From contig NZ_CP015519.1 of assembly GCF_001887775.1 (NCBI RefSeq), positions 992,001 through 1,056,000 of the forward strand: a stretch of 64,000 nt of DNA, read 5' to 3'. Below, one piece after another: positions 1-64,000 of this stretch. The position numbers and the translations under genes are program-made. The stretch comes from Syntrophotalea acetylenivorans. GTDB lineage: Bacteria > Desulfobacterota > Desulfuromonadia > Desulfuromonadales > Syntrophotaleaceae. Position 1 is the first letter of the stretch; each line of letters starts with the position of its first letter. Under the pieces are notes generated by a model, which was not told the origin of the DNA, made no database searches, and saw only the letters and a program-made list of their open reading frames with translations.

Positions 1-354
1 ACACGGAAGCCCGAAATCCCTACATTTGGTCTGTCCAGGTTACGGGTGAGGCTCACCCTGGCGTTACCCCCAGCCTAGTTTTGAGCGAACTGTGTGGTAT
101 TTATGTTCCCAGTTTGAGCTATCTTCGCATTATGAGTTCTTTGAAACCTATCCCCAAAAAAATTGAATGCAATTGGCGCTGCCTGCGAATTCCTTCAACT
201 CACCCTTTATCAGATACAGAAAAGGGGTGTTTTGGCTGAGAGGTAAATTTCTTGCACCGAGCTATTACACTGTTAAAATTCAAGGGTTATGACCTAGAGA
301 AAATAAAAAACCTGTCCCAGAGTCTCAGTGAGGTCGGTCCGCAGGAGGATATAA
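1..354. other. gene-free leader
   Basis: I see no credible reading frame or RNA gene here. A strong ribosome binding site (AGGAGG, 343-348) sits just before the ATG of the zinc ATPase, so its promoter should lie in this stretch. I could not pick a convincing -35/-10 pair or a MerR-type dyad. Confidence 0.5.
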
Positions 355-2529
355 ATGCCACGACGAATTGATTACAGAATCCAGGGTTTAGATTGCTCGG
401 AAGAGGTGACGATCCTTCGGCGGGAAGTAGGGGGAAAGCCGGGAGTGATCGACTTGGAGTTCGATGTTCTCAATGCCCGGATGTCGGTGGAGTTTGACGC
501 CGACGCGCTGTCCGCCAGTGAGATCGTTGCGGCGGTGGATGCGACGGGCATGAAGGCCACGCCTTGGGAGCGGCGCCTTGAGGGAGAAGAGGAACCGTTC
601 TGGATCCGACACGGACGGCTTATTATGACCGCCGTGAGCGGCATGCTCCTGCTGGCAGCATTTCTCACACATTGGGTGATGCACGGCAACCTGTTGGATG
701 CCTTTGCTGGCGGTCATGATGCCGAACACTCCTTTCCGTTGCCCGTGTATCTAATCTACCTCGGCTCGGTTGCTTGCGGCGCCTGGTACGTCATTCCCAA
801 GGCCCTGCTGGCAGCCCGCCGCCTGCGGCCCGACATGAACTTCCTTATGGTTGTGGCTGTCGTCGGCGCAATCATCATTGGCGAGTTGTTTGAAGCGGCG
901 ACGGTGGCTTTCCTGTTCGCCCTTTCGTTGTTGCTCGAGCATTGGAGCGTCGAGCGGGCACGCAACGCGATTGGCGCGCTTCTGGACCTGTCACCTCCCA
1001 CGGCCCGTTATCTATGCCCGGATCATGGAACTATCCACGAAAAACCTGTGGAGGACGTCCCCCTTGGCGCCATTGTCCACGTCCGCCCGGGCGAGAAGAT
1101 TCCCTTGGATGGGGAGGTAGTCAAAGGCATATCCTCGGTGAATCAGGCCCCGATTACTGGTGAATCCATGCCGGTTTCCAAGCAACTCGGAGACGAGGTT
1201 TATGCCGGGACCATCAACCAGGACGGCGCGCTGGAGTTCCGAACCACCAGGGCCGCCAACGATACGACCCTGGCGCGGATCATTCACATGGTCGAAAGCG
1301 CGCAGTCACGGCGGGCGCACAGCCAGCAGTGGGTAGATCGCTTCTCCGCCTACTACACCCCGGCCATGATGATCCTAGCCGTTTCCCTAGCAGTTCTTCT
1401 ACCTCTGCTGACGATGGCATCGTGGTCGGAAGGGGTTTATCGCGCTCTTGTCATACTAGTGATTGCCTGTCCATGCGCTCTCGTGATCTCCACACCGGTA
1501 AGTATCGTTTCGGCCCTAACGGCATCAGCCCGTAACGGTGTGCTAATAAAGGGGGGCATTTTCCTTGAGACGGCGGGCCGAATCAAAGTTCTTGCCCTGG
1601 ATAAGACGGGAACACTCACACAAGGAAAAACGCAGGTACAGCAAATAGTACCTCTCAGCGGACACAGCGAACGGGAGCTTCTGGAGCGTGCGGCGGCTCT
1701 GGAGGCAGCCAGCGAGCACCCTCTGGCTCGCGCGATCCTGCAAAAGGCTCGCGAATTGGGCGTCGAAGTTATCCCGGCCGAACATTATCAGGCCATTCGT
1801 GGCAAGGGCGGAGAAGGTAGTATCGGTGGCAGGCAGTTCTGGATCGGCAGCCACCGCATGATGCATGAAAAAGGTCAGGAAACTCCGGAAATCCATGCTA
1901 AAGCGGAGGAACTGGAGGATGCAGGACACACCGTAGTCGCCATCGGCAACGACACCCATATCTGCGGGCTGATCAGTATTGCCGACAGCCTGCGTGAGAA
2001 TGTTTCTCAAATCATCAAGGACATTAAAAAAGCTGGAGTGAGGTGGGTCATTATGCTCACCGGAGATAATCAAGGTACAGCCAAGGCCATCGCGATGGAG
2101 GCCGGCATCGATGAGTATCGATGTGAACTTCTGCCTGAGGATAAGGTAGAGGCAATTGGGCACCTCGTTCGAGAATACAAAGAGGTAGCCATGGTCGGTG
2201 ACGGCGTCAACGATGCGCCGGCGATGGCATCGGCGACTTTCGGTATCGCCATGGGCGCGATGGGTACCGATGCAGCCCTGGAAACTGCTGACGTGGCGCT
2301 GATGTCTGACGATCTGTCGAAACTGCCGTGGCTAATCCGCCACTCCCGCCGCACCTTGCGGAATATCCAGCAGAACATCATCTTTGCCCTAGGGCTCAAG
2401 CTGGTATTCATTGTCTTGACACTGTTTGGCCTGGCGTCGCTTTGGATGGCAATCGCGGCCGACACTGGAGCCACCCTTTTGGTGGTTTTCAACAGTTTGA
2501 GATTGCTGAACAGAGCAAACTCAAACTGA
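355..2529 (+). CDS. zntA: Zn/Cd-exporting P1B-type ATPase (ZntA/CadA-like)
   Basis: Inner-membrane ATPase of 724 residues, predicted to pump Zn(II)/Cd(II)/Pb(II) from cytoplasm to periplasm. In order: an N-terminal HMA-like domain whose metal loop reads GLDCSEE (residues 11-17) instead of GMxCxxC; membrane helices; the CPC transport motif in IACPCALVIS; the phosphorylation motif DKTGTLTQGK; the SEHPLA motif of the nucleotide domain; and GDGVNDAP near the end. The last helices keep a Lys (GLKLVF) and an Asp (ADTGA) at the places that bind zinc in ZntA, which favours Zn/Cd over Cu. Length is normal for the family. The ATG at 355 follows AGGAGG. A twin-hairpin terminator lies downstream, so it is probably transcribed alone, ahead of the czc operon. 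No regulator gene is adjacent. The symbol is by family; substrate is inferred. Confidence 0.93.
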   Translation: MPRRIDYRIQGLDCSEEVTILRREVGGKPGVIDLEFDVLNARMSVEFDADALSASEIVAAVDATGMKATPWERRLEGEEEPFWIRHGRLIMTAVSGMLLLAAFLTHWVMHGNLLDAFAGGHDAEHSFPLPVYLIYLGSVACGAWYVIPKALLAARRLRPDMNFLMVVAVVGAIIIGELFEAATVAFLFALSLLLEHWSVERARNAIGALLDLSPPTARYLCPDHGTIHEKPVEDVPLGAIVHVRPGEKIPLDGEVVKGISSVNQAPITGESMPVSKQLGDEVYAGTINQDGALEFRTTRAANDTTLARIIHMVESAQSRRAHSQQWVDRFSAYYTPAMMILAVSLAVLLPLLTMASWSEGVYRALVILVIACPCALVISTPVSIVSALTASARNGVLIKGGIFLETAGRIKVLALDKTGTLTQGKTQVQQIVPLSGHSERELLERAAALEAASEHPLARAILQKARELGVEVIPAEHYQAIRGKGGEGSIGGRQFWIGSHRMMHEKGQETPEIHAKAEELEDAGHTVVAIGNDTHICGLISIADSLRENVSQIIKDIKKAGVRWVIMLTGDNQGTAKAIAMEAGIDEYRCELLPEDKVEAIGHLVREYKEVAMVGDGVNDAPAMASATFGIAMGAMGTDAALETADVALMSDDLSKLPWLIRHSRRTLRNIQQNIIFALGLKLVFIVLTLFGLASLWMAIAADTGATLLVVFNSLRLLNRANSN

Positions 2530-2688
2530 ACGACACCATCACTTAAGCTGTCCTGTGATTGTCATTCAGCCATACTTGGCCACAAAAATTGATTATCAGG
2601 AGGGAGAGTCAGTCCATTAAATCTCCCCTACTAGAACCGCTAGGTTTTGAATTGGGCTAGTTGGGGGCGGAACTCTTTGATTGACATG

Positions 2689-2743
2689 GCCCAGGCTTTT
2701 ACTGACCAGAGCCTGGGCTTTATTGGGCACCTTCTCGGTGCCC
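2689..2743 (+). terminator. tandem hairpin terminator after the zinc ATPase
   Basis: Two hairpins in a row. The first has arms GCCCAGGCT (2689-2697) and AGCCTGGGC (2710-2718) followed by a T-rich stretch. The second has GGGCACC and GGTGCCC (about 2725-2743) followed by TTT. They separate zntA from the czc operon. Confidence 0.7.
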
Positions 2744-2883
2744 TTTGCGATAATCTCAACATCTGGTGGCAGGGGCTGCTGGCCTCACAATGTTGTTCAA
2801 AAACATTAAAAGCCTACCTGCCCACTTGATTTTTGACCCAATTTCGGATATTAGTTACACATCTACCTACTAGGAAAAGCCCG

Positions 2884-3309
2884 ATGCGTAATCCTGCTCT
2901 CCGAAAATTAATTTCATTGACCCTGGCGCTTGCATACCTGTTTTTAGGTGCAGGGGGCGCGAGCGCTCTAATCGCCTGCTATGAACCGGAGGGATATTCT
3001 CACGTTGAGTATAATCCGGCAGGTCAGTGCTACTCAAAATGTGACATCTCCACTACCCTCTCCAATGGCAGCATACCTACCCTCTCTCTTGAAGACGGGG
3101 CCATATCAACCTGCCAGGACGTCTCATTGTCCCAAGAGCTTGCTCATAGCTCTCACAAATTTTTTTATAACCTTCCTGTTCTTTCTCTGTCAGCTACTGC
3201 AACACCTTATTTCTCTCCGGCTCACCAGATACCCGTCCATCTCCTACACGCCCCACAGCCGCCGCCACAAACCCTGGCGGCACTGCGCACAATTGTCCTG
3301 ATAATTTAA
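2884..3309 (+). CDS. small exported protein at head of czc operon
   Basis: Predicted exported protein of 141 residues, function unknown. I chose the ATG at 2884, which places a signal-peptide-like stretch (MRNPALRKLI, then a hydrophobic run and an ASA/L cut site) at the N terminus; an upstream in-frame start at 2833 would bury it. The mature part has several cysteines (ACYEP, CYSKCD, TCQD) and ends in a proline-rich, hydrophobic tail (QPPPQTLAALRTIVLII). It lies directly upstream of the CzcC-like gene. Two other small exported proteins in this window (25454-25849 and 39754-40146) share its organisation: signal peptide, Cys-containing centre, and a Pro-plus-hydrophobic C terminus. A role in periplasmic metal binding or in assembling the efflux pump is a guess. 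Confidence 0.65.
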   Translation: MRNPALRKLISLTLALAYLFLGAGGASALIACYEPEGYSHVEYNPAGQCYSKCDISTTLSNGSIPTLSLEDGAISTCQDVSLSQELAHSSHKFFYNLPVLSLSATATPYFSPAHQIPVHLLHAPQPPPQTLAALRTIVLII

Positions 3310-3446
3310 TACCCTCCCCTGCTCATCTCTGAAAAACCCGCCGGTGACAGATCGCACCGTACCGGTATCTATCATTTTATTTTCACAATAAAAATAACTA
3401 ACCTTGTTTGTCAGGAAGTTATCAGCTATCCACAAGGAGTGAAACC

Positions 3447-4796
3447 ATGCGTTTTAGACTCTCTGTGCTGGTAGGCTTATGCCTTTTCACAACTACAGGA
3501 ATCACCTGGGCCCAATCGGCCTCAGTGCCTCTTGTAACGCCTAAGGCCACCAGCACTAAGGACATTTCATTTAACAATCTCAACTCCCCCGACGAAAGTC
3601 ATGTTGGGCTTACCCTGGCCGAGGCCTTGGCTCTGGCAATAAAAAACAATCCAAGTCTGGCCGCCTTTGCTGAAGAAATTCACGCTAAGAACGCCGCTGC
3701 TCTACAAGCCGGTCTGTTACCCAACCCCGATCTCGCTGTGGAAGTAGAAAACTTCTCGGGCGAAAACGAACTGGAAGGCTTTGATGGCGCCGAGATTACC
3801 ATCGCCCTTTCTCAGATGGTCGAACTGGGTGGCAAGCGTGGCAAGCGTTACCAAGTTGCTACTATGGAAAAAGACCTCGCTGGCTGGGACTACCAAACCA
3901 AAAATCTTGACGTGCTCGCCAGCACTGCCAAAACTTTCATTCAAGTACTGGCCGCCCAGCAACGTCAGACCCAAACCGAAGAGTTGGTCCGGCTGTCTGA
4001 GCAGACCCTTGCTGCTGTTACCGCACGAGTCGAAGCTGGCAAGGTGCCGCCGTTGGAGCAGACTCGCGCACAGGTCGAGTTAGCCAAAACCCGCACCGAG
4101 GCGAACAAGGCCCTCCGCGAACTTAAAGCTACTCGGGAACGCCTAGTGGCTTTTTTGGGTACGGATCAACCTGAATTCCGTCAGGCTATCGGTGATTTGG
4201 CCATTATCAATCCTGTTCCCACCGAAGAGGAGTTTTTCTCCTTACTGAAAAACAACCCTGACCTGGCCCGTTGGGACACCGAAATTAATCAGGGCGAGGC
4301 GGCTGTCAACCTGGCCCGCGCTCAAGCCATCCCTGATCTGACCTTCAGTTTGGGGGTCCGCAACTTCCAGGAGTCAGACAGTAATGCTCTGGTGGCAGGT
4401 TTCGAGCTACCACTTCCACTTTTTGACCGCAACCAGGGGGGCGTCCGACAAGCCCGGGCAACCTTGGAGAAAGCCCGCCATGAGCGCCGGGCCGCCGAAA
4501 CCGAAGCGCTGGCTGGCCTTGCCGAAGCCTATCAGAGTCTCTCCGCCTCTCACGCCGAGGCCACCACACTGCGGGATGAGATCCTGCCCGCGGCCCAGAG
4601 CGCCTTCGAAGCGTCTGAGTTCGGCTACCGAGAAGGCAAGTTCAACTTTCTGCAGATGCTTGATGCCCAGCGTACCTTGTTCGAGATCAAAGGGCAGTAC
4701 CTACAGGCCCTGGGGACCTATCATCAGTCACGTATAGAAGTAGAGCGCCTGATCGGTTCGCCGCTGCACGACCTTCTGAAATCTGCAAACAAATAA
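3447..4796 (+). CDS. czcC: CzcC-like outer-membrane factor of RND metal efflux
   Basis: TolC-family outer-membrane channel of 449 residues, the exit duct of the CzcCBA pump. The ATG at 3447 follows AAGGAGTG, and the N terminus (MRFRLSVLVG... TWAQ) is a signal peptide; a longer in-frame start at 3408 has no binding site. The sequence has the two internally repeated OEP halves rich in Ala, Glu and Leu, with the usual LAEALALAIKNNPSL opening near residue 55 and FGYREGKFNFLQMLDAQRTL in the second half. It is followed after about 20 bases by czcB and then czcA, a normal HME-RND order. Substrate (Co/Zn/Cd) is inferred from the neighbouring zinc ATPase, not from this sequence. Confidence 0.9.
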   Translation: MRFRLSVLVGLCLFTTTGITWAQSASVPLVTPKATSTKDISFNNLNSPDESHVGLTLAEALALAIKNNPSLAAFAEEIHAKNAAALQAGLLPNPDLAVEVENFSGENELEGFDGAEITIALSQMVELGGKRGKRYQVATMEKDLAGWDYQTKNLDVLASTAKTFIQVLAAQQRQTQTEELVRLSEQTLAAVTARVEAGKVPPLEQTRAQVELAKTRTEANKALRELKATRERLVAFLGTDQPEFRQAIGDLAIINPVPTEEEFFSLLKNNPDLARWDTEINQGEAAVNLARAQAIPDLTFSLGVRNFQESDSNALVAGFELPLPLFDRNQGGVRQARATLEKARHERRAAETEALAGLAEAYQSLSASHAEATTLRDEILPAAQSAFEASEFGYREGKFNFLQMLDAQRTLFEIKGQYLQALGTYHQSRIEVERLIGSPLHDLLKSANK

Positions 4797-4817
4797 AATA
4801 TGATTTGAGGTGAATAC

Positions 4818-6140
4818 ATGAAGACCAGACCATTGATTATTACCGCATTTTTTGTAGGCGCTCTCGCCTTCGGAACTACAACATGGTGGCCGACACTTGC
4901 GGTGGGACAGGCCGAAACCTCTCATGACCACGAAAACCATGGGAAAGAAAAACACCAGGAAAACTTGTCTGCCAAGAAAAATGAAGACGACCATGCGGAG
5001 CCTGATCACAGCACCCACCAAGAAGAACAGGACGGGCATGAAAAGGACAGGGGCAATGAAGGGGATGAGGAGCACGGTGAAGACGTGGTGTCCCTGTCTG
5101 CTGCGGAACTCAAGGAGTTCGGCATCGAGCTGGCCATTGCCTCAACTGGCCCCCTTGACCAGTATGCAGAACTGCCAGGCGAGATCGTGCTTAACGCCGA
5201 CCGCCTCGCCCATGTAGCCCCCCGGGTAGCCGGAATCGTACGCGAAGCAAAAAAAAGCCTTGGTGATTCGGTCAAGGCTGGTGACGTGATGGCAGTAATC
5301 GAAAGCCGCGAACTGGCCGATGCCAAGGCGGACTATTTGGCGGCCAGCGAGCGCCGGAACTTGGCCGGGGCCAATTTTAAGCGCGAGGAGCGGTTGTGGG
5401 AAAAAAAGGTCACTAGCGAGCAGGAATACCTCGATGCCCGCCAGGGTTTGGCCGAGGCGCGCATAGAACTGAATTCAGCAAAGCAGAAACTGCATGCCCT
5501 AGGCTTCTCTGACACCTATCTCAAGAAACTCCCTCGCCATCCTGATGCCACCTACACCCGTTACGAAATCCGGGCCCCTTTTGCTGGCACCATCATCGAG
5601 AAACACCTGACTCTGGGCGAAAGTGTTAACGAGGATTCCGAGACTTTCACCATCGCCGACCTCTCCTCGGTGTGGGTCGATATCAACGTCTACCAAAAAG
5701 ACCTGGCCCAAATTCGCAAGGGGCAGACCGTAGTGATCCAGGTCGGCCATGGAATCCCTGAGGAGACCGGGGAGATCGCCTGGGTCGGTCCGCTGGTAGG
5801 TGAGGCGACCCGCACAGCCAAGGCTCGCGTGGTTCTCGCTAATCCCGACGGCACCCTGCGCCCAGGCCTCTTTGTGACCGCCCAAGTGGCGGTGGCCAAC
5901 ACGCCCGCTGGGATTGTCGTGCCCAAAAGCGCTCTGCAGACCGTCGAAGACCGTACGGTTGTCTTCGTGCAAGACGAAGATGGGTTCGAACCCAGACCGG
6001 TTCAGACAGGGCGGGAAAGCGCCACCCAGGTGGAAATCCTCTCCGGGCTAGAGGCCGGGCAGAGCTTTGTAAGCAAGGGGGCCTTCACCCTCAAGGCTCA
6101 ATTGTCCAAGGGCGCTTTCGGCGACGGCCACAACCACTAA
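4818..6140 (+). CDS. czcB: CzcB-like periplasmic adaptor of RND metal efflux
   Basis: Membrane-fusion protein of 440 residues that links the inner-membrane pump CzcA to CzcC. After an N-terminal membrane anchor/signal, residues about 30-95 form a very charged stretch full of His, Glu, Asp and Lys (SHDHENHGK and similar), a likely metal-collecting segment seen in some CzcB/CnrB proteins. Then come the barrel-sandwich (lipoyl-like) half with VAPRVAGIVREAKKSLGDSV, an alpha-hairpin, the second lipoyl half (IRAPFAGTIIEKH) and the beta-barrel region (GLFVTAQVAV). It ends in HNH. The ATG at 4818 follows GAGGTG, and it is 15 bases ahead of czcA. Confidence 0.9.
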   Translation: MKTRPLIITAFFVGALAFGTTTWWPTLAVGQAETSHDHENHGKEKHQENLSAKKNEDDHAEPDHSTHQEEQDGHEKDRGNEGDEEHGEDVVSLSAAELKEFGIELAIASTGPLDQYAELPGEIVLNADRLAHVAPRVAGIVREAKKSLGDSVKAGDVMAVIESRELADAKADYLAASERRNLAGANFKREERLWEKKVTSEQEYLDARQGLAEARIELNSAKQKLHALGFSDTYLKKLPRHPDATYTRYEIRAPFAGTIIEKHLTLGESVNEDSETFTIADLSSVWVDINVYQKDLAQIRKGQTVVIQVGHGIPEETGEIAWVGPLVGEATRTAKARVVLANPDGTLRPGLFVTAQVAVANTPAGIVVPKSALQTVEDRTVVFVQDEDGFEPRPVQTGRESATQVEILSGLEAGQSFVSKGAFTLKAQLSKGAFGDGHNH

Positions 6141-6155
6141 GGAGAGGTAAACTTC

Positions 6156-9100
6156 ATGGAAAAAATGATCCGTTTTGTTCTACATAGCCGACTGCTGATG
6201 TGCGTGCTCGGCGTGGTGGTACTAGCGGCTGGCTGGTTCAGCTATAAACGGCTGCCGGTCGACGCCTTCCCCGACGTCACCCCGGCCCTGGTCCAGGTAT
6301 TCACCGAAACCACGGGGCTTGCCCCCGAGGAGGTTGAGAAGTACGTCACCTATCCGGTGGAGACGGCCATGAACGGCCTGCCCAACCTCAAACAGATTCG
6401 CTCCATCTCCAACTTCGGCCTGTCGGTCATCAATATTTACTTCGAAGACGGCACTGATATCTACTTTGCCCGCCAGGTGGTAGGTGAACGACTGCAGATG
6501 GCCCGCGAGCAGATCCCCGAAGGGTTCGGAGAGCCGGAAATGGGGCCAATCACCACTGGCTTAGGGCAGATCCTTTTTTATGTTCTGGAGGATGAAACGG
6601 GCAACCGCACTCCGGAAGAGATGCGCGAGATCCAGGACTGGCTGATCAAGTTCAACCTGCAGACCGTCACCGGTGTGACAGAGGTACTCTCGCTGGGTGG
6701 CGAGGTCAAACAGTTTCAGGTGCAGGTGCGGCCTGCCGACCTGCTGCGCTACGACCTAGAGATCGGCGAGGTAGTGGAAAAAGTTGAGGCCAACAACGGC
6801 AATGTTGGCGCCCAGTTCTTAGTCAAAAACGCAGAGGAATACATTGTGCGTTCCGTCGGCCTGGCCGAGAAAATTGGTGATCTGGAGCGCATCGTACTCA
6901 AGGTTCAGGATGGCACGCCAGTCTATCTAGACCAAGTAGCTACGGTCTCCATTGGCGGCGAGATTCGCCGGGGCTTAGCCACCATGAATGGCGCCGGCGA
7001 GGCGGTGGTCGGCATGGTGCTAAAGCTGATCGGTACCAACACCTCCAAGGTCATCGCTGATGTCAAGGCGAAGATGACCGAAATAAACAACATTCTGCCT
7101 CCGGGGGTTAAGGTCATTCCCTATTACGATCAGGCCACCCTGGTCGCCAAATGCGTCAATACCGTCACTGACGCCCTTATCTTCGGGATTGTCTTGGTCG
7201 CCGCTGTGCTGCTCTTCTTTATGGGGGGATTGCGCCCCAGTGTGGTTGTCTCCCTCTCCATCCCTTTCTCCATCTTCTTCGCTTTCATCATGATGAAGGT
7301 CTTCGGCATAAGTGCCAATCTCATGTCCCTAGGAGGGCTGGCCATCGCCATCGGAATGATGGTCGATGCCACCATCGTCATGGTGGAGAACGTTGACCGC
7401 ATGCTGCGCGAGGCCGATCCTGACGACTCTCGCATGGCGGTTGTGGCCCGAGCCTGCGCCGAGGTGGGAAGGCCGATTCTCTTCGCCATCGCCATCATCA
7501 TAATCGTTTTTCTGCCACTGTTCACTCTGCAGGGGGTGGAGGGAAAAACCTTTAAACCGCTGGCCTACACCGTATCGCTGGCCATGCTCGGTTCTCTCCT
7601 CTACGCGCTATTGCTGGCGCCGGTCGCCTCGCAACTGCTCATGCGCCGACCGAAGAAGGTAGCCGAAGGCGAAGGGACCAAGGAGGCGTGGATCGTGCGC
7701 TGGCTCCTAAAGCCCTATCGTCCGGCGGTGAGTCTTTTCGTGCGCCGCCGCTCCCTGGCGCTGGGACTGTCGATCGCGATGTTGGTGGTCGGGGTGTTTA
7801 TCTTTCCCCGACTCGGCTCGGAGTTCGTGCCGCGCCTCAATGAGGGGGATCTGTTGATCCGTGCCACCATGGCGCCGTCGATCTCCTTGGAGGAATCGAA
7901 AGAGACTATGCTGCGCTTCGAGAAACGTCTTATGGCCCGTTTCCCCGAGGTGACCCGGGTCGTGAGCCGCGTCGGGCGCGGAGAGGTCGGAGCACACGCC
8001 GACCCGGTCAACAGCGCGGAGGCCTTTGTAGGTCTCAAACCTCAGGATCAGTGGACTTCTGCGGAAACTTCTGATGAGCTCTACGCCTTGATCAGCGAGG
8101 CTTTTGAGGACTTTCCCGGGGCCCAGTTCAACGTCACCCAGCCAATCGCCGCGGCGGTGGACGAACTACTCACCGGAACAAAGGCGGAACTGGCGATCAA
8201 AATCTTCGGTTCCGACATGGAGATTCTCAAAGAGAAGGCCGCTGAGATTGAGGCGGTTATTCGGGAGATTCCCGGGGCCGCCGATGTGCAGAAGGATCAG
8301 GTAACTGGCACACCGCAGCTACGCATCCGTATCGATCGCAAGGCCATCGCCCGCTACGGCATCAACGTGGAAGATGTGCAGAACGTTATCCGCACTGCCG
8401 TCGGTGGAGAAACAGCCGGACAAATCTTTGAGGGAATCCGCCGCTTCGACATCTTTGTCCGTTTCGCGAAGAACGCCCGCGACGACAACGCAGCAATCAG
8501 GCATATCCTGATCGCTGCGCCCGACGGCGCCAAGGTACCTCTCGATCAGCTCGCCTCCATTGAGGAGATCGTCGGCCCGCGCCAGATCACGCGCGAGAAC
8601 AACCAGCGCTTTATCACTGTGCAGACCAACGTGCGCGGCCGTGATATCGGTTCCTTTGTCGCCGAAGGGCAGCAGGTCCTCGCCGAGAAGGTGCAGATGC
8701 CACCAGGCTATCTGATCAACTGGGGCGGGCAGTTCGAACTACAGCAGCAGGCCAACAAGCGCTTGGCGTTGGTGGTGCCGGTAACTCTGCTGATTATTCT
8801 GTTTTTACTATTCATGAACTTTAACTCGCTCAAAAACACCTTCCTGATTCTGCTCAACATTCCACTAGCACTGGTGGGCGGGGTAGTGGCTCTATGGCTC
8901 ACCGGACAGAACCTCTCGGTCCCCTCCTCGGTTGGTTTCATCGCCCTGTTTGGCATCGCCCTGGAGAACGGCATGGTGCTGGTCACCTATCTCAACCAAC
9001 TGTTGCGCGACGGGTTGTCAATCGATGAAGCATCAATCCGGGGGCTTGCTTGCGCCTGCGGCCGGTGTTGATGACGGCCCTCACCACCGCCCTGGGGCTC

Positions 9101-9256
9101 ATCCCCCTGCTTTTCTCCAGCGGCACCGGCAGCGAGGTGCAGCGCCCTCTGGCCACCGTGGTGGTCGGCGGCCTGGTGACCTCGACTATCCTGACCCTGC
9201 TTGTCATTCCCGCCCTTTATAAATGGTTCGCCGTCAAGGTGGAAAAAGAGGCCTGA
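6156..9256 (+). pseudogene. czcA: CzcA-like RND metal efflux pump, frameshifted near the C terminus
   Basis: Inner-membrane proton-driven HME-RND pump. The first frame gives 971 residues (6156-9071) with the family hallmarks: DAFPDVTPALVQV near residue 35, a large periplasmic loop, and the fourth-helix motif with GGLAIAIGMMVDATIVMVEN. Near 9040 the frame breaks: the protein ends in the aberrant tail ACACGRC, while the missing last two helices ([15 protein letters not shown]... ALYKWF) continue in another frame from about 9047 to 9256. Adding one G to the G5 run at 9040-9044 restores one continuous protein of about 1033 residues, the normal size. So this is a real one-base deletion or a sequencing error; if real, the pump would lose transmembrane helices 11-12. 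AAGGAG precedes the ATG at 6156. Confidence 0.88.
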
Positions 9257-9270
9257 GAAAGGAAAACTCA

Positions 9271-9600
9271 ATGAAAGAGATCAAAGCCTACATCAAAAAA
9301 CACAAACTGGACGAGGTCAGCCATGCCCTGCGGAAGATCGAAGGATTGACTGGCATGAGCATCATCGAAAGCTGCGGCTTCGGTGTCGGCTGGAGCGGCG
9401 CAAATAGAGGGGAGCAGATCGACTGCCGCCCCGGCGTCAAGGTGGAAATTATCTGCCAAGATGACTTGGTTGACGAGGTGATTGCGACCATCGAAAAAGC
9501 CGCTCGCACCGGCCTCAAAGGCGACGGAAAGATTTATGTCGGAGATATCGCCCAAGCCGTGCGCATCAGCACCGGTGAGCGTGGCGAAGGGGCCGTCTGA
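9271..9600 (+). CDS. PII-like protein of metal-efflux operons (PII-NG type)
   Basis: Small GlnB-fold protein of 109 residues. The ATG at 9271 follows GAGAAAGGA; the frame is open further upstream but inside czcA. It has the ferredoxin-like PII pattern (MKEIKAYIKKHKLDEV at the start, KVEIICQDDLVDEVIATIEKAA in the middle, GDGKIYVGDIAQAVRIST near the end) but lacks the classical T-loop Tyr uridylylation site of GlnB/GlnK. PII proteins located beside CzcA-type pumps form a recognised subgroup (PII-NG) thought to sense an adenylyl ligand or metal state for the efflux pump; ligand and partner here are not known. It is 15 bases after czcA and probably the last gene of the operon. A second such protein lies in the copper locus (27092-27418). 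Confidence 0.82.
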   Translation: MKEIKAYIKKHKLDEVSHALRKIEGLTGMSIIESCGFGVGWSGANRGEQIDCRPGVKVEIICQDDLVDEVIATIEKAARTGLKGDGKIYVGDIAQAVRISTGERGEGAV

Positions 9601-9754
9601 CCGGCTCGTTAGGAAATTGCGAGAGCCCAATTCCACTTGACACGGATACTCCCTCCCCGGCAGCTCCGGGAAGGGAGTATCACACTTTCTCAAAACTGGG
9701 AATTTTTTCTTGGGCTGGTGGCCAAACCCATTCCAATAATTTGTGAAGGGAACA

Positions 9755-10264
9755 ATGACCAAAAAACATCTGACGTTTTTTTTCATCTCCCTGTTCATCT
9801 CCCCCTTCGGAGACATGCCAGAGGCCAACGCCCAGGTTTATTCCTGTGTGACGGTCGAAGGGGTACCTTTTTTCACTGATAATCCTGCGTTAATCCCACC
9901 AGGGTGCCACGCGACTTCCGTTAATGAAAGAGAAGGCCTAGGAGGGCTCAGTATCGTAGTCTCTCCCCCCACCTCAACCGAGGCAACCGAGGTTCTCCTC
10001 GTCGAGATGGTCGAAAGGAAAAAGAAGCAGAACGAGATGGCTAAAGAATTGAAAAAAACAGCCGAAAATTTGGTGGCCCAATACAACCAGGCTCTTACTC
10101 GTTTACATCGAACTCGACGGGTGTCCAGAAGGTTGAAGATCAGAGGGGAAATTCGTGAAATAAAAGAGCGCCGCGATACGTTGCTTTTGAAAGCTGCTGC
10201 CGGTAGCCTTCCTTTCAGAAATAGGGGGACAATCAATGAAATTTTGGCAGCAATTCCCCCCTAA
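9755..10264 (+). CDS. exported protein with DUF4124-like N terminus and coiled coil
   Basis: Predicted exported protein of 169 residues, function unknown. The ATG at 9755 follows GAAGGG (9745-9750). After a signal peptide (MTKKHLTFFFISLF... EANAQ) comes a short domain with the pattern VYSCVTVEGVPFFTDNP, which resembles DUF4124-type modules (Cys, then Phe-Thr-Asp). The second half (residues about 75-150) is rich in Lys, Glu and Arg with a heptad-like pattern and is probably a coiled coil. It stands about 150 bases after the PII-like gene and could be a separate transcript. No metal-binding motif beyond two cysteines is visible. Confidence 0.6.
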   Translation: MTKKHLTFFFISLFISPFGDMPEANAQVYSCVTVEGVPFFTDNPALIPPGCHATSVNEREGLGGLSIVVSPPTSTEATEVLLVEMVERKKKQNEMAKELKKTAENLVAQYNQALTRLHRTRRVSRRLKIRGEIREIKERRDTLLLKAAAGSLPFRNRGTINEILAAIPP

Positions 10265-10311
10265 TCGATTCCCGAAATAGATAGTACGAAAAATGCGTTG
10301 GCTGCATCAAG

Positions 10312-10359
10312 CAGGCGGTGCGCGTCAGCACCGATGAGCGCGGCATAGAGGCCGTCTTA
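10312..10359 (+). pseudogene. relic of a PII-like gene 3' end
   Basis: Bases around 10316-10356 read AVRVSTDERGIEAV in one frame, matching the last residues of the PII-like protein at 9271-9600 (AVRISTGERGEGAV). The nucleotide match is also clear (GTGCGC.TCAGCACCG.TGAGCG.GGC). The rest of the gene is absent. It appears to be the stump of a second, diverged copy whose body was lost when the genes between were inserted or deleted. Confidence 0.7.
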
Positions 10360-10374
10360 AAAAGGAGGTAAAAC

Positions 10375-10827
10375 ATGAAAGCAGTAAAACTAATTGTATT
10401 GATCACAAGCATGGGGCTGACCCTTTCCGGCTGTGTAACTAACCGCACCAAATCTGTGGCTGAGGAAAGGATCTCCCTGGATTATTCACCGGCGTATTCG
10501 GTTGTAGTTGCTCCCTCGTCTTCGGTAAAGGTGAGCAAAGCCAGAGCCTACCAGGACGGTGAGGAGTTTGTAGTTTCAGGCCAGGTCAAACGAATGCATA
10601 GGGTTAAACTACCCGGCCATGTCGATCTGGCGGTATGCGCTCCAGACGGGACGCCTCTTGCGCAGGAAACCATCAGTATTCAAGGACTGCACTCCAACCG
10701 CAAAGGGGTTCTTTACTTGCCATTCCGCCATCGGCTGGCCATGGTTCCTCCCGCAGGGGCAAGGATTCGTCTCCAATACCATGCGCCCGCTTCGGCGAAA
10801 CCAGAGCTAAGTTGCGAAAAATCTTAG
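10375..10827 (+). CDS. predicted lipoprotein
   Basis: Hypothetical lipoprotein of 150 residues. It has a type II signal peptide with lipobox LSGC (Cys at residue 21) and no Asp after the Cys, which favours outer-membrane sorting. The mature part (about residues 40-140) is predicted all-beta with VVAPSSSVKVSKARAYQDG and a conserved-looking strand GEEFVVSGQVKR. I do not recognise the family. The ATG at 10375 follows AAAAAGGAGG, a strong binding site. It ends before a perfect bidirectional terminator at 10919-10949. Confidence 0.7.
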   Translation: MKAVKLIVLITSMGLTLSGCVTNRTKSVAEERISLDYSPAYSVVVAPSSSVKVSKARAYQDGEEFVVSGQVKRMHRVKLPGHVDLAVCAPDGTPLAQETISIQGLHSNRKGVLYLPFRHRLAMVPPAGARIRLQYHAPASAKPELSCEKS

Positions 10828-10918
10828 GAATTACTTTTCTATATTTATCTTAAATTGCCCCATGATTAAAAATGCCCGCACCAAAAAGGCAAGGGGGTAC
10901 GTTAATCTGTTGAAAATG

Positions 10919-10949
10919 AAATGGCCTCCTGTCGATCAGGAGGCCATTT
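10919..10949. terminator. bidirectional terminator
   Basis: Perfect 13-base arms (10919-10931 and 10937-10949, AAATGGCCTCCTG and its complement) with a 5-base loop, A/T-rich on both sides. It lies between the converging lipoprotein gene and nucleotidyltransferase gene and can serve both. Confidence 0.85.
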
Positions 10950-10969
10950 ACTTAGGTTTAGGTTTGGCT

Positions 10970-12010
10970 TTATTTTTTCGGATCGCCAAATAACCGGATC
11001 ATTGCCCCTTGCCCAGCGTCAACTCTTTTGCGCCAACCGGGACCTTGTCGTCTGGCAATGTCGAATGCTTCTTCTAGCTCTTCCGGATCGATGATATTGA
11101 GAATTCTTTGCAGATCATAGGACTGCTCTAAATCCTTTTGAACCTTTAGGGGCTGGTTTTTTCTCTCTTGAGAGACGATCAACTTATGAACGGCATAACG
11201 CTCTGGCGAGGGGACGCGAACCAGAATAGGTTGTCGGCCCAAGGCTATTGCTGAGACGGTTTTCTCTATCAGGTAACTTAAAAACCGCAGAGGGATTGCA
11301 GGCACGTTGAATTGCCTTATACCAACTGCGCCCTCTGACTCCTTTCCAACCAAAGGCGTAAGGAACTCCACCTTAAAGTCTGTTTTTTTTGCCTCAAACC
11401 TCGAACCAAAAAGTTTTGCTTCCGCCTCATACATCGGAGAAAAGCCCATTTCTAGTCGATCCAAAGCGGATTCGGGAAAAACAACTTCCGGCGTGATCGC
11501 GATCGGGATAGTTACTCCTGCGATATCAACATCTGCCGTTAAAGCCATTGCAGAGCGTACTTGAAAACCAAGGCTTCCCACAATACAGCGATAAGCAATT
11601 GTTCCAACCAAAACCCCGTCGACACGAAATACACCCTCCGCAGAAAGGGCTGATAAGACCCGTGATTCTATTGGATCTAAAGAAGGAAGTCCTGCTGCAC
11701 GCAGCATTTTGCCAAGACTTTTGATCGCGTCACGGTCGTTGTTGCTTTCCACTTTTTGCTGACTAAACCTTTCCATAACTTTTCTAGCGTGATCATCAAA
11801 TGGCCCTAGATAAACTTGGCTTAGCGATCCGTCTGCTATTCTTCCTTTGGCATATAGATATTCTTTCCCTTTGATTTTTCGAACCAAAAGACTGAAGGCG
11901 CCCAATGCGGCCGCATGATTGCTCATATGAAGTTCGGTAAGACGATCTAAGGCTTCGGCATACGTTGTTCTGACTTGTAAAGGGAGCATTTTGAAAGCGC
12001 CAGTATCCAC
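10970..12010 (-). CDS. GSU2403-type nucleotidyltransferase-fold protein
   Basis: Protein of 346 residues resembling the GSU2403 family of nucleotidyltransferase-fold proteins. It starts with GTG at 12010 after AAAGGAG. An N-terminal helical region is followed by a fold with GSLGFQVRSAMALTADVDI (about residues 145-163), which fits the polymerase-beta-like palm with an acidic DVDI pair, and a C-terminal helical region (VHKLIVSQERK, DLQRILNIIDPEELEEAF) typical of DNA-linked nucleotidyltransferases that hold defence or toxin-antitoxin roles. The substrate is unknown. Upstream lie two 32-bp inverted repeats (12047-12137) that could be operators. The gene stands alone between two terminators. The family assignment is from memory of sequence style. 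Confidence 0.7.
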   Translation of the reverse strand: MDTGAFKMLPLQVRTTYAEALDRLTELHMSNHAAALGAFSLLVRKIKGKEYLYAKGRIADGSLSQVYLGPFDDHARKVMERFSQQKVESNNDRDAIKSLGKMLRAAGLPSLDPIESRVLSALSAEGVFRVDGVLVGTIAYRCIVGSLGFQVRSAMALTADVDIAGVTIPIAITPEVVFPESALDRLEMGFSPMYEAEAKLFGSRFEAKKTDFKVEFLTPLVGKESEGAVGIRQFNVPAIPLRFLSYLIEKTVSAIALGRQPILVRVPSPERYAVHKLIVSQERKNQPLKVQKDLEQSYDLQRILNIIDPEELEEAFDIARRQGPGWRKRVDAGQGAMIRLFGDPKK

Positions 12011-12046
12011 AGGGCAACTCCTTTCTCTTCAGGCTGTTTACACACA

Positions 12047-12137
12047 GTTACACCACGAAACCACACTTGTAGTGTAACAATGCAAGATCCTCAAGTCAAC
12101 ATATGGTTACACCTCATGATGTTTTTTGTGGTGTAGC
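12047..12137. promoter_or_regulatory. pair of 32-bp inverted repeats upstream of the nucleotidyltransferase gene
   Basis: Two inverted repeats with the same geometry. Copy 1 has GTTACACCAC (12047-12056) and GTAGTGTAAC (12069-12078). Copy 2 has GTTACACCTC (12106-12115) and GTGGTGTAGC (12128-12137). Each has 10-base arms and a 12-base spacer, so 32 bases in total, and the copies start 59 bases apart. They sit immediately upstream of the GTG at 12010. This looks like a double operator for a dimeric regulator; the regulator is not identified. Confidence 0.7.
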
Positions 12138-12304
12138 TTCCGCTCGAAATCTCATGCGCAAAAGCAACTTTGTCACGCCAGCCTCGTATCCTCGAATTCC
12201 TCAAACTCTCTGGCGCTTGTGGGGCGCCTCCAGAATCCAAAGAAGAATCGGACGATAGTCTGACGATTACGGCCGATGAAACCTCAGAAGGATTCTATTT
12301 CCTC

Positions 12305-12338
12305 CAATATCTCCCGGAGATATCTCCGGGAGATATTG
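12305..12338. repeat. 34-bp perfect palindrome
   Basis: A 34-base sequence identical to its reverse complement, with no unpaired centre. The core is CCGGAGATATCTCCGG. A partly matching core (CCGGAGATATTTCCGG) lies at 15711-15726, just outside the IS30 element. It could be a regulator site or a cruciform-forming element. Confidence 0.75.
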
Positions 12339-12412
12339 ATTTAATGGACATCAAAAAACCAAATGAGGAATTTCTTGTTGAGCAGGCCCTAACTAATTGT
12401 AATAAAGTAAAA

Positions 12413-12448
12413 AATCCTCCTTCTCATAGATTTCTGAGCAGGAGGATT
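12413..12448 (-). terminator. terminator of the cytochrome gene
   Basis: Arms AATCCTCCT (12413-12421) and AGGAGGATT (12440-12448). On the minus strand the stem is followed by a T-rich run, fitting the end of the cytochrome transcript. Confidence 0.65.
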
Positions 12449-12620
12449 AAAAAAAACTATCAACACCCTATGTAAGAGGCTTACCAAAAAGGTGTGGGCA
12501 TTTTTTTTAATATAAATCCATTCAGGGATTCATCAGGCCCGAAAAAAAGAGAAGCAAAGAGTTATTCTGTATCATTGAGGAGTTTATATTTCCTCCATGT
12601 TTATTTACCTTGGCAAAAGA

Positions 12621-13262
12621 TTAATTGCTGGTTTGGCTTTGCAAATAGGACACGATGGCCTTTTTATCCGCTGCATTCAATTCACCAAACCCCATGTTGA
12701 ACATGTATTGAGCCATGCGTTCAACCACCGCCGGCCATTCCTCTGTCAAGTGCGATGCAGGATCAGGCAGCACATGACACTGGGAGCAAACAGAGGAGAA
12801 CTTCTTGGCCCCGGGGCTTTCGGCTAAGGGCACATCTGGCCCTCGTAGAGCTTTCAGAGCGTATTTTTGAAGATAGGCAAGTAAAATAGATTTCTCCTCT
12901 AGGTCAAGGCTCTTGATGGCTGCCCCGCGCATACCCATGCCGTGGCGTCCCATCATCCGCATCCGGCGGTCCATCCTGTCCACAATATGCCGCCAATCTT
13001 CTTTGCCATGCCGTTTCGGGGATACCAAACCGTGGCATTGCGTGCACTTCCCCTGGAGAATTTTGGCTCCATGAGAACTTGGTTCCGGTAGTGATGCCGG
13101 ATCAACGGGTTCCACAGTGACATCCATCATTCGGCACATACCTCCACTCCATCGACTGCCTTGTCCCATACCATGGCCTCGCCACTGTGCTGAGGTTCCT
13201 GAAACCCATAACGCTACGGAAGCCCCCAAAACAAATATCAGAATGACCGTTTTTTTGGACAT
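12621..13262 (-). CDS. exported diheme c-type cytochrome
   Basis: Periplasmic c-type cytochrome of 213 residues with two haem-binding motifs, CTQCH (about residue 73) and CSQCH (about residue 160). Each lies in a similar half with a following P-rich and W/V-E-R-M helix (EDWRHIVDRMDRRM and EEWPAVVERMAQYM), so the protein looks like an internal duplication. The N terminus is a signal peptide ending SGTSA. A Met/Gly/His-rich stretch (RGHGMGQGSRW) lies before the first haem and RMMGRHGMGMRG between the haems; it might bind metal. The ATG at 13262 follows GAGGGAGC. It stands alone, between a terminator and the divergent ZIP gene. The redox partner is unknown. Confidence 0.88.
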   Translation of the reverse strand: MSKKTVILIFVLGASVALWVSGTSAQWRGHGMGQGSRWSGGMCRMMDVTVEPVDPASLPEPSSHGAKILQGKCTQCHGLVSPKRHGKEDWRHIVDRMDRRMRMMGRHGMGMRGAAIKSLDLEEKSILLAYLQKYALKALRGPDVPLAESPGAKKFSSVCSQCHVLPDPASHLTEEWPAVVERMAQYMFNMGFGELNAADKKAIVSYLQSQTSN

Positions 13263-13468
13263 ACGCTCCCTCTTTCGCTAAATAAAATCCTAGTTACGGA
13301 AAAATTATATCGTATAGGCTCCGATTTTATCCGTTGGTTCTGATCTTTATTGCCGTGCTTTATATATAATTGGATGGAGTTATGGGGTGTCCCGGCTATA
13401 TTTAAACCTAAAAGGATCTCGTCTCTAACTTCATAAATCTTTCAATTGAAAACGTAATGGGAGGGGAA

Positions 13469-14284
13469 ATGTTTGACTTTTTTATGGAGCTAAACCCAGT
13501 CGTTCAGGCTTTGGTCGCCACACTTTTTACTTGGGGGGTTACTGCTGCAGGTGCAGCGTTAGTATTTTTCAAAAAAACAATCAGCAAAAAGGTCTTGGAT
13601 TCTATGCTCGGGTTTGCAGCCGGTGTGATGATTGCCGCTAGCTTTTGGTCACTGCTTAATCCCGGGATTGAGATGGCTGAGCAGATGGGGCAAACACCTT
13701 GGCTTACTGCTGTAATAGGTTTTATGGGTGGCGGTGTATTTATGCGTGTGACAGATAAGATTTTACCGCACCTGCACCCCGGTCTAAAAATGGACCAAAG
13801 TGAGGGAATCAAAACCTCATGGCAACGCAGCACACTGCTGGTGCTTGCTATAACCTTGCACAATATCCCTGAAGGTTTGGCAATCGGAGTTGCGTTTGGT
13901 GCTGTTGCTTCCGGCCTGCCATCCGCTACGATTGGTGGTGCGATCGCCTTAGCCATCGGAATAGGATTACAAAACTTTCCTGAAGGGACGGCTGTTTCCA
14001 TGCCTCTTAGAAGAGAAGGAATGAGTCAGGGAAAGAGTTTCCTGTTTGGCCAAGCTTCTGGAATGGTTGAACCCATTGCGGGCGTTGTGGGTGCTCTTTT
14101 TGTTCTAATGATGCGACCAATCCTCCCGTATGCCTTGTGTTTTGCTGCGGGGGCAATGATATTTGTGGTCGCAGAAGAATTGATACCAGAGTCTCAACGT
14201 ATTTATGCAAATATCGATACTGTCACCATGGCGACTATGGCGGGCTTTTCGGTCATGATGATGCTCGACGTTGCATTGGGATGA
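13469..14284 (+). CDS. ZIP-family divalent metal transporter (GufA type)
   Basis: Inner-membrane transporter of 271 residues, predicted to import Zn(II) or related divalent cations. It has about eight hydrophobic helices. The binuclear metal site of ZIP proteins is seen in helix 4 (LHNIPEGLAIGVAFGA) and helix 5 (LQNFPEGTAVSMPLRREG), both keeping the N-x-P-E-G signature. I prefer the ATG at 13469, eight bases after GGGAGGGG; an upstream ATG at 13457 overlaps that site. A perfect terminator follows at 14338. A metal importer among efflux genes may rebalance zinc. Confidence 0.9.
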   Translation: MFDFFMELNPVVQALVATLFTWGVTAAGAALVFFKKTISKKVLDSMLGFAAGVMIAASFWSLLNPGIEMAEQMGQTPWLTAVIGFMGGGVFMRVTDKILPHLHPGLKMDQSEGIKTSWQRSTLLVLAITLHNIPEGLAIGVAFGAVASGLPSATIGGAIALAIGIGLQNFPEGTAVSMPLRREGMSQGKSFLFGQASGMVEPIAGVVGALFVLMMRPILPYALCFAAGAMIFVVAEELIPESQRIYANIDTVTMATMAGFSVMMMLDVALG

Positions 14285-14337
14285 TTTTAGACGGCAAGAA
14301 CAAAAGTGGATCAGAAACCTCCTTTTATCAGATACGC

Positions 14338-14367
14338 AAAGCCCTCGATCGTCGGATCGAGGGCTTT
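14338..14367 (+). terminator. terminator after the ZIP gene
   Basis: Perfect arms AAAGCCCTCGATC (14338-14350) and its complement (14355-14367). Related, less perfect hairpins occur near 51770 and 56239. Confidence 0.85.
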
Positions 14368-14586
14368 GCTAATAAAGCTACGGGATTGTGCCAAACGCAG
14401 AAAAGTAATCAGTGATCAGCAAAAAATCGTTCTCAGACTAAGAACAAGACGGCTTTGCCACATTTGTAGCGGTCTGTTTTTTCGTGGCGGCTCTGGTGCA
14501 GAGGAGATTCGAGACCGAAAAATATGATTTTAGATTTGGCAATCTCAGGGGCCTTCTGGCGCATAGGTATTTTAACCTGGGCGGTT

Positions 14587-15640
14587 TCAAGTTCGAAGTG
14601 CAACAGGGTTTAAGATTCGCCCATAGTATTCGCGGAAATCGAAATCCGGCAAGAAGATTTCTGCAGGGCACTTCCAGCCAAGGCTTTTCCTTGGCCTGGC
14701 GTTGAGCTTCAAGGCGATCTGATCAAGTTCCTTTTGGGAAAACACGGACAGGTCCGTTCCCTTAGGTAGATACTGCCGCAACAGCCCATTGGTGTTCTCG
14801 TTGAGGCCTCTTTGCCAAGGGCTATGGGGATCAGCAAAATAGACCTTGATGCCGGTCTTCTCCGACAACGTTTCGTGACAGGCCATTTCCTTGCCTTGGT
14901 CGTAGGTCATGCTTAAGCGCCGTTGGGCATCAACCCGGTTGAGAACAAAACCGAACCCCTTTTCAGCCGCTGCGGCGCTGGCATTGTCGACTTTGGCCAG
15001 CGTGACAAACAGACTGGTCCGCTCCACCAACGTACCCACAGCCGAGGCATTGCGCGCCCCTTTGATGAGGTCGCCCTCCCAGTGGCCGGGAACCAGCCGT
15101 TCTTCCACTTCTGAAGGACGCTCATGGATGCTGACCATGTTCGGGATGCTGCCTCGACGATCCTCACCACGCGTCCGCGGTCGGCGTTTCTTGCGTGATT
15201 GCCGCAACAAGGCAATCATCTCCTTGCGCAGCTCGCCGCGTGGTATTGCGTAGATCGCTGTGTAGATTGTCTCATGGCTGATCCGGAACTGTGATTTTTC
15301 TGGGTGCATACGCTTGAGTGTAGCAGAAACCTGTTCTGGAGAGTTCCCCGCTTGTAAAAGCGAGACGACTTCACCCCAGAGCGCCTCGCCGGGAACCATC
15401 CGCTTGGGCTTTCTCGGCTGATGAGCCATGTGCCTGGCGCGCTTTTCTGCAAGCACGGCACGATAGCCGCCCGGTTCGACAAGACGGGGGCTCCCAACCA
15501 TTTCGGCGCAACTCCCGACTTACGGTGCTGACCGAACGATTCAAGCTGCGGGCGATTGATCGCAGGGAAGCTCCATGTTCCAGCTCCACTTGAATCAGGG
15601 CGCGTTCTGTGCAATCCAGGTGCTCATATGATTTTTCCAT
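14587..15640 (-). pseudogene. IS30-family transposase, frameshifted
   Basis: Transposase in two frames. The first (15371-15640) has the N-terminal helix-turn-helix of IS30 (LRSIARSLNRSVSTVSRELRRNG). The second (to 14587) has the rest: a second HTH-like region (QFRISHETIYTAIY), then the DDE catalytic domain with GHWEGDLIKG, MTYDQGKEMACHE and the closing PWQRGLNENTNGLLRQYLPKG. The junction lies at a C5 run (G5 at 15486-15490 on the + strand): removing one base there would join the frames. So the copy carries a one-base insertion or a sequencing error. Family assignment is firm; activity is doubtful. Confidence 0.88.
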
Positions 15641-15682
15641 CGCAACACTTTAACTCTTCTAAGTGTTGCACTTCAATTTTGA
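14587..15682 (-). mobile_element. IS30-family insertion sequence
   Basis: Insertion sequence of about 1.1 kb. The ends carry imperfect inverted repeats: TCAAGTTCGAAGTGCAACA at the left (from 14587) and, in complement, TCAAAATTGAAGTGCAACA at the right (ending at 15682). It contains one broken IS30 transposase gene on the minus strand. I found no clear target duplication, so the exact boundaries may be off by a few bases. Confidence 0.85.
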
Positions 15683-15822
15683 GCGCGGCTATCAATAAAT
15701 CCATTTTGCCCCGGAGATATTTCCGGAAGGATCTCCTTGAATTGTTCACATTGTTGGGATATATAATAAATTCAATACATTACTACAGGAGAGCGCCCAT
15801 AAGCAATCCTGTCCGTGAAGAA

Positions 15823-16131
15823 ATGATTGACCTGTTATATGACGCAAAGATCCCGATTGAAGAAATGTTACCATCAGGTCTTTATCGCGTCGAAGAGTTG
15901 CCAAGCGGGACTATTGCTGTCACGAAGGAGCCCTTCACGGGCCCTGGAGCTGCTATCGTCTTTGTCCGTGAAGGGGCAAAACACCCATCTCTTTTGCCCG
16001 AGCCCAACCCGGTTTCCGGAAGATGTATGCCAACACGAGGGGTGATGAATGCTAGCGATGTTGACGGAGCCTACATCCAGCAAATGATAGTGTTTGTAAC
16101 GGCTCCTGGAGCCTTTATGGAAGTCTTTTAG
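15823..16131 (+). CDS. hypothetical protein
   Basis: Open frame of 102 residues just outside the IS30 element, not recognised. It starts MIDLLYDAKIPIEEMLPSGLYRVEELPSG and ends AYIQQMIVFVTAPGAFMEVF. The residue pattern (Pro/Gly turns between short strands) looks protein-like, and a strong hairpin terminator follows its stop by 28 bases, which supports expression. The start is uncertain: the ATG has only a weak upstream GTGAAG, while a good AGGAG lies further up (about 15787) before an in-frame ATA. The IS30 insertion may have cut its upstream part or its promoter. Confidence 0.42.
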   Translation: MIDLLYDAKIPIEEMLPSGLYRVEELPSGTIAVTKEPFTGPGAAIVFVREGAKHPSLLPEPNPVSGRCMPTRGVMNASDVDGAYIQQMIVFVTAPGAFMEVF

Positions 16132-16158
16132 GTTAGGTCGTTCCTTAAAGTCTTCAAC

Positions 16159-16204
16159 ACAAAAGCCCCCGCCACCCATAAAATGGGCTAGTGGGGGCTT
16201 TTGT
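16159..16204. terminator. bidirectional terminator
   Basis: Arms ACAAAAGCCCCC (16159-16170) and GGGGGCTTTTGT (16193-16204), A/T-rich on both sides. It follows the small gene ending at 16131 and may also end minus-strand transcripts from the mnmA side. Confidence 0.8.
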
Positions 16205-16316
16205 ATTAGAGCCTTCTTTAATCCCTAATGTAAGGGTCTTTATCGAACGCCAAATGAAGAATTCTTCGGCAAGTCATCCGATGCACTTGCCAGTTGAATC
16301 CGCCGGTCAAAAAAAT

Positions 16317-16777
16317 TCAGATGATGTAAACGATTATTTTTTTCGTATTCCGGGCGGTTTCATTGGACCCCTCCAGCCCTGCTTTAAGGCTGGTGTGATC
16401 GAGACTGTCGACAATTGCGTCACGGACGTCTTTCATAACCAAGCGAATTCCCCAACTAAGTTTCATCGAGGCATTCTTCGCACTTCTGACAAGCGGTTTC
16501 ACTGACGCAAGGAACAGGCGCCAAGGGACCTTCTAGCTCTCGAACGGCGCTTCCCATGATGATCTCCGCCGGATCCTTGGCCAAAAGTACCCCCCCCTCT
16601 GCCCTTACGACTTCCAAGAATTCCGCCATTTTTAAATTACAGGAGAATCATTTCCAGAAATTTCTTGGGAATCCGCTACCTTTCTGCCAGGTCAGCGATC
16701 AAGAACGGCCCTCGGCCAAAATCCCTAGCTAGGCTCAAAAGGGCCTGCAAGCCATATTTGGTTTTGTTGGAAATCAT
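16317..16777 (-). pseudogene. decayed Rrf2/IscR-type Fe-S regulator
   Basis: Clear remains of an Rrf2-family transcription factor in several frames. From the ATG at 16777 it reads MISNKTKYGLQALLSLARDF, ...FLIADLAER-stop-RIPKKFLEMILL-stop-FKNGGILGSRKGRGGG. After a frame change in a run of Gs it continues LLAKDPAEIIMGSAVRELEG and PVPCVSETACQKCEEC. After another frame change it ends GIRLVMKDVRDAIVDSL. The two stops replace Glu codons of the family consensus (GAG to TAG, GAA to TAA). The Cys cluster is the Fe-S ligand region of IscR-like members. With two nonsense codons and at least two frameshifts the gene is dead. It lies downstream of nifS and mnmA on the same strand, genes that such regulators often control. 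Confidence 0.85.
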
Positions 16778-16905
16778 TGTCTATATTCTCTATGTTTTTG
16801 GTAGAATATCATTTCTTGATTTGTCAACATTTTTCCCATCCAGTTTTTTACTGATCCCGCATCCCGCTGGCAACTATTCCAGATTAATGCCGGAGGCTGT
16901 TGGGA

Positions 16906-18027
16906 TCAAGCGGTTCCTTCCTCCGTGATGATGCCGCCTCCCAGGCAAATGTCACCGGCATAAAAGACCACGCCCTGACCAGCGGTAATCCCAAACACCG
17001 GCTTCTGAAACCGGAGGTGAACGCGACCGTTTCCCACATCCGTCACCATCGCCTCAACCCCTTTTGCCTTATACCGGATTTTGGCCTGCACCTCAAGGGG
17101 GCCGGCTGGCGGCGCACCAGCCAGCCAGTTAACCTCCTGCGCAGTAAGTTCCCACCGGCCCAGCGCATCTCGCGGGCCCACGATTAGGGTGTTTTGCCGG
17201 GTATCTTTCCGCAGAACGTAAAATGGTTCCGGGGAGACAATACCCAACCCTTTGCGCTGGCCGATGGTGTAGAAGGAAAGACCGTCGTGTTGACCCAGAA
17301 CTCGGCCGTTCCCATCCATAATCGGTCCGGGCTTGAGGGCCGCACCGTATTCCCGTAAAAAGCGGCGGTGATCGCCGTCAGACAAGAAACATAAATCCTG
17401 GCTGTCATGTTTGCCGGCCACAGGCAGGCCAAACTTGCGGGCCAGTTCCCGGACTTCAGTCTTGGTGTATTCGCCAACCGGAAAAAGAACATGGGCCAGC
17501 TTCTCCTGTGTCAACATGTGCAGGACGTACGATTGATCCTTGCTCTCGTCCACCCCTTGGAGCAGTTGCCGGCCTGCTTCGGTGCGGCGGATGCGGGCAT
17601 AATGGCCGGTAGCCAGAAAACCGGCATCCAGCGCCAGCGCCTGCTGGAGCAGGTAGGTGAAGCGAATGTGCCGGTTGCATTCGATGCACGGGTTAGGCGT
17701 CCGTCCCCGGGCGTGCTCGTCAAGGAAAAACCGAACGATGGTCCTGCGGAAATATTCCTTTGCGTCCAAGAGGTAAAAGGGGATGTTAAGCCGGTCTGCC
17801 ACGCGGCGGGCGTCGGCCACCTGATCCGGGGTGCAGCAGCGGTTGGCGACGGGTGCACCGTTGCCGCCCCCCGGTTCGCTCCATAGACGCATCATCATGC
17901 CCACGACTTCGTAACCCTGTTCAACGAGTAGCGCGGCGGCTACTGAGCTGTCCACCCCGCCGCTCATGGCAACGACGACGCGATTTTTTACCACTTGATT
18001 GGAGATAATCACCTCTGACTCCATCAT
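16906..18027 (-). CDS. mnmA: tRNA-specific 2-thiouridylase MnmA
   Basis: Cytoplasmic enzyme of 373 residues that forms 2-thiouridine at position 34 of tRNA for Lys, Glu and Gln, using ATP and sulfur relayed from a cysteine desulfurase. It has the PP-loop AMSGGVDSSVAAALL near residue 20, the GMMMRLWS strand, the first catalytic Cys in NPCIECN, the second in SQDLCFLSDGDHRRF, and the C-terminal beta-barrel (GLGIVSPEPFYVLRKD). Length is normal. The first two codons are ATG ATG (18027, 18024) after AGAGG. It follows a cysteine desulfurase gene by about 180 bases, a common pairing. Confidence 0.95.
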   Translation of the reverse strand: MMESEVIISNQVVKNRVVVAMSGGVDSSVAAALLVEQGYEVVGMMMRLWSEPGGGNGAPVANRCCTPDQVADARRVADRLNIPFYLLDAKEYFRRTIVRFFLDEHARGRTPNPCIECNRHIRFTYLLQQALALDAGFLATGHYARIRRTEAGRQLLQGVDESKDQSYVLHMLTQEKLAHVLFPVGEYTKTEVRELARKFGLPVAGKHDSQDLCFLSDGDHRRFLREYGAALKPGPIMDGNGRVLGQHDGLSFYTIGQRKGLGIVSPEPFYVLRKDTRQNTLIVGPRDALGRWELTAQEVNWLAGAPPAGPLEVQAKIRYKAKGVEAMVTDVGNGRVHLRFQKPVFGITAGQGVVFYAGDICLGGGIITEEGTA

Positions 18028-18206
18028 ATCCTCTGCCTTTCACTGACAATCCGCATAAAATCCAACGGTATTTCCCGTATTCCCATGGGGGCAGGTGCCC
18101 GTCCGGTTTATCCTGTTGATTCCGGCAGACCTTACCTGCGTTGCCCCGGCTTGCACGGCTTCGTTGGACGATGGAGGGGTGTTCATCGATTGGCAAAAAA
18201 CGGCCG

Positions 18207-19388
18207 CTACTCGGCGATGAAACCGGCCAACCGGCGCAGTCTGGCCACCACTGTGACGATGGCTTCCAAAAAACTGGCCACATCGTCCGTCGTGTTCTGC
18301 ATGCCGACGGTCAGGCGCAGGCCTCCTTTTGTCCATGCACTGTCCAGTCCAAGTGCTTCCAGTGTAGGGGACGGTTTCGAATCGCCGCTCATGCAGGCGG
18401 ACCCACTACCGGCAGCAATGCCAGCCATATCCAGATGCATCAGCAAATCGTTGATGTTAAGGTGGCGGAAGGCGAAGCTGGCGTTGTGGGGCAGACGTTT
18501 CGTTGGGTGTCCGGTAAGCACGCACTCACCGGGAAAGGCCGCCAGGAGACCCTCGATGAGTTGGTTACGCAAGGGCAGGCAGTGAGCGTTGCGCTCATCC
18601 AGTTCGGCCATGGCCAGGTCCAGCGCTTTGGCCGCCCCCACGGCGAAAGGGACGTTGGAGGTGCCGGCGCGACGGCCGTTTTCCTGTCCGCCGCCGGTCA
18701 ATCCGGCAATCAACTCAACCCCTTTTTTCGCATACAACAGACCTATCCCCTTGGTGCCATAAAACTTATGCGGGGCGATGCTCATCAGGTCGATGGACAT
18801 TTCGGCCATGTCCCAGCGGCGCACGGCGATAGCCTGGACGGCATCACTATGGAACAAGACGTTGCGGGCGCGGGCAATGCGACCGATTTCCTCGATAGGC
18901 TCCATGGTGCCCACTTCGTTGTTGGCAGTCATGATGCTAATGAGAACCGTGTCGGGCCGGATGGCCGCCTCCAACTGGGTCGGGTCGATAAGGCCGTGTT
19001 GGTCGACAGGCAAGATGGTGAGGTCGAAGTCATGCAGATCGCGTAACTGTTCGGCCGTAGTCATTACGGCACTGTGTTCAATTGCCGAAACGATCAAGTG
19101 GTTACCGCCGCCATTCGCCCGTGCGGCCCACATCACACCACGCACGGCTAGGTTGTCACTCTCCGAACCACAGCCGGTAAAAATGATTTCTTCCGGTTGG
19201 GCATGTAGCAGACTGGCAATGGTCTCTCTTGATCTTTCCAGGGCGCGGTAGGCCAAGCGGCCGTACTCATGCGTCGAAGAGGAGTTGCCGTAATTCTCCA
19301 TCAGGTGAGGCAGCATCGCCTTAAGCACCTCTGGATGCACCGGCGTCGATGCACCATGGTCAAAATAAATACGTTTTTTTTTCTGCAT
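18207..19388 (-). CDS. cysteine desulfurase (NifS/IscS family), copy 1
   Basis: PLP enzyme of 393 residues that takes sulfur from L-cysteine, giving a persulfide for Fe-S clusters or tRNA thiolation. Motifs: FDHGASTPVHP at the N terminus, GCGSESDNLA, the EHSAVM His, and the PLP lysine in APHKFYGTKGIGLLY. In the active-site loop the Cys is in GSGSACMSGDSKPS, which departs from the SSGSACTS form. I chose the ATG at 19388 (MQKKKRIYFDHG); the open frame continues upstream into the group II intron relic, whose 3' end stands about 20 bases away. No good ribosome binding site is visible in those 20 bases, so translation may be altered. It pairs with mnmA downstream. Confidence 0.92.
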   Translation of the reverse strand: MQKKKRIYFDHGASTPVHPEVLKAMLPHLMENYGNSSSTHEYGRLAYRALERSRETIASLLHAQPEEIIFTGCGSESDNLAVRGVMWAARANGGGNHLIVSAIEHSAVMTTAEQLRDLHDFDLTILPVDQHGLIDPTQLEAAIRPDTVLISIMTANNEVGTMEPIEEIGRIARARNVLFHSDAVQAIAVRRWDMAEMSIDLMSIAPHKFYGTKGIGLLYAKKGVELIAGLTGGGQENGRRAGTSNVPFAVGAAKALDLAMAELDERNAHCLPLRNQLIEGLLAAFPGECVLTGHPTKRLPHNASFAFRHLNINDLLMHLDMAGIAAGSGSACMSGDSKPSPTLEALGLDSAWTKGGLRLTVGMQNTTDDVASFLEAIVTVVARLRRLAGFIAE

Positions 19389-19408
19389 AGTTGTTGTTCC
19401 GGTGGTTA

Positions 19409-19925
19409 ATCGGGTAGGAGGCGGGATTACTCCCGCCGTCCTCCCACACCACCGTACGTACGGTTCCATATACGGCGGCTCACGTTGGCTGCTGAAAACG
19501 GTGAAACCGGTTTAGTAGCGATATGAGCCCAAATTTCCTGAAGTAGGACGTAGCAAAGGCTTCATTCATGTGCGAGGCTCCTGAGTTCCACCCGGGGGCT
19601 CACTGATTTAGGGCCGCCATATACCCTTTCCTCTGAAAATCCGCGTTGAATCAGCTTCTTGGCCCTCGAAATGGGTCGTTTCCACTGCCGCCACAGGAGG
19701 CAAACGCAGTTTCGTCGAAACCAGCTATCGAGTGCCTCGAACGGTTTCTTGACTTCAGACAACTTGAAGTAGTTTGACCAGCCACGCAGTATCGGCGTGA
19801 CCTCTTCGATGACTATTTTAAGGTTTCTCCCTCTCCCTCTGCGACTGATTTACCGGTGTTTAGAGGTGGCCCCCTCTTCCCCCGGCTTCAGGTTCGTCTG
19901 ACCTGCCCACCTGATAGGTCCACTT
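19409..19925 (-). mobile_element. truncated group II intron (3' part)
   Basis: Relic of a bacterial group II intron. At 19409-19480 on the minus strand lies a domain V/VI-like sequence, with GAGCCGCCGTATATGGAAC and ACGTACGGTGGTGTGGGAG followed by a GGCGGGAGTAATCCCGCC hairpin and a CCTACCCGAT end, which resembles the 3' end of known bacterial introns. Upstream come pieces of the intron-encoded maturase and then, toward 19925, another intron-like structured segment. The reverse-transcriptase domain and most of the 5' half are missing. It sits between two cysteine desulfurase genes. The 5' boundary is approximate. Confidence 0.8.
19480..19835 (-). pseudogene. group II intron maturase, C-terminal fragment
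   Basis: Only the maturase (X) domain remains, in two frames. One reads EEVTPILRGWSNYFKLSEVK, then FEALDSWFRR and LLWRQWKRPISRAKKLIQRG. After a frame change it continues SHMNEAFATSYFRKFGLISL and ends NRFHRFQQPT just before the intron's domain V. No reverse-transcriptase motif (YADD) is present in the window, so the element cannot move on its own. Confidence 0.85.
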
Positions 19926-19931
19926 CGAATG

Positions 19932-21080
19932 TTAATGTAGCGTCTGGCGCAGGCGTTTAACAACCTCAGGCAACACCTCAAGAACATAAATCACGTCTGC
20001 CTCGTTATTGGCACGGCCAAGGGAAAACCTGAGGGTCCCCATCGGTGTACCTTCGGCAACACCCATGGCCTCTAGAACCCGAGATGTTTTCAATGTCCCG
20101 GAACTGCAGGCAGAAACGGATGAGACAGCGATCCCGGCCTGGTCCAAACACGACAGAAGCGCATCCGAATCGACATATAGGAAAGACAGGTTGGTGGTAT
20201 TGGGCAGGCGGTGATCCAGATCGCCATTTGGCCTGACATCGGGAATCTTCGCCAGAATGCCCTGCTCCAATCGGTCGCGAAGCTTTTGTAAACGAGCCGC
20301 TTCGACAGCTTGGGTATCGGCGGCTATCTCGCAAGCTTTGCCCAAGCCAACGATACCTGCCACATTTTCTGTTCCCGCCCGGCGGTTCCGCTCCTGTGAT
20401 CCGCCATGAAGCAAGGGGGGAAGCTTGACCCCCTGCCGCACAATCAGGGCACCGACTCCCTTGGGAGCGTAGAATTTGTGTCCTGAGAACGACATCAGGT
20501 CGATGTTGCAGGCCTTGAAATCGACCGGAATTTTGCCGACGGCCTGGGCTGCATCGCAATGAAAACAGACCCCTCGACGCGCAGCCAGTTCACCGATCTG
20601 CTGCACCGGAAAGATAGTACCCGTTTCGTTGTTGGCGTACATGACCGAAAGAAGAATTGTTTCCTCGGTAAGAGTACCTGCGAGGGCATTCAGATCGAGC
20701 CTTCCTGCTCCGTCCACATGGAAGCAATCTACGGCGAATCCAAAGTGTTCCAGATAATAACAGGGCATCAATACCGACGGATGTTCTACCGCTGTGGTGA
20801 TGATACGCTTGCCCTTCATTCTTTTGGATACCGCCACCCCCTTGATGGCGGTGTTATTCGATTCGGTTGCGCAGGAAGTGAATACTACTTCCTCGGGCTC
20901 GCAATTCACCAGCCTTGCAACCTGCTTCCTAGCCTCTTCAACGACGTTTCTTACGCTTCGCCCCGCCCAGTGAACGCTAGAAGGATTCCCAAAAGAGGTG
21001 TGCAGATATGGCTGCATCGCTTCGACTACCAGCGGATGGATGGCTGTTGTGGCATTATGATCCAGATAGATTTGGCGCAT
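19932..21080 (-). CDS. nifS: cysteine desulfurase (NifS family), copy 2
   Basis: PLP enzyme of 382 residues, canonical in its motifs: YLDHNATTAIHP at the start, SCATESNNTAIKG, the EHPSVL His, the PLP lysine in SGHKFYAPKGVG, and the active-site Cys in SVSACSSGTLKTS. I took the ATG at 21080 (MRQIYLDH), with AAGAGG upstream; the longer frame to 21176 lacks a binding site. It differs from copy 1 throughout, so these are two paralogs, not a recent duplication. It is divergent from the ThiF-like/siroheme/TusA operon across a 512-base gap and may supply sulfur to that set; that link is inferred. Confidence 0.93.
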   Translation of the reverse strand: MRQIYLDHNATTAIHPLVVEAMQPYLHTSFGNPSSVHWAGRSVRNVVEEARKQVARLVNCEPEEVVFTSCATESNNTAIKGVAVSKRMKGKRIITTAVEHPSVLMPCYYLEHFGFAVDCFHVDGAGRLDLNALAGTLTEETILLSVMYANNETGTIFPVQQIGELAARRGVCFHCDAAQAVGKIPVDFKACNIDLMSFSGHKFYAPKGVGALIVRQGVKLPPLLHGGSQERNRRAGTENVAGIVGLGKACEIAADTQAVEAARLQKLRDRLEQGILAKIPDVRPNGDLDHRLPNTTNLSFLYVDSDALLSCLDQAGIAVSSVSACSSGTLKTSRVLEAMGVAEGTPMGTLRFSLGRANNEADVIYVLEVLPEVVKRLRQTLH

Positions 21081-21592
21081 TGATCGGCCTCTTTTTATCC
21101 TGGAATCTTCGTCCCTCCTAATGGCTAACAAGGATTCGAAAAAACCCAAAAGATCATATAACCGGAGAGACGCCAAGTAGTCTGAAATATCCTGATTAGG
21201 TGGCTTGTGATTGTTGACTTGTCAGTAATATTTTGAAGTTAAATTCCAGTTCCTAATCACAAACCTTTCAAGTTTTTCCCTGCGTCTCTGCGTCAGTCCG
21301 CCTTCCAGTCGAAACTCAACAGGGGAGCAACCAGGCCGGTGTCTGAACCGAAATGGCAACTTTGAGTTCTTTCCTTTCATTTCCCCATACTCCTGACACC
21401 TTTCATTAACCATAAGAAGGACAATTTATCAACAATAAAACACCTTGTTGTATATTTTACCACTAACCTTGCGTGTTTCTTTCGGTTTTTTTCTTGACTT
21501 ATTTGCTGGGCTTCCCGCAATATTTCAAATAAGGAATAAAGTAGTTTTAGGTAGTTTTTAGGCTAAAGCTGTTGAACGGGAGGAATGGCGAC
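21081..21592. promoter_or_regulatory. divergent intergenic region with a possible promoter
   Basis: A 512-base region between divergent nifS and the ThiF-like gene. A possible sigma-70 promoter for the + strand is TTGACT (21494-21499) with CAATAT (21518-21523), 18 bases apart. No riboswitch fold was recognised. Small frames on the minus strand here look like chance. Confidence 0.35.
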
Positions 21593-22399
21593 ATGTTTTC
21601 CGAGGAACAGATCGAGCGTTACTCACGCCACATTATCCTTAAAGAGGTCGGCGGTAAGGGCCAGAAACGCCTTCTCGACGGCAAGGTTCTCATTATTGGC
21701 GCCGGAGCCCTTGGTTCTCCCGCTGCTCTTTACCTGGCAGCGGCCGGGGTGGGCGTGATTGGCATTGCCGATTCAGACGTGGTGGAACTGTCCAACCTTC
21801 AACGCCAGATCATCCATCATTCCACTGATCTAGGCATCGCCAAGGTCGAATCCGCGCGACAGAAAATGGAGTCCATCAATCCGGATGTCAAGGTCGTCAC
21901 CCATCAGGACTGGATCGGGGCGGAAAACATTCTAGAGATCATTCGTAACTATGATTTCGTGATTGATGGCACCGATAACTTCGCATCAAAGTTCCTGATT
22001 AACGATGCTTGCGTCATGAGTGACACCCCCTACTCACATGCCGGAATCCTCCATTTCATCGGTCAGGCCCTTACCGTTCTCCCCCACCAATCCCCTTGTT
22101 TCAGATGTGCTTTTCCCAAACCTCCCCCGGCCAACGCCATCCCTACCTGTTCTCAGGCGGGGGTAATTGGGGTATTACCCGGAGTCATCGGCTCCATTCA
22201 GGCCACTGAGGCGATCAAATACCTCCTCGACGTGGGAGATCTCTTGACCGATAGACTGTTGATATACGATGCGGAAGGAATGGATTTTCAGTTTTTGCCG
22301 GTCGTCAGGAATCAGTCATGCCCTGTCTGCGGCGACAACCCGAGTATCACCGACCTAAAAGATGAGCCGGAGGCCATGAATACCTGTGATCTGGAATAA
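21593..22399 (+). CDS. ThiF/MoeB/HesA-family E1-like adenylyltransferase
   Basis: Protein of 268 residues that should adenylate the C-terminal glycine of a ubiquitin-like sulfur carrier (ThiS or MoaD kind). Seen: the ERYSRHIILKEVGGKGQ opening, the nucleotide loop GAGALGSPAALYLAAAGVG, DSDVVELSNLQRQ, the DGTDNFASKFLINDAC motif, and zinc-binding CFRCAF and CPVCGD pairs. There is no rhodanese domain. I chose the ATG at 21593 nine bases after GGGAGG; the frame is open from a TTG at 21572. No ThiS- or MoaD-like carrier is in the window. The following siroheme reductase and TusA genes suggest a sulfur-assimilation or sulfur-transfer role. Confidence 0.88.
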   Translation: MFSEEQIERYSRHIILKEVGGKGQKRLLDGKVLIIGAGALGSPAALYLAAAGVGVIGIADSDVVELSNLQRQIIHHSTDLGIAKVESARQKMESINPDVKVVTHQDWIGAENILEIIRNYDFVIDGTDNFASKFLINDACVMSDTPYSHAGILHFIGQALTVLPHQSPCFRCAFPKPPPANAIPTCSQAGVIGVLPGVIGSIQATEAIKYLLDVGDLLTDRLLIYDAEGMDFQFLPVVRNQSCPVCGDNPSITDLKDEPEAMNTCDLE

Positions 22400-22444
22400 C
22401 GAAATCCTGAAGGGCAATGCATTGTCACTTTACGGGAGTTTTGA

Positions 22445-23413
22445 ATGACGAAAAAACCGGAAGTAAAAGTCGATCTGAAAAACCTTAAAGCCGGCGGCTT
22501 CATCAAGGAGCGAGGTAAGGATCTGTTTACTGTACGCCTGCGTATGCCTGGCGGTCGGCTACCGGTGGAAAGGTTGCAAAAGATCGCGAAAGTTGCAGAG
22601 AAGTACGGCGGGGAATTTGTCCACCTTTCGGTCAGGCAATCAATCGAACTGATAAACATTCACTTCAAGGATTTCGATTCGGTCGTAGCGGAGCTGGCCG
22701 AGGCGGGGCAAGAGGTCGCCTCCTGCGGTCCGCGACTGAGGGTGCCGGTGGCCTGCGGCGGCTGCGAGTACAATCCCAACGGCCTCATGGATACTCAGCA
22801 GGCAGCCCTCGAGGTCGACAAGGAATTGTTTGGCACCATGACCGGCCATCATAAATTTAAGGTCGGCTTTTCCGGTTGCCCCCATGATTGCCCTAAAGCG
22901 GCCATCAACGACGTCGGCTTCGTGGGTGCGGTACAACCTGGCTGGGACAAGAACAAGTGCCTTGTCTGCGGTCTTTGCATCAGCGCCTGCAGGGAAGGAG
23001 CCATCGTTCCAGACGAGGATCAGCGGCCGGTATTTCTGGCTGAAAACTGTCTTTATTGCGGTGATTGCGTTAAGCTCTGTCCGTCTGAAGCCTGGCAGAC
23101 TCTGCAGAAAGGTTATTCGGTCTACGCTGGTGGCAAATGGGGACGGCGGCCCATGGTAGGCACTCTGGTCGCCACCTTTTTATCGGCAGACCAAGTGATT
23201 GATATCGTCCGAGAGATTATGGTCTGGTATCAGGGGCAGGCGGCAGGCATGGGCCGGATAAGGCTGGGCGAAGTCCTGCTGCAAAAGGGTATAGAATCCC
23301 TTATCGAACGGCTGCGGATCAAGTTCCCCAATCAAATTAAACTTGGGACCGCACCACCGGCCGTTATCGATCGTCAACTCCGTGGCGAAGCCATTGGAAC
23401 TGACGATCGATAA
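22445..23413 (+). CDS. siroheme/4Fe-4S sulfite or nitrite reductase-type protein with ferredoxin domain
   Basis: Protein of 322 residues of the siroheme nitrite/sulfite reductase family, closest in layout to AsrC and small DsrA-like reductases. Order: ferredoxin-like half domain (MPGGRLPVERLQKIAKVAEK), the siroheme-4Fe-4S ligands VACGGCEYN and GFSGCPHDCPKA, then an inserted pair of 4Fe-4S clusters, CLVCGLCISACREG and CLYCGDCVKLCPSE, and a C-terminal domain. It may reduce sulfite to sulfide, or another sulfur or nitrogen oxyanion. It sits 45 bases after the ThiF-like gene and just before TusA. The electron donor (an AsrA/B or FeS flavoprotein) is not in the window. Confidence 0.87.
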   Translation: MTKKPEVKVDLKNLKAGGFIKERGKDLFTVRLRMPGGRLPVERLQKIAKVAEKYGGEFVHLSVRQSIELINIHFKDFDSVVAELAEAGQEVASCGPRLRVPVACGGCEYNPNGLMDTQQAALEVDKELFGTMTGHHKFKVGFSGCPHDCPKAAINDVGFVGAVQPGWDKNKCLVCGLCISACREGAIVPDEDQRPVFLAENCLYCGDCVKLCPSEAWQTLQKGYSVYAGGKWGRRPMVGTLVATFLSADQVIDIVREIMVWYQGQAAGMGRIRLGEVLLQKGIESLIERLRIKFPNQIKLGTAPPAVIDRQLRGEAIGTDDR

Positions 23414-23459
23414 TCAGCAACCAATCGTACTTGGATTACAGAGCCACAGAGAGGTGCGT

Positions 23460-23678
23460 ATGCAAACCGTGGATTTGCGTGGCGTCAGTTGCCCGACCAA
23501 TTTTGTCAAGGCCAAGCTGGCTATCGAAATGACGGATACGGGCGAGATTATTGAATTCTATCTCGATGACGGTGAGCCTGTACAGAGCGTTTCACGCAGC
23601 CTCAAAGACGAGGGGCACAAATTGTTGGATCTGAAAAAGGCTGACGGCTATTACATACTCAAGGTCGAAGTCGCCTGA
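23460..23678 (+). CDS. tusA: TusA-family sulfur carrier
   Basis: Small carrier of 72 residues. It has the SirA/TusA signature VDLRGVSCPTNFVKAKL with the persulfide-bearing Cys near residue 10, then a beta-alpha-beta-alpha fold (GEIIEFYLDDGEPVQSV, then a strand at the end). TusA passes sulfur from a cysteine desulfurase to acceptors. The ATG at 23460 follows GAGAGGTG. It is the third gene of the ThiF-like/siroheme/TusA operon; the symbol is by family only. Confidence 0.88.
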   Translation: MQTVDLRGVSCPTNFVKAKLAIEMTDTGEIIEFYLDDGEPVQSVSRSLKDEGHKLLDLKKADGYYILKVEVA

Positions 23679-23787
23679 CAGGCCTTACCGCAGAGTTCGC
23701 TCTTCATCGCAACGAAAGCGCCTCTACCCTCCCCTGTATGATGCGTACTCTTGCTGGCTTTCGGTTTTTCACCCCAAAAGCTAGTCG

Positions 23788-24072
23788 TCACCCTTCTTCC
23801 TTCTTCCCTTCCGGACCACTGCCGATACCGTGGATTTCATGTCCACTATCGACGACCTTCCCGGTTACCGTATCGAGAATATAATAGCCGCTGTGGTGCA
23901 CCTTTGCGCCGGCATAGGAAGCCCACGCCGAAATCTGGTACCTGCCAACCTGCTCTTGTTTCCCTTGAGCCGACGCGGAGGTAGCGGAAATGGAAGAAGC
24001 CATCAGCATGCCACCAACTGCAACCAGAAAGAATGTCACCGTTACCAGCCCGAGTAGTTTCCAACTCTTCAT
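23788..24072 (-). CDS. small exported protein
   Basis: Predicted exported or anchored protein of 94 residues, unknown. A hydrophobic signal stretch (LLGLVTVTFFLVAVGGMLMA) precedes a mature part with GRYQISAWASYAGAKVHHSG and LDTVTGKVVDSGHEIHG, which resembles the short 'protein of unknown function with Y-x-x-D-T-x-T-G' repeats that often sit in metal or envelope loci. The ATG at 24072 follows AAAGGA. It is the last gene at the 3' side of the copper locus, after a terminator, so it may be separately transcribed. Confidence 0.6.
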   Translation of the reverse strand: MKSWKLLGLVTVTFFLVAVGGMLMASSISATSASAQGKQEQVGRYQISAWASYAGAKVHHSGYYILDTVTGKVVDSGHEIHGIGSGPEGKKEEG

Positions 24073-24230
24073 GATGTAATCCTTTCTTTCTAAAAAGATA
24101 TTTCTGTGACTTCCGATGATTCATGGTCTTTAGTTGCGAATCCTGAAGAAGATTTCGAGACCATCGGATACTTTTAAATTCTAGCTTATTCGAAGGGCAT
24201 CGTATCTTTACAGATGACAAAAAATGATAA

Positions 24231-24256
24231 TAAGGCCGCCGTTTCCAGCGGCCTTA
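24231..24256 (-). terminator. terminator after the first YtkA-like gene
   Basis: Arms TAAGGCCGC (24231-24239) and GCGGCCTTA (24248-24256), followed on the minus strand by a T-rich run. A near-identical core (GGCCGCC...AGCGGCC) stands after the paralogous gene at 32587. Confidence 0.8.
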
Positions 24257-24310
24257 AAGGCAAGGAGTTAATTGGCGGGAGCCGCTGAAGAAGTGGCCCC
24301 CGCCTGCAAG

Positions 24311-24868
24311 TTATTTACTTAGGTAATGGGCGTCATATTGACGTACCTGGCCGTCTTGCAATCTGGCACTGATTGCGAAATGCCACGCACCGGCCTGATC
24401 AAGCGTTACATCGGTACCGAAATGGTCACTCAATTCCATTTCGTTGTGAGGTGTACCTTCCTCCCCTTCTGGGATATCCAACGGCTCCTGCACAACATAC
24501 TGGGTAATACGGGGCTGTTTATCCGATTTACCCTTCTCCACTTCGGGACTAATAACCTTCACTGTCACGTTGCCGTCGACAATGCTTTTCTGAGAGGAAA
24601 TATCGGTAAACTTCACCATCAGGTGATGCGTCGCCCCCGAGTCGCCTTGGGATTCGATGGGCAGTAGATGGATCATAGCGGAAACGCCGTTTCTCGCTTG
24701 CTCACCAATCATTATTGAGCTGGTAGCCATTTCGGGCATGCCACCCTGCATTGGTTGGCCACCTCCGATGTGATGGTTATCCATGGCCAGAACAGGCGTG
24801 GAAACTAAGAGTCCACCCAGAGCCAGGCCCAGAGCCCAAGAGGTCTTTCCGCGTTTCAAGTTTCTCAT
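24311..24868 (-). CDS. exported YtkA/FixH-like metal-locus protein, copy 1
   Basis: Exported protein of 185 residues with a signal peptide (...VSTPVLAMD). The mature part begins with a Gly/Met/His stretch (HHIGGGQPMQGGMPEM) and continues as a predicted beta-sandwich: MIHLLPIESQGDSGATHHLM, then VTLDQAGAWHFAISARLQDG. It is a paralog of the protein at 32587-33093 (shared THHLMV.F.D, GA(D/V)V.LD..G.WHF and DG.VRQ). I place both near YtkA/FixH-type beta-sandwich domains, which occur in copper loci; function is unknown. The His/Met content suggests copper binding in the periplasm. It follows the small His-rich gene by two bases on the same strand. Confidence 0.7.
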   Translation of the reverse strand: MRNLKRGKTSWALGLALGGLLVSTPVLAMDNHHIGGGQPMQGGMPEMATSSIMIGEQARNGVSAMIHLLPIESQGDSGATHHLMVKFTDISSQKSIVDGNVTVKVISPEVEKGKSDKQPRITQYVVQEPLDIPEGEEGTPHNEMELSDHFGTDVTLDQAGAWHFAISARLQDGQVRQYDAHYLSK

Positions 24869-24870
24869 AA

Positions 24871-25098
24871 TTATCTCCCTTTTGCGTGAGTGTGTTTATG
24901 GTCAGATGCGTCTTTTCCATGGGCATGATGATCCCCCATCGAGCATCTCACGTCCTCCGTCGCAGCGACCTGCTTGTTTTCAGATTTGGAAAGGAGTCGT
25001 GTTCCGTAACCTTTTCCTGCTCCAGCCAATGCCGGGGTGGCAAAGACGGCTCCGGTCAAAATAAGGGCTAAAGCCCAGTGTGTATTGCTGAATTTCAT
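24871..25098 (-). CDS. small His-rich exported protein
   Basis: Predicted periplasmic protein of 75 residues. I took the ATG at 25098 (MKFSNTHWALAL), after CGGAGG, because it gives a signal peptide ending in ATPALA; the longer frame to 25131 does not. The mature part ends in a His-rich tail (MGDHHAHGKDASDHKHTHAK) with one Cys before it. It is probably a metal buffer of the copper locus. It lies directly upstream of the YtkA-like gene at 24311. Confidence 0.65.
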   Translation of the reverse strand: MKFSNTHWALALILTGAVFATPALAGAGKGYGTRLLSKSENKQVAATEDVRCSMGDHHAHGKDASDHKHTHAKGR

Positions 25099-25453
25099 GA
25101 ATTCCTCCGTTTTTTGATTGTTGTCAGGCACCAGATGTCAGGCGGAGACTAAATTCTCAGGTCACATCTGTACCTTTTTCTCGTTTTCGCTAGTCCTTTC
25201 GCTACGCCTAACAGGGTGAAGTTGTTGACCATCTTGAAGGACAAGGGACCAGCGATACTGATGTTTTAAAACAGGATCTTTTGTGGCTGATGAGTATTCG
25301 CGCCTATGAAGTTGACTTGCCTCAAATTTTCCAGGCCCTCAGACAGTCGTGGTTATCCACTGTGGCTGGGTAACTGAAATGGGCGGTTCAGCACGAACAG
25401 TTGCCGACAGACCTACTTGGCCGGTCGCACGACTCAGCGCGGAGGGAGGAATC
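25099..25453. other. gene-free stretch
   Basis: No credible frame and no clear terminator or repeat seen. It probably holds a promoter for the two genes downstream on the minus strand. Confidence 0.4.
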
Positions 25454-25849
25454 TCAATTCAGAAGGGAGCAGAGGCGAATGAAAAGGGGTGGTCCACTCC
25501 TGGCAGAGTGGCGAAGTGAAGCAGAATAGGTTTTGCTCAAATTCTCAGGGGATCGAAGGGAGACATCGAAAGAAGATGGGCCGTCCGCTAACTGAGGGAC
25601 ATCAATCAGCGGTTTATAATCGGTAGTTGCAGGCGGTAATTCAATGGGCACCGAGCTAAGAGAGCATTGCTTGGTTTGCGTCCCGGAAGCATTAGAGGCC
25701 AATTGGCCATTCAACTTATTATGTTTGCAATACTTCTGTTGAGCAGAATCATCCATCCCGCATCGATGCGACACTGCCCCCAGTGCCCCAACAGGGGCTA
25801 TCAGGATCAGCAATAGAAGTATTGTAGTCAAACGAGTCATCATATTCAT
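25454..25849 (-). CDS. small exported Cys-containing protein, metal-locus family
   Basis: Predicted exported protein of 131 residues, family unknown. The signal peptide (TRLTTILLLLILIAPVGALGA) is followed by VSHRCGMDDSAQQKYCKHNK and later KQCSLSS, and the protein ends with RSGPPLFIRLCSLLN. It is a paralog of the protein at 39754-40146 (shared PVG..GAV.HRC near the N terminus and a Pro/hydrophobic/Cys-Ser-Leu end). Several starts are possible; I used the ATG at 25849 just before the signal peptide, where no good binding site is visible. It lies at the 3' end of the copper locus. Confidence 0.6.
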   Translation of the reverse strand: MNMMTRLTTILLLLILIAPVGALGAVSHRCGMDDSAQQKYCKHNKLNGQLASNASGTQTKQCSLSSVPIELPPATTDYKPLIDVPQLADGPSSFDVSLRSPENLSKTYSASLRHSARSGPPLFIRLCSLLN

Positions 25850-26151
25850 GCTTTGGCAAAAGAGAAAATAATTCGGATGCGCGAGGCACTTTCTTCCCGA
25901 GCATATTCCCGCACTGTTCACTCAAGTTATTTTTACAGAAACATATCAGCGTACCGTTGTTTTGTCAACACCAATACCCCAGCAATCTACTGTTTTATTC
26001 AAAAAGCACAGAAAGGTTTTTTAAATTAGAGAAAACACCGTCTTTTTCTACACAGCAGTAGTGCACACAACTGCCTTTGGGAAGCACTGATGGGATGTTG
26101 TACCCAGGCCAGTGGCAAAAACAGCGATGTCCTACATAACCATATTCAGGG
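25850..26151. other. gene-free stretch
   Basis: About 300 bases without a supported gene; short minus-strand frames look like chance. It likely holds the promoter of the small exported gene downstream. Confidence 0.4.
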
Positions 26152-26304
26152 TTAGGAGTCCGACGAGTTCTCTTTCCCGTTTTCATCTTTGTTCGACTGC
26201 TGGCGATTACGGTGGCCGCCGCAGCAACCGCGTCCAGACAGATGCATGGCAAGGAACACCAAGAGCACTACTACCAAGAACCAGTTATTTGCCAACCATT
26301 CCAT
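26152..26304 (-). CDS. small membrane protein, DUF2933-like
   Basis: Protein of 50 residues. One helix (NNWFLVVVLLVFLAMHL) is followed by a short metal-binding-looking motif GRGCCGGHRN and a polar tail. This matches the pattern of DUF2933 proteins, which have N-W, a helix ending in MHL, and a Gly/His-rich stretch and are common in copper and heavy-metal loci. The ATG at 26304 follows GAGGAGG, a strong binding site that fixes the start. An upstream hairpin (26337-26378) separates it from the Met-rich gene. Confidence 0.7.
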   Translation of the reverse strand: MEWLANNWFLVVVLLVFLAMHLSGRGCCGGHRNRQQSNKDENGKENSSDS

Positions 26305-26336
26305 CGTCCACCTCCTCGGTTTTATCAACCGACTTG

Positions 26337-26378
26337 AAGCCACGGCAGCGGAAGATATGCCGCCCGCCGCCGTGGCTT
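26337..26378. other. hairpin in the copper operon
   Basis: Perfect 10-base arms AAGCCACGGC (26337-26346) and GCCGTGGCTT (26369-26378). On the minus strand it is not followed by a T run, so it may be an mRNA-stabilising or processing hairpin rather than a terminator. Confidence 0.5.
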
Positions 26379-26390
26379 TTTCCTACTGTG

Positions 26391-26927
26391 CTATTTCTTT
26401 TCCATCATTTCCTGTTGCGTCATCATGCCTTTCATCATCTCCTGCATCATTTGCATTCTTTTTTCCATCATCTGCAGACGGTTGCCCATCATGCATCGCT
26501 GCATCATCATGCCCTGACTTGACATCATGCCGCCCTGCCCCATCATCTGTTCCATCATGGACATCTTCTTTTCCATCATGGCCATGCGATCAGCCATCGG
26601 CATGTCTTTCATATCTTTTCCAGCCATCATGCCGGGTCGGCCCTCCATCATCATGCCTTGACCAGCCATCATGTCCATCATCTTCATGCCCTCTTTCATA
26701 TGCTGCATATGCTGGTGCATCATTTTTTGTCGTTCTGAGGAACTTTTGGCTGCTTCCATTTTCTGACGTGTTTCCTGCATCTTCTCGATGGAAGAATCCA
26801 CCTGGTTCATTTCCGTCTGGACAGCCGCTTCGCCGGCGGTATCGGGGTGATGCTCCTCGACGGCCCATACGGGAAAAGCGATCGCAAGAGCTAGCAATAG
26901 AGGAGTAATCCTGATCATTTTTCTCAT
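26391..26927 (-). CDS. Met-rich exported protein, probable copper binding
   Basis: Exported protein of 178 residues. The signal peptide (PLLLALAIAFPVWA) is followed by an acidic helix region (EMNQVDSSIEKMQETRQKME), probably a coiled coil, and then a long run of methionine repeats (MMGQGGMM, HMQHMKEGMKMM and similar) with few His and one Cys. Met clusters of this kind bind Cu(I) and Ag(I) in the periplasm. The ATG at 26927 lies eight bases after GGAGG; the in-frame ATG at 26933 is too close to it. It lies among the copper-locus genes on the minus strand. Function as a buffer or chaperone is inferred. Confidence 0.72.
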   Translation of the reverse strand: MRKMIRITPLLLALAIAFPVWAVEEHHPDTAGEAAVQTEMNQVDSSIEKMQETRQKMEAAKSSSERQKMMHQHMQHMKEGMKMMDMMAGQGMMMEGRPGMMAGKDMKDMPMADRMAMMEKKMSMMEQMMGQGGMMSSQGMMMQRCMMGNRLQMMEKRMQMMQEMMKGMMTQQEMMEKK

Positions 26928-27091
26928 GGTCATGCCTCCGTGAAAAGGGTGATATTATCGGGGCAAAATGCCCCCTTTCCAGACAACATGTTTATTCCTT
27001 CGCATCGAACCATTGCCAATCCCCAGAACTTAATTGAAATCCATGGTCTCGGCAGCTATGCCTGCGAGTGTATCTTCAATAAGAGTGCACT

Positions 27092-27418
27092 TCACCATTC
27101 CTGGGGCTTGATCAAAGCCTTGGTGCGAATCCGATAAACCTTATCCACCGGTTGAACCGCCACGATTCCGTCCCCGGCAATTCCACAATGAGCCGTTTCA
27201 ATTATGGCAGTCACAATTTCATCGACAGCCGATTGTTCGGAAAAGATTTCTATTTTGGCATGGGCGGTCATCCGATCAGCCTTAAACAGATTGGTGTATT
27301 CGCCATACCCCTTGATGTGGGACACGCTGATTCCTTTGACGCCCAACTGCCGGAGCCGTTCTTCCACTTCTTCCAGTACCGAACCCCGGACAAGAGCCAC
27401 CACTTTTTTCAATTCCAT
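27092..27418 (-). CDS. PII-like protein of the copper locus
   Basis: GlnB-fold protein of 108 residues. It has MELKKVVALVRGSVLEEVEE at the start, the VKGISVSHIKGYGEY segment that replaces the T-loop region, and CGIAGDGIVAVQPVDKVYRI at the end. The canonical uridylylated Tyr loop of GlnB is not seen. It resembles the PII protein at 9271-9600 in role and context but is clearly diverged. The ATG at 27418 follows CGGAGG. It sits between a flavoprotein gene and the Met-rich gene. PII-like members in metal-efflux operons are thought to couple a nucleotide or metal signal to the pump; that is inference here. Confidence 0.8.
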   Translation of the reverse strand: MELKKVVALVRGSVLEEVEERLRQLGVKGISVSHIKGYGEYTNLFKADRMTAHAKIEIFSEQSAVDEIVTAIIETAHCGIAGDGIVAVQPVDKVYRIRTKALIKPQEW

Positions 27419-27630
27419 ACCGCTACCTCCGAATGCGTGCTGTCTGCAGTGTGTCGCAACCTGATACCACGGTTATTCACCATTCACCCACCGCAGCCTT
27501 AGAAAATGACGTCTACCGATGCCTATCCGAAGTTAATGGCCTCTGCCACGCTATTGAGGCTAAGCAGCAGGCCGAATACCTGGAAGACCTGCCCCAAAAG
27601 GGGCTTGATCAATGTGAATAAAACCTTCTG

Positions 27631-28785
27631 TCACGGTTTGCCTCTTTCCTGCAGATGGCAACCACCGGCAAGCTTGCAGCGACACAGGGTGCAATCGCAA
27701 CCTTCTATGCAGCCATCAAGAGGGTCCGCCCGACTGGAGAATTGGCGTCTCACGAGCGGATACAACAGTCTTTTCAGCCGACCATGACCGTAGTATTTTT
27801 TCATCCAGTCGCGGGCATCGTCTGCCCTACCGATCGAACCCACCAGCCGGGCATAGCCCGAGTCACCAAGGCGTTCATAGATAGCCCTGTTGACTATTGC
27901 CAGCTTCATCAAGTTACCTAAACGTTTCCGCCAGAGAGAGTCATACTCCTCGGGACTGCCCTCTAGTAGCGCCAGGGCGGCAAAGTGACCCGACAAAAGG
28001 GCATAACGCATGCCGAAACCGAACAGCGCGTCCTGAAAACCTGCAGCCTCGCCAGCATAGAGGAGTCTTCCTTTGCGGGCACTAACAGGTGCAAAGAGAT
28101 TTCCGTAACCGCCAAATCGGCGGGAATTTTTCATGCTAATGCCGGTTTTATCCCAGAAAAATTCAACGGTCCGCTCCACGTAGGTCCGTTCGTTATGAAA
28201 ATCGTTAAAGAGACAGGAGGCGATGGTGCCTTTACCGCGGCAAACCAGCAGATACGAGTACCCATTCGGTGCCAAACGGTCAGAAACAGCGGAAAAAGCG
28301 CCGTCAGCACAATCAGTCTCGAAAACATACCCGGCGGCAATGGCATCCACGCGCTGCGGACCGTGGACGACAATTCCGCCCCGGGGAAGATGATTTTTTG
28401 CCTCACCGAAGCGGAACTCCACCCCGGAGGCAAGAGCCTGATCTTTGAGCCCCTGATCCAGCGTGCCAGGATCGGGGCCGCGCCGTACCAAATAAAAGAG
28501 TGGTTCGGCGGAACGACACACATGCTCGCGGCCTTGAGGATCATAAAATACACTCTCATGAAACGGGGTGTACTCGAAGGTGGGAGTAACTCCCATAGAT
28601 TCCAATTCTTCCAGCACATCTCCTTCCGTAGTCCAGTTTTCGATCCCCTGAAAGTCACCGTGAAAACGATGCCCGACCTCAGCCTGCCGTTCGAAAACGA
28701 CCGCTCGACTGCCTCCTCTGACGGTCGTCAAAGCGGCCGCCAACCCAGCAGGACCTGCACCGACAATTTCAATAGTCGGCGTCAT
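27631..28785 (-). CDS. FAD-dependent oxidoreductase (geranylgeranyl-reductase-like)
   Basis: Flavoprotein of 384 residues. The N-terminal Rossmann motif is IEIVGAGPAGLAAALTTVRGG; VFERQAEVGHRFHGDFQGIE continues the FAD site, and GRLLYAGEAAGFQDALFGFG is the second FAD motif. The fold resembles geranylgeranyl-reductase-type and halogenase-like flavoproteins. The C terminus is Cys-rich, CIEGCDCTLCRCKLAGGC, which could hold a metal or Fe-S site and is unusual. I took the ATG at 28785 after GGGAGG. It follows the copper ATPase gene by 16 bases, so it belongs to the copper operon; its substrate is unknown. Confidence 0.78.
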   Translation of the reverse strand: MTPTIEIVGAGPAGLAAALTTVRGGSRAVVFERQAEVGHRFHGDFQGIENWTTEGDVLEELESMGVTPTFEYTPFHESVFYDPQGREHVCRSAEPLFYLVRRGPDPGTLDQGLKDQALASGVEFRFGEAKNHLPRGGIVVHGPQRVDAIAAGYVFETDCADGAFSAVSDRLAPNGYSYLLVCRGKGTIASCLFNDFHNERTYVERTVEFFWDKTGISMKNSRRFGGYGNLFAPVSARKGRLLYAGEAAGFQDALFGFGMRYALLSGHFAALALLEGSPEEYDSLWRKRLGNLMKLAIVNRAIYERLGDSGYARLVGSIGRADDARDWMKKYYGHGRLKRLLYPLVRRQFSSRADPLDGCIEGCDCTLCRCKLAGGCHLQERGKP

Positions 28786-28801
28786 AACTTCCCTCCCACG
28801 A

Positions 28802-31105
28802 CTAGAGGTTGACCCTTCGTAACCGCAAGGCGTTGCTGACAACCGATACCGAGCTGAAACTCATGGCTGCGGCCGCAATGATGGGGCTAAGTAGTAAACC
28901 GAATACAGGGTAAAGGACCCCGGCGGCGATGGGCACACCCAAAGCGTTGTAGACAAAGGCGAAAAACAGGTTCTGACGAATGTTTCTCATCGTTGCCTGA
29001 CTTAGGGACCGGGCCCGTACAATGCCGCGCAGATCCCCCTTGACCAGGGTTACGCCGGCACTCTCCATTGCCACGTCGGTACCGGTACCCATGGCGATAC
29101 CGACATGGGCCTGGGCTAGAGCCGGCGCATCGTTGATACCGTCGCCGGCCATGGCAACGAAGTGACCCTGCTCCTGCAGTTCCTTGATCTTGACCGCCTT
29201 GTCTTGAGGCAGCACTTCGGCGCGCACCTCGTCGATGTTCAGCCTGCCGGCCACCGCTTGAGCGGTAGTCAGGTTATCGCCGGTAAGCATGACGATGCGA
29301 ATCCCGCTCTGATGAAGTTGGCGAATGGCCTCAGGAGTGGTTTCCTTGATTGGATCGGCCACACCAAGCAGGCCGGCAGCTTTGCCGTTCACCGCCACGA
29401 ACATGGCGGTTTGCCCTTCCTGGCGCAAAGTTTCGGCCCGATCCAGCAGCGCCCCTGGGTCAATTTTTTGTTCATGTAGAAGCTTCTGGGTGCCAAGCAC
29501 CACCTCGGCGCCGTCAATCTTGCCGACAACCCCTTTTCCGGTGAGGGATTCGAAATGTTCCGTAGTGGCGAGGGATATGCCGCGATCTTCAGCGCCCTGA
29601 ACGATGGCCGCAGCCAGGGGATGTTCACTACCCCGTTCCAAGCTTCCGGCCAGGCGCAATAGCTCGGCCTCGTCAAGACCTGCTGCCTCCACCGCAACCA
29701 GTTTGGGTTTGCCCTCGGTGAGGGTACCGGTCTTGTCCACCACCAGAGTGTTCACCTTGCGGAGATGTTCGACCGCCTCGGCGTTCTTGAACAACACCCC
29801 CAGGGTCGCCCCTTTGCCGGTGGCTACCATGATGGACATGGGTGTGGCTAGTCCCAACGCACAGGGACAGGCGATGATGAGCACCGCCACGGCGTTGATC
29901 AGGGCGTGGGCCATGCGCGGCTCAGGCCCGATCATGGCCCAGACAACAAAAGTAGCCAAGGCGATGGCCACCACCGCAGGCACGAAGTAACCGGCCACCA
30001 GGTCGGCCAGCTTCTGGATGGGCGCTCGACTGCGCTGCGCTTCGGCCACCATCTGTACGATCTGACTCAACAGGGTATCGGCACCGACCCGTTCGGCCTG
30101 CATGATGAGCGAACCGGTCTGGTTCACCGTGGCGCCGGTAACCGGGTCACTGGCCTGCTTGGCTACAGGCAGGGGTTCACCTGTGATCATGGACTCGTCG
30201 ATACTACTGGTCCCCTCAAGGACCACTCCATCAACCGGTACTTTCTCGCCGGGCCGCACCCGCAAACGGTCACCAACCATAACATCTTCTAGGGGAACGT
30301 CTGCCTCGCTTCCGTCCGCGGCAATGCGCCGGGCGGTCTTTGCTGCCAGACCCAGCAACGCCCGGATTGCCTTCCCGGTCTGGCTGCGGGCGCGCGCCTC
30401 CATGACCTGACCGAGCAGCACTAGGGTAGTGATCACGGCGGCGGCCTCGAAGTACACCGCGACCTCCCCTTCGGAACCTCGGAAGGAGGCCGGGAAAAAT
30501 TCCGGCCACAGCGTAGCCACGACGCTATAAAGATAAGCCACCCCGACACCGAGGCCAATGAGGGTGAACATGTTTAGACTGCGGTTGACCAGAGACTGCC
30601 AGGCACGCACGAAGATCGGCCAGCCGGCCCATAGAACCACGGGGGTGCTCAACACCAGTTGAATCCAGTTCCTGGTGCGGGGGGCAGCCAGCCCTTCAAT
30701 CCACTCTCCAAGCCCTGGAATCAATTCTCCCATAGCCAACATAAGCACCGGCAGGGAAATCACCGCCCCTACCCAGAAACGCAAGGTCCAGCCCCTCAAT
30801 TCAGAACTTTCCCCCTCTTCTTCCAGACTTACCACCTTGGGTTCGAGATCCATGCCGCATTTGGGGCAACTGCCCGGTCCGATTTGCACCACCTCTGGAT
30901 GCATCGGACAGGTATACTCGCGCTGGTCTTGGCCAGGAGTTGGCTTTTTACCTTTTTCGCGGATCTTGGCCAGGTACACTTCCGGATCTTGCTGGAACTT
31001 TTCCAGGCAACGCACAGAACAGAAGTAATAGGTCTGTCCCTGGTGCTCCGTTTTTCCAGCCGATTTTTCTGGAGAGACGTCCATACCGCAAACGGGATCT
31101 TTCAT
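28802..31105 (-). CDS. copA: Cu(I)-exporting P1B-type ATPase with YHS and HMBD N terminus (CopA-like)
   Basis: Inner-membrane copper pump of 767 residues. The N terminus has a YHS/TRASH domain ([20 protein letters not shown]) and then a heavy-metal-binding domain with [20 protein letters not shown], instead of HMA domains. Then come the CPC motif ([14 protein letters not shown]), [19 protein letters not shown] and [13 protein letters not shown]. The last helices have [11 protein letters not shown] and [16 protein letters not shown], the YN and MSS motifs that mark Cu(I) transport. I chose the ATG at 31105, five bases after GGAGG. It lies in the middle of the copper locus and complements the CusCBA pump by exporting Cu(I) into the periplasm. 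Confidence 0.94.
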
Positions 31106-31175
31106 GGTAGCCTCCATGTGTCTATCCACTGAAGCAGTCGACACCGTCTATAACCTTTTTTCGAAACTGCTTAGT

Positions 31176-31823
31176 TTACTTGCCGCCTAGTTTTGGAATA
31201 AATGCCGGGACTCGTTCCCGGTAGCGAAAGAATTCATCGCCGAATTCTTCCTCCAGCCCCTTCTCCTCCCGCATGGCCAGCCGATAATAGGTAAACATCA
31301 GAATCGGCCACATGATCAGGGTAGTAAATGAGGGCCATTGGATAAGAAAACCGATGGTGATTAGAAACAGCCCGCTGTACTGAGGGTGTCGTATATGCGC
31401 ATAGAGCCCCTCGGTGACCAGTTGCCCTTCTTTAGCGCCGTGAATCAGCATCCAGCCTTTGAATATCAGATAGCCACCAAAGAAAATGATGCCGTTGCTG
31501 ATCAAATGCAGGATCATCATGGCCGCGCCGGAATGGGCCAAGCCAAGGAATACCAGTACCAGGTGGCCACTGGGATGGGAGAATGGGTCGAGGACCGGAT
31601 AGGCGTCCCCAAGCCAGGTTGAAAGAAAATAGATCGTCAAGGGAAAACCGTACATTTCGGTAAACAGGGCCACGAGAAAGCCTAGAAAAGCGCCCATCGA
31701 ACGCCACTCGATCTTTTTCTTCGGCTTGATGAAACTGACCGTGAAAAACAGGAAAAGCAGAATATTGAAAACAACAACCGGCCACATGCCGTATGCATAT
31801 CCACCCAACTCGGTTCCGTGCAT
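31176..31823 (-). CDS. membrane methyltransferase-like protein (ICMT/PEMT family)
   Basis: Inner-membrane protein of 215 residues with about five to six hydrophobic segments. The C-terminal part carries the isoprenylcysteine/phospholipid methyltransferase signature TEGLYAHIRHPQYSGLFLIT and the acidic EEKGLEEEFGDEFFRYRERV. These proteins often sit in metal-resistance operons but their substrate is unknown. The ATG at 31823 overlaps the stop of the DUF5676 gene by one base (TGATG) and has GGAGG seven bases before it; the listed GTG at 31826 is less likely. Translational coupling to its neighbour is probable. Confidence 0.78.
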   Translation of the reverse strand: MHGTELGGYAYGMWPVVVFNILLFLFFTVSFIKPKKKIEWRSMGAFLGFLVALFTEMYGFPLTIYFLSTWLGDAYPVLDPFSHPSGHLVLVFLGLAHSGAAMMILHLISNGIIFFGGYLIFKGWMLIHGAKEGQLVTEGLYAHIRHPQYSGLFLITIGFLIQWPSFTTLIMWPILMFTYYRLAMREEKGLEEEFGDEFFRYRERVPAFIPKLGGK

Positions 31824-32128
31824 CACTGCACCTCCTTATCCCGATTTAGTGTTTTTGGGGGGGCAGCCCCAAAATTGTAGATGCCGGCGATAGTGGCACC
31901 GGTCAACCAGCCGATAATAAAGATTTCCACGATCCCCACCAGAACCTCCCACAAGGGGATGTCCATTCGGATGATTGGCCGGACGTCCAAGCCGTGCAGC
32001 AGGCTGTTGAAAAACAGGATGGTATTTTCTTCTCCAGCCGTCAGCATCACGAACGCACAGCCCAGATACAACAGGGCAAAGGTCGCACCCCAGGCCAAAC
32101 CAAACTTGCGAATGTTAATGGTCCCCAT
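31823..32128 (-). CDS. DUF5676 family membrane protein
   Basis: Membrane protein of 101 residues with two long helices (WGATFALLYLGCAFVMLT and WEVLVGIVEIFIIGWLTGA). It matches the DUF5676 pattern (IRKFG.A.G at the start, D.PLWE in the loop), a family of unknown function seen in copper and heavy-metal loci. It overlaps the upstream small His-rich gene by 14 bases and the downstream methyltransferase-like gene by one base, so it is clearly part of the operon. Confidence 0.78.
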   Translation of the reverse strand: MGTINIRKFGLAWGATFALLYLGCAFVMLTAGEENTILFFNSLLHGLDVRPIIRMDIPLWEVLVGIVEIFIIGWLTGATIAGIYNFGAAPPKTLNRDKEVQ

Positions 32129-32324
32129 GGCTTCCTCCCTGGTCGTTGTCTTCGTTTCCGTCGTGCTTGTGCCCCCCTTTGGTCATCATGATCAGGTGCA
32201 TTCCGAAGCAGATGATGAGGAAGATGAACAGCACCGGACCACTGCCAACTCCGAAGAGCGGCAACAGAAAGATCAGAATAAGCGGCACCACACAGCCAAT
32301 GATCATCCAAAAGTGATGTTTCAT
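32115..32324 (-). CDS. small membrane protein with His-rich tail
   Basis: Protein of 69 residues. The first about 48 residues are hydrophobic (WMIIGCVVPLILIFLLPL, FIFLIICFGMHLIMM), probably two helices; the tail GGHKHDGNEDNDQGGSHGDH is His- and Asp-rich and likely binds metal. The MHL-then-His/Gly pattern resembles DUF2933. The ATG at 32324 follows AAAGGAG. It is the first of a tight three-gene group with DUF5676 and the methyltransferase-like protein. Confidence 0.7.
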   Translation of the reverse strand: MKHHFWMIIGCVVPLILIFLLPLFGVGSGPVLFIFLIICFGMHLIMMTKGGHKHDGNEDNDQGGSHGDH

Positions 32325-32503
32325 TCCTGTTCTCCTTTCGGCCGTTTTTTTAACTAGAAAGCCTGTTTTGCTTTAGCTTTAAGTTTGTTAACGTCACGAA
32401 GAATACCTGCTCCAGCCTTTTATCCCTTACCTGCTCCCAGTCATATAAAACTTATTGTTAATGTCCCCCGTATCCAATCTCCATTTTATCAAACCTGAAA
32501 AAT

Positions 32504-32525
32504 TGGCCGCCGTCGCCAGCGGCCC
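32504..32525 (-). terminator. terminator after the second YtkA-like gene
   Basis: Arms TGGCCGC (32504-32510) and GCGGCCCA (32519-32526), followed on the minus strand by AATTTTT. Its core matches the terminator at 24231-24256, after the paralogous gene. The small genes further downstream then need their own promoter. Confidence 0.65.
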
Positions 32526-32586
32526 ATGGAAGGAGACGGTTTACTGTAATGACTGGGACCGCCCCGAAAGCGGCCCCGGCACGGCT

Positions 32587-33093
32587 TTACTTAACGACGT
32601 GATGGCTATGAAATTGACGCACTTTGCCGTCGGCAAACTTGGTAGCCATTCTAAAATGCCAGACACCCGGCTTATCGAGGTTCACATCCGCCCCGAAATG
32701 GCCTTGCATACCCATCATTTTATGGGGACCCGATATCGATTCATCGGGACTGGTGACTTTCACCGCCACCGTGCCGGCCTCAATGGCCTTGCCGGTACCG
32801 ACATCGTTGAACATCACCATCAAATGGTGGGTGGCCTTATGTCCGGCCGGTAGAACTTTCGGGTCTATAGGCATCAGATGAAACATGCCCTTGACCCCGT
32901 CAATTTCCTGTTCGGCGGGCAGAGTCATGATGGCCTTGCCATTCTGCATGCCCTGCATCTGCTGCTTGTCGGTGTGATTCATCTCGCCGGACATTTTGTG
33001 GTCCGCATGGCCTTCCATGGCCAGTGCTGACGTGGCGAGCAGAGCACCGCTTACGATCAGGGTGATCATCAATCCGAGTTTACCTTGTTTCAT
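32587..33093 (-). CDS. exported YtkA/FixH-like metal-locus protein, copy 2
   Basis: Exported protein of 168 residues with a signal peptide ending SALAME. The N-terminal mature part is His/Met-rich (EGHADHKMSGEMNHTDKQQM), followed by a predicted beta-sandwich: MFHLMPIDPKVLPAGHKATH, HLMVMFNDVG, then FGADVNLDKPGVWHF. It is a paralog of the protein at 24311-24868. The ATG at 33093 follows ACGGAGG, 54 bases after the CusA-like gene. Periplasmic copper binding is inferred from composition and context. Confidence 0.72.
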   Translation of the reverse strand: MKQGKLGLMITLIVSGALLATSALAMEGHADHKMSGEMNHTDKQQMQGMQNGKAIMTLPAEQEIDGVKGMFHLMPIDPKVLPAGHKATHHLMVMFNDVGTGKAIEAGTVAVKVTSPDESISGPHKMMGMQGHFGADVNLDKPGVWHFRMATKFADGKVRQFHSHHVVK

Positions 33094-33147
33094 TGTTTCC
33101 TCCGTAGGATGGTGTATTTGCCTGCCTGCATTGCGACAGGGTTGAGG

Positions 33148-36100
33148 TTAATCTTCCAGTTCTCCCGAGGCAGTCGCCTCCGAGCTGGGGTCCAAACTGC
33201 GGGCCCGCCAGATGAAGAAAACGACCGGATAGACCAGCATTTCCAACACCAATGAGGTGACCGAACCACCAACCATCGGTGCGGCAATGCGCTTCATTAC
33301 GTCAGCCCCTGCTCCGGTACTCCACATGATGGGAAAAAGGCCGGCAATAATGGTGATAACAGTCATCACCTTGGGGCGGATACGCTTGACAGCACCGTGA
33401 TGGATAGCCTGGGCCAAGTCGCCGCAAGTGCGCATGCGCCCCTTTTCCGTCCAGTTCTTGTGAGCAATATCGAGGTACAGCAGCATCACCACCCCGGTTT
33501 CGGCGTCGAGCCCGGCCAGGGCGATGAGGCCGACCCACACACCGATGGACATGTTGTAGCCGAGCAGGTAGAGCAACCAGAAGGCGCCCACCAGAGAGAA
33601 AGGCACAGCCAAAAACACGATGCCGGTTTTGATCGCCGACTTGGTACTCAGGTAAATCAGCACGAAGATCACCACCACTGTCAGCGGAATGATCAGCAGC
33701 AGACGCTCCCGGGTGGACTCGATGTACTCATACTGACCGCTCCAGACAAGGTTGTAGCCTTCCGGCAGCGTGATATTCTCCGCCACGGCCTTGCGGGCAT
33801 TCTTCACGTAGGTCCCGACGTCGATCCCCTTGAGGTCGACAAAAACCCAGGCGGTGCGCCGAGCGTTCTCGCTCTTGATGGCCCCCGGACCCTTCCGGAT
33901 GCGGATATCGGCAATCTGACCGATGGGTATGTGCTTGCCCTCGGCAATGGGGATCAGTACCCGTTTCAGGGCCGGCAGATCATTACGGTAGTCCTGCAGG
34001 TAGCGGACGTTGACCGGATAGCGCTCCAGCCCCTCGACGGCCTGGGTCACGTTCATGCCGCCGATAGCACTCTGGATAATGTCCTGCACGTCACCGACGG
34101 TGAGGCCGTAGCGGGCCACCTGGTCGCGGTCAATGATAAAGTCGAGGTAGTTGCCTCCCACCACCCGCTCGGAAAAGGCGCTCAGAGTCCCTGGCAAGGT
34201 TTGCACCAGAGCTTCGACCTGTTCGCCGAGATCGCTCAGAGTCTGCAAGTCCGGCCCCATGATCTTGATGCCGACAGGCGTCTTGATCCCGGTGGAGAGC
34301 ATGTCGATACGGGTCTTGATGGGCATGGTCCAGGCGTTCGTCAATCCCGGAAACTGAATAGCGGCGTTGAGCTCCTCGGTCAATTGCTCGACGCTGATCC
34401 GTTTCTCTTCCGGCCAGACCCAGCGCAACGGCACCTTCATCGGCTTGGTCCAGTCGGGCCAGTCGCTATAGAAACGTGCTGTATAGATCTCGCGCCACTC
34501 GTCCTCAGGCTTGAGCATGATAGTGGTTTCGATCATCGACAGGGGAGCCGGATCGGTGGCTGTTTCGGCGCGACCGATTTTGCCGAAGACGTGATGAACC
34601 TCTGGAAACTGGCGAATGATGCGGTCGGTCTGCTGCAGCAGTTCCCGGGCCTTGGTGATGGAGATCCCCGGCAGGGTGGTTGGCATATAAAGAAGATCCC
34701 CCTCATACAGGGGCGGCATGAATTCGGTGCCCATGCGGGACAGCGGATAAGCGGCCGAGAGGACCAGCAGCAGGGCCACCAGCAGGGTTGTCTTGCGCCA
34801 GCGCAATACAAAGTTGACCACCGGGTGGTAAAGGCGAATCAGAAGCCGGCTGATGGGATTGCGATCCTCGCTGTGAATCTTGCCGCGAATGAACCAGACC
34901 ATCAATACCGGAACCAGGGTGACGGCCAGTATCGCCGCCGCGGCCATGGAATAGGTCTTGGTGAAAGCCAGCGGCTTGAACAACCGCCCTGCCTGCTCCT
35001 GCAGGGTGAACACCGGCGCGAAGGACACGGTGATAACCAGCAGGGCGAAGAAGATGGTCGGGCCGACCTCCTTGGCCGCCGTGACGATGGCCTGGGTACG
35101 CGTTCTCCCCCCCTCGCCCTTCTCCAAGTGTTTGTGGGCGTTCTCCACCATAATGATGGCAGAGTCGACCATGGTGCCGATGGCAATGGCGATACCGCCC
35201 AGGCTCATGATGTTGACGTTAATCCCCTGGGCGAACATGATGATAAAGGCCATCAGGATCGCCACCGGCAGAGCGAGAATAACCACCGCCGCACTCGGCA
35301 GATGGAACAGGAAGAGGATAATCACCAGGGCGACGACTATGCTTTCCTCCAGTAGCTTCTCCTGCAGGTTAGATACGGAGCGCTGAATTAGGCCTGAGCG
35401 GTCGTAGACCGGGACGATCTCCACCCCTTCGGGAAGCCCGGCTTTGAGTTCCTGTAACTTGTCCTTAACGTTGTCGATGGTTTTCAGGGCATTTTCGCCG
35501 AAACGCATGACAATGATCCCGCCCACCGTCTCGCCCTCGCCGTTGAGTTCCGCCAGACCACGGCGCAACTCCGGCCCGATGCGCACCTGGGCGAGATCCC
35601 GCAACAGAATCGGCGTGCCCCGGCGGTCGGTGCCCACCGCTACCTTTTCCAGATCGGCCACCGACTGAATGTAGCCGGGGCTGCGCACCATGAATTCGGT
35701 CTCGGCCATCTCCACAAGACGACCGCCGACATCGTTGTTGCTACGCTTAATAGCCTTTTTGATCTGCGGAATGGTGATGTGATACGCTAGCAGCCGGTCG
35801 GGGTCGACCGCCACCTGATACTGCTTGACGTAACCGCCGATGCTGGCCACCTCGGATACCCCCTCCACGGCGGTCAACTCATAACGCAGAAACCAGTCCT
35901 GTATGGACCGCAATTGCTGCAGGTCGTGGCGGTCACTTTGCAGTGCGTACTCGTAGACCCAGCCTACCCCGGTGGCATCGGGACCAAGACTCGGCGTCAC
36001 CCCCTGCGGCAATCGGCCTGCCGCGTAGTTGAGATATTCGAGCACCCGGGAGCGGGCCCAATACAGGTCGGTGCCGTCCTCGAAGATGATGTAAACGAAG

Positions 36101-36372
36101 GAATAACCAAAAAACGAGTAGCCTCGCACCACTTTGGCTCCGGGCACGGCGAGCATCTGCGTGGTGAGCGGATAGGTAACCTGGTCTTCCACCACCTGCG
36201 GCGCCTGGCCCGGATACTCGGTAAAAACAATGACCTGCACATCCGAAAGGTCGGGAATGGCGTCGATGGGGATATTCTTCAGGGAATAGACCCCGCCCAC
36301 CATTAGAAAGGCGGTCGCCAGAATCACCATGAATTTATTGCGAACGGACCATTCGATTATTTTTTCAAGCAT
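33148..36372 (-). CDS. cusA: CusA-like RND copper/silver efflux pump
   Basis: Proton-driven inner-membrane RND pump of 1074 residues. Family motifs: DAIPDLSDVQVIVFTEYPGQ after the first helix, VVRGYSFFGYSFVYIIFEDG, GGIAIAIGTMVDSAIIMVEN in helix 4 and ALAGLDAETGVVMLLYLD in the second half. The 'GTMVDSAIIMVENAHKH' form and the pairing with a CusB that has metal-binding domains fit the Cu/Ag branch (HME4) rather than Zn/Co. The gene is intact over its full length, unlike czcA. The gap to cusB contains a repeat with ATGACCAATGAC-type units. A 652-residue antisense frame in this gene is a codon-bias shadow. Confidence 0.94.
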   Translation of the reverse strand: MLEKIIEWSVRNKFMVILATAFLMVGGVYSLKNIPIDAIPDLSDVQVIVFTEYPGQAPQVVEDQVTYPLTTQMLAVPGAKVVRGYSFFGYSFVYIIFEDGTDLYWARSRVLEYLNYAAGRLPQGVTPSLGPDATGVGWVYEYALQSDRHDLQQLRSIQDWFLRYELTAVEGVSEVASIGGYVKQYQVAVDPDRLLAYHITIPQIKKAIKRSNNDVGGRLVEMAETEFMVRSPGYIQSVADLEKVAVGTDRRGTPILLRDLAQVRIGPELRRGLAELNGEGETVGGIIVMRFGENALKTIDNVKDKLQELKAGLPEGVEIVPVYDRSGLIQRSVSNLQEKLLEESIVVALVIILFLFHLPSAAVVILALPVAILMAFIIMFAQGINVNIMSLGGIAIAIGTMVDSAIIMVENAHKHLEKGEGGRTRTQAIVTAAKEVGPTIFFALLVITVSFAPVFTLQEQAGRLFKPLAFTKTYSMAAAAILAVTLVPVLMVWFIRGKIHSEDRNPISRLLIRLYHPVVNFVLRWRKTTLLVALLLVLSAAYPLSRMGTEFMPPLYEGDLLYMPTTLPGISITKARELLQQTDRIIRQFPEVHHVFGKIGRAETATDPAPLSMIETTIMLKPEDEWREIYTARFYSDWPDWTKPMKVPLRWVWPEEKRISVEQLTEELNAAIQFPGLTNAWTMPIKTRIDMLSTGIKTPVGIKIMGPDLQTLSDLGEQVEALVQTLPGTLSAFSERVVGGNYLDFIIDRDQVARYGLTVGDVQDIIQSAIGGMNVTQAVEGLERYPVNVRYLQDYRNDLPALKRVLIPIAEGKHIPIGQIADIRIRKGPGAIKSENARRTAWVFVDLKGIDVGTYVKNARKAVAENITLPEGYNLVWSGQYEYIESTRERLLLIIPLTVVVIFVLIYLSTKSAIKTGIVFLAVPFSLVGAFWLLYLLGYNMSIGVWVGLIALAGLDAETGVVMLLYLDIAHKNWTEKGRMRTCGDLAQAIHHGAVKRIRPKVMTVITIIAGLFPIMWSTGAGADVMKRIAAPMVGGSVTSLVLEMLVYPVVFFIWRARSLDPSSEATASGELED

Positions 36373-36378
36373 AAATTT

Positions 36379-36475
36379 ATCCCATCATTGGTCACTGGTC
36401 ATTAGTCATTGAGTTAAAAGCAAAAAGCCCGATCATCTGTATTAAACAAATGACCAATGACAAATGACAATTTCA
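36379..36475. repeat. inverted set of short TGAC repeats between cusB and cusA
   Basis: A cluster of short units around TGGTCATTAGTCATTG (36388-36410) and, in opposite orientation, AAATGACCAATGACAAATGA (about 36449-36468). The pieces pair imperfectly across about 40 bases of loop. It lies in the intergenic gap of the cus operon. Confidence 0.55.
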
Positions 36476-36477
36476 CA

Positions 36478-37983
36478 TTATTCAAACAACGCTTCAAGAT
36501 CCTCTTCCGGCGTCTCATGCCCGGCGTGCTCATCGGCTGAATCCGTCTCGGCCTCCTTCGGCTCCAGCATCTTCTGAATCGCTTCACGCAATTTGCTTTC
36601 CGAATCGAACAGGAACTGCGCACTGGTAACCACCTTCTCACTGTCCAGAAGCCCCTGAGTAATTTCTATGTACCCATCCTGGTCCTGTACACCGGTCTTC
36701 ACCTCACGAGGTTCGAACTTGCCGCCTCCCAAGGCGACGAACACCGTCTGCTTCTCCCCGGAATTGAGAACCGCTTCGCCTGGTACGGCCAGCGCGTCCT
36801 GAACCTTTTGCGCCTGGATTCGCACATTGACATACATATCGGGTTTGAGCTCAAGACCAGGATTGTCGAACTCCAGTCGCGCCTTGACCGTACGGGTCTT
36901 GGGTTCGACGTAGGGATAGATAGTGCTTATTTCGGCAGTGAGGGACTTGTCGCCGACATAAGGCAGCAGTACTTCTGCCTGCTGCCCAACTTTGATCCAG
37001 GGCAGTTCGTATTCGTAGATATCGGCATAAATCCAGACCTTGGAGATATCGCCAATCTGGAACAGTTCCTGGCCGGCCTTGATGTGCTGGCCGGGCATGG
37101 CCATCTTCATGGTCACCACTCCCTTGTAGGGCGCATAAAGGGTCAATGTCTTGCGCACCTTGCCAGTCTTTTCCAATTGCCGGATCTGCCATGAGCTGAT
37201 GTCCCAGTAACGCAGGCGCTGCCGGGCCGCTTCCGCCAGCCGGGCGCCGCCGGCGGCAATTTCGGCAAAGGAGCTGTCTTTAAGAGCAGACCGGTTGCGC
37301 AGGGCCAGTAGGTACTCCTGCTGGGCCGCTACCAGTTTTGGGCTGTAGATTTCCAGCAGCGGCTGGCCCTTTTTCACAATCTGTCCGGTCTCGGCGACGT
37401 GCAGTTTTTCGATCCAGCCGTCCACCTTGGCGTTGATTGAGGTCACATTCGGTTCGTCGTAGTCGACGGTGCCGACGGTGCGAATAAGCCGATGCAGATC
37501 GCGTCGTTCTACCGATGCGGTGCGTACCCCCATGTTCTGGGCGGTGACCGGATCAATAGCGATGGTCGCGCCGGAAGGAGCCTCATCCTCGTAGACCGGC
37601 ACGAGGTCCATGCCCATGGGCGACTTGCCCGGTTCATCGCGGATGTAAGTGGGGTCCATTGGAGCCGCCCAGTACTTGATTTTACGCTCCCCTTTGCTTT
37701 CCTTGCCCTGGGGTAACTCGGCCGCTTCAGCCTGTCCAATAGTTCCGGACTTCACCGGGGTCAATGCCATGGCGCAAATAGGACAATCGCCCGGCTCGTC
37801 GGTGATGACCATCGGGTGCATGCCACAGGTATACTGCTGTTTCGCTGATTTCATCTCACTGTCATCGTGACCAGTATGTTCCGAAACAGATCCGACCTTG
37901 TGCCAGGCATACCAGCCCCCGCCAAATGCCAGGGGCAGAAAGAGCAGAATGATTATCAGTAACCGTTTTTTTGAAGGTTTCAT
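36478..37983 (-). CDS. cusB: CusB-like periplasmic adaptor with heavy-metal-binding N terminus
   Basis: Membrane-fusion protein of 501 residues. After the membrane anchor it has a heavy-metal-binding domain (YTCGMHPMVITDEPGDCPIC) and a second, degenerate copy without Cys (KYWAAPMDPTYIRDEPGKSP), the arrangement of CusB. Then barrel-sandwich, hairpin and beta-barrel domains (KVDGWIEKLHVAETGQIVKK, APYKGVVTMKMAMPGQHI). The C terminus is acidic with a His (EHAGHETPEEDLEALFE). It lies between cusC and cusA in the normal order. It picks up Cu(I)/Ag(I) in the periplasm for the pump. Confidence 0.92.
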   Translation of the reverse strand: MKPSKKRLLIIILLFLPLAFGGGWYAWHKVGSVSEHTGHDDSEMKSAKQQYTCGMHPMVITDEPGDCPICAMALTPVKSGTIGQAEAAELPQGKESKGERKIKYWAAPMDPTYIRDEPGKSPMGMDLVPVYEDEAPSGATIAIDPVTAQNMGVRTASVERRDLHRLIRTVGTVDYDEPNVTSINAKVDGWIEKLHVAETGQIVKKGQPLLEIYSPKLVAAQQEYLLALRNRSALKDSSFAEIAAGGARLAEAARQRLRYWDISSWQIRQLEKTGKVRKTLTLYAPYKGVVTMKMAMPGQHIKAGQELFQIGDISKVWIYADIYEYELPWIKVGQQAEVLLPYVGDKSLTAEISTIYPYVEPKTRTVKARLEFDNPGLELKPDMYVNVRIQAQKVQDALAVPGEAVLNSGEKQTVFVALGGGKFEPREVKTGVQDQDGYIEITQGLLDSEKVVTSAQFLFDSESKLREAIQKMLEPKEAETDSADEHAGHETPEEDLEALFE

Positions 37984-38092
37984 ATCATTGATCCAATTTC
38001 TAAGGAGTTCATCAGCAACTACCTAATTTTAAATACCTATCTAAGGCCGCACTCAAGAGGTCCTAGTGCCGAGACCTTTGAGGGCAGCAGGA

Positions 38093-39436
38093 CTATTCTG
38101 GTTTTAGCTTCGTTTGGAACGCGGGATCGAGATACTGCCCCACCGCCGCTTCAAGCTTAGCGAGGCTACGTCCATAGTCGGCTAGAGCACGATGGTAATT
38201 GATCTGGTAACGATACGAGGTCATCAGGCTATCGAGCAGGTTGAGAAAATCGACATCGCCGACCTGGTAAGCGGACAGGCTCGCCTCGAAACTTTGCTCA
38301 GCCTGAGGGATTATCCCGGTCTTGAACAATTCCACCAAGTCGCGGTTCTTTTCCATCTGCGCGTACTGATCGGAAATGTCGAAATCGACCCGGTTACGGA
38401 AATCCTCGAACTGCCTACGCGCCATGCGCATCCCAGAATCAGCTTCGGCCACCGCCTCCCTCCGCTTACCTTGCCAAAGAGGAAGGTTGATGCTGACACC
38501 AGCGCTAACAAAGTCGCTGCCCTCCACCGGGTCTCCCGGCACATCTTCCCGCTGACGGTATCCCGCAAAGACGTTGAAGTCTGGATAGTAATCAAGCTTC
38601 TTCAGCCTGCGCTGCGCTTGGTAGCGATCGATTACCGCCTGATATGCTCCGAACAGAGGGCGTTGAGATCGTGACAATTCGATCAACTGCTGCAGACTCG
38701 CATCGACCGGCGGCAGCGTAAGGTTCTTAGGCGCATCCATCGGTGTTGCAACAGGACGGTTCAACAGTCGGTTAAGATCAGCCAAGGCGGTGATCCGCTG
38801 CTGCTCCAAGTTGAAAAGCTTGTCCTGAAGTTTCGAACGTTCAACCTGGGCTTTAAGCACATCCTGCTGATGTCCGGTACCGACTTCATAGCGAGTTTCG
38901 GTCAGACGAATAAAGTCCTGCAGGATGGCGATATTCTCGCTGGTTATGGCGATGGCCTGATCCTGAAAATATACCAGATACCAGGCATCCTTGACTCGCT
39001 GTACCAGTTGCCCTTTGGCATCTTCATAGACGCCTCGGAACCACAACGCCTGTTGCTTGGCCATATCTTCTTTGGCGCCCAGTTTGCCGGGAAAAGGAAA
39101 CATCTGGGACAACTGAATCTCCTTCCCGGTCATGGGTGTTTCGTCGCCGGAAAAACTGTCGACAGGATAGTTCGACAGTGCAAAGCTCAGCCGTGGATCA
39201 TCCAAGCTGCGGGCTGGGATCACCTTGTGTTCAGCCATTCTCCACCGCGATTCGGCGGCCTGCAGGTCTGGGTTGTTGGCCAGCGCCTCTTCTACCAGAG
39301 TCATAAGTTGTATCTGCTCGTTTTTCGTGTTTGCCGTCAGTGTTGAAGCCTTTTGCTGTGCCATTGCTGGGGAAACACTACCCAATGACAGAAACCCAAC
39401 CAATAGGCCCACAGCCAACAAATTATGGGATGTCAT
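38093..39436 (-). CDS. cusC: CusC-like outer-membrane factor
   Basis: TolC-family outer-membrane channel of 447 residues, signal peptide MTSHNLLAVGLLVGFLSLGS then a cut near AMA. It has the paired OEP halves (LVEEALANNPDLQAAESRWR; DYYPDFNVFAGYRQRED; GDVDFLNLLDSLMTSYRYQI). It is the first gene of the CusCBA set on the minus strand, followed by cusB after about 110 bases. There is no N-terminal lipidation Cys, so it is probably not a lipoprotein. Confidence 0.88.
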   Translation of the reverse strand: MTSHNLLAVGLLVGFLSLGSVSPAMAQQKASTLTANTKNEQIQLMTLVEEALANNPDLQAAESRWRMAEHKVIPARSLDDPRLSFALSNYPVDSFSGDETPMTGKEIQLSQMFPFPGKLGAKEDMAKQQALWFRGVYEDAKGQLVQRVKDAWYLVYFQDQAIAITSENIAILQDFIRLTETRYEVGTGHQQDVLKAQVERSKLQDKLFNLEQQRITALADLNRLLNRPVATPMDAPKNLTLPPVDASLQQLIELSRSQRPLFGAYQAVIDRYQAQRRLKKLDYYPDFNVFAGYRQREDVPGDPVEGSDFVSAGVSINLPLWQGKRREAVAEADSGMRMARRQFEDFRNRVDFDISDQYAQMEKNRDLVELFKTGIIPQAEQSFEASLSAYQVGDVDFLNLLDSLMTSYRYQINYHRALADYGRSLAKLEAAVGQYLDPAFQTKLKPE

Positions 39437-39753
39437 AGCTACCCTCCGGAGAAAGAAAATTTTAATCTGCTCCGTTAAACTATAGCTTTAATTTCGTATA
39501 TCTCTATACACGCTTGATTAATCTGACTACCGATGTATTGGAGCACCGAAATAAATCCCCAAGACGTCATCTAGCAGCCCAACTGCAAGTATCAAGAGAC
39601 GAATGTTGTCGAGCGGTATTAATTCTCCGCACCAACAGGTTTGCTATGTTTGATTGAAAGTTACGGAATCCTGATCTAGCCGGATGTCAGACATGAGAAC
39701 GCTATTGTCCGACAACAACAAGAGAATCTAGAGCCTGAAAGGCTCAGGAGGGA
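39437..39753. other. gene-free stretch between small exported gene and cusC
   Basis: 317 bases with no supported gene or clear hairpin. It should hold the promoter of the cus operon; I could not identify a CusR- or CueR-like operator with confidence. Confidence 0.4.
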
Positions 39754-40146
39754 TCAAATTAGAAAGGAACAGGTGGTTAGGAAGACAGGTGCTCCTCCAC
39801 CGGGCGAATAAAGAGACACCCGAACAGAGGAGATTTGGTGGATTGACGCCGTGAGACGCAACGATGGAATAGTGGAAATGTCGACACCCACCAGAGAGGC
39901 GGCATCGATTTCAATCTTGTGGCTTAAAGAAGCCGGTTGCTGGACGACTGGAGCCGTTTGGATCTGGCAGCGATGAGTCAACTGCTCGACACCGTCGGCC
40001 GTCAAGCGATCGTTTTCCGCCCCTTGGCAGCAGGACATCCTGACAACGCTTTTCTCCGTTTCACAGCGGTGGATTACCGCCCCAAACACCCCGACCGGCA
40101 AGAACATCGCCAGCAGGAGGATGGATGTAAAAAAGCGCAGCAACAT
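39754..40146 (-). CDS. small exported Cys-containing protein, metal-locus family
   Basis: Predicted exported protein of 130 residues, unknown family. The signal peptide (LLRFFTSILLLAMFLPVGVFGA) precedes VIHRCETEKSVVRMSCCQGA and HRCQIQT; the protein ends SPGGGAPVFLTTCSFLI. It shares with the protein at 25454-25849 the PVG..GAV.HRC start and the Pro-hydrophobic-Cys-Ser end, and with the one at 2884-3309 the general design. It is immediately upstream of cusC on the same strand, as the 2884 protein is of czcC. I used the ATG at 40146; the start is uncertain. Confidence 0.62.
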   Translation of the reverse strand: MLLRFFTSILLLAMFLPVGVFGAVIHRCETEKSVVRMSCCQGAENDRLTADGVEQLTHRCQIQTAPVVQQPASLSHKIEIDAASLVGVDISTIPSLRLTASIHQISSVRVSLYSPGGGAPVFLTTCSFLI

Positions 40147-40391
40147 GTGATTAATCCTGAGAAGAGGTAAACACAATAACCCTAGCTATCCGATCAAGAA
40201 CAATAGCGGGTCTCTTAGAAAAACCCTAGCACCACGATCCACTCCTGTCAAATAGTTTCAACGCCAATCGTGGGTTTTCCAAAATCGAACAGGCAACAAG
40301 GAGAAAAGCGGCACTATCTCCCTAGAATAGAATGGCACACAACCTTTTTTTAGCAGAATTCTTTAAAGTAGCGACATGGATCGATTTAAGT

Positions 40392-41420
40392 CTATATAAT
40401 CTCCACCTTTTGCTCAGAAATATTGATGGACCAATCGTACACACCGGCCTTGGCATCGAAGCCGTAGATAGATATGGGTGGGTGGGTTGATGCCGTATAT
40501 GATTGCCCAAGCCGAAAGACAAATGATGCTTGAGCTGCTACGAATAAATGGACCTGTTTTAAACCAAGATACTCACTACGAATTCCAGCAAGGCAATTGT
40601 AAAATTGAGTAGAGCAGAGAATCTGATCTTTTTCACTGTTTAGAGAGTCTCTTGACGCACCATTTGGGTGGCGAAGCCATAAAATTGGGATGTTTTTGCC
40701 TATTGTGCTGTGGATGGATTGCTCTGAAATTTCTACGCTCAAAGGTATAGCAATAGCGATTTCTTCTAATGCCTCAGAGGCAGGTCTTTCTTCCTTGAGC
40801 TTGATATTGTGCGGTTTTGCTCCAAGGTCGTGCCATATTCCGTAATCTCGATCCCAGTCGAGTATGTATTTAACATGTTGCCTATTGGTCAGAAGGTGGC
40901 CGGTGTAAAACAAAAATGGAATCGGCGCCATGCCTGCGTAGGCAAGAGAGGTACATTCGTTTTTATGGTTAATGTCTTGTTGAATGCGATCACTGACCGA
41001 TTCGATCTTTCTCATGACTTCTTTTTTTTCAGCAAGGTATGGTATTTGAATCTCCCTGATCTCGCCGCGTTTACATACACCGGGAAGAGAAGCTTTTGGA
41101 TTTCCTAGATCCATGCCAGGCATCCCTTTATGTACAACGAGGAAGCACCCAACAGTGGTTGAAGATTTTAGGATTCTCCAAATTCCTAGAGTAAGTCCCA
41201 CAGCAATAAGCAGCAGACCAACAAAAGTCGGCTGAGAAGGACCTATCTCGATGCTTGCGGGGATGCCACGATATTTAATGCTTATAATTATCGCCCATCC
41301 CACGCCCCCGGCTAAAAGTGTGACACCCAAGCGTAGACACACTTTAGCAAAGGCAAATACGGGGTCAGTGAACTTATATTTGCACCATTTATCCCACATG
41401 TCCCAAATAAGATTTATCAA
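40392..41420 (-). CDS. CBASS effector, two-helix SAVED-domain protein
   Basis: Protein of 342 residues, the predicted killing effector of the CBASS operon. Two helices lie near the N terminus (VCLRLGVTLLAGGVGWAIIISI and TFVGLLLIAVGLTLGI, residues about 27-85), followed by a soluble SAVED sensor domain. That domain is recognised by its end, KQVHLFVAAQASFVFRLGQS followed by THPPISIYGFD, and by an Asp/Tyr-rich core. In TM-SAVED (Cap14-like) systems cyclic-oligonucleotide binding makes the membrane part multimerise and damage the inner membrane; that is known for the family and inferred here. It overlaps cap3 by four bases. Confidence 0.82.
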   Translation of the reverse strand: MINLIWDMWDKWCKYKFTDPVFAFAKVCLRLGVTLLAGGVGWAIIISIKYRGIPASIEIGPSQPTFVGLLLIAVGLTLGIWRILKSSTTVGCFLVVHKGMPGMDLGNPKASLPGVCKRGEIREIQIPYLAEKKEVMRKIESVSDRIQQDINHKNECTSLAYAGMAPIPFLFYTGHLLTNRQHVKYILDWDRDYGIWHDLGAKPHNIKLKEERPASEALEEIAIAIPLSVEISEQSIHSTIGKNIPILWLRHPNGASRDSLNSEKDQILCSTQFYNCLAGIRSEYLGLKQVHLFVAAQASFVFRLGQSYTASTHPPISIYGFDAKAGVYDWSINISEQKVEII

Positions 41421-41968
41421 CCAATCACTCCCTCAAAGCTACATGTTGAAAAGGTTTGACGGGAAAACTTTCGTTTAAGTCCTCGCCAGACCACTATCTG
41501 TTCCTGCCCTACAATTACGAAATAGACTGGAACCCCAGGCAATACACATTTTTTTAGGACATTGCGCCAATCCCCGTAGTCAGTGGATGATGGAGAAGGA
41601 ATAGGTTCTGGATGGGTATGCCAAGTAGCAAGTAATTGCCCAGTTTGGTGGGTGGCTTTCCAACGATTTTTTAGCCAGTCGATATGACCATAATTACGAA
41701 AAAAGGATGATCGCGTTTGAAAGTCTTCCCTCATAGGAGTGGATATTTCGTCGGCGACAGAAGTTTGAGTACCTGATATGCGTCGGCCAATTATAAATCC
41801 TCCCGATTCCATCATTTCTCGATTGAGTTGCCTAAACGAGAGCAATTCAGTGTATAAATTTTCTGGTATAGCGAGGCTATAACCTTCACAAGACCAGACG
41901 TGCTCTTTATATGTGTCTGTTGGTTCTTTAGTTTCTACAGATTGGGCAACCAGTATTCGTTTTCTCAT
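41417..41968 (-). CDS. cap3: CBASS Cap3-like JAB/MPN isopeptidase
   Basis: Metalloprotease of 183 residues that is expected to remove the conjugated CD-NTase. The JAMM zinc motif is complete: a Glu in REMMESGGFIIGR near residue 50, HTH in ATWHTHPEPIPSPSSTDYGDW, and the closing Ser and Asp. I took the ATG at 41968 (MRKRILVAQS), which overlaps the end of cap2 by 41 bases; the open frame goes up to 42055 but inside cap2. It lies between Cap2 and the effector, in the usual type II order. Confidence 0.85.
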   Translation of the reverse strand: MRKRILVAQSVETKEPTDTYKEHVWSCEGYSLAIPENLYTELLSFRQLNREMMESGGFIIGRRISGTQTSVADEISTPMREDFQTRSSFFRNYGHIDWLKNRWKATHQTGQLLATWHTHPEPIPSPSSTDYGDWRNVLKKCVLPGVPVYFVIVGQEQIVVWRGLKRKFSRQTFSTCSFEGVIG

Positions 41969-43589
41969 CCCACCATAAATCCTTTTCCGGAAAGCCACTG
42001 TCATACACAGGTGAACGATTGATTTCATTATGTATTGCTTGCTTTTTGTCCCCACGCCAAAACTCGTAAAAGCTTTTTTCTTTACTTGTTAGCGCGGTCT
42101 CGATCGTCCTTGTTGCTAGGAGAGCTGTCTGCCTAGAATCATTTGCACTGAAAGGAGAAAAGGACCCTCCGCAACCAGTAAGGTTTTTGGATACTTTTTG
42201 ATTAGGAGTGATGAAAGAAACTTGTGGGTGTATGAGTTGACTGCCGCCCTCGAAATATAAACAATTAAGGCATCCATGTTGCCCTGTTTGGTGTAAAACG
42301 ACATGTCCACCAAGGCCAAGTGGCTCATTCCATACTGACATTATCTTTTGTCCTAGCGAAGAATTCCTTATGAAGGTCTTTAACAGTTGCCTTTCGAAGG
42401 CATGATTTCCCGTTGCTAGGATGATGAGGTCATGTTGCTGGATATTCTCAGGGGTCGCCCACTTTGCACCATTGTCGCTGCTTGCTTTAAGTGACAAATC
42501 GAGGAACGCTGATTCAAGAAACATTTTAAGGCCAGCAGCTTTTCCTCCTCCAATAAAGTATTTTGGAAGGACGTGCCTGTACAAATTATCAGCGGAATAA
42601 ATGTCAGGATCAACAAGTGTCAGGTTGTCAAATCCGCTTTGAACGAGCATTTGCGAGATCATGCTGCCGATGGATCCACAACCAATCATAGCAACTCGTT
42701 GAGATTTAATGGCGGCGTGGATAGTTAGGGAGGCTCGTTTTTGTAAGTAGTCCTTGTGGAATCTAGAAACGGGGATGTGATGAACTCTGTAGCTTGCTCC
42801 ATCCTTATTAACAAGAATGCCAAATGCACCACGTTCACCCTTTTCGCGCGGAAAAGAAAAAATATATCTCTGCCATGGCTTGTTAACAAATTTCTCTAGT
42901 TCAGGGAGCTCAGGCAGAAAGCTGTTTACTAATTTCAGTAGGTCATTAAATGACCAGTATTCCCCTGGCAGAGGTGGGTCAATGTGTTGATCTCTAAGGG
43001 GTAAATAGTATCCTCGGACACCGTGTGCTGGTGATTTTTTTTCAGTGGTTCTCTTCCAATCTTTTTCGCTCACACCCCAGCACTGATTTCGCTCTGAGTA
43101 CCATTTATATTTATGCGAAGTTTTCGACTCGCAATATGCCCATAATTTATGCGGTGTTTCTTCTAGAGGGAAATAACATTGGTAGTTAGTACTGGGTTTG
43201 ATTTTTATAATTCCATCCATATAACCTTCAAGTTCAGAGAAAAATTCAGTGAGGTTGCCACTAGATCCATCATCAAGAACTTTTATCGCCATCTGGAGTG
43301 ATTTTAGAAGTACAGATTCTAAGTCTTCATCAGTAAAAAAAAGTCCTTCCCCGTCGTTATAACAAACTACCCGGTACCAAGCTACATGTGGGCGATGCTT
43401 GTCGCAATGTCTATCATCTAGATAAATTTGAGGTAGCTTTCCAGTGTCAAGCCAACGTGCACTAAGAGACCATACGTTTCTCTGTCCCTTAAAGTTGAAA
43501 CTGAAATGCTCCTGCTGTTGAGGGATAGGTTTGATGTCCCATGCACCAACAGCTTCAAGAAGCTCTGCTAGAGGTACGGGTTGGTTCAC
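41928..43589 (-). CDS. cap2: CBASS Cap2-like E2-E1 fusion protein
   Basis: Protein of 553 residues joining an N-terminal E2-like domain and a C-terminal E1-like adenylation domain. The E2 Cys is probably Cys76 in VVCYNDGEG. The E1 nucleotide loop is MIGCGSIGSMISQ (residues about 301-313), followed by LVDPDIYSADNLYRH. A later Cys in LTGCGGSFSPFSANDSRQTA is the likely E1 catalytic Cys, and zinc-binding CLNCLYF and CPICRN pairs follow. Known for the family: it ligates the C terminus of the CD-NTase to a target, priming it. The start overlaps the CD-NTase stop by four bases. Confidence 0.9.
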   Translation of the reverse strand: MNQPVPLAELLEAVGAWDIKPIPQQQEHFSFNFKGQRNVWSLSARWLDTGKLPQIYLDDRHCDKHRPHVAWYRVVCYNDGEGLFFTDEDLESVLLKSLQMAIKVLDDGSSGNLTEFFSELEGYMDGIIKIKPSTNYQCYFPLEETPHKLWAYCESKTSHKYKWYSERNQCWGVSEKDWKRTTEKKSPAHGVRGYYLPLRDQHIDPPLPGEYWSFNDLLKLVNSFLPELPELEKFVNKPWQRYIFSFPREKGERGAFGILVNKDGASYRVHHIPVSRFHKDYLQKRASLTIHAAIKSQRVAMIGCGSIGSMISQMLVQSGFDNLTLVDPDIYSADNLYRHVLPKYFIGGGKAAGLKMFLESAFLDLSLKASSDNGAKWATPENIQQHDLIILATGNHAFERQLLKTFIRNSSLGQKIMSVWNEPLGLGGHVVLHQTGQHGCLNCLYFEGGSQLIHPQVSFITPNQKVSKNLTGCGGSFSPFSANDSRQTALLATRTIETALTSKEKSFYEFWRGDKKQAIHNEINRSPVYDSGFPEKDLWWDEKTNTGCPICRN

Positions 43590-44629
43590 GCATTGGCCCC
43601 CGTAGTTCCGATAGCCGTTGCAGCTTTTTGTGCGGTGTCTTCTTTGGGCAGGACATCAAAGTCATCACCAAATTGATTTTTTAGCTTTTTGGAAGCTTCG
43701 TGTGGGCAGATGAAATCAATAGATTGCTGTAGGGCTTCTTTGAGGTTATTTAGCTTAGAAATATATGTTTCCATTTGGTTTTCAGTCATTAGCTCATTTA
43801 GGTCAGAATTGGGATAAACAATGAGATAACTATAAACTCTGTCGTTAATAACGTTGTTTAGGATATCTGTAACCAGATTAAGAAATGCCTGCTGATCATT
43901 TGGTTTTGTTCCGGAGCCTGGAATTGTCTCTTGCACCGGTTGAAACCTTTCATAGACTTCACATGTAAGAGAGATACTTATAGGCTTGTTCAATGCTTGC
44001 TTGTCGCGCCAGCGTTTAAACATGCGAATAACCCTCCGCATTTGATGGCGAGATTCGGTGTTGTCTTCACCTGGAAACCGATTGTTGATTTTTTCAATCA
44101 ATCCCTTGGGGTCATTGGTTTCCCACTTTTTTTCTGTAGGAGCAGAGTTCAGTTTCCCCTTGGCTAAATCTAGAAGTCCATCAATGCTATTCGAAGTCAT
44201 ATAGCAGGCAAGATCTACGTGATATCCGCTCTCACTATTGGTTGCAGCATAGGACACTGTAACGCAGGGGCGTTTGACTTTAACTGTGCGGGCTGGATGG
44301 TTCAGAGCTTTTAATACCCTCTTTTTTAGCTCTACAGGGTCATCAATATAAGCCTGGTGTTTCTCGGCGTTCAAATCGAAAACTAAACCCACGTCGATAT
44401 CGAACTCATCCTGGTCCTGTTTGAAGGGCTTTACGCCAGTGTGCATAGCGTAGCTTCCTTGATTAAATTCTTTAAAATACAGCTTTGGGTCATCTTCATC
44501 AGAGTTTAAATTATCCCGAAGATTTTTGATTAGAAGGTCGCGCTTGTCCTTTAGCCGTTCGTTTTTTTCAAAACCCTTGAGCCTAATCTTGTCGTGAAAA
44601 TTGTTCATTTGCTTTTGAAGATTAGCCAT
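43586..44629 (-). CDS. CBASS CD-NTase (cGAS/DncV-like nucleotidyltransferase)
   Basis: Protein of 347 residues, the signal-making enzyme of the operon; it is predicted to make a cyclic di- or trinucleotide on phage infection. The nucleotidyltransferase site is GSYAMHTGVKPFK (residues 58-70) followed by the metal-binding Asp pair in DEFDIDVGL (Asp77 and Asp79) and a third Asp at about 139 (YHVDLACYM). The end, TGANA, provides a flexible small-residue C terminus like those conjugated by Cap2. The ATG at 44629 follows GGAGG. The subfamily (A to H) and product cannot be told from this sequence alone. Confidence 0.9.
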   Translation of the reverse strand: MANLQKQMNNFHDKIRLKGFEKNERLKDKRDLLIKNLRDNLNSDEDDPKLYFKEFNQGSYAMHTGVKPFKQDQDEFDIDVGLVFDLNAEKHQAYIDDPVELKKRVLKALNHPARTVKVKRPCVTVSYAATNSESGYHVDLACYMTSNSIDGLLDLAKGKLNSAPTEKKWETNDPKGLIEKINNRFPGEDNTESRHQMRRVIRMFKRWRDKQALNKPISISLTCEVYERFQPVQETIPGSGTKPNDQQAFLNLVTDILNNVINDRVYSYLIVYPNSDLNELMTENQMETYISKLNNLKEALQQSIDFICPHEASKKLKNQFGDDFDVLPKEDTAQKAATAIGTTGANA

Positions 44630-44749
44630 TAATTTCCTCCATGGCGAAATTTACGCCTCCATTGACGCGTTAGTAATTCTTGTCGAGTATCGGGGGCAAT
44701 TTTACATGCCTACCCCTGACAGCTAGCGCCATACCTTAAAAAAATATCT

Positions 44750-45715
44750 TCATTTGTAAACAAGGTTCATTTTTTCAATTTCTTCCGCTATTTCAGTTCG
44801 TAATTTTTCAGGAGCTTCAACAACCACATCTGCACCATATTGCAAAATTCGCATTTTTACTTCATGAAATGCGGCCACAGGAAACGTCATTCGTAAGGAA
44901 CCATCAGTCAGTTCCTCAACACGCTGTTGAGGGTGCCAGCATTCTCCCTTAATCCATCTGGTACGGAATGGGTTGAAGCGCAAGATCACATCTACAAGTT
45001 CCTTCCCTTGGAATAGACCAAATCCACCGGCAAGTTGAGACTCCCATTCTTCTCTAGGTTTAAAGGAAAATATATCGTTCTTTAATTTTACTTTGTCTAT
45101 GCGAGATACGGTAAAGGTGCGCCATTCATTACGCAGGTGGCACAAGGCTATCATTATCCAGTTGCCCATATAGTGCTGGAGGTGATGTGGTTCGGCTGTA
45201 CGGTTAGTCACAACACCATCCCGTGGTGTTGTATAAGAGAATTCAATTACACGTTGTTCAAGCAGCCCCTGGAATATTGTTTGGAAAACTGTTGCTGTGG
45301 TTGGTGTATAGCCTATCCAAGTGGCGGAGAAAATCTCATCCAAACGATCAGGACTCATGCAGATTTGACTATCGACGGATATTAATTTTTGGAAAAAAGA
45401 TAAAATTTGTTCGCTGATTAAGCCACCAGCACTCGGAGATAATAGTTGGCGCGCGAGAAGTAAAGACAGAAGTTCCTCTTGGGTTATTTGAAAACGAGGC
45501 AATTCGTAAGAGTTGTCTGTGTAGCTGTATCCACGTTTTTTTGACCAGTAAATTAATGGCGCTTTCATTCGATCGCGCATGAAGTCAAGTGTGCGGCTTG
45601 CTGTTCGCCGATCTATTTCAAAGTGTTCAGACAAATGTCTCAGGTTTGGGTATGCGTTTTTACGTATCTGCGAATCAAACCAGTAAAACCGTTCAAATGC
45701 TAGAAAATCGCCCAT
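44750..45715 (-). CDS. WYL-domain transcriptional regulator (CapW/BrxR-like)
   Basis: Regulator of 321 residues. The N-terminal winged helix (FERFYWFDSQIRKNAYPN, then HLSEHFEIDRRTASRTLDFM) is followed by a WYL domain (HLQHYMGNWIMIALCHLRNE, then FTVSRIDKV) and a C-terminal WCX-like part. Proteins of this design beside CBASS (CapW) or BREX (BrxR) repress the defence operon until a nucleic-acid signal relieves it. Here it is upstream of and in the same direction as the CD-NTase, with a 120-base gap, rather than divergent. A TATAAT sequence overlaps its start codon, so the true start might lie a little downstream. Confidence 0.85.
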   Translation of the reverse strand: MGDFLAFERFYWFDSQIRKNAYPNLRHLSEHFEIDRRTASRTLDFMRDRMKAPLIYWSKKRGYSYTDNSYELPRFQITQEELLSLLLARQLLSPSAGGLISEQILSFFQKLISVDSQICMSPDRLDEIFSATWIGYTPTTATVFQTIFQGLLEQRVIEFSYTTPRDGVVTNRTAEPHHLQHYMGNWIMIALCHLRNEWRTFTVSRIDKVKLKNDIFSFKPREEWESQLAGGFGLFQGKELVDVILRFNPFRTRWIKGECWHPQQRVEELTDGSLRMTFPVAAFHEVKMRILQYGADVVVEAPEKLRTEIAEEIEKMNLVYK

Positions 45716-46287
45716 TATATAGGACCCCTTTCGTAATCATATCTCCATGCAAATTCCAAGGGGGGGGGGACTGTATTGCCTTCTAAACTTCACCTAGACA
45801 AACAAAACCGCCCGTCCAGCTAGGCTGTTTAAGGTGGTTCACTTTGGAAATTCAGTGTAGAACAGCACCCCTCCAAGACAAAACACTTCTTCTTATAAAT
45901 CTCTTAAGTAAGATCAAGCATTTATGACACCCCTGTCAAGAATCTTAATAAGGTGCTCACTAAAATTCGGACAATATAGAAAGATGCCCCTGCGGTGTAT
46001 AAGTTGCTTTCCGGCATATTGCAGACAGGCGCTACAGTGGAACAATTGCACATACAGACAAACCTACAGTTAGGTCTAGGCTGGTGCTAGCGGACAAAGA
46101 AATGGGCATGCCTTAACTTTTCAGCATGTTGTTATTGTTTGTTTTTCTATCCCGTTTTCATTGCTGAAAGCGACTTCTGCCTTCTCACCCGTTTTGCTTT
46201 CTCGTCAATACATTCTACTATTTAAAGAAACAAGGCCTGTATCTACTCGCGACTCCTTTTTCCCTAAAATATTTGGAGATTGCCCTC
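45716..46287. other. gene-free stretch
   Basis: 572 bases between the divergent CBASS regulator and the multicopper oxidase gene. A run of nine or more Gs lies near 45762-45770. No gene, repeat or clear operator seen; two divergent promoters must lie here. Confidence 0.4.
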
Positions 46288-48699
46288 ATGATCCGAACAG
46301 CTTTGATCTTATCGGTTTTCTGCGGACTCCTTCTGCCGTCCATGAGCCTGGCCGCTGTCAAGGAATACCATCTGACCATTGCTTTTGAAAAAGTCGCCAT
46401 TCAGGGTAAACAAGCCCAAGGCATGACCATTAACGGTAAGATACCCGGACCGGTCCTTCGCTTCAACAAAGGTGACCTGGCCCGAATCCATGTTACCAAC
46501 AAAATGGATGTGCCCACTTCTATTCATTGGCATGGCATTCTGGTCCCCCCGGGCATGGATGGCGTACCATTTGTCACCCAGCCACCCATTGCCCCCGGCA
46601 CTACCTTCACTTACGAATTTCCCGTCCGCCAGACTGGAACCTATTGGTATCACTCCCACTCAAACCTACAGGAACAAAGCGGTCTCTATGGTGCCATTGT
46701 CATTGCCGATGAAGAAGACAAACAGCATGCGGATCAAGACCATGTCGTTCTGCTTTCCGATTGGACTACAGATGATCCACATGAGGTATTACGCACCCTG
46801 AAACGTGGCAGTGAATGGTATGCCCTGGAAAAGGGCTCGGGCCAAAGCATTCTCGGCGCTGCCAATGCCGGCAAGCTGGGCGACTATTTTTATCGGGAAC
46901 TGCAACGCATGCCGCCCATGGACATAGCCGATGTGGCCTATGACTATTTCCTTGCCAATGGACAACCCGAAATTACTTTGGCCGCAAAGCCAGAGGAAAC
47001 TGTTCGCCTGCGCCTTATTGACGGCTCCGCCACTACCTATTTTCACCTGGAATATGCCGGGGGCCCCATGACCATCATCGGTGCCGATGGCCAACTTGTG
47101 GAACCTGATAACCAAAGCCGGTTTCTTGTCGGTGTAGCGGAAACCTATGATGTGCTGATCACTGTGCCAGACGTCGGAGCATATGAATTACGGGCAACCG
47201 CACATGACGGATCAGGCCATGCCTCTGTCTGGATTGGTTCCGGTAAACGGCACCCTGCATCTGACATTCCCAAACCCAACCTTTACCAAGGCATGCATCG
47301 GGGTAGCCTGGCGGACCTATTTTCCCTGACCCCGGCCGGCACCATGGGCATGTCTGATTCATTGGTGGAAAAAGGCCGCTTCGATCGCCCCGGCATGATG
47401 GGCATGCATGATGGCATGATGGACATGCACGATATGGATGAGGGTGCCTCAGATCCCACCCCAGACCCCATGAACCACATGATGGAAAAATCCAATGGCG
47501 CCGAACACAAACCGACCACCCATATGAACCACTCCCCTCCCCCTGAATCAAAAGAATCGGCTATTGAAGGCATGCATAGCCAGCATCTTTCGTCCATGTC
47601 GATAGCGACTGGACAAGAATATAAGACCTCTGATTCAACCTCCGTATTTTCCGGTCGGCAGTACGGAAGTCGATTTGGATTTCTGGAGGCGGACATTTCC
47701 TCAAGAAAGCAACTGGCACAGGAAGGCAGTATGCAACGCCCAGGCACCCCCTACCCCAGCCTGCGCTCCATTCGTTCCACAACCCTGCCTAAAAACAGAC
47801 CCGTTCGCGAAATCCGGCTGACCTTGGATGGCGACATGGAGCGATATGTCTGGTTTTTGAACAACAAGCCCTTGTCTGAAACCGACCACATCTTGATCAA
47901 GGAAGGGGAAGTCGTCCGTTTTATCATGATCAACCGAACCATGATGCACCACCCCATGCATCTGCACGGACATTTCTTCCGGGTTGTCAACGGCCAGGAA
48001 GATCATGCTCCCCTCAAACACACTGTTGACGTGGCTCCCATGTCCACCACGGTGATTGAATTTTATGGCAATGAGGTTGGCGATTGGTTCTTCCATTGCC
48101 ACCTGCTTTATCATATGAAGAGCGGCATGGCTCGCCTTGTCCATTACCAGGATTTCCAGCCGAATGAGGATGTCCAGGCGGTCCGACCCCAACTTTATGG
48201 TGACTCGTGGTACGCCTGGGCGCAGGCCGACTTTTTGAGCAACATGACCGAAGGGGTTTTCTCCATGAGTAATACCCGGACCATGTTCGATGCTGCCTGG
48301 GAAGTCGGCTGGCACGAAGTGGAAAAGACAGACTGGGAAGGTCTTTTCACCTTGGGATGGTACCAGAACCGATTCACTTCCTTTTTGGCTGGCATCGACG
48401 TTTTGGGTGAAGGTTCAGATGCGGAAGATTTGCGGGGTATTCTGGGATTGAAATATCTTCTGCCTCTGAACTTGGACTTCACCGCCTGGGTTGACACGGA
48501 GGCTGGAGCTCGGCTCATGCTGGAAAAGGATCTGGAGCTAACGCCCAGGTTGGCCCTCCATGGTGAGGTGGAATATGACACCCATGATAAATGGGAAGGT
48601 GCTGTTGGTCTGCATTACATGCTGAGAAGGGATCTTTCTCTGATTGGCAAGTGGCATTCCGAGTTCGGTTATGGCGGCGGGATTTCTCTACGTTTCTAA
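46288..48699 (+). CDS. multicopper oxidase (CopA/PcoA-like) with C-terminal predicted outer-membrane barrel
   Basis: Exported protein of 803 residues. The ATG at 46288 follows GGAGA and starts a signal peptide (ALILSVFCGLLLPSMSLAA). The oxidase part has all copper motifs: SIHWHGILVPPG, YWYHSHSNLQEQSG, HHPMHLHGHFF and FFHCHLLYHMKSGM. A Met/His/Asp-rich linker (MMGMHDGMMDMHDMDEG) lies mid-protein, as in CopA/PcoA. After about residue 630 there is an extra domain of about 170 residues with alternating strands (WYAWAQADFL, LFTLGWYQNR, HGEVEYDTHDKWEGAVGLHY) ending in LRF, which looks like the last strands of a CopB/PcoB-type outer-membrane barrel. So copA- and copB-like parts may be fused. Predicted role: periplasmic Cu(I) oxidation tied to the outer membrane. 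Confidence 0.88.
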   Translation: MIRTALILSVFCGLLLPSMSLAAVKEYHLTIAFEKVAIQGKQAQGMTINGKIPGPVLRFNKGDLARIHVTNKMDVPTSIHWHGILVPPGMDGVPFVTQPPIAPGTTFTYEFPVRQTGTYWYHSHSNLQEQSGLYGAIVIADEEDKQHADQDHVVLLSDWTTDDPHEVLRTLKRGSEWYALEKGSGQSILGAANAGKLGDYFYRELQRMPPMDIADVAYDYFLANGQPEITLAAKPEETVRLRLIDGSATTYFHLEYAGGPMTIIGADGQLVEPDNQSRFLVGVAETYDVLITVPDVGAYELRATAHDGSGHASVWIGSGKRHPASDIPKPNLYQGMHRGSLADLFSLTPAGTMGMSDSLVEKGRFDRPGMMGMHDGMMDMHDMDEGASDPTPDPMNHMMEKSNGAEHKPTTHMNHSPPPESKESAIEGMHSQHLSSMSIATGQEYKTSDSTSVFSGRQYGSRFGFLEADISSRKQLAQEGSMQRPGTPYPSLRSIRSTTLPKNRPVREIRLTLDGDMERYVWFLNNKPLSETDHILIKEGEVVRFIMINRTMMHHPMHLHGHFFRVVNGQEDHAPLKHTVDVAPMSTTVIEFYGNEVGDWFFHCHLLYHMKSGMARLVHYQDFQPNEDVQAVRPQLYGDSWYAWAQADFLSNMTEGVFSMSNTRTMFDAAWEVGWHEVEKTDWEGLFTLGWYQNRFTSFLAGIDVLGEGSDAEDLRGILGLKYLLPLNLDFTAWVDTEAGARLMLEKDLELTPRLALHGEVEYDTHDKWEGAVGLHYMLRRDLSLIGKWHSEFGYGGGISLRF

Positions 48700-48849
48700 C
48701 TGCTATCTGGAAAACCCAACCCACAGATGCCATTGGCGAACGGCCATCTAACCACCTCATAAAGCTGCTCGGAACAGGGATTGCTCCAGCCGTAGATCCT
48801 GCATGTGCTTAAAGCCAAGCATCGCGTTCTTTTATGGGAATGATAGAAA

Positions 48850-49923
48850 ATGCCCAAAGATCCGATCTGCCAAATGGAAGTATCAGAAGAAACGGCCATA
48901 AGCGTTCAATGCGACGGCCAGCGCTTTTACTTTTGTTCAGAGGGGTGTCGCAGGAAGTTTCTAGAGGATCGCTCTTGCAAGAGGCCCACAGGGCCATTCG
49001 ATCTGATCATCATCGGTGGAGGGCCGGCTGGACTGACGGCGGCAACCTTCGCCGCCACTCTAAAGATGAAGGCTTTTTTGATCGCCAGGGATCTGGGTGG
49101 TCAGGCGGTCGATAGCACCAAGATTGAAAACTACATGGGGTTTGACTTCATCACCGGCCCAGAGCTGGTCTCCCGTTTTCAGAATCAGTTGCTTCATTCC
49201 CATTTTGTTGACCACCTGATGGATGAGGTGACCCGAATCATTCCCGAGAAAGATGCGTTCCACGTCGTCACTCGCGGAGAGGATACCTTTTTGACTAACG
49301 CTGTCCTGGTTACTACCGGCATGACTCGAAAGAAGCTTTATATCCCCGGAGAGGAGGAGTTTCAACGGCGTGGTGTATTCTACGGGAATATCCCCGACTT
49401 CTCCTTCGTTGAGGGCGAGGAGGTGGCCGTTATCGGAGGCGGTAACAGCGCCCTGCAGATCGTGGAAAACCTTCGAACCCTCGCCCGCCGAATCCACCTC
49501 GTTTCCACATCCAAACTGAAGGCCGATCCGGCCATTATCGAACGGGTAAAGGTATTCCCTAACCTGACAGTATACGAAGGGTACAGGACGTTGCAATTTG
49601 CTGGGGAGAATTCTCTGACCACGGTTGAGATAGAGAAAATGTCTGGGGGAAAACGCCTCTGCCTTTCCGTCCAGGGGGTATTTGTTGCAATTGGCCATGA
49701 ACCCAACTCGGCCTTGGTGGCGGACCTTGTGGCCCTGAATGAAAAAGAAGAAATTGTTATAAGGCCGGATTGTGCCACCTCACGTCCTGGCATTTTCGCA
49801 GCAGGCGATGTCACCGATGCATTCGGCAAGCGGATTATTATCGCTTCTGGCGAGGGTGCTAAAGCCGCTCTTGCGGCGAAGGCGTATCTTTTGAAAAAAG
49901 CAGGCGCGGAAGCCATAAGGTAA
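48850..49923 (+). CDS. flavoprotein with N-terminal YHS metal domain, thioredoxin-reductase-like
   Basis: Protein of 357 residues. Residues 1-45 are a YHS/TRASH domain (DPICQMEVSEE, RFYFCSEGCRRKF), a Cys-based metal site. Then a thioredoxin-reductase-like two-dinucleotide fold: FDLIIIGGGPAGLTAATFAA for FAD, GEEVAVIGGGNSALQIVENL for NAD(P), and SRPGIFAAGDVTD near the end. The CATC redox pair of thioredoxin reductase is missing: the matching stretch reads GVFYGNIPDFSF. So it is not a normal thioredoxin reductase; it may be a ferredoxin/flavodoxin-type or metal reductase, with the YHS domain supplying a metal or thiol site. It follows the multicopper oxidase gene by 150 bases, and the DUF3047 gene follows almost at once. 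Confidence 0.82.
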   Translation: MPKDPICQMEVSEETAISVQCDGQRFYFCSEGCRRKFLEDRSCKRPTGPFDLIIIGGGPAGLTAATFAATLKMKAFLIARDLGGQAVDSTKIENYMGFDFITGPELVSRFQNQLLHSHFVDHLMDEVTRIIPEKDAFHVVTRGEDTFLTNAVLVTTGMTRKKLYIPGEEEFQRRGVFYGNIPDFSFVEGEEVAVIGGGNSALQIVENLRTLARRIHLVSTSKLKADPAIIERVKVFPNLTVYEGYRTLQFAGENSLTTVEIEKMSGGKRLCLSVQGVFVAIGHEPNSALVADLVALNEKEEIVIRPDCATSRPGIFAAGDVTDAFGKRIIIASGEGAKAALAAKAYLLKKAGAEAIR

Positions 49924-49953
49924 AGCATGCTTCTACAGGAGAAAGTAAGAAGA

Positions 49954-50727
49954 ATGCTTAACTCTAGAAGACAAAGAATGGTGGCCCTGTTTTTCTTGCT
50001 TGGTCTGTTTGTTTTATCCCCAGAGCTTCACGCCGCTGAAGCTGGCCAGGCCCTTGACCTAGGTCTGTCTGCAGAGAAATTTCAGGACGGAAAGATCCCC
50101 GCGGGCTGGACTCTGCGCAAAAGGTTATTTGGGCCCACCAAGAAAGCCCAGGCCCGCTGGACCGTCAACGATGGGCAGCCTGCCGTCATGCTCCACTCCA
50201 AGGGCGCATTGACTTTTCTTGAAAAGCAGGTGGACATTGACTTACGTGAGTACCCCATCGTTTCCTGGAGGTGGAAGGTCAACAACATCCTTGAGGGGAT
50301 TGATGAAAAAACCTCCGCCGGCGACGACCACCCTATCCGAATTTTCTTTGTCTTCGAGCCAGATGCTTCCAAACAAACCTTCTGGTTCCGGTTGAAGAGG
50401 TTCCTCTATCTGGACAGCTTCCATGGTCACGCCATGGGCGGACGCATAACAGAGTACCTCTGGAGCAGCCATTTGCCGGCGGGAGAGATTTTGCCCGACC
50501 CCGGAAAACCTTGGCAGAAGCTGATGGTGGTCGAGGGAGGTCAGGAGAAACTGGGGCGGTGGCTCTCCTATCGCCGTAACCTTCGAGAGGATTTCAAGAG
50601 GCTCTACGGCGAGGAACCTCGCCAACTGATCTTCATCGGCATTCTGAACGACACCGATGCCAGCGACTTGGAAGCCGTCAGCTATATAGCGGATCTTTTC
50701 TTTCATCGGAGCACTGGACCCGAGTGA
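49954..50727 (+). CDS. exported DUF3047 protein
   Basis: Exported protein of 257 residues, DUF3047 type, function unknown. A signal peptide (MVALFFLLGLFVLSPELHA) is followed by a beta-rich domain with SWRWKVNNILEGIDEKT, AGDDHPIRIFFVFEPD and IFIGILNDTDASDLEAVSYI, the usual DUF3047 strings. I prefer the ATG at 49954, after AGGAGAAAG, over the ATG at 49927 that nearly touches the previous stop. It is probably cotranscribed with the flavoprotein. Many DUF3047 genes stand beside redox or metal genes; no role is established. Confidence 0.78.
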   Translation: MLNSRRQRMVALFFLLGLFVLSPELHAAEAGQALDLGLSAEKFQDGKIPAGWTLRKRLFGPTKKAQARWTVNDGQPAVMLHSKGALTFLEKQVDIDLREYPIVSWRWKVNNILEGIDEKTSAGDDHPIRIFFVFEPDASKQTFWFRLKRFLYLDSFHGHAMGGRITEYLWSSHLPAGEILPDPGKPWQKLMVVEGGQEKLGRWLSYRRNLREDFKRLYGEEPRQLIFIGILNDTDASDLEAVSYIADLFFHRSTGPE

Positions 50728-50824
50728 CCGGGTAACAAGAAAGGATCGAGCAAAGGGGAAATGGCCCAGCATTACCGGAAAAGGCCACATTTCCTGGAGG
50801 CCTGGAGTGTTTTGAGTTTTGGTG

Positions 50825-50900
50825 GCGATTTCCAGTTCCCAACTTCTCAGCATAAGTTGGCCCCCTCATAGATCACCAGCTTCCCCTGCCCTTTGTGCCT
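50825..50900. repeat. dispersed intergenic repeat, unit 1
   Basis: Shares with 51941-52030 a run of conserved blocks: GCGATTTCCA, then CTCAGCATAAGTTGG, TAGATCACC and CCCCTGCCCTTTGTG. It contains a CCAACTT...AAGTTGG dyad. It lies outside genes. Confidence 0.65.
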
Positions 50901-51012
50901 GTTGAAGTTGGAGCGAGGCTAGAGGATTGGAAGTCGCTATTATCCAAAGAGGATTATGCTAAAAGCATAGTATCTTTCTTTAACTTGTAACCTACTGGAA
51001 CCAAAGGAGAAA

Positions 51013-51055
51013 AATGTATACATAAATGTGGTATACAAAAATGTATATTATTCCC
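51013..51055. promoter_or_regulatory. cluster of ATGTATAC dyads
   Basis: Three related blocks, AATGTATACATAA, TGGTATACAAA and AATGTATATTA, within about 40 bases. They look like repeated binding sites for one regulator or a structured promoter element. No regulator gene is close. Confidence 0.35.
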
Positions 51056-51151
51056 CGCTAATCCTTGGGAAAGTTTCCGCCTTCAACCTTGAAATTTAAT
51101 CTGGAATTCTTGTAGAAACTGCTACAACCTTAATGGTCATCAACAAGATGC

Positions 51152-51184
51152 AGAATGGCCCATCCTCGCTGGATGGGCCATTCT
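51152..51184 (+). terminator. perfect hairpin terminator
   Basis: Arms AGAATGGCCCATCC (51152-51165) and its complement (51171-51184), T-rich after. It probably ends the multicopper oxidase-flavoprotein-DUF3047 transcript, 425 bases downstream of the last stop. Confidence 0.75.
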
Positions 51185-51346
51185 TATATTGCATCTGCCA
51201 TCAGGCATTAAAAGCCGCCCAAAAATTTGGCGGGATTTCCCAATATGTAAGGCATGCCGAATGCCTTGATTCTATCAATTCAAAGGGTAGAATTTTAGTC
51301 AGTGTTTTTTAACTTGAAGAGAGGGATCATTTCAGGGGGAGGAACT

Positions 51347-51697
51347 TTGCTTTATTACATACTAAAAATTTTTGTCACTGTGATGTTAATAGTCCTAGTG
51401 TCAGAGTTGTCAAAGCGAAGTACTTTTATCGGTGCAATTTTAGCCTCGGCACCTTTGATTTCAGTTGTTGCGATGATTTGGCTTTATATCGAAACAAAAG
51501 ATACCTCCAAAATCAATGAGCTGTCTAATGGAATATTCTGGCTAATATTGCCTTCGTTGGCACTGTTTGTTAGCTTGCCATTATTGCTCAGATATGGACT
51601 TAACTTTTACATAAGTATGGGCATTAGCATATGCATAACCATCCTGTGTTATTGGGCAATAGTGTGCCTGCTAGATCATTATGGAATCAAACTATGA
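51347..51697 (+). CDS. small membrane protein (DUF3147-like)
   Basis: Membrane protein of 116 residues with four hydrophobic helices (ILKIFVTVMLIVLVSEL, ILASAPLISVVAMIWLYI, FWLILPSLALFVSLPLL, MGISICITILCYWAIV). The pattern SELSKRSTFIGAILASAPL is that of DUF3147 proteins of unknown function. The start is the TTG at 51347, five bases after GGGGGAGG; the frame extends upstream to 51302 without a binding site. It stands alone. Confidence 0.7.
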   Translation: MLYYILKIFVTVMLIVLVSELSKRSTFIGAILASAPLISVVAMIWLYIETKDTSKINELSNGIFWLILPSLALFVSLPLLLRYGLNFYISMGISICITILCYWAIVCLLDHYGIKL

Positions 51698-51940
51698 TGC
51701 ACCGTGTCTTCATAAGTTCAAGACGAAAGAATGGCCCAAAAGGTGTTCTGCAAATCATCTCTTTTGACAAACTAAAGCTCTTGATCGCCGGATCTGGGGC
51801 TTTTCTCTCATTACAGGGGGGGGATGTGCTTCTCAAAGAAACTGACGTCTGGGATATTATACGTTGATCGAGTGGATTTAGCGTATAAACCTAGCTGTTC
51901 CCCATGCTCTATTGCTTTTGACTTACGATATCACGCCAGC

Positions 51941-52030
51941 GATTTCCAACCTCAAGCTTTCAATCCCAATTTCTCCGCATAAGTTGGGATCCCCCAATAG
52001 ATCACCCGCCTCCCCTGCCCTTTGTGGCCA
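51941..52030. repeat. dispersed intergenic repeat, unit 2
   Basis: Second unit of the repeat at 50825-50900; conserved blocks in the same order with a TCCCAA...TTGGGA dyad. Units are about 1.1 kb apart. Confidence 0.65.
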
Positions 52031-52150
52031 TGAAAACCGCCTGATAAGTCCCTAGATAATCCAGGACTGGATTTAGAATATAATGTAAGACTCTCCAGCC
52101 ACCTGAAACATAGTTGGGGTGTTCGGTATTTTGGAAATGGTGACAAATAA

Positions 52151-52187
52151 GACGCGGCCCCTGGAGACAATCCCCAGAGGCCGCGTC
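52151..52187. terminator. hairpin terminator
   Basis: Arms GACGCGGCC (52151-52159) and GGCCGCGTC (52179-52187) with an inner CTGGAG...CCCAG stem extension. It sits between the DUF3147-like gene and the SEC-C nuclease gene, which converge. Confidence 0.7.
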
Positions 52188-52615
52188 AGCAGGGCCTGTT
52201 AAAAAATACAGGTTATTTATCACTAACTGCTTCAGATATATTTTTCAAGTGATAATTATGCCGTTCAACAAGAAGTCACTTTTTCCCTCAGAAGTCGTGA
52301 GTTCTAAGAATGGCATATCCAGAACGGCCGGGCCATCCTGTATCTAGATGATAGCGAAAAGAAAACCAAGAAAGTTACGTAACCCGTCACCCCGTCAGGA
52401 GCGGATCTGTCAGGTAATAACTATCTCTGTACATTTTGTGTTCCATAAGTCGAGGCGGGTGACATTAACTCACATTTTTTGAGATACGAAAACGCTCAGA
52501 AGCCCTGAACCTAACTGAGGCTTTTGGGGGCCACTTTTTTTGAACATCGGCGAAAGGAAAATGCGACAGCAATTTCAAAGCCACGCCTGCCGACAATAGC
52601 AATTGCCCATCTAGT

Positions 52616-55051
52616 TTATTCGATACAGCAACGTTTGTACTTCTTCCCACTGCCACATGGGCAAGGGACATTTCGACCAATTTTCCCTGCTTTCGCAAGA
52701 CGCCTAACTTTAAGGGTCTCTGCAATGCCAGTTAATCGTTCCATGTCGGAGCTAGAAACGTCTGTCATACTGATATCAGACCAGCTAACATCATCAAGAA
52801 TCCCTTCGTCGGTATAACTTAATTCAAGCATCAATCTTTCTTTGTCACCTGTGACAAGCATAGCCGCTCTTGCATGATCAAGGGCCAACTCTTCATTGCG
52901 TGGAACAAATGAGTTTTGCCAACAGAAAATCGTTAACTTAATATCACCGTAAGTTGATAAAGGCTGAGGTTTCCTTTGAACCTTTTGGATGCCCAAAACT
53001 TTCTCAATCCCCTCAGTGATGTTATCACGCCAACTACCGCCGCAATCGAGAAGATAACTAGCAATTGCTGCCCGACCTGACTTTTCCTGTATCGAGAGAA
53101 CATTGATGATTTCTACAAGACGAGCAGGCATCTCCTGCCTTAATGGAGACGGTGTGCCTGGTTCAAGCAACTTTTCAGTAAAGTACTTATCTATGTCTGA
53201 ACGATAGCCCAAAAAATTGAGTTGGGCCTTAGAACCTGAAAGCATTTCTTTTGCATACTGAGTATAGACGTTATGTTTGACGTATAATCCAACATGATCC
53301 AATTCATCATCCGTTTGAATAATATCAGACGCAAATGCTCTCATACGCTGCTCAACAAAATGCAGAAAGACTAAAGGGTCACAAAAAACATCCGAATAAA
53401 CCCTCAAGTCATCAATGGAAATAGCCCAGACAGGAAAATCGCCAACATCTACACCTAGTGCCTTTAGATGTTGAACCTGCGAAGCCAGCTCGGTGAAAGT
53501 ATCGAGTGTAATGGGGCAGATGGTGATTTGTCTGAAATCAGACTTGGAAACCTCACCTACCTTATTATGGTCTTTGTCAAACAAATCTACCGAAGCGGAA
53601 CTATTCAAATACTCAACAAATCTTTTCCCTTGAATCGCTGGCTTTAAAACCAAATTCTTAATGGATTCTAGGTATGCAGGGAAATCATTTGCTGGAGATG
53701 TGTACGTAAAAGCACCTGCTTTAACCTCAATAACAAATAAATGATCATCATAAATCAGTAATCCGTCGGTTTCACACCACTGATTTTTACCGCCACCACC
53801 AGAATTCCACCTATAATACACCGATTGATATACTTGTGAATTAGGGAGCAATTTCCCTAAATATTTAAAAGGAAGTTGCTCGGAAACTTCCATTTGCCTC
53901 TTGTTCCATTCCGCTCGATAATCTTCCTTAAAGCGAATAATAATCCTCTGCAATACACGGTAGATATTGTCCAAAAAGCTATAGAGCTCAAAACAATAAT
54001 ACCTATCGTTTAATTTTACGAACGGTCGTTTAAAGATTGGCCAGATCCTTAATGGCCACCCCCTGAACTCACCATCTGAGAAAAATTCAGTGTCTTGACC
54101 CTGTGCCCACGACAACTCTTCTAATAGTAATTTGGGGATTTTTGCCACCTTTTCAACGTCAAACAGGTCAAACCCTAAAAACCTTCCAAATACATCTACC
54201 TGCCACGCCTCCCATCCATTCTCCAGAATAACTTCTGCCATTAACTCGCGGATATCACCAACCTGTTGTTCTTCTATCCCATCAAGTTTTAATTTAAGGG
54301 CATCCGTGGTTACCCGTTGAAACTCTTTTAACTCCAGCCCTGCTTCTATCATTCCTCTTGTTAAAGCGTGCTGAATTTTCAGTATTTCTTCAATAAGTTG
54401 ACTAGAGGTAATCCCAAACAATTCCGTCAATGTATCTGAGTGCGGAGAAATTAGGTCGGAAAGATGCTCTTCCTCATGATAAAGATAGCGGTGACCTCTA
54501 ATATTGCACCAATATACCTGTGCTTTGAAGCAATACGTCTCAAACGTCATATCCAACTCAGGGTCTTCGCTTCTCCTTACTGCTGTTCTGCAAATCTGAT
54601 ATTCATGATTTAATTGATCAAATAATTTTTCAACCATGTTACGCAGGACTTGCCAATCGTCATCTGTAACCTCATCTTTAAGGACGTCACTTGGCTTAAT
54701 GGCAACGATTACACTTTGCAGGTAGTCCACCATTCGAAGGGAGACAGCATCGTCATAATTTATTTCAACTTCAGACGCGATGCCCATATGGCGAACTGCC
54801 ATTTCTCCCCATGCCCGTTGCAATACCTTCTCAGGAGGCAGCACCTCAACTAGGCTAGTTATCTTTGATATGACATTATCAATACTTTTAACTACTTCTG
54901 GGAACTGCTCAATAAGTTTCTGCTGCATCTTATCAAACTCCCCCGCTGGCCAATCGGCCTGACAGACAATGTTTTTACCAAAACGAGCAACCTGTATTGG
55001 ACCTGCCGAAAAGTAGTCATCAGGCTGAATTGATTTGTCTTTTTTTGCCAC
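52616..55051 (-). CDS. large protein with PD-(D/E)XK-like nuclease region and C-terminal SEC-C motif
   Basis: Protein of 811 residues, not assigned to a known family. It starts with GTG at 55051 after GAGGGGG. Much of the first half is helical. Around the middle, QWCETDGLLIYDDHLFVIEV followed by KAGAFTYTSP has the D-(x)n-E-x-K pattern of NERD or PD-(D/E)XK nucleases (D in TDG, E-x-K in IEVK). The last 20 residues, GRNVPCPCGSGKKYKRCC, form a SEC-C zinc motif. It stands alone with large gene-free flanks, near CBASS and other accessory genes, so an anti-phage or stress nuclease is possible. That role is inferred only. Confidence 0.75.
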   Translation of the reverse strand: MAKKDKSIQPDDYFSAGPIQVARFGKNIVCQADWPAGEFDKMQQKLIEQFPEVVKSIDNVISKITSLVEVLPPEKVLQRAWGEMAVRHMGIASEVEINYDDAVSLRMVDYLQSVIVAIKPSDVLKDEVTDDDWQVLRNMVEKLFDQLNHEYQICRTAVRRSEDPELDMTFETYCFKAQVYWCNIRGHRYLYHEEEHLSDLISPHSDTLTELFGITSSQLIEEILKIQHALTRGMIEAGLELKEFQRVTTDALKLKLDGIEEQQVGDIRELMAEVILENGWEAWQVDVFGRFLGFDLFDVEKVAKIPKLLLEELSWAQGQDTEFFSDGEFRGWPLRIWPIFKRPFVKLNDRYYCFELYSFLDNIYRVLQRIIIRFKEDYRAEWNKRQMEVSEQLPFKYLGKLLPNSQVYQSVYYRWNSGGGGKNQWCETDGLLIYDDHLFVIEVKAGAFTYTSPANDFPAYLESIKNLVLKPAIQGKRFVEYLNSSASVDLFDKDHNKVGEVSKSDFRQITICPITLDTFTELASQVQHLKALGVDVGDFPVWAISIDDLRVYSDVFCDPLVFLHFVEQRMRAFASDIIQTDDELDHVGLYVKHNVYTQYAKEMLSGSKAQLNFLGYRSDIDKYFTEKLLEPGTPSPLRQEMPARLVEIINVLSIQEKSGRAAIASYLLDCGGSWRDNITEGIEKVLGIQKVQRKPQPLSTYGDIKLTIFCWQNSFVPRNEELALDHARAAMLVTGDKERLMLELSYTDEGILDDVSWSDISMTDVSSSDMERLTGIAETLKVRRLAKAGKIGRNVPCPCGSGKKYKRCCIE

Positions 55052-55751
55052 TGTGGCCCCCTCCGTAACTTAATTGGAAAAAGGTTAAAACCAAACGGGT
55101 CAACCCTGACTCACGACATACAACAAAAAGACGCCCCGATCCAGGGGGCAAAAACACCTTAGGCAACCTGCCATAATTTCCTCATCTTTTTCGTCCCGCC
55201 CTAAGCACTAGAAACGATAGGCAGATAAACTACCATATCATCGGACAATTGTAGGCAGTGCTCAACTTTCACCAGTAAATCGTTGTGATTAGTGTTTAAG
55301 TTTGATATTCACGGTGTCGGATTTTGTAAGTTTCTTCGTCGATGGGCTATTGTCTAAAATGTCTATTGGCCAAAGCTGCATGATTGAGTAAAAAGAAGAT
55401 GGAAGGATGTCAAAATCACGCCTCATTGCACACGACAGTTTCAAGTATCAAAACTATGGAGTTCTGGCGGTTGCCAAGGTCTAGAACCAGTAGCCTCCAC
55501 CTGGGGTCACAAATATTGCCTCAAAATTAGTGCAAAAGTCCCAGGGAGTTCTTAACGAGTGTCGGGCATTGGTCATAATTGGTAGGCGTCTTAAATTTTG
55601 TCTTACGGGATTTCGGCAATCACCCTAAAGTCTATTTCCAGCCTTTTTGCCAATCCTGAAATGCGAGAAACCCCGCCTGGCGATCCGGACGGGGTTTCAG
55701 TGTTTCAGAACTAGTTATAAATAAGCCGTTATGGGGGATTTATCTGGGCCA
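55052..55751. other. gene-free stretch with terminator
   Basis: 700 bases without a supported gene. A hairpin GAAACCCCG (55667-55675) with CGGGGTTTC (55690-55698) looks like a terminator. Otherwise nothing recognised. Confidence 0.45.
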
Positions 55752-55962
55752 TCAAAACTTCCTTTTACGCGAAACAAAAATGCCATCCCTCTCAATGCGC
55801 TCATTGTAGTCATCGATTGCGATTGTTCTCCTCAAGCCACTTTTTATCTTCTTCGATCATTTCAAGCAGATCGTCTATCGGCTCAGAACGCCCGGCCTTG
55901 ACGTCTTCCATCGCCTGAATGGTCTTGAGATCAGCATTTTTTTCGCAGTCTGTTTTTACCAT
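55752..55962 (-). pseudogene. mosaic antitoxin-like gene, frameshifted
   Basis: From the ATG at 55962 (after GGAGG), one frame gives 50 residues: MVKTDCEKNADLKTIQAMED, then SEPIDDLLEMIEEDKKWLEENN, ending in a stop at 55810. In another frame the sequence continues AIDDYNERIERDGIFVSRKR to a stop at 55752. That tail matches the CcdA-like C terminus of the protein at 60129-60554 (AIDDYNEHIKKDGVFGSRKR), also at DNA level. The N-terminal half matches the protein at 59673-59927 (SEPIDDLL.MI..DK). So the gene combines parts of two neighbours and carries a frameshift near 55825. The short in-frame product may still be made. Confidence 0.72.
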
Positions 55963-56373
55963 CGCTGCCTCCTTCGGGTGCGGACTTTCCATGGCAAATT
56001 CTACCATCCCTAGCGCTTGCGGCGCCACACATAATCTCTCGCCTCCTTGGGGGAAACCCTTGTCGAAAAATTATAATTTTGCATTGTAGCGTTGCTATGT
56101 TTTTGCGGTGCGCTGCGGCCTTAAAGTTCCGCAACCAACTGAATAAAAGACTAAATGCCCCCCACACAGCCGAGTGAACGCTAGGGCAAAAAACAGCTTC
56201 AAGCCAGCATGCCTTCCCTATATCTCCTCATTTATAAGAAAAGCCCCCGGTCCGGAGATCGAGGGCTTTTGGTGTCTTATGGATGGTGACTTGTGAGACA
56301 TCTCTTGGTGGGGTGGTTCTTTTTGGATAACCAGCCGAGATTCCGCTAAATGTATAGAGAGAATATTTTCAGA
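55963..56373. other. gene-free stretch with terminator
   Basis: 411 bases without a supported gene. A hairpin at 56239-56270 (AAAAGCCCCCGG...GAGGGCTTTT) may end the ars transcript from the minus strand or a + strand transcript. Confidence 0.5.
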
Positions 56374-56748
56374 TCAGCAGCAGTCGGTACCGCAACAGCA
56401 CGAACCAGCTTTGTTCTTTTTGCCAAACGCTACATCAATCCTCTCGCGCTTCATAATAGCCTGAAGTTGCTCATTGCTCGGATACTTCCCTTTAGCGACC
56501 ATCTCTCTATCAATAAACACCAGTGGCAGGCACTCCGGACCTTCGTTTTTCAGTAAATCTGCCACGACTGAATTAGCGACAAAGGCTTGTGGAGCGGATG
56601 AGAGCCCGAAACGATCCACCTTCACTTTCGCAGCCTGTTTTTCAATCTGACGCAATACCTCTTGCATCCTCACGAGTTCGGGATCAACGCTTGGTCCGCA
56701 GACTCCGGTAGAACAGCACATGGCGGGGTCGTAGATTTCTATTTTCAT
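56374..56748 (-). CDS. arsD: arsenic metallochaperone ArsD
   Basis: Protein of 124 residues that hands As(III)/Sb(III) to ArsA. The metal-binding cysteines are Cys11, Cys12 and Cys17 in AMCCSTGVCGPS; the end SCCCGTDCC gives the extra vicinal pairs seen in many ArsD. The rest has the thioredoxin-like fold (PLVFIDREMVAKGKYPSNEQ). It is the last gene of the arsR-arsA-arsD set on the minus strand. No ArsB or Acr3 permease follows, which is odd. Confidence 0.92.
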   Translation of the reverse strand: MKIEIYDPAMCCSTGVCGPSVDPELVRMQEVLRQIEKQAAKVKVDRFGLSSAPQAFVANSVVADLLKNEGPECLPLVFIDREMVAKGKYPSNEQLQAIMKRERIDVAFGKKNKAGSCCCGTDCC

Positions 56749-56797
56749 TAATTCACTCCTTTGTGGTTTGCCGTTTATGTGTACATCCGCAGAATCA

Positions 56798-58525
56798 TTA
56801 TCGGTCCTTTGTCGGCTCGTCCTGCCAGGGAATGAGGAAGGTTGGCAGTCCCTCGCAAATCACCTCGTCAATATACCGAAATTCTCTTGCACGGCGTTGA
56901 TCAAGAATCGGATCAGTGACCTGGAGTGGTGCCAGGCTCTGGTTGATGATCCAGCCCGCCGGCTCGATCTCGGCTCGGCGCAGGTCCGCCTGAAGCGCAA
57001 GCGCCTCATGTACCGGTGTCCTCTCCGGCAGCGTTACCAGAAAAACCTTGGTGTATGCAGGATCTTTCAAGCGTGGCAGAAGCTGCCGCACCGCCTCGGG
57101 TATGTCACTAAGGGAACGTGACACCTCCCGGTGATACGACTCTGAGGCATCCAAAAGCAGCAGCGTGTGGCCGGTGGGGGCGGTGTCAACCACCACGAAG
57201 CGATCGGTCCCCTGATCAACGATTTTTGCAAATGCCCGGAAAACAGCGATTTCCGCCGTACAGGGTGAACGCAGATCTTCCTCCATCAGTGCCAGTGCAT
57301 CACCGTCCAGATCGGCCCCGGCCGTAGCAAGAACTTCATTTCGATAAGCTTCGGTTTCAGCTTCAGGGTCAACACAGCTTATCTGCATTCCCTCTGGCGT
57401 TTCTCCCAGGGTCAGAGCGACGTGTGCCGCCGGATCGGTGGTCGTCAGATGCACATTTTTGCCACGCGCGGCCAAGGCTTTGGCAATGTTAACCGCCTGG
57501 GTGGTTTTTCCAACACCCCCTTTGCCCATGGTCATAATCACCCCACCGGACATAGATTCCAGTGTGTTGAGAAGAGTACCCAGAGAAGCTGGCAGAGGGG
57601 TAGCTTTTGCGCCGCTTCTGGTGGAGGGCACGCTGCTATCCTGTGAAAAGAACCCTCGCAACGCCGGGACGCCGACCAATTCGGTCCCACGCAATGGCAG
57701 CTCGGTTTGTGGCAGCAGGGTCAGGGCCTGAGGTATTTCCGCAAGCGCCTTCATGCTTCTATCCCGCAGGGTAACAGCGACGGCATCGCTGGCATCCGTC
57801 AACTGCAGTACGCCGTTAATCACCAGGTGCTGATTTGTAACCCCGAGTTTCTGCAGTTCGGCCGATGCACGAGCCGCTTCCGCTAATGGGACAACGTCCG
57901 GTCGGCTGACCACAACCACCAGGGTTTGTGTTGCATCCCCGAGGGAACGACGGGTGTTCTCATAGAGCTGGTGCTGAGTCTTCAAGCCGGCCAGCGGTCC
58001 AAGACAGGAGGTGCCCCCCACATTTGTATCGATGAAGTCGTCCCATGCGGCTGGCAGTGAAAGAAGGCGCAAGGTGTGGCCAGTGGGGGCCGTGTCGAAA
58101 ACGATATGATCGAAACGATCCGCGGTTTCCGGATCCCCCATCAGGGTGGCGAACTCGTTAAAAGCGGCGATTTCCACCGTGCAGGCGCCGGAGAGCTGTT
58201 CTTCCATGCTACGCAGGGCGGCTTCCGGCAGTACGCCGCGATAGGGGCCGACCATCTTTTCCCTATAGGCAGCAGCAGCCTCCACCGGGTCGACGTTCGA
58301 CGCAAAGAGGCCAGCGACGCCCGGCACCGGGATCGGTTCAGCAGACAGAGGCAAGTCCAGCACCTCATCAAGATTGGAAGCCGGATCGGTACTGACCAAC
58401 AGCACCCGCTTGCCGCTATCGGCCAAGGCAATGGCGGTTGCTGCCGAGATTGTCGTTTTACCTACACCGCCCTTGCCGGTGAAGAAAAAGTTCTTGGGGG
58501 AATTTGCAAAAAGGCCTTGTGGCAT
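56798..58525 (-). CDS. arsA: arsenical pump ATPase ArsA
   Basis: Cytoplasmic ATPase of 575 residues, two homologous halves. Each has a P-loop (TGKGGVGKTTISAATA, near residue 18; MGKGGVGKTTQAVN, near residue 335) and a signature (VFDTAPTGHTLRLLSLP; VVDTAPTGHTLLLLDAS). The metal-site Cys are in SGACTVEIAAFNEF and RSPCTAEIAVFRAF. It should energise an As(III) efflux channel; no such channel is in the window. I took the ATG at 58525 (MPQGLFANSP), with AAAGGA upstream; a longer start at 58546 is possible. The ArsR-type operator at 58601-58620 lies just upstream. Confidence 0.94.
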   Translation of the reverse strand: MPQGLFANSPKNFFFTGKGGVGKTTISAATAIALADSGKRVLLVSTDPASNLDEVLDLPLSAEPIPVPGVAGLFASNVDPVEAAAAYREKMVGPYRGVLPEAALRSMEEQLSGACTVEIAAFNEFATLMGDPETADRFDHIVFDTAPTGHTLRLLSLPAAWDDFIDTNVGGTSCLGPLAGLKTQHQLYENTRRSLGDATQTLVVVVSRPDVVPLAEAARASAELQKLGVTNQHLVINGVLQLTDASDAVAVTLRDRSMKALAEIPQALTLLPQTELPLRGTELVGVPALRGFFSQDSSVPSTRSGAKATPLPASLGTLLNTLESMSGGVIMTMGKGGVGKTTQAVNIAKALAARGKNVHLTTTDPAAHVALTLGETPEGMQISCVDPEAETEAYRNEVLATAGADLDGDALALMEEDLRSPCTAEIAVFRAFAKIVDQGTDRFVVVDTAPTGHTLLLLDASESYHREVSRSLSDIPEAVRQLLPRLKDPAYTKVFLVTLPERTPVHEALALQADLRRAEIEPAGWIINQSLAPLQVTDPILDQRRAREFRYIDEVICEGLPTFLIPWQDEPTKDR

Positions 58526-58600
58526 ATCGTTAGTTCCTTTGTTCAAGAAGAGAGAGCTGTTGTGGTAGCTGAGAAGAAATATTCCTCATGCTGTCTCCCT

Positions 58601-58620
58601 ATATCTGCCTTGGCAGATAT
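58601..58620. promoter_or_regulatory. ArsR-type operator upstream of arsA
   Basis: Near-perfect palindrome ATATCTGCCTTGGCAGATAT: arms ATATCTG and CAGATAT separated by six bases. The same half-site and spacing appear before arsR at 58985-59004. It lies between the arsR stop and the arsA start, so arsA probably has its own ArsR-controlled promoter. Confidence 0.75.
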
Positions 58621-58635
58621 GTTAGGTAAATTTTT

Positions 58636-58974
58636 TTAGGAGCAGTTTTTGTCTCTGCTAGGTTCCAATAGGCGTTGACGATTGTTGGCTACCTCGGCAG
58701 ATTCCTTTAGGCTATTTCTCAGGAAAGGCTCTATCTCCTGCATGAGGTGATTGCTGCGGTTGATGGAGTAGTAGTTCCAGAGTCCTTCGCGGCGATCGAT
58801 GACGATTGCAAATTTTTTCAGATAGGCAAGATGTCGGGATACTTTTGATTGCGGAAGATGGAGCGCCGCGATTATGTCACAGACACAGAGCTCCCCTTCA
58901 GCGTAAAGGAGCATAAGAATCCCCAGACGGGTTTCGTCAGCGAGGGCTCTAAAAAGTTGGACATGATTTTTCAT
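58636..58974 (-). CDS. arsR: ArsR-family metalloregulator
   Basis: Winged-helix repressor of 112 residues that should leave DNA on binding As(III). The metal Cys pair is in ELCVCDIIAALHLPQSKVSR, where the Cys lie at the start of the recognition helix as in ArsR. Other ArsR strings: FRALADETRLGILMLLYAEG. I took the ATG at 58974 (MKNHVQLF); the open frame upstream runs into the operator. No strong ribosome binding site is visible, so leaderless translation is possible. Confidence 0.88.
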   Translation of the reverse strand: MKNHVQLFRALADETRLGILMLLYAEGELCVCDIIAALHLPQSKVSRHLAYLKKFAIVIDRREGLWNYYSINRSNHLMQEIEPFLRNSLKESAEVANNRQRLLEPSRDKNCS

Positions 58975-58980
58975 ATCAAA

Positions 58981-59008
58981 GACTATATCTGCATGGACAG
59001 ATATAGTC
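58981..59008. promoter_or_regulatory. ArsR-type operator upstream of arsR
   Basis: Perfect inverted repeat with 11-base arms GACTATATCTG (58981-58991) and CAGATATAGTC (58998-59008), six-base centre. It shares ATATCTG-n6-CAGATAT with the site at 58601-58620. It suggests autoregulation of arsR. Confidence 0.78.
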
Positions 59009-59672
59009 AAGAAGTAAGATCATGAAAGCCTAAGGCTTTGGAAAGGGAATGACTAGGTGGACCTGCTCCCCGGACCCGTAGCCATCGGGACTCTCAATGG
59101 GATGCCTTGCCCAGTGCCCTAAAGAAGCACGAGCCGACCATTCTCGAAGGTATCAGCAGCGCTTGGTAACGGTCACGTCCGGCGGCTCGGATTGGCCGTA
59201 TGATAAATTTCACAAATCCTCAATTTCAAGACGGCAGCCGCCATACAAAAACGGCCCGCCAGGAATCCTGGCAAAGCCGTCTTGTTTTATGTCTCAGAAT
59301 GATTTCAGGCTGACCACGGGCTACTTTTTTGCGTTTCTCAATAGCCCTAACAAATAGGAAAGCCAAACTTATTACACTCCCCCACCCTACAGCATCCCCA
59401 TGTCAAACAAATTGTCTTAAATTCTGGTACTGGGTCACCTCAGGATTTATAAGACATAAAATTACGAATCCCAACTTTGCTCCGAAAGATGGGGTTCAAC
59501 AACCAATCTGGGTGTATTTCAGCGTTTACACCAGTGAACAACCAAAACTCTAAATCAAGAAATGAAAAAAACCGATAAATGGTAGCCTGTGGTATCATCT
59601 TTAAAAAGTCTTATCGACATTGTCAGGGATGGTAAGATTGACCATGGGGATCCGCCCCAGAAGGAGGTGTAG
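59009..59672. other. gene-free stretch
   Basis: 664 bases without a supported gene. A compound hairpin at 59247-59283 (ACGGC..GCCAGGAATCCTGGC..GCCGT) looks like a terminator. Nothing else seen. Confidence 0.45.
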
Positions 59673-59927
59673 ATGGCAGACTCGAATCATGAGAGACCGG
59701 CTGACCGCATGACGCTGCAGTCGCTGCGAGAGGTCGCAGAGGGGCTTTCTGAGCCAATCGACGATCTGCTCCTGATGATCGACAAAGACAAAAACGAATC
59801 TGTTGGCCGAGGCTGGCATGAGATTCATTCTGGCCAAGGTGAGGTCGTGGCCGAGGATGATGACTTTTTCGAGTCTGTCACCAATGAAATCCGAAAGCGG
59901 CCAGGCCATGGATCGGGCGGTGATTAG
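59673..59927 (+). CDS. small antitoxin-like protein
   Basis: Protein of 84 residues, not firmly assigned. The strong site AAGGAGG precedes the ATG. It has LQSLREVAEGLSEPIDDLLL and then MIDKDKNESVGRGW; the SEPIDDLL.MI..DK part is shared with the frameshifted gene at 55752-55962. The layout (short helix pair, acidic tail) resembles RelB/StbD-type antitoxins, but no toxin gene is next to it. Its 3' end overlaps the end of the opposite gene at 59924-60100 by four bases. Confidence 0.5.
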   Translation: MADSNHERPADRMTLQSLREVAEGLSEPIDDLLLMIDKDKNESVGRGWHEIHSGQGEVVAEDDDFFESVTNEIRKRPGHGSGGD

Positions 59928-60100
59928 CCCTGCCGCTTGCCCAGCCGCTCCATGTAGTCGCGGACAGCGGCCAGCAGTTTGTCGTTCGGTGCCGGCGGGT
60001 TCTCGATCGCGTCAAAAAACCTTTCAGCGTCTTCTGCGCTTAGTCGAATAGTAGACTCCAGCGAGGCCACGGTGCCATTTTTGGGCTTGGAAAGTTTCAT
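59924..60100 (-). CDS. 58-residue DUF1778/TacA-like antitoxin-type protein
   Basis: Small gene with a strong ribosome binding site (GGAGGTGG) eight bases before the ATG at 60100. The product has STIRLSAEDAERFFDAIENP and ends PAPNDKLLAAVRDYMERLGK. The 'RLSAEDAERF..A.ENPP.PN..L' string is that of DUF1778/TacA-type antitoxins, though the usual ribbon-helix-helix is shortened. It lies 28 bases after the CcdA-like gene and is probably cotranscribed with it. No GNAT (TacT) toxin is adjacent. Confidence 0.68.
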   Translation of the reverse strand: MKLSKPKNGTVASLESTIRLSAEDAERFFDAIENPPAPNDKLLAAVRDYMERLGKRQG

Positions 60101-60128
60101 GACCCACCTCCGGAGGGTTTGTTAATCA

Positions 60129-60554
60129 TCAAAACCGTCTTTTGCGGGAACCGAAAACACCATCTTTCTTGATATGCTCATTGTAGTCGTCGATCGCGCC
60201 TTTGTTTTCCTCAAGCCAGCGCTCTTCAAGCTTCTCACTCTCTTCATCAAGCTCACGATTGATTCTTTCGAGCGAATACTCAGCGAAGCCACTTTCCTCA
60301 CCCTTTATAAGCGTCTTGCGCAAGGCCTCTTTTTTGGCAACATCCTGAAGGATGATCGATGCGAGCTTTGTCATCCCTTCATCCCTGACATGCAGCACCT
60401 CACCTTTCGTAACTTCTGACCTCTCAAGGTCTTCAGCAATGTATCGATAGACACGCAAAGAGTTTTGGCTATCTCCATCCGGTGACTTAGCATTGTAGCC
60501 GGAAACACGTAGGATCTCTCTGTAATTAATTTTGATGCTGATGGAAAAAGGCAT
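60129..60554 (-). CDS. CcdA-like antitoxin-type protein
   Basis: Protein of 141 residues. The C terminus (WLEENKGAIDDYNEHIKKDG, then VFGSRKRRF) matches the CcdA antitoxin tail (toxin-neutralising region). The middle has LIKGEESGFAEYSLERINRE, which resembles the end of ParD-type ribbon-helix-helix antitoxins. The N-terminal SISIKINYREILRVSGYNAK is not recognised and the protein is longer than CcdA. A CAGGAG site precedes the ATG at 60554, and a double dyad operator (60581-60607) lies upstream, typical of autoregulated antitoxins. No CcdB or RelE-like toxin was found. Confidence 0.6.
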   Translation of the reverse strand: MPFSISIKINYREILRVSGYNAKSPDGDSQNSLRVYRYIAEDLERSEVTKGEVLHVRDEGMTKLASIILQDVAKKEALRKTLIKGEESGFAEYSLERINRELDEESEKLEERWLEENKGAIDDYNEHIKKDGVFGSRKRRF

Positions 60555-60580
60555 AACGTCACTCCTGACAGGGCCAATTA

Positions 60581-60607
60581 TAGTAATTACTATTATAGTG
60601 ATTACTA
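60581..60607. promoter_or_regulatory. double dyad operator upstream of the CcdA-like gene
   Basis: Two adjacent 12-base palindromes, TAGTAATTACTA (60581-60592) and TAGTGATTACTA (60596-60607), spaced by three bases. They lie 27-53 bases before the CcdA-like start and look like the operator of a toxin-antitoxin operon. Confidence 0.75.
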
Positions 60608-60664
60608 TAATAAAGCTCGGTAATACCTAAGTCGTCACTCCACCAATTCGACCCCACTGAAGAA

Positions 60665-60925
60665 TTATGTTTTTTCGATACCAGAGCAATCATGCTCCTC
60701 GACAGCAGCGCCCTCCGCCTTGACAGTGACACAACAATTGCAGTTATCGAAATTTCTGCAGCGAAAAAACAGCTCGACCACCTCAGGAATTACGTCAAAA
60801 TCAAACGCAGGAACTACCACGGTCATCGTTGCGCCGCATCGAGGGCAGAGGAAATTTCCGGGGCGATAGTCACTCCGCTGTTGCTCTGGCCTGCGAGGCC
60901 ACTTCGCTATCCCCGTTTTTCTCAT
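60665..60925 (-). CDS. small zinc-ribbon-like protein
   Basis: Protein of 86 residues. CPRCGATMTVVV and then FFRCRNFDNCNCCVTV give a Cys pattern like the Ogr/Delta phage activator zinc ribbon (CxxCG then C-x-N-x-x-C-x-C). This may be a phage- or element-type regulator. The N terminus is Arg/Pro-rich and the start is unsure; I kept the first in-frame ATG. It stands between the antitoxin group and another small gene. Confidence 0.52.
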   Translation of the reverse strand: MRKTGIAKWPRRPEQQRSDYRPGNFLCPRCGATMTVVVPAFDFDVIPEVVELFFRCRNFDNCNCCVTVKAEGAAVEEHDCSGIEKT

Positions 60926-60943
60926 TGAGCCCCCTTTCCAACT

Positions 60944-61261
60944 TCACTCAACCAACTCGTCTCCGACGACATACAAACGCCCCACGTCGGCAGACAGGAT
61001 CTGCTCCTTATGGTCGATCCAGGTTTTTTCAGCCAGAGCCTTGGCCTCCTTGTGGTTCTTAACAACACAATCAAATTCGAGACTTACAAGAAAAATATAT
61101 TCATCTTCGGGTATTTCCGGGTCGTCGGCGTCATCTAGATAAAAAAGCAACCAGGTGCGCTCATCACCGCCCTTCCAATAACAGTAGATGGTCGCATTAT
61201 CCAAAGCAAAAGTAGCACAAAGATAATCTGGCAGATGTTTTATCGGAGTAGTTTTGGCCAT
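60944..61261 (-). CDS. hypothetical protein
   Basis: Protein of 105 residues, not recognised. Acidic and aromatic strings such as FALDNATIYCYWKGGDERTW and LFYLDDADDPEIPEDE; the end is LYVVGDELVE. It looks soluble with no signal peptide. It lies 18 bases upstream of the zinc-ribbon-like gene on the same strand and probably shares its transcript. An upstream GAGAAACC gives only a weak binding site. Confidence 0.5.
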   Translation of the reverse strand: MAKTTPIKHLPDYLCATFALDNATIYCYWKGGDERTWLLFYLDDADDPEIPEDEYIFLVSLEFDCVVKNHKEAKALAEKTWIDHKEQILSADVGRLYVVGDELVE

Positions 61262-61301
61262 GGTTTCTCCGTAGGCTTCCCCTCTCTGAGGGGTTATCTG
61301 T

Positions 61302-61556
61302 TTAGATTAAAAATTGTCGCGTTTCAATTGTAGAGCCCCTCTGATAAGGCCTATGGATGATAAGGCTTCCTGCTGGATAATGCGTTGTAACCGTTCCTCG
61401 AAAAAGAGTCATGAGGTTATCTCCTTCTGATAGCTGAGGCCTCTTTCTGCCCGCGACCTCAAAAATTCCTGGTAGCACAAAACCTTCCCCGGCGGTCGGG
61501 ATCGGCTCGGGACTGTCTGGAAAAAGACTTCCGATTTGTGCCCACAAGTCCAGCAT
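61302..61556 (-). CDS. hypothetical protein, low support
   Basis: Open frame of 84 residues from an ATG at 61556 (MLDLWAQIGSLFPDSPEPIP). Some protein-like character (GFVLPGIFEVAGRKRP) but no recognisable motif and no good binding site. It may be real because it is collinear with the small genes downstream, or chance. Confidence 0.3.
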   Translation of the reverse strand: MLDLWAQIGSLFPDSPEPIPTAGEGFVLPGIFEVAGRKRPQLSEGDNLMTLFRGTVTTHYPAGSLIIHRPYQRGSTIETRQFLI

Positions 61557-62551
61557 AGCCGACCCGCAAGTATCTTGCAAGTGCCGGTTTTTGTAGCGGA
61601 ATTAACACTTTTGTTAGTTTTTATAGGTGGGTAATTTCCACACTATCTTGCGAGGGTTTCTAAGGGTGTTTCCCGCAATCTTGCTGAGTCGCAACGATAA
61701 AAGTTCAAATTTTTTTTAAAAATAGGAGCTATAGATAGTAGGCATGTAGAAAACAGAGGGGCGGTCATGTCGTGGGGTGTGTAGTAGAAATATTTTTTGT
61801 AGAGGGGCGATGGTTCAATCCATCTTGCTGCTCAATTAAGTTTTCAACGGGCAGTGAGACTTTTGATGTTCTTGAAATTCAAACCGAATTGGGGCTCCTC
61901 TTTGATTTTCAGGTTTCTTCGTGAGCAAGTTAATAATTAGGAGACAAATCGTAAGATTCCCCATCATTCCCACTGTTCGGTTCAACTGTATGCCAAGTAA
62001 AGAGTTTTACTTTCATTTTTCGACAGATATTTTGCTGGTTTGAGAAATAAAATCCCCTTTTTCTCGAAAGGTTATAGATTTTACCGAGTGAGGAGTTTTG
62101 CTTTCCCGAGCACCTAGTCGCTGTTTAAAAAAGTAAAGAGGTAATTCCCTCGCAAAATCAAGAGAACAGTACGTTCGTCTAAAACCGAGCAAGGTCCTTT
62201 TACACAGTCGTTGTGAATAAAAGACCTGCGCAAGACCCCTGTATTCTAACGCCCTTAAGGTCCCAATTCCTTAACCGACCTGTAACGAGCACAGGTTGTG
62301 ATTGAAGAACAAGAAATCATTTAATTAAGCGCGGAATCCGCTGAAAAGTATTTTCACGAAATCGAGAATTCAGCGCCGCCGAACAATATATTGTTGGCCG
62401 CTTTCCGGGGCCACAGGGAACGCCTGTAAAGCTACCATTCATCAAATGTAAGTGACTAAAAAACCCGGTTGTAAGATTCAGTAATTCAGACTTGACTAGG
62501 TGTCTAATTTGAAAATCAGAGCTGGGGTGAATAGCTTTCGGCTTTCTATCC
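61557..62551. other. long gene-free A/T-rich stretch beside the integrase
   Basis: 995 bases without a supported gene. A small hairpin (ACCTGT...ACAGGT, near 62277-62295) and repeated GAGTTTT(A/G)CTTTC blocks (near 62001 and 62091) are visible. A stretch near 61810 reads GGTTCAATCC but does not fold as a tRNA. It could hold an attachment site or promoter for the integrase; nothing firm. Confidence 0.45.
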
Positions 62552-63916
62552 CTAACTCGAAGACGGCTTTAACTTATCTAATTCCCTGTGCAGTCGTGCA
62601 TTTTCCAACTGCTTCTGCGAAACCTCCGTTTGCAACTCTGCAACTTGCTCGCGCAACCTGCTTTCCTCGGTCCTCTTGTACATATCTTCTTTACCATGCG
62701 TATATGACGTGTGACTGGCTGCGGCAGAATGGCCTAGCTTTGGCATCAAATCTAAGACAACTGATTTTGGATCATCAGAAAAGCCCCGTTTTTGCCTGGT
62801 CTGGAGAATTTCAGTGGCGGTCTCCTTTCCAAACTTTCTTCTAATACTGTGCCCCCCAGAGCCTTTTCTTAGCCCGATCGCCTTAAATCCGTCTGCAATA
62901 ATCCGCGAAATACGTTTATTTCCCAAGGGTTTGCCAGTAGTAAAGCTAATAAAAAGATGTCCTTGCGCTTTTTCCTCTCCGACGCCAAGCCGTTCCAGGA
63001 TTGGTTTGCGAACATCCTTAATAAAGCTTGCGACCCTTATAGCCAACTTAATTTTCACATCATAAGCATTCTGATAGCCAAATTTCTGTTCAGGAGGCGT
63101 AACCTCAATCTCGCGCAAACCTTGTGCTAGCGCCGAGTCAATGACTTCTTTCGAAAAGTGTTCCACCAAGAGGCTACGCACGCTTCCGCCTCGCCAGCCT
63201 ACATGCTCAATAATATCTACAATCAGGATGTTCCTCTCGGCCGACAGCGGGGCACAAAATTCCCTGAAATATCTTCGCAGCCGATTCAACTCATCGTCGG
63301 TTGCAAAATGTTGTCGTTTGTGTATCGACCTCGCTCCGGTTCTTCTAAAACAAAGCGGATAAATCGTCTTCTTAACTTCACCTTTCTTGTTAAATGCCTC
63401 AGGATCTTTCATATAATCAGGCAATTTGCTTCGAATAGGTGCTGTAGGCCACCCTATCCAACCTTCCATCAAGGCTTGGATTTCTTGTGCCCACCAATAA
63501 AATTGATAAATGACCCTTAGTTTTCTGTTAACGGTTTCCTGTGCAGTCTTTTCGGTTCGACTGCTATTTTTAGTCTTTACATTCGCCAGTTCCCAATCTT
63601 TATACTCCTCTAGGTCGCAGTCCTCTATCTCTTTCCAGAACTTCGATTTCACACGCAGGTATTCGCAAAAAGACTTTAGGGAATAAGCCACCATTTGGAT
63701 ATCTGAGAGATATGCCTGTTCGTTATCTTCAGTATTATTATGGCTCGCTAAATGCTGTTTTGCCATATAAAGCGCATACTGCGAGAACTCCTCCATGAGC
63801 TTAATTTTCTCATCGAAAAAAAGTGGCACATCACGATTTGGCACATAAGGCGCCCACACTATTTTGATCGGATATATCCGCCTTAGATCAAGCGCCTTAA
63901 TTCCTTTTTCCCCCAT
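62552..63916 (-). CDS. tyrosine site-specific recombinase (integrase)
   Basis: Protein of 454 residues of the phage-integrase family. The catalytic residues are seen in order: Arg in EHVGWRGGSVRSLLVE, the H-x-x-R in GGHSIRRKFGKET, the second His in KLGHSAAASHTSYTH, and Tyr just after it. The N-terminal half has a SAM-like binding domain (SLKSFCEYLRVKSKFWKEIE). The last 40 residues are a Leu/Glu-rich coiled coil (LREQVAELQTEVSQKQLENA). It is oriented toward the window interior at its right edge. No tRNA or attachment site was found. It may mark one end of an integrated element that extends past the window. Confidence 0.85.
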   Translation of the reverse strand: MGEKGIKALDLRRIYPIKIVWAPYVPNRDVPLFFDEKIKLMEEFSQYALYMAKQHLASHNNTEDNEQAYLSDIQMVAYSLKSFCEYLRVKSKFWKEIEDCDLEEYKDWELANVKTKNSSRTEKTAQETVNRKLRVIYQFYWWAQEIQALMEGWIGWPTAPIRSKLPDYMKDPEAFNKKGEVKKTIYPLCFRRTGARSIHKRQHFATDDELNRLRRYFREFCAPLSAERNILIVDIIEHVGWRGGSVRSLLVEHFSKEVIDSALAQGLREIEVTPPEQKFGYQNAYDVKIKLAIRVASFIKDVRKPILERLGVGEEKAQGHLFISFTTGKPLGNKRISRIIADGFKAIGLRKGSGGHSIRRKFGKETATEILQTRQKRGFSDDPKSVVLDLMPKLGHSAAASHTSYTHGKEDMYKRTEESRLREQVAELQTEVSQKQLENARLHRELDKLKPSSS

Positions 63917-64000
63917 TAAATCATCCCCTATTCGGCGATACCAAGAACCTTTAGTTGAAGTGTCCTATTACCCCTAAACACATTTTCAGAAAGCATATAG

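Follow-up and report, generated by a model that had tools for sequence, protein, structure and literature searches.

The closest described counterpart of the gene reported here is the PcoA-PcoB (CopA-CopB) pair, in which a multicopper oxidase is likewise followed by a 12-stranded outer-membrane barrel. In the published crystal structure, PcoB has 12 strands connected mostly by short loops, with its termini in the periplasm and a pore that is electronegative (PMC9210255). The direction in which PcoB works is disputed, uptake being argued in that account (PMC9210255) and efflux in another (PMC12509749), the latter also describing the stabilisation of PcoA by the N-terminal region of PcoB in Caulobacter. 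PcoB is described as always accompanied by PcoA (PMC9210255, PMC3548706), and one of these sources mentions fused PcoA and PcoB, detected in five Legionella species (PMC3548706).

Here we describe a gene of Syntrophotalea acetylenivorans in which oxidase and barrel form one polypeptide. It lies in a stretch of 64,000 nucleotides (NZ_CP015519.1, positions 992,001 to 1,056,000), the whole of which is hereafter called the window. Besides being a single chain, the protein differs from the PcoA-PcoB pair in the Sec-type instead of Tat signal on its oxidase, in a barrel too divergent for the CopB family model (PF05275) and in an oxidase that scores below the cut-off of TIGR01480, the CopA model. It shares the fusion of both proteins with the Legionella cases, which are likened here from their published description. 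The initial annotation of this DNA had remarked that CopA and CopB are normally separate genes, which is right, although Legionella provides a precedent for their fusion. They adjoin as separate genes in genomes of the same order such as G025, G031, G028, G040 and G045. The CopB frame beside CopA in G025 (L009:155-1504, minus strand) measures 449 aa, double the length of the CopB domain, and overlaps that of CopA. A PcoA-PcoB fusion as such is already published; no paper on the window lineage or on the Tat/Sec signal difference was recognised in a literature search that mostly covered sources other than subscription journals.

Organisation of the fusion gene

The analysis confirmed a single gene whose product comprises a Sec-type signal peptide, a multicopper oxidase of three domains, a loop rich in Met and His that is predicted to be disordered, and a further domain formed by the 162 C-terminal residues. 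Its features, in window coordinates, are the following.

46275..46278 (+): Shine-Dalgarno-like GGAG, 9 bases before the ATG, from the sequence
46288..48699 (+): entire fusion reading frame, 803 aa and stop codon
46288..46353 (+): signal peptide of the Sec type lacking a twin-arginine motif, residues 1-22 by an estimated cleavage site, from sequence comparison
46354..48147 (+): multicopper oxidase part, residues 23-620, from Pfam PF07732, PF00394 and PF07731 and TIGR01480
46525..46536 (+): copper motif HWHG, residues 80-83, from a motif scan
46651..46659 (+): copper motif HSH, residues 122-124, from a motif scan
47398..47640 (+): disordered Met/His-rich loop, residues 371-451, from a pLDDT below 50 in the full-length model and from Met/His counts
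47950..47970 (+): copper motif HPMHLHG, residues 555-561, from a motif scan
48094..48129 (+): copper motif HCHLLYHMKSGM, residues 603-614, from a motif scan
48166..48198 (+): short helix linking the oxidase to the barrel, residues 627-637, from the full-length model
48211..48696 (+): predicted 12-stranded CopB/PcoB-like outer-membrane barrel, residues 642-803, last residue Phe, from models, structure search and profile links

The three cupredoxin-type domains and all four copper motifs that mark CopA/PcoA oxidases are present, with HWHG, HSH, HPMHLHG and HCHLLYHMKSGM intact, as the initial annotation had stated. Cu-oxidase_3, Cu-oxidase and Cu-oxidase_2 all score above their Pfam cut-offs in the 803-aa protein, whose oxidase part ends near residue 622, and TIGR01480 gave 403.5 bits over residues 23-619 of the whole protein, short of its cut-off of 478.95. 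CueO-type oxidases share with the window protein the copper motifs and a Met-rich insert; unlike it, they are Tat-exported and, to our knowledge, have no C-terminal barrel.

Fold and relationships of the C-terminal tail

The tail alignment comprised 47 sequences, those of the window and of 46 loci from named genome records. Using these, AlphaFold2 modelled the tail alone as a short helix followed by 12 strands (mean pLDDT 94.4, pTM 0.81) separated by gaps of 2-7 residues, and a full-length model built on 44 sequences recovered the same 12 strands at residues 642-803 (mean pLDDT 83.8, pTM 0.83). The window tail is predicted to be a 12-stranded outer-membrane barrel. The central proposal of the initial annotation, a multicopper oxidase fused to a predicted barrel, is thereby borne out, and the extra domain that it had placed at residues 630-803 is nearly right, the barrel strands occupying 162 residues from 642 onwards.

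Structure prediction and comparison with CopB, the check proposed with that annotation, led to PcoB as the nearest solved structure. A Foldseek search of the tail model against 350,542 PDB chains returned PcoB as best match (7pge, E 5.4e-7; runner-up 7.1e-5), and VIA likewise ranked 7pge first (Z 17.0, rmsd 3.3, 162 residues aligned), ahead of outer-membrane phospholipase A (Z 14.5) and KdgM/NanC-type porins (12.4-14.2). Identity between tail and PcoB in the structure alignments was only 17%. Compared with viral structures by Foldseek, the full-length model retrieved two oxidases and weak matches, and none of 72 pattern matches to the tail in viral contigs was confirmed. An even strand number leaves both ends of a barrel in the periplasm, provided that it inserts as other outer-membrane barrels do, and for this reason the oxidase should face the periplasm.

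No Pfam family exceeded its cut-off in the window tail, the sole match listed being TamB (E 0.06-0.08), and PF05275 (cut-off 27 bits) gave no match to it up to E 5 with the HMMER filters applied. Across the 47 tails, PF05275 matched five at E up to 1 (best 1.8e-9), four of which (L063, L064, L059 and L067) stay below the family cut-off. Alignment of the tail profile with CopB by hhalign gave an E-value of 3.2e-5 at a probability of only 73%, over columns 62-174. All 18 CopB sequences outscored all 18 reversed controls with the tail HMM, and 17 of the 47 tails, that of the window included, outscored every one of 940 shuffled and 47 reversed sequences with the CopB HMM. Searched against PDB sequences, the tail profile matched no PcoB chain up to E 10, its best match being a designed 12-strand barrel (6e-5), and because a designed barrel was preferred over the PcoB chains, part of the profile signal reflects a generic barrel pattern. 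The EYDTHDKWEGAVGL stretch, which the initial annotation had called CopB-like, turned out to be a conserved motif of the tail family that is absent as a motif from the 18 aligned CopB of the order. A relationship of the tail to CopB is supported by fold and profile comparison, the sequence link being weaker but present.

Distribution, oxidase lineages and export signals

A search of GTDB genomes with the tail profile yielded 48 loci. Oxidase and tail stand in one frame in 46 of them, and the other two are broken or cut (L066 is an internally deleted copy and L068 is cut by a contig edge), which parallels the constant company of PcoA described for PcoB; no stand-alone tail was seen among these 48 related loci. 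A frameshift or assembly artefact as the source of the fusion was ruled out, the single-frame layout being identical in the 46 loci. The carriers, mostly metagenome bins with unsure names, include Desulfuromonas, Desulfobulbus, Halodesulfovibrio, Nitrospirae, Omnitrophota, Opitutaceae, Kiritimatiellae and Myxococcales. In one locus, L060, the stretch with the 817-aa fusion also contains another oxidase frame, 682 aa long and extending 199 residues past the HCH motif, perhaps a second copy.

In a sample of the phylum, 18 of 395 genomes possess the tail, and oxidases at least 53% identical to that of the window are confined to those 18 (next best, 46%). Since tail and oxidase share the same 18 genomes, the tail is a fixed part of the window oxidase lineage in this sample. 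By contrast, ordinary CopA has no barrel tail, as the unfused oxidases (14 of the order and 11 of the phylum sample) end 18-26 residues past the HCH motif. The possibility, raised with the initial annotation, that homologs would reveal a normal oxidase tail is thus half true: it holds within the window lineage but not for ordinary CopA.

Within the order, the tail occurs in 12 of 136 genomes, two of them with remnants, a match in G106 (9.7e-4, 30 residues with a stop) having been left out. The other four genomes of the genus gave no tail match; one of them encodes residues 1-39 of the protein where a contig ends, so that the gene may be cut. Two relatives retain degenerate remains of the fusion gene (G014 C10:44341-45055 and G085 C1:1673430-1674145), which suggest its repeated loss, and short frames of it stand at contig edges in G033 and G081. 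No PF05275 CopB was found in the window's genome. Fusion (12 genomes) and separate CopB (18 genomes) never co-occur among the 136 genomes of the order; mutual exclusion was nevertheless dropped as a claim, since chance gives zero overlap with a probability of 0.17.

The same order holds another oxidase-barrel fusion, L008:1414-3861 (G017). Like the window gene, it encodes oxidase and then barrel in one frame behind a Sec-type signal, but its oxidase groups with ordinary Tat-exported CopA and its tail is a clear PF05275 CopB (E 2e-68). A tree of 60 oxidase cores, built by a quick method, placed L008 with 14 unfused CopA, apart from 43 window-type fused and two Bacteroidota sequences. In a second tree, also by a quick method, with 21 unfused CopA and four short oxidases as outgroup, L008 was sister to the unfused rows with support of 95-100, and a single clade of all fused rows was rejected (AU p 3e-5). 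Ordinary CopA and the fused oxidase of the window belong to separate lineages, and L008 is a second fused type in the same order. The two types go back either to two fusion events or to a single ancient one that was afterwards undone in ordinary CopA; the statement that the fusion arose at least twice was withdrawn, as the sister position of L008 to unfused CopA fits the latter course too. Multicopper oxidase domain-containing proteins of two Bacteroidota plasmids (NZ_CP021236.1 and NZ_CP051683.1) have the same layout of oxidase and tail, with a tail identity of 25-27%, and differ in their long tree branches and in a tail that has no Pfam match at E up to 0.01.

Export signals, assigned by motif and by eye rather than by a signal-peptide program, follow the presence of the barrel. 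The twin-arginine (RR) motif is found in all 21 unfused CopA-type oxidases with intact N-termini, namely 14/14 in the order (excluding L115, cut at its 5' end, and L122, a frame without both motifs) and 7/7 in the phylum sample, or 11/11 in the latter with four shorter oxidases (L162 and L167-L169) included, which brings the unfused oxidases counted to 25. Two-domain oxidases (L014-L016, L132, L134 and L135) were set aside from the count for the order. The fused oxidases, those of the window and L008 included, have short hydrophobic Sec-type signals, and the window signal contains no RR motif of the kind expected of CopA/PcoA. A regular expression for this motif, scored in 42 of the 48 fused loci (six lack HWHG), matched once, in L049, before the likely start Met; it matched once more, in L146 and far before the likely start, among 17 distinct fused loci of the phylum sample, some of which repeat genomes of the 42-locus set. 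Under a looser test, which asked for RR immediately ahead of the stretch of highest hydrophobicity and was applied with duplicates removed, 4 of 63 fused oxidases were positive versus 24 of 25 unfused; the 63 are what is left of 65 (six positive) once L016 and an additional frame in L059, both of them different oxidases, are taken out, and still include the possibly tailed second frame of L060. By eye, RR precedes the likely start Met in three of the four positives (L045, L049 and L060), and the signal of the fourth, L153, begins MRRLGG, which we take to be off the Tat consensus. The sole unfused oxidase missed, L160, reads KRRTLLK.

Proteins that use Tat are translocated in the folded state, whereas outer-membrane barrels travel through Sec and arrive at the BAM complex unfolded. 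Fusion to a barrel would therefore force the oxidase onto Sec, with copper loading in the envelope. We tentatively propose that the joining of a barrel goes with a switch from Tat to Sec in two separate fused lineages, and that the oxidase of the widespread window lineage may travel unfolded, receive its copper no earlier than in the envelope and be coupled physically to a channel of its own, so that a single protein would both oxidise and export copper, in metal-exposed anaerobes too; this extended reading is possible rather than probable. The correlation amounts to a testable rule for how the export of an oxidase changes on attachment of a barrel.

Proposed function and genomic setting

The fusion protein is probably a single-chain analogue of PcoA-PcoB, that is, a Cu(I) oxidase tethered to the outer membrane and equipped with its own channel for copper resistance, for which we infer localisation, topology, oxidation and transport. 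The protein would be exported by Sec, and its C-terminal domain would insert in the outer membrane as a small, acidic, 12-stranded barrel with short loops, both ends of which would be periplasmic and hold the oxidase at that face. Copper exported from the cytoplasm, for which the region encodes a copper P-type ATPase, would be caught by the Met/His loop, and the type-1/trinuclear copper sites would convert Cu(I) to Cu(II), passing the electrons to O2. O2 is plausible in this role at times, since the window's genome encodes a COX1-family protein and cytochrome bd. Cu(II) would finally be handed to the adjacent barrel and pass across the outer membrane, the direction of transport being presumed. 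Cu(I) oxidation would in this way be fixed to the outer membrane, as the initial annotation had suggested. In a naturally fused chain, the ratio of the two partners and the side on which they act are fixed, and PcoA/PcoB cooperation and the direction of copper transport can be tested on one protein. Against the single-chain analogue, many carriers are named as anaerobe-type lineages, in which O2-dependent Cu(I) oxidation would rarely be running; the PF05275 miss on the window tail, the absence of PcoB chains from the PDB profile matches, the modest hhalign probability and the subthreshold TIGR01480 score also count against it, as do stretches resembling the window's copper ATPase at only 12 of the 48 loci, many of them on short contigs.

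Alternatively, the barrel, whether derived from CopB or only similar to it, may have lost the passage of copper and serve solely to tether the oxidase in the outer membrane. The failure of PF05275 to recognise the window tail would suit this reading, as would the shortness of the barrel (162 aa) and its lack of an extended N-terminal His/Met stretch like that in the published description of PcoB. We consider such a pure anchor unlikely, given that a comparison of 44 fused sequences shows conservation of polar positions in the barrel, D764, S791 and H790 among them, and that the tails are nearly as acidic as CopB (mean net charge of -9 in 47 tails vs -12 in 18 CopB).

An N-terminal enzyme with a C-terminal 12-strand barrel is, moreover, the layout of autotransporters, whose barrels appear further down the VIA list (EstA, Z 11.4; BrkA, 10.8; NalP, 10.5), and Desulfuromonas-type bacteria live with extracellular metals, the Geobacter oxidase OmpB being a precedent for an oxidase on the outer surface. 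Display of the oxidase outside the cell, where it would oxidise metals or contribute to extracellular electron transfer, is nonetheless quite improbable, as PcoB is the better structural match (Z 17.0), the loops and linker helix are short, and the 15 Pfam families matched by the 47 tails include no autotransporter family (PF03797-type). Among those same 15 families CopB has the best E-value (1.8e-9 vs 6.2e-4 for TamB), which, with the first place of PcoB in both the Foldseek and VIA rankings, makes it very improbable indeed that a small outer-membrane barrel unrelated to CopB was joined to the oxidase and kept as an anchor, even though the PDB profile search preferred designed barrels and identity to PcoB is only 17%.

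Genes of the same region are listed below.

28802..31144 (-): copper-type P-type ATPase, from domain models
33148..39436 (-): CusA-family, CusB-like and TolC-like efflux genes, from domain models
48850..49923 (+): downstream gene for a metal-binding YHS domain fused to a thioredoxin-reductase-like flavoprotein, from domain models
49927..50727 (+): downstream gene for a DUF3047 protein, from Pfam

The YHS/flavoprotein gene presumably shares a transcription unit with the fusion gene, and a homologue of it lies directly behind the broken fusion copy L066. At least one of twelve window neighbours tested was found at 18 of the 48 loci. The fusion gene is separated from the Cus efflux genes by a CBASS-type defence operon (40392-44629, minus strand) encoding an oligonucleotide cyclase, an E1-E2 protein, a JAB protease and a SAVED effector that matches 2TM-type models; a gene for a WYL-domain regulator (44750-45715, minus strand) adjoins it. 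The window also encodes the arsenical pump ATPase ArsA (56798-58546, minus strand; 758 bits, above cut-off), the presence of which may mark the region as a wider metal-resistance cluster.
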